A stretch of DNA of 12,192 bases from Campylobacter sp. UBA1713 (GTDB taxonomy: Bacteria > Campylobacterota > Campylobacteria > Campylobacterales > Campylobacteraceae). Made by a program: the position numbers and the translations under genes. The notes under the pieces are model-generated. The model saw only the letters and a list, made by a program, of their open reading frames with translations. It did not search any database and was not told the DNA's origin. Below are positions 1 through 12,192 of this stretch, in pieces. The stretch's first letter is position 1; each line of letters begins with the position of its first letter. The stretch lies in NCBI GenBank assembly GCA_002317305.1, contig DCIZ01000149.1, forward strand, positions 13,548 to 25,739, read 5' to 3'.

Positions 1-24
1 GGGGGCTACCGCCCCTGCGACCCC
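1..24 (-). repeat. Cut end of a three-hairpin dispersed element (copy F)
   Basis: The window opens with GGGGGCTACCGCCCC followed by TGCGACCCC. This is the hairpin-1 end of the element seen complete at 130-231, 1128-1235, 8361-8473 and 10935-11045. GGGGC and GCCCC pair around the loop TACC; the other copies have TT, TTTC or TTT there. Strand '-' means the canonical orientation (GGGGTCGCAGGGGC first) reads on the minus strand. The rest of the copy lies outside the window. Confidence 0.75.
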
Positions 25-29
25 GTTTT

Positions 30-43
30 AGAATGCGGAAATT
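30..43 (+). repeat. Two heptamer units beside copy F
   Basis: AGAATGC (30-36) and GGAAATT (37-43) belong to the degenerate 7-base repeat family found next to other copies of the hairpin element. Two units alone could be chance; position next to the element is the reason for listing them. Confidence 0.45.
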
Positions 44-63
44 TTCTATTAGCGAGAATTTAT

Positions 64-96
64 AAATTTAGCCAAAAGCAAATTTTGACAAATTCC
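64..96 (+). repeat. AT-rich ~33-base dispersed repeat, copy 1
   Basis: This is a diverged copy of the unit ending AAAAGCAAATTTTnACAAATTC, which recurs at 8141-8187, 8279-8321 and 8617-8659, and inverted at 8763-8794. It runs straight into the heptamer array at 97. It lacks the TAGAATC seen at the left end of three other copies. Confidence 0.65.
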
Positions 97-124
97 GTTT
101 TCCGAACTTCGTTTTCCGTTTTCA
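97..124 (-). repeat. Heptamer array H1
   Basis: Four 7-base units in exact register: GTTTTCC (97-103), GAACTTC (104-110), GTTTTCC (111-117) and GTTTTCA (118-124). On the minus strand these read as GGAAAAC-type units. The array lies between the AT-rich repeat (64-96) and the hairpin element that starts at 130. Confidence 0.75.
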
Positions 125-129
125 AAAAT

Positions 130-231
130 GGGGTCGCAGGGGCTTGCCCCCGTCCACCTTCCCGCCACCACTTTCTTTGAGCTTTAGCGAAAAAAAGTGG
201 TGGCGGGACTACAAAAAAGCGGAGCTTTTTA
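130..231 (+). repeat. Three-hairpin dispersed element, copy A
   Basis: Hairpin 1 is GGGGC-TT-GCCCC (139-150). Hairpin 2 has arms 161-174 (CCCGCCACCACTTT) and 194-207, 14 perfect base pairs, with one mismatch above them and a loop holding GAGCTTTAGCGA. Hairpin 3 is AAAAAGC-GGA-GCTTTTT (214-230) and resembles a rho-independent terminator. CTAC follows the foot of hairpin 2 on this strand, so GTAG precedes it on the other strand. The copy ends 53 bases before the map start codon. No further gene is visible in 1-284. Confidence 0.9.
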
Positions 232-284
232 CCCAATCGGAAGAAGATTTTGCAAATTCGAAAAATTAAACATAAAGGAAAAAT

Positions 285-1043
285 ATGGCTATAAACATAT
301 ATCAACCAAAAGAGATAGAGAAGATAAAAGCGGCGAACCAAGTGGTCGCGCGTGTGCTAGACTTTTTGGAGGGCTTTATAAAGCCGGGCGTAAATTTGTT
401 AGAGATAGACAAAGTTAGCGAAAAGATGATAGTAGAAGCCGGCGCAAAGCCCGCTTTTAAAGGGCTTTATGGCTTTCCAAACGCCGCTTGCATCAGCGTA
501 AACGAAGTTGTCATTCACGGCATTCCGCATGACTACACGCTAAAAGAGGGCGACATAGTTAAGGTAGATTTGGGGGCAAATTTGGGCGGGTTTTTTGGCG
601 ACAGCGCACGGACTTACGGCGTGGGTGAAATTTCAGCAGAGGACAAAGCGCTCATAGCGGTAAGCAAAGATGCCTTTGACTTTGCCTTTTCACAAGTGAA
701 AGTAGGCATGCACTTTAAAGAGCTTTGTTTTAAGCTAGGCGAATTTATCCGACATAGAGGTTACGAGCCGTTGCTGGACTTTTGTGGACACGGCATAGGC
801 AAGAGCCCGCACGAGTCGCCAGAGATTCCAAACTATCTTGATGCGCCAAATCCAAAACAAGGTCCAAAAATTCGCAACGGCATGGTTTTTTGCATAGAGC
901 CCATGATTTGCCAAAAGAGCGGCAAGCCCGTCATAGCAAAAGATGGCTGGACGGTTACGAGCGAGGACGGGCTACGGACAGCTCACTGGGAGAACTGCAT
1001 CGCGGTGGTAAATAACAAACCAGTGGTTTTAAGCAGGGCGTGA
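285..1043 (+). CDS. map: Methionine aminopeptidase, type I
   Basis: This cytosolic metalloprotease removes the initiator methionine from new proteins whose second residue is small. The 252-residue length is normal for the bacterial type I form. The five metal ligands of the pita-bread fold are all visible: D95 and D106 (in KVDLG...GDSARTY), H169 (FCGHGIG), E205 (FCIEPM) and E236 (HWEN). The substrate-binding histidines H79 (VIHG) and H176 (SPHESP) are also present. The ATG at 285 is preceded by AAGGA at a suitable distance. Hairpin-element copy A lies just upstream, and the TGA stop merges into a heptamer array. No clear promoter is visible. The gene stands alone, apart from any ribosomal-protein cluster in this window. 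The family assignment is secure. Confidence 0.97.
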   Translation: MAINIYQPKEIEKIKAANQVVARVLDFLEGFIKPGVNLLEIDKVSEKMIVEAGAKPAFKGLYGFPNAACISVNEVVIHGIPHDYTLKEGDIVKVDLGANLGGFFGDSARTYGVGEISAEDKALIAVSKDAFDFAFSQVKVGMHFKELCFKLGEFIRHRGYEPLLDFCGHGIGKSPHESPEIPNYLDAPNPKQGPKIRNGMVFCIEPMICQKSGKPVIAKDGWTVTSEDGLRTAHWENCIAVVNNKPVVLSRA

Positions 1044-1108
1044 GTGCGTTCAGAATGCAGAATGCAGATTGCGTTCAGAATGCAGAATGCGTGCGGAGTG
1101 CGGAGATT
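1041..1108 (+). repeat. Heptamer array H2, starting at the map stop codon
   Basis: Units are TGAGTGC (1041-1047, containing the map stop), AGAATGC twice (1052-1065), AGATTGC (1066-1072), AGAATGC twice (1077-1090), GGAGTGC (1095-1101) and GGAGATT (1102-1108). Three 4-base inserts, GTTC, GTTC and GTGC, break the array at 1048, 1073 and 1091, so the pattern mixes 7-base and 11-base steps. Confidence 0.8.
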
Positions 1109-1127
1109 TGTGAGCGGAACGACTTTT

Positions 1128-1235
1128 GGGGTCGCAGGGGCTTGCCCCCGCCCACCCGTCCCTCGCCACCGATTTTTTGAGCTTTTAGCGAAAAAAATCG
1201 GTGGCGAGGGACTACAAAAAAGCATTAGCTTTTTA
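1128..1235 (+). repeat. Three-hairpin dispersed element, copy B
   Basis: Hairpin 1 is again GGGGC-TT-GCCCC. Hairpin 2 has 19-base arms at 1160-1178 and 1192-1210 with no mismatch and a 13-base loop, GAGCTTTTAGCGA (1179-1191). Hairpin 3 is AAAAAGC-ATTA-GCTTTTT (1217-1234). CTAC follows the foot of hairpin 2. The outer stem is shared with copy C, but the inner stem (CGATTTTTT) is different from both A and C. The copy lies between map and the ilvI promoter, in the same direction as both genes. Confidence 0.92.
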
Positions 1236-1240
1236 CATAC

Positions 1241-1279
1241 GGAAAACGGAAAACTGAAAACGGAGTGCGTTCAAAATGC
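1241..1279 (+). repeat. Heptamer array H3
   Basis: GGAAAAC (1241-1247), GGAAAAC (1248-1254), TGAAAAC (1255-1261) and GGAGTGC (1262-1268) are in register. They are followed by GTTC and AAAATGC (1273-1279). The same GTTC spacer occurs in array H2. The array directly follows hairpin-element copy B. Confidence 0.78.
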
Positions 1280-1365
1280 ATAAATTTTAAATTTACCACA
1301 AAAATTTAACACAACTAGATTCCATTTAATTTTAATTTTTAAATTTACCTTAATCAAAAAAAAAG

Positions 1366-1371
1366 TATAAT
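1366..1371 (+). promoter_or_regulatory. Probable -10 box of the ilvI-ilvH promoter
   Basis: A perfect TATAAT lies 28 bases before the ilvI start codon. It is preceded by T/A-rich DNA (1318-1365) instead of a recognisable -35 box, which is typical of the vegetative sigma factor in Campylobacter. TSS would fall near 1378. No leader peptide or attenuator is visible in the short leader. Confidence 0.65.
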
Positions 1372-1399
1372 CAAACAAATTTTTTACTAGGAGTTTTTC

Positions 1400-3088
1400 A
1401 TGTTGTTAAATGGTTCTCAAATGATAACGCAGGCGTTAAAACATGAGGGTGTTGAGGTGGTTTTTGGCTACCCTGGCGGTGCGGCACTAAACATCTTTGA
1501 CGAGGTTTACAAACAGAGCGACTACGAGCTCGTTCTTACACGCCACGAGCAAGCTGCAGTCCACGCAGCTGACGGCTACGCACGGGCTTCTGGTAAAGTG
1601 GGCGTGGTCTTTGTAACGAGTGGTCCTGGCTTTACAAACGCCGTTACGGGCATCGCCACAGCGTATGCTGACAGCATTCCGCTCATCATAATAAGCGGAC
1701 AGGTAAATTTGGGGCTTGTTGGCACAGATGCTTTTCAGGAGATAGACGCGGTGGGCATCTCACGCCCTTGCGTAAAACACAACTTTTTAGTCAAGACCAT
1801 CGAGGAGCTTCCACGTGTGCTAAAAGAGGCGTTTTACATAGCAAAAAGCGGTCGCCCAGGACCGGTTCACATAGACATTCCAAAGGACATTAGCATCGCC
1901 GTTGGCGAATTTGAATATCCAGAAAAGATAAAAATGCAAACTTACAAGCCAAATTTAAACGGGCATCCTTTGCAGATAAAAAAGGCTTGCGAGGCGTTAA
2001 GCGCAGCAAAACACCCAGTAGCACTTGTGGGCGGTGGTGCGGTGAGTTCGCACGCTAGCGAAGAGGTGAGAAAATTCGCCCAAAAGACAAACATTCCGTG
2101 CGTGATGACGCTCATGGGGCTTGGGGTTTTGGCTAGCGACTGCCCGCAAAATTTGGGGCTAGTGGGCATGCATGGAAGTTATGCGGCAAACATGACCCTT
2201 AGTGAAGCTGACCTCATCATCTGTTTAGGTGCTCGGTTTGACGACAGAGTTACGGGCAAGGTAAGCGAATTTGGGCGTAATGCAAAGGTGATTCACATAG
2301 ACATAGACCCGAGTAGCATCGGCAAGATCATATCTGTAGACTTTCCGATAGTCGGAGACCTAAAAAACGTTTTGCGAGATATAAACGAAAAAATTTCAAA
2401 TTCCAAATTTGACTTTACGCAGTGGTGGGAGCAGATAGCACTCTACACAAAACTCCATCCGCTTGGCTACACAGATGCAGCAGATGGCGCGCCATTAAAA
2501 CCGCAGTGGGTGGTGGAGAAAACTAGCGAGCTAGCAGGCGAAAAGGCTTTGGTGGTAACAGACGTAGGACAGCACCAAATGTGGGTGGCGCAGTTTTACA
2601 AATTTAGCCGTGCGCGTCAGTTGCTAACTAGTGGCGGGCTTGGGACGATGGGTTACGGCGTGCCAGCAGCGCTTGGTGCGACTTGGGCGCTTGATGACAA
2701 AGAGATTCCAGTGATCTCGTTTAGCGGCGATGCGGGCGTGATGATGAACATTCAAGAGCTTATGACGCTAAAAGCCAACAACAAACGAGTGATAAACATC
2801 GTGCTAAATAACAACTTTTTGGGCATGGTGCGGCAGTGGCAGAGCTTTTTTTATGAGGAGCGGTTTAGTGCGACCGTGCTAACAGAGCAGCCGGACTTTG
2901 TAAAACTAGCCGAAAGCTTTGGGTGCGAAGGCTACCGTGTGAGCGACAAGGCAGGTTTTGAGGCGGCTTTAAAAGCAGCGCTTGCTAGCCAAAAGAGCGC
3001 GTTAATAGAGGTCGTGATAGACCGTTTTGAAAATGTTTTGCCGATGGTGCCAGCAGGCGGTGCGCTTTATAACATGATGTTTAACTAG
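1400..3088 (+). CDS. ilvI: Acetolactate (acetohydroxyacid) synthase, large catalytic subunit
   Basis: ThDP-, FAD- and Mg-dependent enzyme that condenses pyruvate with pyruvate or 2-oxobutyrate, the first shared step of valine, leucine and isoleucine synthesis. The 562 residues show the usual three-part fold. The N-terminal pyrimidine-binding domain carries catalytic E50 (TRHEQAAVHAADGYAR). The central domain includes GARFDDRVTG at about 277-286. The C-terminal ThDP domain holds the GDAG...NNN motif (443-446 to 470-472) and MVRQWQ, the conserved tryptophan site near 480. The start has TAGGAG upstream at a good distance. The regulatory subunit gene follows 3-9 bases later. The symbol ilvI follows usage in Campylobacter; ilvB would be equally valid by function. 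No damage is seen. Confidence 0.97.
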   Translation: MLLNGSQMITQALKHEGVEVVFGYPGGAALNIFDEVYKQSDYELVLTRHEQAAVHAADGYARASGKVGVVFVTSGPGFTNAVTGIATAYADSIPLIIISGQVNLGLVGTDAFQEIDAVGISRPCVKHNFLVKTIEELPRVLKEAFYIAKSGRPGPVHIDIPKDISIAVGEFEYPEKIKMQTYKPNLNGHPLQIKKACEALSAAKHPVALVGGGAVSSHASEEVRKFAQKTNIPCVMTLMGLGVLASDCPQNLGLVGMHGSYAANMTLSEADLIICLGARFDDRVTGKVSEFGRNAKVIHIDIDPSSIGKIISVDFPIVGDLKNVLRDINEKISNSKFDFTQWWEQIALYTKLHPLGYTDAADGAPLKPQWVVEKTSELAGEKALVVTDVGQHQMWVAQFYKFSRARQLLTSGGLGTMGYGVPAALGATWALDDKEIPVISFSGDAGVMMNIQELMTLKANNKRVINIVLNNNFLGMVRQWQSFFYEERFSATVLTEQPDFVKLAESFGCEGYRVSDKAGFEAALKAALASQKSALIEVVIDRFENVLPMVPAGGALYNMMFN

Positions 3089-3097
3089 GAGATGAAA

Positions 3098-3559
3098 ATG
3101 AGACGAGTAATAGCAGTTATAGTTTTGAACGAACACGGAGTTTTGAGTAGAATCGTAGGGCTTTTTAGCGGGCGTGGATATAACATAGACAGCCTAACGG
3201 TTGCGCCAGTGCCAGAGAGTGAATTTTCACGTGTAACCATCGTTACGAGTGGCGACGAGAGGCAGTTTGAGCAGATCATAAAACAGCTTCACAAGCTGAT
3301 TCCTACCTACAAAGTCATAGATAGCGGGAATTTTTTGGAAAAAGAGATGGTTTTGGTAAAGATAAGCATAAACGAAGATTTTAGCGGACTTGACGCCATC
3401 TTAAAGAGCTACAACGCCATCGTTGCAAATGCAAACGAAAACGAAGTCATCATCATGGGTTGCGACAACGCTTCACGCATCGACTGCTTTTTGAGAGTGA
3501 TGAAAAAATTCCACCCGATTCAAGTCGTCAGAAGTGGCTCGGTGATGATAGAGTATTGA
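3098..3559 (+). CDS. ilvH: Acetolactate synthase, small regulatory subunit
   Basis: This ACT-domain subunit binds the large subunit, raises its activity and confers feedback inhibition by valine. The N-terminal ACT domain reads RRVIAVIVLNEHGVLSRIVG, followed by LFSGRGYNIDSLTVAPV, the classic IlvH signature. The C-terminal domain ends RSGSVMIEY. An in-frame ATG at 3092 would add two residues, but the ribosome binding site TAGGAG (3086-3091) abuts it directly. The ATG at 3098 has proper spacing and gives the family's usual MRRVI start, so it is preferred (153 residues). The binding site overlaps the ilvI stop, implying translational coupling. No terminator is visible after the gene, so transcription may continue into the R-M operon. 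Confidence 0.96.
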   Translation: MRRVIAVIVLNEHGVLSRIVGLFSGRGYNIDSLTVAPVPESEFSRVTIVTSGDERQFEQIIKQLHKLIPTYKVIDSGNFLEKEMVLVKISINEDFSGLDAILKSYNAIVANANENEVIIMGCDNASRIDCFLRVMKKFHPIQVVRSGSVMIEY

Positions 3560-3574
3560 AATTTAAGGAGAGAC

Positions 3575-4495
3575 ATGAGTTTGTCATCTGACGTTTGTGA
3601 TGAGGTCGCTAGGTCGCCGTTTTTTTATGTCGGCGACAAATTTAAGCTCATTAAAGAGATAAAAAGCCACTTTCCAAAGAGGATAAATCGTTACTTTGAG
3701 CCGTTTTGTGGCGGTGGAAGCTCTTTTTTAAACGTGAAAGCCAAAAGATATTTTTTAAACGATATAGACAAAAATATCATTGGCTTACACAAATTCGTAA
3801 ATAGTCAAAAGAGAGAGTGGTTTTTTGACGAGATTTTTAAACTAGTAGATTTTTATGGTTTCTCTTGTTCGTTTAAGAATTTCGTGCCACCAAAAACGCT
3901 AAAAGAGCAGTTTAAAAAGACATATTTTGCCAAATTTAACAAAGCTAGTTATGAAAATTTGAGGCGAGATTTTAACGAGAATCAAGAAGATATGTTTAAG
4001 CTTTATCTTTTATTGATATATGGTTTTAACCATATGATTCGATTCAACCAAAAAGGCAAATTTAATTTGCCAGTTGGAAACGTGGATTTTAACAAAAATG
4101 TTGTTAGTGCGCTTGAAAATTATTTTGATTTTGTAAAAACAAAAGAGTTGGAGTTTTCAAATTTGGATTTTGGAGATTTTTTGCGAAATTTTGAATTTAA
4201 AAAAGACGATTTTGTTTACTGCGACCCGCCATATCTCATCAGTAATAGCGAATACAACAAATTTTGGGGCGAAAAAGAGGAGAAAAGGCTTTATGATGTG
4301 CTAGAAATTTTAGACCAAAACGGCGTTTTGTGGGGCGTTAGCAACTTGTTGTTTCACAAGGGAAAAACAAATTTGATTCTGCAAAAATTTATGGTAAAAT
4401 ATCAAAACTACCGAATCAAAAGTAACTACATAAGCTTTAACGACAATTCGGTTAAAAATTCAGTGGAGGTTTTTGTAACAAATGCGAAAGAGTGA
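3575..4495 (+). CDS. DNA adenine N6-methyltransferase, D12 class (Dam/DpnII-like), first R-M methylase
   Basis: Transfers a methyl group from S-adenosylmethionine to adenine N6 in the recognition site, protecting it from the adjacent endonuclease. Of 306 residues, motif I (SAM binding) is FEPFCGGGSS at 41-50 and motif IV (catalysis) is DPPY at 217-220. The segment GFNHMIRFNQKGKFNLPVG (150-168) is the RxNxKGxFNxPxG signature shared by Dam, DpnII and EcoRV methylases. Most of those recognise GATC or a related site. The start is preceded by AAGGAGAG. The end overlaps the endonuclease gene by 14 bases. The DNA is AT-rich: 4081-4140 has 16 G or C in 60, against 39 in 60 at 7741-7800 in queA. This fits lateral acquisition. 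The specificity is inferred, not seen. Confidence 0.92.
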   Translation: MSLSSDVCDEVARSPFFYVGDKFKLIKEIKSHFPKRINRYFEPFCGGGSSFLNVKAKRYFLNDIDKNIIGLHKFVNSQKREWFFDEIFKLVDFYGFSCSFKNFVPPKTLKEQFKKTYFAKFNKASYENLRRDFNENQEDMFKLYLLLIYGFNHMIRFNQKGKFNLPVGNVDFNKNVVSALENYFDFVKTKELEFSNLDFGDFLRNFEFKKDDFVYCDPPYLISNSEYNKFWGEKEEKRLYDVLEILDQNGVLWGVSNLLFHKGKTNLILQKFMVKYQNYRIKSNYISFNDNSVKNSVEVFVTNAKE

Positions 4496-5993
4496 ATTTA
4501 AGCCGTTATCTTTTAGCACGACTTTGAGAAATCCGTCTAGAATCATAAGTTTTTTGGAGGTTTTGGCATCTTTTGATGGCGAAAGACTAACCAACGATGT
4601 CGTGGAAAAGGTCGTTTTTGAGCTAATTCAAAAGCGAATTTACCAGCCTCTTTTTTCACAGCGAAATTTCTCACAAAAAGATGAGTTAAGCGAAAACGAT
4701 GTTTTTGAGATCATCAAAAATTCGCCACAGAATCACAAAGAGAGAGGTTTTGAAAAAGGCTGGCAGTCTAGGTTTGATACGTGGTATAAATTTATCATGG
4801 AGCTTGGTTTTTGTTTTTACGAGATGAATAGTGAAATTTGCATCACAAGAAGTGGTCGTTTACTCTTAAATTCAGCTGAAAATGAGAGCAAGGTGGCAAA
4901 CATTTTCCTAAATGCTTTTGTAAAACAACAAACAAACAACCCATTTCGGCGAGTAAAAAACGCAAACATTCCGCTGGTTTTGCTTTTAAACGTTATGAAA
5001 ACGCTAAAAGAGAGAACAGGTGAGTCGAAAATTTCTTTGGGCGAAATTCCGCTTTTTCTCTGTTGGCGAGATGACGATTCTGTAGCGTTGGCGGACGAAA
5101 TTTTGAAATTTAGAAGTATGTATGGTTTTGATGTGCCTACTGAAATGATTTACGAAAGATGTTTGGAGTTGCTAGATTCTACAAACGAAGTTAGGTTTAA
5201 AAAGTCTCAAATTTGTGGCGAAAGTGCGGACGAATATGTGCGAAAAATGCGAACTACTAGTCTCATCTCGCTTCGTGGAAATGGCAGATTCATAGACTTT
5301 AACACTCTCAAAAAAGAGAAAATTGACTATATTTTGAGGCAAAATTTTAAGCCAAAAGAGTTTAGTAGTCGATTGGAATATAACGTTTTTTTGTCAAATA
5401 TTGACAGCAAAATCATAGAAGAAAAAACAGAGATAGTTTTTGCTGACGAAAACAAGCTAAAAGAGCAGGCTTTGGAAAAATTTGCGAAAAATTACACAAA
5501 AGAACAAATTTTTAATGAACTTTTGGTTTTAAAAAACAAAAACGCAAACAGCAAAGATGTAGTTTTCAAATTTATCCCAGAGCCGACTAGATTCGAATTT
5601 TTGACAGCCATTGCCCTAAAACAAAATTTGTTAAACGTTAAAGTTTTGCCAAATTACAAAATAGACGACGAAGGAATTCTTGTTAGCCACGCTACGGGCA
5701 ACGAAGCTGATATAGTTTGTGTGGACATGCAAAATTTAGCAATAGTCGAAGTGAGTTTGATGAGCGGAAAGAATCAGCTAATTCACGAGATGCTGCCCAT
5801 AACTAGACATCTAAAAGCACGTTTAAAAGAGAGCGACTTTGCTATCTTTGTCGCACCAAAAATTTTTGAAGATTGTAAAAGATATGCTAAATTTATCAAA
5901 TATGATGAAAATTTGACTATTTTAAATTTTAACATAGATGAATTTATGAGTGTGCTAAAAGCGGCAAAGAGTGTAGGAGAGTTAAATGTTTAG
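4482..5993 (+). CDS. AlwI/BspD6I-family type IIS restriction endonuclease
   Basis: A 503-residue protein flanked by two adenine methylases, as expected for an endonuclease with an asymmetric site. The N-terminus has KPLSFSTTLRNPSRI, a motif I associate with the AlwI family. The C-terminus holds the likely nuclease centre: E372 (TRFEFL), D410 (GNEADIV), E423 (IVEVSL) and E436 (LIHEML), with H443 nearby. From memory, Nt.BspD6I uses E418, D456, E469 and E482; the spacings of 38, 13 and 13 residues are the same. ExS replaces the usual ExK, as in that family. AlwI cuts near GGATC, whereas BstNBI, PleI and MlyI use GAGTC; which applies here cannot be read from sequence. No separate small subunit gene like that of BspD6I is visible. 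The reading frame is intact. Confidence 0.85.
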   Translation: MRKSEFKPLSFSTTLRNPSRIISFLEVLASFDGERLTNDVVEKVVFELIQKRIYQPLFSQRNFSQKDELSENDVFEIIKNSPQNHKERGFEKGWQSRFDTWYKFIMELGFCFYEMNSEICITRSGRLLLNSAENESKVANIFLNAFVKQQTNNPFRRVKNANIPLVLLLNVMKTLKERTGESKISLGEIPLFLCWRDDDSVALADEILKFRSMYGFDVPTEMIYERCLELLDSTNEVRFKKSQICGESADEYVRKMRTTSLISLRGNGRFIDFNTLKKEKIDYILRQNFKPKEFSSRLEYNVFLSNIDSKIIEEKTEIVFADENKLKEQALEKFAKNYTKEQIFNELLVLKNKNANSKDVVFKFIPEPTRFEFLTAIALKQNLLNVKVLPNYKIDDEGILVSHATGNEADIVCVDMQNLAIVEVSLMSGKNQLIHEMLPITRHLKARLKESDFAIFVAPKIFEDCKRYAKFIKYDENLTILNFNIDEFMSVLKAAKSVGELNV

Positions 5994-7077
5994 CCTCGCA
6001 AATCGCCGTTATTTGGGCGCAAAAACACGACTTTTGAGTAGAATTTACGAGACGTTAAAACCATTTTTAAAAGGGCTTGAAAATGGCGTTTTTTTTGACG
6101 CGTTTGGTGGAACGGGCGTGGTGGGCGAGCATTTTATAAAAAAAAGCGAATTTTCAAATTTAATAATAAACGATTTTTTGCACTCAAACTACGCGATTTT
6201 TAACGGATTTTTTAAATTTAGTGGCGACTTTGAGAAGCTCAAAAAATTTGCGGTTTTGTTTAATAAAAACAAAAATTGTAAAGAAAATTTCTTTGGTTTA
6301 AATTTTGGCGGGAATTTTTTTAGTGTAAATGACGCGACTAGAATCGGCGATATTCGCACTCATCTTGACGAGCTTTTTGAAAGTGGCGAGATAGACCAAA
6401 GTGAATTTTACATGCTTTTGGCGAGCTTGCTTTTTAGTGCTGACAGAGCGGCAAACACGTGTGGGCACTACGAGGCGTTTCGGCGTGTGGCTTTGGGCGA
6501 TAAATTTAAATTTGAGCTCATTCGTCCGCTTGAGATGCACGCAAAAAATGTGCAAATTTTTCGAAAAGAGACAAACGCTTTGGCGAAAGAGCTAAAAAAC
6601 ATAGACGTTGCGTTTTTAGACCCGCCTTATAACTCACGTCAGTATAGTCGTTGTTATCATTTTTTGGAGACTTTGGCAAAAAACGATAGCCCGGTTTTGA
6701 GTGGTGTGGCAAAAAAACCCCCTTTGGAAAATTTGAGTGAGTATTGTAACGTTGGTGCGGCGGTGGTGTTTGTCGAACTTGTGGAAAGTTTAGCTAAAAA
6801 AAGCAAAATTTTGGCGGTTACTTATAATAACACATATTTTTCAAAATCAACTTCCAGTCAAAACAAAATTTCGTTTGACCAAATAGCACAAACGCTTAAA
6901 AACGCGGGCAAACTTAGCGTTTTTGAATTTGACTTTACGCCGTTTAACGCAGGCAAAACTGAATTTGACGGGCACAAAGAGGTGCTTTTTGTGTGCGAGT
7001 GTTGTGAGTGTGAGAAAAAAGATAGCCAAATTTGCAAAAAAGACTCTTTTGGCGGGCTTTTTGACAGCTATTTTTAA
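5986..7077 (+). CDS. DNA adenine N6-methyltransferase, D12 class, second R-M methylase
   Basis: 363 residues with RRYLGAKTRLL at 7-17, SAM-binding motif I DAFGGTGVVG at 38-47, and catalytic DPPY at 212-215 inside FLDPPYNSRQYSRCYHFLE. It lacks the RxNxKGxFN signature of the first methylase, so the two probably recognise different strands of one asymmetric site. That arrangement is known for type IIS systems (inference here). The ATG overlaps the end of the endonuclease gene by 8 bases and has GGAGAG upstream, so translation is probably coupled. Making the nuclease before this second methylase is notable, because both strands need protection. The cysteine-rich tail (CECCECEKKDSQIC, about 337-350) is unexplained and may bind metal. 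queA follows after 10 bases. Confidence 0.9.
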   Translation: MFSLANRRYLGAKTRLLSRIYETLKPFLKGLENGVFFDAFGGTGVVGEHFIKKSEFSNLIINDFLHSNYAIFNGFFKFSGDFEKLKKFAVLFNKNKNCKENFFGLNFGGNFFSVNDATRIGDIRTHLDELFESGEIDQSEFYMLLASLLFSADRAANTCGHYEAFRRVALGDKFKFELIRPLEMHAKNVQIFRKETNALAKELKNIDVAFLDPPYNSRQYSRCYHFLETLAKNDSPVLSGVAKKPPLENLSEYCNVGAAVVFVELVESLAKKSKILAVTYNNTYFSKSTSSQNKISFDQIAQTLKNAGKLSVFEFDFTPFNAGKTEFDGHKEVLFVCECCECEKKDSQICKKDSFGGLFDSYF

Positions 7078-7087
7078 AAGGAAAAAC

Positions 7088-8092
7088 ATGGACGAATTTG
7101 ACCTAGAAAGTTATGACTATTTTTTGCCGCCAGAGCTTGTGGCTAGCAAGCCTGTGATGCCACGAGGCGAGGCGAGACTGCTAGTTTATGAGCGAAAAAG
7201 TGGCGAAATTCATCACCACAAATTCAAAGAGCTAGCGCAAATTTTGCCGCCGTGTAAGATCATTTTTAATGATACAAAAGTGATAAAAGCGCGGATTTTC
7301 GGCAAAAAAGATAGCGGCGGTGCGGTCGAAGTGCTGCTGAATCAGCCTGTCGGGGAGGGCGTTTTTAACGTTTTTGTGCGTGGAAAGGTTAGCACTGGGA
7401 CGCAAATTCGCTTTGGCGAGAATTTGGCGTGCGAGGTTTTAAGGCTTTGTGAGGACGGCAGCCGTGAGGTCAAATTTAACTGTGCCACTTCGCAGCTTTT
7501 TTCTGTTTGTGAACGCATAGGGCACGTGCCGTTGCCGCCTTACATAAAGCGTGCCGACACGGCGCAAGATGAGAGCTGGTACCAGAGTGTGTTTGCTAAA
7601 TTTGACGGTGCGGTGGCAGCGCCAACGGCGAGTTTGCACTTTGACGAGGAAGCTTTGGCGGCGCTTCGGGCGTCTAGTCATGAGCTTTTTTACCTCACTT
7701 TGCACGTGGGCGCAGGGACGTTTAAGGGGGTGGAGAGTAGCGACATACGGGCGCACAAGATGCACAGCGAGGCGTTTTGCATGGGCGAGGAGACGGCGCG
7801 GCTGGTGGCAAGTAGCGAGGCGATTCTGGGCGTGGGGACGACTGTTACACGTGTGGTGGAATTTTTTGCGAGGCGTGGTGAGCGGAGCGGTTTTTGCGAC
7901 CTTTTTTTGCACCCAAACAACAAGCCGATTCGCCAAAACTACCTGCTGACAAATTTTCACCTGCCACGTTCAACGCTCATCATGCTTGTGGCTAGCTTTG
8001 TGGGGCTAGAAGAGACAAAGCGAATTTATGCTGAAGCGGTCAAGGAGCGTTATAGATTTTACAGCTATGGCGATGGAATGCTGGTGTTGTGA
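7088..8092 (+). CDS. queA: S-adenosylmethionine:tRNA ribosyltransferase-isomerase
   Basis: Transfers and isomerises the ribosyl part of S-adenosylmethionine onto 7-aminomethyl-7-deazaguanine in tRNA, forming epoxyqueuosine in the queuosine pathway. The 334 residues show the family landmarks: FDYDLP-like start (FDLESYDYFLPPELVA), FNDTKVIKARI, HVPLPPYIKR, GAVAAPTASLHF, LHVGAGTF and HSEAFCM, with NFHLPRSTLIMLVASF near the end. The frame is open upstream as far as 6923, but that stretch overlaps the methylase. The ATG at 7088 has AAAAGGAAAAAC in front and gives the normal N-terminus. The gene is clearly GC-richer than the R-M genes, so it looks resident. It is probably co-transcribed with them. 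In C. jejuni, as I recall, ilvH and queA are also near neighbours, which would make the R-M operon the insertion. Confidence 0.96.
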   Translation: MDEFDLESYDYFLPPELVASKPVMPRGEARLLVYERKSGEIHHHKFKELAQILPPCKIIFNDTKVIKARIFGKKDSGGAVEVLLNQPVGEGVFNVFVRGKVSTGTQIRFGENLACEVLRLCEDGSREVKFNCATSQLFSVCERIGHVPLPPYIKRADTAQDESWYQSVFAKFDGAVAAPTASLHFDEEALAALRASSHELFYLTLHVGAGTFKGVESSDIRAHKMHSEAFCMGEETARLVASSEAILGVGTTVTRVVEFFARRGERSGFCDLFLHPNNKPIRQNYLLTNFHLPRSTLIMLVASFVGLEETKRIYAEAVKERYRFYSYGDGMLVL

Positions 8093-8099
8093 GGCGTGT

Positions 8100-8131
8100 G
8101 TTCGGAATGCGGAATGCAGAGTGCGGATTCT
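8100..8131 (+). repeat. Heptamer units just after queA
   Basis: GTTC (8100-8103) is followed in register by GGAATGC, GGAATGC, AGAGTGC and GGATTCT (8104-8131). The start lies 7 bases after the queA stop, and the same GTTC spacer precedes units after map. This opens a gene-free stretch from 8093 to 8880 that is almost entirely composed of repeats. Confidence 0.75.
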
Positions 8132-8140
8132 GTGATTCTC

Positions 8141-8187
8141 TAGAATCGACAAACGAATTTACGAAAAAGCAAATTTTAACAAATTCT
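8141..8187 (+). repeat. AT-rich dispersed repeat, copy 2
   Basis: The unit begins TAGAATC and ends AAAAAGCAAATTTTAACAAATTC(T). It matches 8279-8321 and 8617-8659 at both ends, with a few differences in the middle. It leads directly into a heptamer array at 8188. Confidence 0.7.
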
Positions 8188-8215
8188 GTTTTCCGTTTTC
8201 TGCATTCTGTTTTCC
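8188..8215 (-). repeat. Heptamer array H4
   Basis: GTTTTCC (8188-8194), GTTTTCT (8195-8201), GCATTCT (8202-8208) and GTTTTCC (8209-8215) are in exact register. On the minus strand they read GGAAAAC, AGAATGC, AGAAAAC and GGAAAAC. Confidence 0.78.
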
Positions 8216-8220
8216 GTTAC

Positions 8221-8261
8221 CGCCGTCATTCTGAGGGAGCGGTAGCGACCGAAGAATCCCC
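8221..8261 (+). repeat. CATTCTGAG...GAAGAATCCCC repeat, copy 1
   Basis: CGCCGTCATTCTGAGGG is joined to CGAAGAATCCCC by a short variable centre (AGCGGTAGCGAC). The two ends are partly complementary (ATTCT with AGAAT), so the unit can fold into a hairpin. Further copies are at 8565-8601 and, inverted, at 8701-8743. Similar motifs occur, as I recall, in unrelated bacteria. Confidence 0.75.
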
Positions 8262-8278
8262 CCCGCCTTTTGAGTAAG

Positions 8279-8321
8279 TAGAATCGTAAAATTCACAAAA
8301 AAGCAAATTTTTACAAATTCC
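8279..8321 (+). repeat. AT-rich dispersed repeat, copy 3
   Basis: TAGAATC followed by TTCACAAAAAAGCAAATTTT and ACAAATTCC. It follows CATTCTGAG repeat copy 1, just as copy 4 (8617-8659) follows CATTCTGAG copy 2, so the two units move or are copied as a pair. It runs into heptamer array H5. Confidence 0.75.
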
Positions 8322-8356
8322 GTTTTCTGTTTTCTGTTTTCTGCACTCCGTTTTCC
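8322..8356 (-). repeat. Heptamer array H5
   Basis: Five units in perfect register: GTTTTCT three times (8322-8342), GCACTCC (8343-8349) and GTTTTCC (8350-8356). On the minus strand they read GGAAAAC, GGAGTGC and AGAAAAC three times. Hairpin-element copy C begins five bases later. Confidence 0.82.
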
Positions 8357-8360
8357 GATA

Positions 8361-8473
8361 GGTAAAAAAGCTAACGCTTTTTTTGTAGTCCCTCGCCACG
8401 TTTTCTTTTCGCTAAAAGCTCAAAGAAAACGTGGCGAGGGACGGGGGACGGGGGCTTTCGCCCCTGCGACCCC
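8361..8473 (-). repeat. Three-hairpin dispersed element, copy C
   Basis: The canonical orientation reads on the minus strand. Hairpin 3 is AAAAAGC-TAAC-GCTTTTT near 8365-8382. GTAG precedes hairpin 2, whose 19-base arms at 8390-8408 and 8422-8440 pair perfectly. Its 13-base loop (8409-8421) is the exact reverse complement of the loop in copy B. Hairpin 1 is GGGGC-TTTC-GCCCC, followed by TGCGACCCC. The inner stem (GTTTTCTTT) differs from copy B (CGATTTTTT) in both arms together. Confidence 0.92.
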
Positions 8474-8478
8474 TTTTT

Positions 8479-8534
8479 TGAAAACGGAGAACAGAATGCG
8501 GAGTGTGGAGTGTGGAGTGCAGAGTGCGGAAGTT
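8479..8534 (+). repeat. Heptamer array H6, the longest uninterrupted one
   Basis: Eight units in unbroken 7-base register: TGAAAAC, GGAGAAC, AGAATGC, GGAGTGT, GGAGTGT, GGAGTGC, AGAGTGC and GGAAGTT. Most fit the pattern RGARWRY or a close variant. The array directly follows element copy C and shows that the AAAAC-type and ATGC-type units belong to one family. Confidence 0.85.
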
Positions 8535-8564
8535 TTGCGATTATTAAAAAAAGCAAAAACAAAA

Positions 8565-8601
8565 CGCCGTCATTCTGAGGGCGAAAGCCCGAAGAATCCC
8601 C
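8565..8601 (+). repeat. CATTCTGAG...GAAGAATCCCC repeat, copy 2
   Basis: CGCCGTCATTCTGAGGG then CGAAAGCC then CGAAGAATCCCC; the centre GGGCGAAAGCCC is itself a small GAAA-loop hairpin. It is the left arm of an inverted pair with copy 3 (8701-8743). Confidence 0.78.
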
Positions 8602-8616
8602 TGCCTGGCGAGCGAG

Positions 8617-8659
8617 TAGAATCTACAAATTCACAAAAAAGCAAATTTTTTACAAATTC
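8617..8659 (+). repeat. AT-rich dispersed repeat, copy 4
   Basis: TAGAATC, TTCACAAAAAAGCAAATTTT and ACAAATTC match copy 3 closely. It lies between CATTCTGAG copies 2 and 3; its opening GTAGAATCT (8616-8624) is complementary to AGATTCTAC at 8678-8686, forming an inner inverted repeat. Confidence 0.75.
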
Positions 8660-8700
8660 GCTTTTTCTTAAATTTACAGATTCTACGCCCTCAAATTTCA

Positions 8701-8743
8701 GGGGATTCTTCGGTCGGCTTTGCCTCCCTCAGAATGACGGCGG
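8701..8743 (-). repeat. CATTCTGAG...GAAGAATCCCC repeat, copy 3 (inverted)
   Basis: GGGGATTCTTCGG opens the unit and CCCTCAGAATGACGGCGG closes it, the reverse complement of copies 1 and 2. Its centre (TCGGCTTTGCCT) differs from both. Confidence 0.77.
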
Positions 8744-8747
8744 TAAC

Positions 8748-8768
8748 GGAAAATGGAAAACAGAATTT
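8748..8768 (+). repeat. Short heptamer array H7
   Basis: GGAAAAT, GGAAAAC and AGAATTT (8748-8768) are in 7-base register and lead into an inverted copy of the AT-rich repeat at 8763-8794. Confidence 0.6.
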
Positions 8769-8794
8769 ATGAAAATTTGCTTTTTTGTAAATTT
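8763..8794 (-). repeat. AT-rich dispersed repeat, copy 5 (inverted)
   Basis: The minus strand reads AAATTTACAAAAAAGCAAAT followed by TTTCATAAATTC, matching the core of copies 3 and 4. From 8795 to 8852 nothing further is recognised. Confidence 0.65.
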
Positions 8795-8852
8795 AAAGAA
8801 ACATTTTTGCTTTGCAAAAAGCACTTCGCTTGTTTTAGCTTTTTACTCGCTC

Positions 8853-8887
8853 AAAAAGGCGTGAATTCTTGCATTTTTTATCACGCC
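8853..8887 (-). terminator. Rho-independent terminator of the Abi-like/rhodanese operon
   Basis: On the minus strand GGCGTGA (8887-8881) and TCACGCC (8864-8858) form a seven-base-pair stem around a 16-base AT-rich loop, followed at once by TTTTT (8857-8853). The left arm includes the last alanine codon and the stop codon of the rhodanese gene. Confidence 0.7.
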
Positions 8888-9189
8888 AAAAATTCGGCGA
8901 ATTTCTCCGTGTCAAGCCGCATAAAACCGCAGTCAAGGCAGAAAATTTCGCCACAAAAGCCCAGTTTTTCTACCTTTTGTGCCATCTCTACCGAGCGTGT
9001 TCCAGCGAAGCAGACGAGATAAATTTCGCTTTTTTCTTTTGCAAATTTTACTATCTCTTCGGCGGCTTGCAAATTTACACTCTCTTTTAGGTGTGCCGCT
9101 TTAAAGCTGTTTTTTACACGAATGTCTACCACGCAAACGCCACGTTTTAGTGCGTCAAAAAGCGTGCTTTCATCGATTTTTCGAATCAT
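8881..9189 (-). CDS. Single-domain rhodanese-like protein
   Basis: Small cytosolic sulfurtransferase-type protein of GlpE/PspE size. The rhodanese landmarks are present: VVDIR near the start, AAHLKESVNL (the substrate-side conserved stretch) and the active-site loop CFAGTRS with the catalytic cysteine, which would carry a persulfide. The ATG at 9201 would overlap the upstream stop as TAATG and give 106 residues. The ATG four codons later (9189) is preceded by GGAGAG at good spacing, giving 102 residues, and is preferred. It is the second gene of a two-gene unit with the Abi-like gene and ends in a terminator that overlaps its stop codon. The sulfur donor and acceptor are unknown, and no signal peptide is visible. 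Confidence 0.88.
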   Translation of the reverse strand: MIRKIDESTLFDALKRGVCVVDIRVKNSFKAAHLKESVNLQAAEEIVKFAKEKSEIYLVCFAGTRSVEMAQKVEKLGFCGEIFCLDCGFMRLDTEKFAEFLA

Positions 9190-9200
9190 TTTTCTCTCCA

Positions 9201-9959
9201 TTATTCATAATCAAATTTTAATTTTATAAGGCTATTTTCGCTCAAATTTAAGCCATTTTTTGGGTTGTAGCCAAGTCTTAAAAGTAGTATCTCTGCATCT
9301 TTTGGGAGCTTGACGTTTGATTTTTTGTTGTGATAGACTTCGTTTCGAAAGTGTCTTATTTGGTTTAATTTATCTGTTAGTTGTTTTCTCGTTCCATAAG
9401 TAGCCAAAATTTGCCCTTTAAAGCTTTTTTCACTAGCAAAAATGCGCTTTAAATCTTGCCAAAAAATTTCAACTATTGTTATCAAATCACCAAAAGTAAA
9501 CAGGTCAAAAATGTCAAAAGTGTTTTGAATTTCTACACTGCAGCCTCCAAATCTCTTTGAATTTGTTGTTTTTATTTTTAAGATTTTTGCACGTTTTTCA
9601 GCTAAATTTTCAGTGTAAAAGCCATCTTTTTCCTCCTTAAACCAGTCGTCATTTTCACCAAAAACGGCTGAAATTTCAACAGCCAAAGTGCTACGAAGCG
9701 CTATCTCAAAGCAGTGCAAAAACGCAAGTTTGTCTTGGTGTGCTTTTTGTCGTTTGTTGTAGGTGTAAAGCAACGTGTCAAAGAGATTCTCAAAGGTTTT
9801 GTCTGTTTTGTTTAGCTCCTTTGCAGCACCTTCTATGTAGCCAAAATATAGCGTTTTTATGGCGATTTTTAGTCTATTTTTGAAGTCATCTGTGAAAAGG
9901 TTTTCATGTTTTTTTAAAATATGTAGAATTTTTGCATGTTCGTTTTCTAACAGTGCCAT
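9201..9959 (-). CDS. Abi_2-like (AbiD/AbiF-type) protein with a HEPN-like RNxxxH motif
   Basis: 252 residues, no membrane segment or signal peptide. The pattern of conserved blocks recalls the Abi_2 family of abortive phage-infection proteins: HCFEIALRSTLAVEIS (82-97), DLFTFGDLITIVEIFWQDL (152-170) and LNQIRHFRNEVYHNK (198-212). The last block contains R205-N-E-V-Y-H210, an Rx4H arrangement typical of HEPN ribonucleases, several of which are toxins. Abi function is an inference from these motifs; overall similarity to a characterised Abi protein has not been tested. The start has AAGGAAA upstream and a TATAAT box 28 bases before it. The stop overlaps a possible rhodanese start as TAATG. It lies 2.1 kb from the R-M operon, which fits a defence role. 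Confidence 0.6.
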   Translation of the reverse strand: MALLENEHAKILHILKKHENLFTDDFKNRLKIAIKTLYFGYIEGAAKELNKTDKTFENLFDTLLYTYNKRQKAHQDKLAFLHCFEIALRSTLAVEISAVFGENDDWFKEEKDGFYTENLAEKRAKILKIKTTNSKRFGGCSVEIQNTFDIFDLFTFGDLITIVEIFWQDLKRIFASEKSFKGQILATYGTRKQLTDKLNQIRHFRNEVYHNKKSNVKLPKDAEILLLRLGYNPKNGLNLSENSLIKLKFDYE

Positions 9960-9986
9960 AAATTTCCTTTCTGATAAATTTTTAGC

Positions 9987-9992
9987 ATTATA
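9987..9992 (-). promoter_or_regulatory. Probable -10 box of the Abi-like gene
   Basis: On the minus strand TATAAT lies 28 bases before the ATG at 9959, with AT-rich DNA upstream and no clear -35 box. It gives the Abi-like/rhodanese pair its own transcription start, downstream of the small-RNA candidate. Confidence 0.6.
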
Positions 9993-10058
9993 TCAAGAAA
10001 TTTATAAATATGCAAGTTTTTTAAATTTGTAGATAAAAATATGTGAGTTAAAAGGCAA

Positions 10059-10126
10059 GTTAAGGGTGGTGTTGGTTTGTCTAGTTTCGAACCTAGACCT
10101 GCACTCATGGCAGCACGTCCCTTAAC
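10059..10126 (-). ncRNA. Unidentified structured small-RNA candidate
   Basis: A 68-base segment folds into a rod. The outer stem is 8 bp (10059-10066 with 10119-10126, GTTAAGGG/CCCTTAAC). Then come a 2x2 internal loop, a 6 bp stem (10069-10074 with 10111-10116), a lopsided loop (4 and 12 bases) and a 6 bp stem (10079-10084 with 10093-10098) closed by an 8-base loop. The unpaired side holds CTGC...GCAG, which can form its own small stem. On the minus strand a perfect TATAAT ends 7 bases before the first G. I do not recognise the family. It is not a tRNA (the T-like arm does not adjoin the acceptor stem, and 68 bases is short), and it lacks the GGAA loop and GCAGC of SRP RNA. The plus strand, where the rod ends in TTTTGTTATT, cannot be excluded. 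Confidence 0.45.
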
Positions 10127-10133
10127 TTTTGTT

Positions 10134-10139
10134 ATTATA
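10134..10139 (-). promoter_or_regulatory. Probable -10 box of the small-RNA candidate
   Basis: TATAAT on the minus strand lies 7 bases before the first base of the rod-shaped RNA. Upstream are two AT-rich repeats of 20-22 bases, about two helical turns each, resembling the periodic AT signal that replaces the -35 box in Campylobacter. Confidence 0.55.
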
Positions 10140-10196
10140 CTTAAATATACCTAAATATAAGCTTAAATATACCTAAATAAGCTTAAAATAAGCTTT
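10140..10196. repeat. AT-rich tandem repeat
   Basis: CTTAAATATACCTAAATATAAG (10140-10161) is followed by CTTAAATATACCTAAATAAG (10162-10181), then a degenerate start CTTAAAATAAG. The last part, AGCTTA-AAA-TAAGCT followed by TTTT (10180-10198), is a short hairpin that could act as a weak terminator. The rest of 9960-10212 holds the two promoters and the small-RNA candidate. Confidence 0.7.
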
Positions 10197-10212
10197 TTAG
10201 GTATTAAAAACC

Positions 10213-10899
10213 TCACTCGCTCAGTTTTGTCATCTCCTCCTCAAACACCTTTGTCCTTCTTGTGCTACTTTTTACCTTTGTCTCGTAAGGCTTTTTAGCT
10301 AGTGCGTTTCGTGCTTGACTTACCGCCTTTGGTGCTGGCTTTTCCACGCCCAAAAATGCACGCTCAAGCTCCACAAAGCTCATCAGCAAATTTGCATATG
10401 CCTTAAAAAAGTTGCTCCTGTCGTGCTCGGCTAAAAGCTCGCAAAACTCATCTACAAAGCCGTTTATGATCTCATCAAAAAGCCTACGCGCCAGCTCCTC
10501 TTTGCCCTCACGCAAAAAGCGACTCATGTAGGTAAAAATGAGCCCTATGTAGTCCTCGCTCAAATTTGCCTCCACGCCTATCTCGCCGCTTTTTAGAATC
10601 TCTATGACTTCGCTTCGTTTTTTGCCATCGTCTCTGCCCTCGTCGTAAAAGCTCGCCGTTTGCGGAACGTTTACAAAACTTAGGTCAAAAAGGACGCCGT
10701 TTTGCTCTTTTTTAAATTTGCTCCACTCAAAACGTGAGAGTTTTTTAAAGTCTTTTTCGTTTTCTGGGTATATCAAATTTTCGCTAAGAACTTCGCTTTG
10801 TTGGACAAATTTGTAAAAACCCTCCTCGTTTTCGTCCCAAAATAGCGGAAAACTCAAAAATTCATAATACATACTTCGTGCCAAATTCATCTCATTCAT
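10213..10899 (-). CDS. TorD/DmsD-family molybdoenzyme chaperone
   Basis: Cytosolic helical chaperone of a kind that binds Tat signal peptides and helps load the molybdenum cofactor into an enzyme before export. The 228 residues show the TorD pattern: SMYYEFLSFPLF at the start, VPQTASFYDEGRDDG near 78-92, EDYIGLIFTYMSRFLREGKE (115-134) and FFKAYANLLMSFVELERAF (164-182). The lysine- and arginine-rich tail (about 187-218) is an extension. The frame is open up to 11082, but that part is read through hairpin-element copy D. The ATG at 10899 has AAGGAAAAAG in front and gives a normal N-terminus. The partner enzyme is not in the window. Formate dehydrogenase is a plausible one, given the 4Fe-4S gene upstream (inference). 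Confidence 0.82.
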   Translation of the reverse strand: MNEMNLARSMYYEFLSFPLFWDENEEGFYKFVQQSEVLSENLIYPENEKDFKKLSRFEWSKFKKEQNGVLFDLSFVNVPQTASFYDEGRDDGKKRSEVIEILKSGEIGVEANLSEDYIGLIFTYMSRFLREGKEELARRLFDEIINGFVDEFCELLAEHDRSNFFKAYANLLMSFVELERAFLGVEKPAPKAVSQARNALAKKPYETKVKSSTRRTKVFEEEMTKLSE

Positions 10900-10934
10900 C
10901 TTTTTCCTTTTTTTATTTTTTAATGTCGAATTTT

Positions 10935-11045
10935 GGTAAAAAGCTAACGCTTTTTTTGTAGCCTCCGCCCAAACTCTTTTTTCTCTAAAGCTCAAAAGAG
11001 AGTTTGGGCGGAGGCGGAGGACGGGGGCTTTGCCCCTGCGACCCC
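10935..11045 (-). repeat. Three-hairpin dispersed element, copy D
   Basis: The canonical orientation reads on the minus strand. Hairpin 3 is AAAAAGC-TAAC-GCTTTTT (10938-10955). GTAG (10958-10961) overlaps the first base of the hairpin 2 foot. Hairpin 2 has 17 perfect pairs (10961-10977 with 10999-11015), then one G-T and four A-T pairs, with loop CTCTAAAGCTC (10983-10993). Hairpin 1 is GGGGC-TTT-GCCCC, then TGCGACCCC. Its stem (CCTCCGCCCAAACTCT) is the most different from the other copies, yet it is still complementary. It fills the gap between the 4Fe-4S and TorD-like genes, 35 bases from the TorD start. Confidence 0.9.
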
Positions 11046-11071
11046 TTTTTGTTTCGCTAATATTAACGATT

Positions 11072-12082
11072 CTAAAAGTCATTTAGGTAGCTACTAAACG
11101 CCGCTTTTTTTGCCTTGCACTCGCCGCACATTTTGGCAAATTCAGCTTTGTCGCCCAAAAGCGCTGCCACTTTTAAGATGGCTTTTTTTGGGGCAAATTC
11201 TACGCCGCACTGGGCGCAACAAAACGCCTCGTCCTCGAAAAGCTTTATCCACTTAAAACTACTTGGCGCAAGCGTGAGCCCCGTTTTTAGCGTTAGCACG
11301 CCCTTTTCGGCGCACTTTTTTTCGCACTCGCCGCACGCGTTACAAAGCGAAGCGTTAAAGGTGATGGCGCGCTCTTCTATGCGAAGTGCCACGCTTTCGC
11401 ACGCGCCCACACAGCACGCGCACATCGTGCAGCCTTCGCTTATGCCCACCTCGCCAAAAAGCTCACTCTCCACGCGTCCAAATTCGCCACCGCCTACAAA
11501 TTTGGCTAGGTAGTGCGCCAAAAGCTCTTGTTCGTTCATCTTTTCGTCAAAATAAACAGGCTCAACACGCACATTTTCAAGCCTCGCACCAAAAATTTTT
11601 TCGCACACTTGCTCTGCTAATGCCGCGCCAGCACCAGTTGCGCCCACGACACCAGCACCAGTCGTAGCAAAGATGAGAAAAAGCTCGGTCGTGCTTGGGG
11701 CTCGTGGCACGCTTGTTTCGCCAAATTCACTTTTCTCTGCTTTTTCTACGCCCAAAAAAAGCGGCACGACGCCACTTGCTAACTCGCACGCATCTAGTGC
11801 CACAGTCTCGCCTTTTAGCAAATTTGCTGCCGTGTAAAGCCCTTTAAAAGCGTTTAGGTTGTCAAAAATGGCAGCACGTGCTTTGTAAATTTTACTGACA
11901 TTTTGTGCCATTTTTAGTGGCTCGTCTTTTGAATTTTTTATGTAAAAATCCACCTCGCTTGCGACTACTTGGGCTTTTGCTAGCGGTGAATTTGCCACAA
12001 AACACTCCACGCCTTCATTTGCTAGCTCGACTTCGTCAAACAGCGGAAAGTCAAGCTCGCCTACATAACAAAACTCTCTCAT
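11072..12082 (-). CDS. 4Fe-4S ferredoxin-domain protein, probable molybdoenzyme partner
   Basis: 336-residue cytosolic protein with no signal peptide. The first 200 residues match no family I can name; they include a small-residue-rich stretch (TTGAGVVGATGAGAALAE, 140-157). Two CxxCxxCxxxC clusters follow, C218-C221-C224-C228 (with extra C223) and C247-C250-C253-C257, each able to hold a 4Fe-4S centre. The C-terminus has C289-x2-C292 and C319-x2-C322, a likely zinc-ribbon or a third metal site. The start has AAGGAAC upstream. The TorD-like gene follows after 172 bases occupied mostly by repeat copy D. Pairing of such a protein with a TorD chaperone suggests electron transfer to, or assembly of, a molybdenum enzyme such as formate dehydrogenase. 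That link is an inference. Confidence 0.8.
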   Translation of the reverse strand: MREFCYVGELDFPLFDEVELANEGVECFVANSPLAKAQVVASEVDFYIKNSKDEPLKMAQNVSKIYKARAAIFDNLNAFKGLYTAANLLKGETVALDACELASGVVPLFLGVEKAEKSEFGETSVPRAPSTTELFLIFATTGAGVVGATGAGAALAEQVCEKIFGARLENVRVEPVYFDEKMNEQELLAHYLAKFVGGGEFGRVESELFGEVGISEGCTMCACCVGACESVALRIEERAITFNASLCNACGECEKKCAEKGVLTLKTGLTLAPSSFKWIKLFEDEAFCCAQCGVEFAPKKAILKVAALLGDKAEFAKMCGECKAKKAAFSSYLNDF

Positions 12083-12129
12083 TTTGTTCCTTTTTTAAAT
12101 TTGGAATTTCTAAATTTTTGTGCTTTTTT

Positions 12130-12192
12130 GGTAAAAAGCTATCGCTTTTTAGATTGTCCCATCGCCATTTTTCTTTTTCGATAAATCTCAAA
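12130..12192 (-). repeat. Three-hairpin dispersed element, copy E, cut by the window end
   Basis: Hairpin 3 is AAAAAGC-TATC-GCTTTTT (12133-12150). The left arm of hairpin 2 starts CCCATCGCCATTTTT, and the loop CGATAAATCTC is a diverged version of the conserved one. The first bases of the right arm (AAA) are reached at the window end. AGATTGT replaces GTAGT before the stem. The copy lies 47 bases upstream of the 4Fe-4S gene start. Confidence 0.75.

Follow-up and report, generated by a model that had tools for sequence, protein, structure and literature searches.

A high-copy three-hairpin repeat family in Campylobacter sp. UBA1713 with a variable, paired middle stem

Described hairpin repeats and the unit in Campylobacter

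Repetitive hairpins comparable to those considered here include the double-hairpin elements of Allomyces. Closer counterparts are found in the bacterial REPs and their combinations. In Pseudomonas fluorescens, REPINs are short, intergenic and present in high copy number, with conserved ends placed around a spacer hairpin that is free in sequence and able to pair, and compensatory changes in these spacers are called common (PMC3116915). GTAG and CGTC REPs and their BIMEs are likewise palindromic, interspersed and often organised as inverted dimers; the stems given for them are of 6-13 bp in GTAG REPs and of 8-9 bp in CGTC REPs, where they begin with two A/T pairs, and the latter are presented there as also being without a known transposase (PMC3733652). 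High-copy hairpin elements, sometimes double or triple hairpins, spread in the intergenic DNA of sponge mitochondria, where the account given is one of conserved stems and substitutions in loops (PMC2800124), the reverse of the situation described below. Finally, template switching, or quasipalindrome correction, homogenises the arms of imperfect palindromes, producing compensated changes and inversions of loops or spacers (PMC8794818, PMC8604942, PMC7202029). These papers deal with genes for rRNA and microRNA, with coding genes of yeast and with reporters in E. coli, whereas here hundreds of copies of a single family would undergo the process in parallel.

The unit in Campylobacter sp. UBA1713 is about 105 nt long and associates hairpin 1 (GGGGTCGCAGGGGC-loop-GCCCCCG), hairpin 2 (usually a stem of 18-23 bp with a GAG...CGA loop) and hairpin 3 (AAAAAGC-loop-GCTTTTT). 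Four complete copies, elements A to D, lie in the window, the whole stretch of 12,192 nt that was analysed. Element A (130..230, + strand; hairpin 1 at 130-152, hairpin 3 at 213-230) has the arms of hairpin 2 at 160-178 and 190-208, around a loop at 179-189, with one C.A mismatch; a methionine aminopeptidase gene (285-1043, + strand) is located downstream. Element B (1128..1234, + strand; hairpin 1 at 1128-1150, hairpin 3 at 1216-1234), flanked by the aminopeptidase and acetolactate synthase genes, forms 21 perfect pairs between arms 1158-1178 and 1192-1212, with its loop at 1179-1191. The other two are on the - strand: element C (8364..8473; hairpin 1 at 8449-8473, hairpin 3 at 8364-8384), with 21 perfect pairs in hairpin 2 (8388-8442), and element D (10938..11045; hairpin 1 at 11022-11045, hairpin 3 at 10938-10957), with one C.A mismatch in hairpin 2 (10961-11015). 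In A and D the mismatch is near the loop and is followed by 3 and 4 more pairs, respectively. The original prediction had placed four copies at these sites, and they are there; the arms do match, but the unbroken stems are of 15, 21, 21 and 17 bp in A to D rather than perfect stems of 14 to 19 pairs, and the ends are at 230, 1234, 8364 and 10938, not at 231, 1235, 8361 and 10935. It had also overlooked two truncated copies on the - strand, one at the left edge (1..24), of which the window includes hairpin 1 alone and which is head-to-head with element A, the other at the right edge (12133..12192), made up of hairpin 3 and a portion of hairpin 2 and cut by the window end (base 25,739 of the contig), which is the end of the longest contig of the draft. 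Folded as single-stranded DNA, elements A to D have z-scores of -4.6, -10.5, -9.8 and -6.2, and for each of them 0 of 200 shuffles folded as well as the native sequence.

There are about two hundred copies in the host genome: in its assembly, a 1.7 Mb draft of 160 contigs that is 97.5% complete, the hairpin 1 14-mer occurs 220 times as an exact match and hairpin 3 occurs 201 times. A covariance model matched 150 of the 150 candidates scored in this genome, none in 15 other genomes of the genus (best 150 candidates scored per genome) and none in 149 other genomes of the family (best 26 per genome). Relatives of the whole element were not found on plasmids and phages, nor did hairpin 1 alone give anything below E = 1 against plasmids. 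Among the genomes searched, the element family is present in one only. Three viral-contig matches to hairpin 1 look like chance in GC-rich DNA.

That this is an ordinary member of a described REP, REPIN or MITE family is quite unlikely, even though its high copy number, its mostly intergenic palindromes and the excess of inverted, tail-to-tail dimers fit BIMEs and REPs in the broad sense, and compensated spacer hairpins are on record for REPINs (PMC3116915). The defining features of REPs and REPINs are shared only in part, and several are missing. REPIN ends, as that source presents them, are inverted REPs and are accompanied by RAYT genes; in the present unit the conserved ends, hairpins 1 and 3, are two different hairpins, unrelated in sequence and not inverted copies of one REP, and no match to Y1_Tnp (PF01797, RAYT) was found in the 97.5% complete host draft, the same search being positive in 5 of 14 control genomes. 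The constant unpaired GTAG tag of GTAG REPs is absent, since only 34 of 139 copies have CTAC (GTAG on the other strand) at the foot of hairpin 2. CGTC directly follows hairpin 1 in 99 of 139 copies, yet the stem of this hairpin is GGGGC/GCCCC. In neither case are the tags constant, and the middle stem of 18-23 bp varies between copies, unlike the published REP stems. REPs are described as seldom forming tandem pairs (PMC3733652), but here these make up 15 of the 39 neighbouring pairs within 1 kb. An open-access full-text search for two hairpin 1 13-mers retrieved no paper. By sequence, neither this search nor Rfam, the latter applied to the window, matched a described family; the earlier statement that no described family has this design was too strong, since REPIN spacers compensate (PMC3116915). 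We read the unit as a new REP/BIME-like element with two unlike conserved outer hairpins and a variable paired middle.

Pairing and covariation of the middle stem

The main set of 139 complete copies was chosen by the outer hairpins and length, never by pairing. It required hairpin 1 (at most one substitution in its 12-base start), hairpin 3 and 66-110 bases between them; copies that contained N or a second start were left out, and identical sequences were kept once. A recount of the hairpin 1 sites in the stretches analysed, 211 distinct ones, found 136 that are complete in this sense, a slightly different figure because it deduplicates differently; the remaining sites run into N (27), have no hairpin 3 within 200 bases (26), lie at an edge (12), meet a second start first (4), or are too long (3) or too short (3). 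Three copies (L012, L029, L085:390) that keep hairpins 1 and 3, with little or nothing left of hairpin 2, fall outside the length limits of the set.

In these 139 copies, 97.4% of the 2,869 hairpin 2 pairs are Watson-Crick, with as many as 108 distinct left arms, and the own right arm is the best partner of the left arm in 97 copies. Hairpin 2 is perfectly paired in 80 of them; in the other 59 there are altogether 75 mismatches and 17 gap columns, terminal mismatches being undercounted because the local alignment trims stem ends. Alignment A2 (the best 150 of 160 covariance matches, from 90 sources, i.e. the window and 89 loci) has 98.1% of its cells paired, against 83.4% when shuffled, and a covariation score of 0.403, against 0.130 for shuffled and 0.047-0.103 for slid controls. 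The original proposal that the two arms change together around a conserved loop is fully borne out. Many copies with unpaired arms, which would have spoken against it, were looked for and not found.

How the stems diverge can be followed in 126 of the 139 copies (no gap, stem of at least 18). Copy pairs whose stems differ at one position comprise 60 double and 77 single changes, these pairs not being independent, and 56 of the 60 double changes are transitions. Double changes mostly affect single positions rather than tracts, and so they do not single out template switching. Mean pairwise difference is 0.02 in hairpin 1 and 0.03 in hairpin 3, 0.30-0.31 in the spacers and 0.35-0.41 in the arms of hairpin 2: what is conserved in hairpins 1 and 3 is the sequence, and in hairpin 2 mainly the pairing.

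False palindromes created by amplification or scaffolding might be suspected in a draft of 160 contigs where, of 211 hairpin 1 sites, 27 run into N and 12 are at a stretch edge. Such an artefact is hardly credible here: it fits neither the diversity of the left arms, of which the 139 copies have 108 distinct ones, nor a GAG...CGA loop that has one polarity in nearly all copies. Moreover, the inverted repeats that enclose some copies, used as a control for hairpin 2, do not match arm for arm and show no covariation (own 16.25 against swapped 15.40; 52 of 67 copies).

DNA or RNA as the level of upkeep

Pairwise covariation is the usual evidence for conserved RNA structure. Transcribed structured RNAs (3' or 5' UTR elements, processing or stability hairpins, terminators), with selection on the RNA fold keeping hairpin 2 paired, would account for this very strong covariation, and also for the location of nearly all copies outside long reading frames (1 of 110 is inside an ORF over 300 aa), for the several copies that end some 50 nt upstream of a start codon, and perhaps for a somewhat higher number of copies sense to the flanking genes (43, against 29 antisense; P = 0.12). 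We nevertheless consider it unlikely. The mismatches of hairpin 2 divide into 25 G.T, 25 A.C and 25 others in the 139 copies; read along the direction of the flanking gene they are 13 wobble, 11 A.C and 17 other, non-transition ones, which departs from the 4:1 ratio of wobble to A.C that was assumed for an RNA (P = 0.004, on 41 mismatches only and with simple ORF calling). The mismatches thus show no wobble preference, either overall or in the transcribed sense. Convergent genes are not enriched around the element (14 convergent and 14 divergent among 110 copies), and the window has no match to the 4,227 Rfam families at the gathering threshold.

The loop of hairpin 3 also speaks against an RNA. 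It is GNA or GNNA in 131 of 139 copies, and none of the 126 GNNA loops is GNRA, a count that does not represent 139 independent events because the loops share ancestry (GTTA in 102 of 139). That of hairpin 1 is GNA or GNNA in 76 copies and CTTG in 17 more, 20 of its 50 GNNA loops being GAAA, which also fits GNRA. The loops of hairpins 1 and 3 have one polarity. Orientation of the copies with respect to local GC skew has no clear bias (64 against 50 of 114).

All in all, the element does not appear to be a transcribed regulatory RNA. The original prediction saw two ways to such arms, selection of the fold or rewriting of one arm from the other; this was the right fork, and the data lean to the DNA level, because there is no G.U preference, three copies have an inverted loop and gene direction matters little; they agree equally with a copying process and with selection for a fold of single-stranded DNA.

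Proposed spread of the unit and correction of its arms

We favour, with moderate confidence, a REP/BIME-like family of short interspersed palindromic DNA, probably non-autonomous, in which hairpin 2 would owe its lasting pairing to events at the DNA level. The units are presumably mobile. An enzyme would spread them, with hairpins 1 and 3 as the likely target recognised by the machinery. The stem of hairpin 2 would fold in single-stranded DNA at the replication fork, where a point mutation in one arm could be copied to the other by template switching, and the need for a fold during copying of the element possibly helps to keep the pairing. We read this upkeep as template switching, a single-strand fold requirement, or both. 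Loop inversion, as in the three copies with an inverted loop, is a known footprint of template switching (PMC8794818, PMC8604942). Neighbouring copies within 1 kb are tail-to-tail in 20 pairs, tandem in 15 and head-to-head in 4, and the excess of the first over the last is marked (P = 0.0015). No transposition event was observed. Joining the flanks yielded no clean empty sites, a comparison that is ambiguous because the flanks are themselves low-complexity repeats, and genomes of the same genus are too distant for site comparison (67-72% identity in methionine aminopeptidase).

Mobilisation of integron attC sites requires a folded single strand with integrase core-site motifs, and a need for pairing in mobilised copies has been suggested for REPINs. 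Selection on a folded single-stranded intermediate could be sufficient in the present case too, only paired copies being mobilised and then decaying neutrally, a view that overlaps with the one we favour. It would account for outer hairpins conserved by sequence, a middle conserved by structure only and neutral-looking mismatches, the mismatch load of about 1.3% per base being near the divergence of hairpins 1 and 3 from their consensus (taken as one half of their pairwise 2-3%), and REPIN spacers, in the published description, behave alike (PMC3116915). By itself it is nonetheless rather unlikely: it does not predict loop inversions, and the search of the host genome for Y1_Tnp did not find a mobilising enzyme. 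Furthermore, pairing seems as good in copies without one outer hairpin as in complete ones (8/315 against 44/2,389, P = 0.38), although maintenance may be weaker there, as these 15 copies were pre-selected for pairing and, between nearest neighbours, show 7 double and 7 single changes, where complete copies show 118 double and 41 single ones.

At the other end, mutation alone might keep hairpin 2, through template switching and without selection of the fold, with a Mre11-Rad50-like protein opening the hairpins as a bolder addition; we hold this joint reading as tentative. Arm rewriting would have to be fast enough to hold mismatches near 2.6% in some two hundred diverging copies. A phage-type fused Mre11-Rad50-like protein is present in the host genome only, among 150 of the family. 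As for mismatch repair between arms, which we set aside, no MutL was found above cut-off, with one weak 20-bit match. If mutation alone were the answer, this would be a natural case of overwhelming covariation without any RNA function.

Very strong covariation, unaccompanied by any sign that an RNA is under selection, makes this family a test case for the extent to which copying between arms in DNA can mimic RNA covariation. Its two hundred or so parallel copies are a natural experiment on bacterial quasipalindrome correction, one that allows mismatches to be counted along with corrected pairs and inverted loops.

A MITE-like cyanobacterial repeat (L092, G150) has the same GGGGTCGCAGGGGC-NNN-GCCCCCG hairpin but sits between TATAGCAATCCTA-type terminal repeats, hairpins 2 and 3 being absent in the copies viewed. 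Another cyanobacterial genome, G235, is likewise rich in hairpin 1. Sharing of hairpin 1 hints at a portable recognition hairpin, and the question of an enzyme for such a hairpin has already been raised for CGTC REPs (PMC3733652). The Gloeomargaritales genome G150 carries 191 exact copies of the hairpin 1 14-mer.

The three-hairpin unit and its central stem

The element is a unit of three consecutive hairpins, in which hairpin 1 reads GGGGTCGCAGGGGC-loop-GCCCCCG, hairpin 2 is a stem of usually 18-23 bp with a loop GAG...CGA, and hairpin 3 reads AAAAAGC-loop-GCTTTTT. When the window sequence was re-examined, the four complete copies of the original prediction were found in place, at 130-230 (+), 1128-1234 (+), 8364-8473 (-) and 10938-11045 (-), with stem lengths slightly corrected, and truncated copies occupy both window edges (1-24 and 12133-12192). 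Folded as single strands of DNA, the four copies are much more stable than shuffled sequences. Around many elements, degenerate 7-base tandem repeats (CCGTTTT, CTGTTTT and CCGCACT types) make up flanking arms that lack copy-specific pairing; they lie at 65-127, 1052-1110, 8104-8220 and 8479-8530 of the window and in many other flanks.

The prediction also held that the two arms of the central stem change together, and this is borne out by covariation far above shuffled and slid controls. When 139 distinct complete copies were selected on a length range and the presence of hairpins 1 and 3, with no pairing required in between, hairpin 2 was present in every one (14-23 aligned columns, at least 18 in 136 of the 139). 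Mismatches affect 75 of 2,869 pairs (2.6%), 17 gap columns are spread over 11 copies, and 80 copies are perfectly paired, with 108 distinct left arms in the set. A copy's own right arm is the best partner in 97 of the 139, the mean arm-pair score being 38.6 for own versus 20.8 for swapped arms. A model-fitted alignment of 150 matches, biased towards structure, gives 98.1% paired cells versus 83.4% when shuffled and a covariation score of 0.403, compared with 0.130 after shuffling and no more than 0.103 when partners are slid; both sides have changed in 22 pairs, among them every one of the 15 in the hairpin 2 main helix. A structure-free alignment of 67 copies agrees (0.367 versus 0.130 shuffled), with 16 pairs showing double changes, a count that 44 of 500 shuffles reach. 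Larger inverted repeats often enclosing the element show no copy-by-copy covariation (52 copies; own 16.25, swapped 15.40). Hairpin 2 is gone from three copies that keep hairpins 1 and 3, and is therefore not strictly required for copy persistence.

Maintenance of the pairing

In equal-length comparisons, mean pairwise difference is 0.02 for hairpin 1 and 0.03 for hairpin 3, 0.30-0.31 for the two spacers and 0.35-0.41 for a hairpin 2 arm. The ends are therefore held by sequence, whereas hairpin 2 diverges about as the spacers do and is preserved mainly in its pairing; near invariance also extends to its three loop-proximal T:A pairs. The proposed explanations, which overlap one another, are template switching, selection on a single-strand DNA fold and, less probably, selection on an RNA fold. 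Where two copies have stems that differ at one position only, the change is double in 60 cases and single in 77; of the double changes, 56 are transitions, which fits a point mutation in one arm matched later in the other. Nearest-neighbour stems show 149 double and 47 single changes and are identical in 43 of 126 cases. Published footprints of template switching include homogenised arms and an inverted loop or spacer (PMC8794818, PMC8604942), and an E. coli study describes template-switch events that render a quasipalindrome more perfect (PMC7202029). A loop reversed within a paired stem is seen in three copies, two of which (loci L015 and L069) belong to the 139-copy set, with one mismatch each, while the third (L085:11539) is without a normal hairpin 3. 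As to template switching as a maintainer of short RNA stems, however, PMC8794818 terms the evidence circumstantial. Copies missing one outer hairpin pair no worse than complete ones (8 mismatches in 315 pairs versus 44 in 2,389, P = 0.38), but they number only 15 and were picked by their stems, and nearest neighbours among them differ by 7 double and 7 single changes.

Selection on an RNA fold would be expected to tolerate G.U over A.C. The mismatches of the 139 copies divide into 25 G.T, 25 A.C and 25 other. Because copies lying in both directions relative to genes could mask a bias, mismatches were recounted by gene direction (140 copies, 76 mismatches); the 72 copies with codirectional neighbours, read as RNA, show no wobble preference (13 wobble, 11 A.C, 17 other), which argues against an assumed 4:1 wobble excess (P = 0.004) and fits 1:1. 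In 110 copies the flanks were long enough for a count by gene context: 43 sense and 29 antisense (P = 0.12), 14 divergent, 14 convergent and 10 without a direction call; a single one lies inside an ORF longer than 300 aa.

Loops of the GNA and GNNA types are especially stable in DNA. They close hairpin 3 in 131 of the 139 complete copies, none of the 126 GNNA loops being GNRA, and hairpin 1 in 76 (20 of them GAAA, i.e. GNRA), with CTTG in 17 and 15 not parsed; reverse-complement loop types number 0 for hairpin 1 and 3 for hairpin 3. GNRA and CUUG loops are described as exceptionally stable in DNA and RNA alike (PMC8794818), and as DNA-level evidence the loop types are suggestive only. We consider it probable that the pairing of hairpin 2 is a DNA-level matter, and hold this with more confidence than any view on whether template switching or fold selection dominates.

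Distribution and relatives

The host genome is a 1.7 Mb draft in 160 contigs, 97.5% complete, and the nearest named relatives of the window aminopeptidase are Campylobacter proteins (73% to C. iguaniorum), which places the host in Campylobacter. Exact matches to the hairpin 1 14-mer number 220 in this genome (114 and 106 by strand), and the hairpin 3 pattern occurs 201 times; hairpin 1 and hairpin 3 patterns read backwards occur 0 times. A hairpin 1 pattern scan returned 207 copies there and none in the 15 further genus genomes scanned. The covariance-model search proposed with the original prediction gave matches in all 150 host candidates scored (from 2,746 first-look candidates), 0 in the 15 other genus genomes (150 candidates scored per genome) and 0 in 149 other family genomes (26 each, stricter filters). 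Some contigs of the draft end within or beside element hairpins, and hairpin 1 runs into N at 27 of 211 sites, which suggests that the elements are themselves what interrupts the assembly.

The sole genome-collection hit was a Gloeomargaritales cyanobacterium (locus L092, genome G150), with 191 exact copies of the hairpin 1 14-mer. There the copies viewed belong to another repeat, which has TATAGCAATCCTA-type ends, and hairpins 2 and 3 are absent from them. Across 386 genomes of the phylum, this one included, three match, with 164, 115 and 2 copies; hairpin 1 exceeds 100 occurrences in each of G150 and a second cyanobacterium, G235, and most of the copies viewed sit within a terminal-inverted-repeat element of a different kind. 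Hairpin 1 also occurs, with a GAA and a GTA loop, on two phage scaffolds from human faeces (L269:401-425, L270:401-424), as weak matches (E = 0.009 and 0.4); the hairpin 3 pattern was not found in the 135 bases read past hairpin 1 of L269, and L270 ends some 30 bases beyond. Hairpin 1 is short, and its presence outside Campylobacter may reflect either common descent or convergence.

The claim that no described family has this design goes too far: REPINs work alike, with conserved ends and a spacer of free sequence that is yet paired. The element differs from REP/REPIN elements in lacking inverted conserved ends and a constant tag, and no RAYT was found. Another dispersed palindrome, CGTCATTCTGAGG...CGAAGAATCC (window 8224-8259, 8568-8599 (+) and 8703-8739 (-)), resembles CGTC-tagged REPs and recurs beside many elements, within the intergenic regions that they occupy.

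Probable mobility and accompanying genes

Several different flanks surround the unit, and we infer that it is mobile. Copy pairs at most 1 kb apart comprise 20 tail-to-tail, 15 tandem and 4 head-to-head, so that tail-to-tail predominates 20 to 4 among the 24 inverted ones (P = 0.0015). A search of the host genome found no Y1 transposase, and an empty-site search with joined flanks gave ambiguous candidates only.

The same genome encodes a 1,105-aa single polypeptide (L174:989-4306 (-); contig C159:3488-6805) that, from its sequence, resembles an SbcD-SbcC (Mre11-Rad50) fusion, with an N-terminal calcineurin-like phosphoesterase domain (PF00149), an AAA_23 match just under cut-off and a CPTC motif. 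It scores 48 bits in the SbcD family search, below the family cut-off of 77.65 (three further genus hits are far weaker), and PADLOC gives a weak LmuB match (21.5 bits). Among 150 family genomes the host alone has it (E 1e-10). A search with it returned 118 proteins, itself included, most of them unnamed; in a named phage collection no match extends beyond 23% of its length, and full-length relatives are found on IMG/VR contigs as long as 104 kb, so that it may be of phage origin. Its co-occurrence with the element in one genome is a lead and proves nothing. In the window, two D12-class adenine methyltransferases flank an AlwI-like endonuclease at 3575-7077 (+), a probable restriction-modification operon, and an Abi_2-like protein (PF07751, barely over cut-off) at 9201-9959 (-) is possibly an abortive-infection gene.
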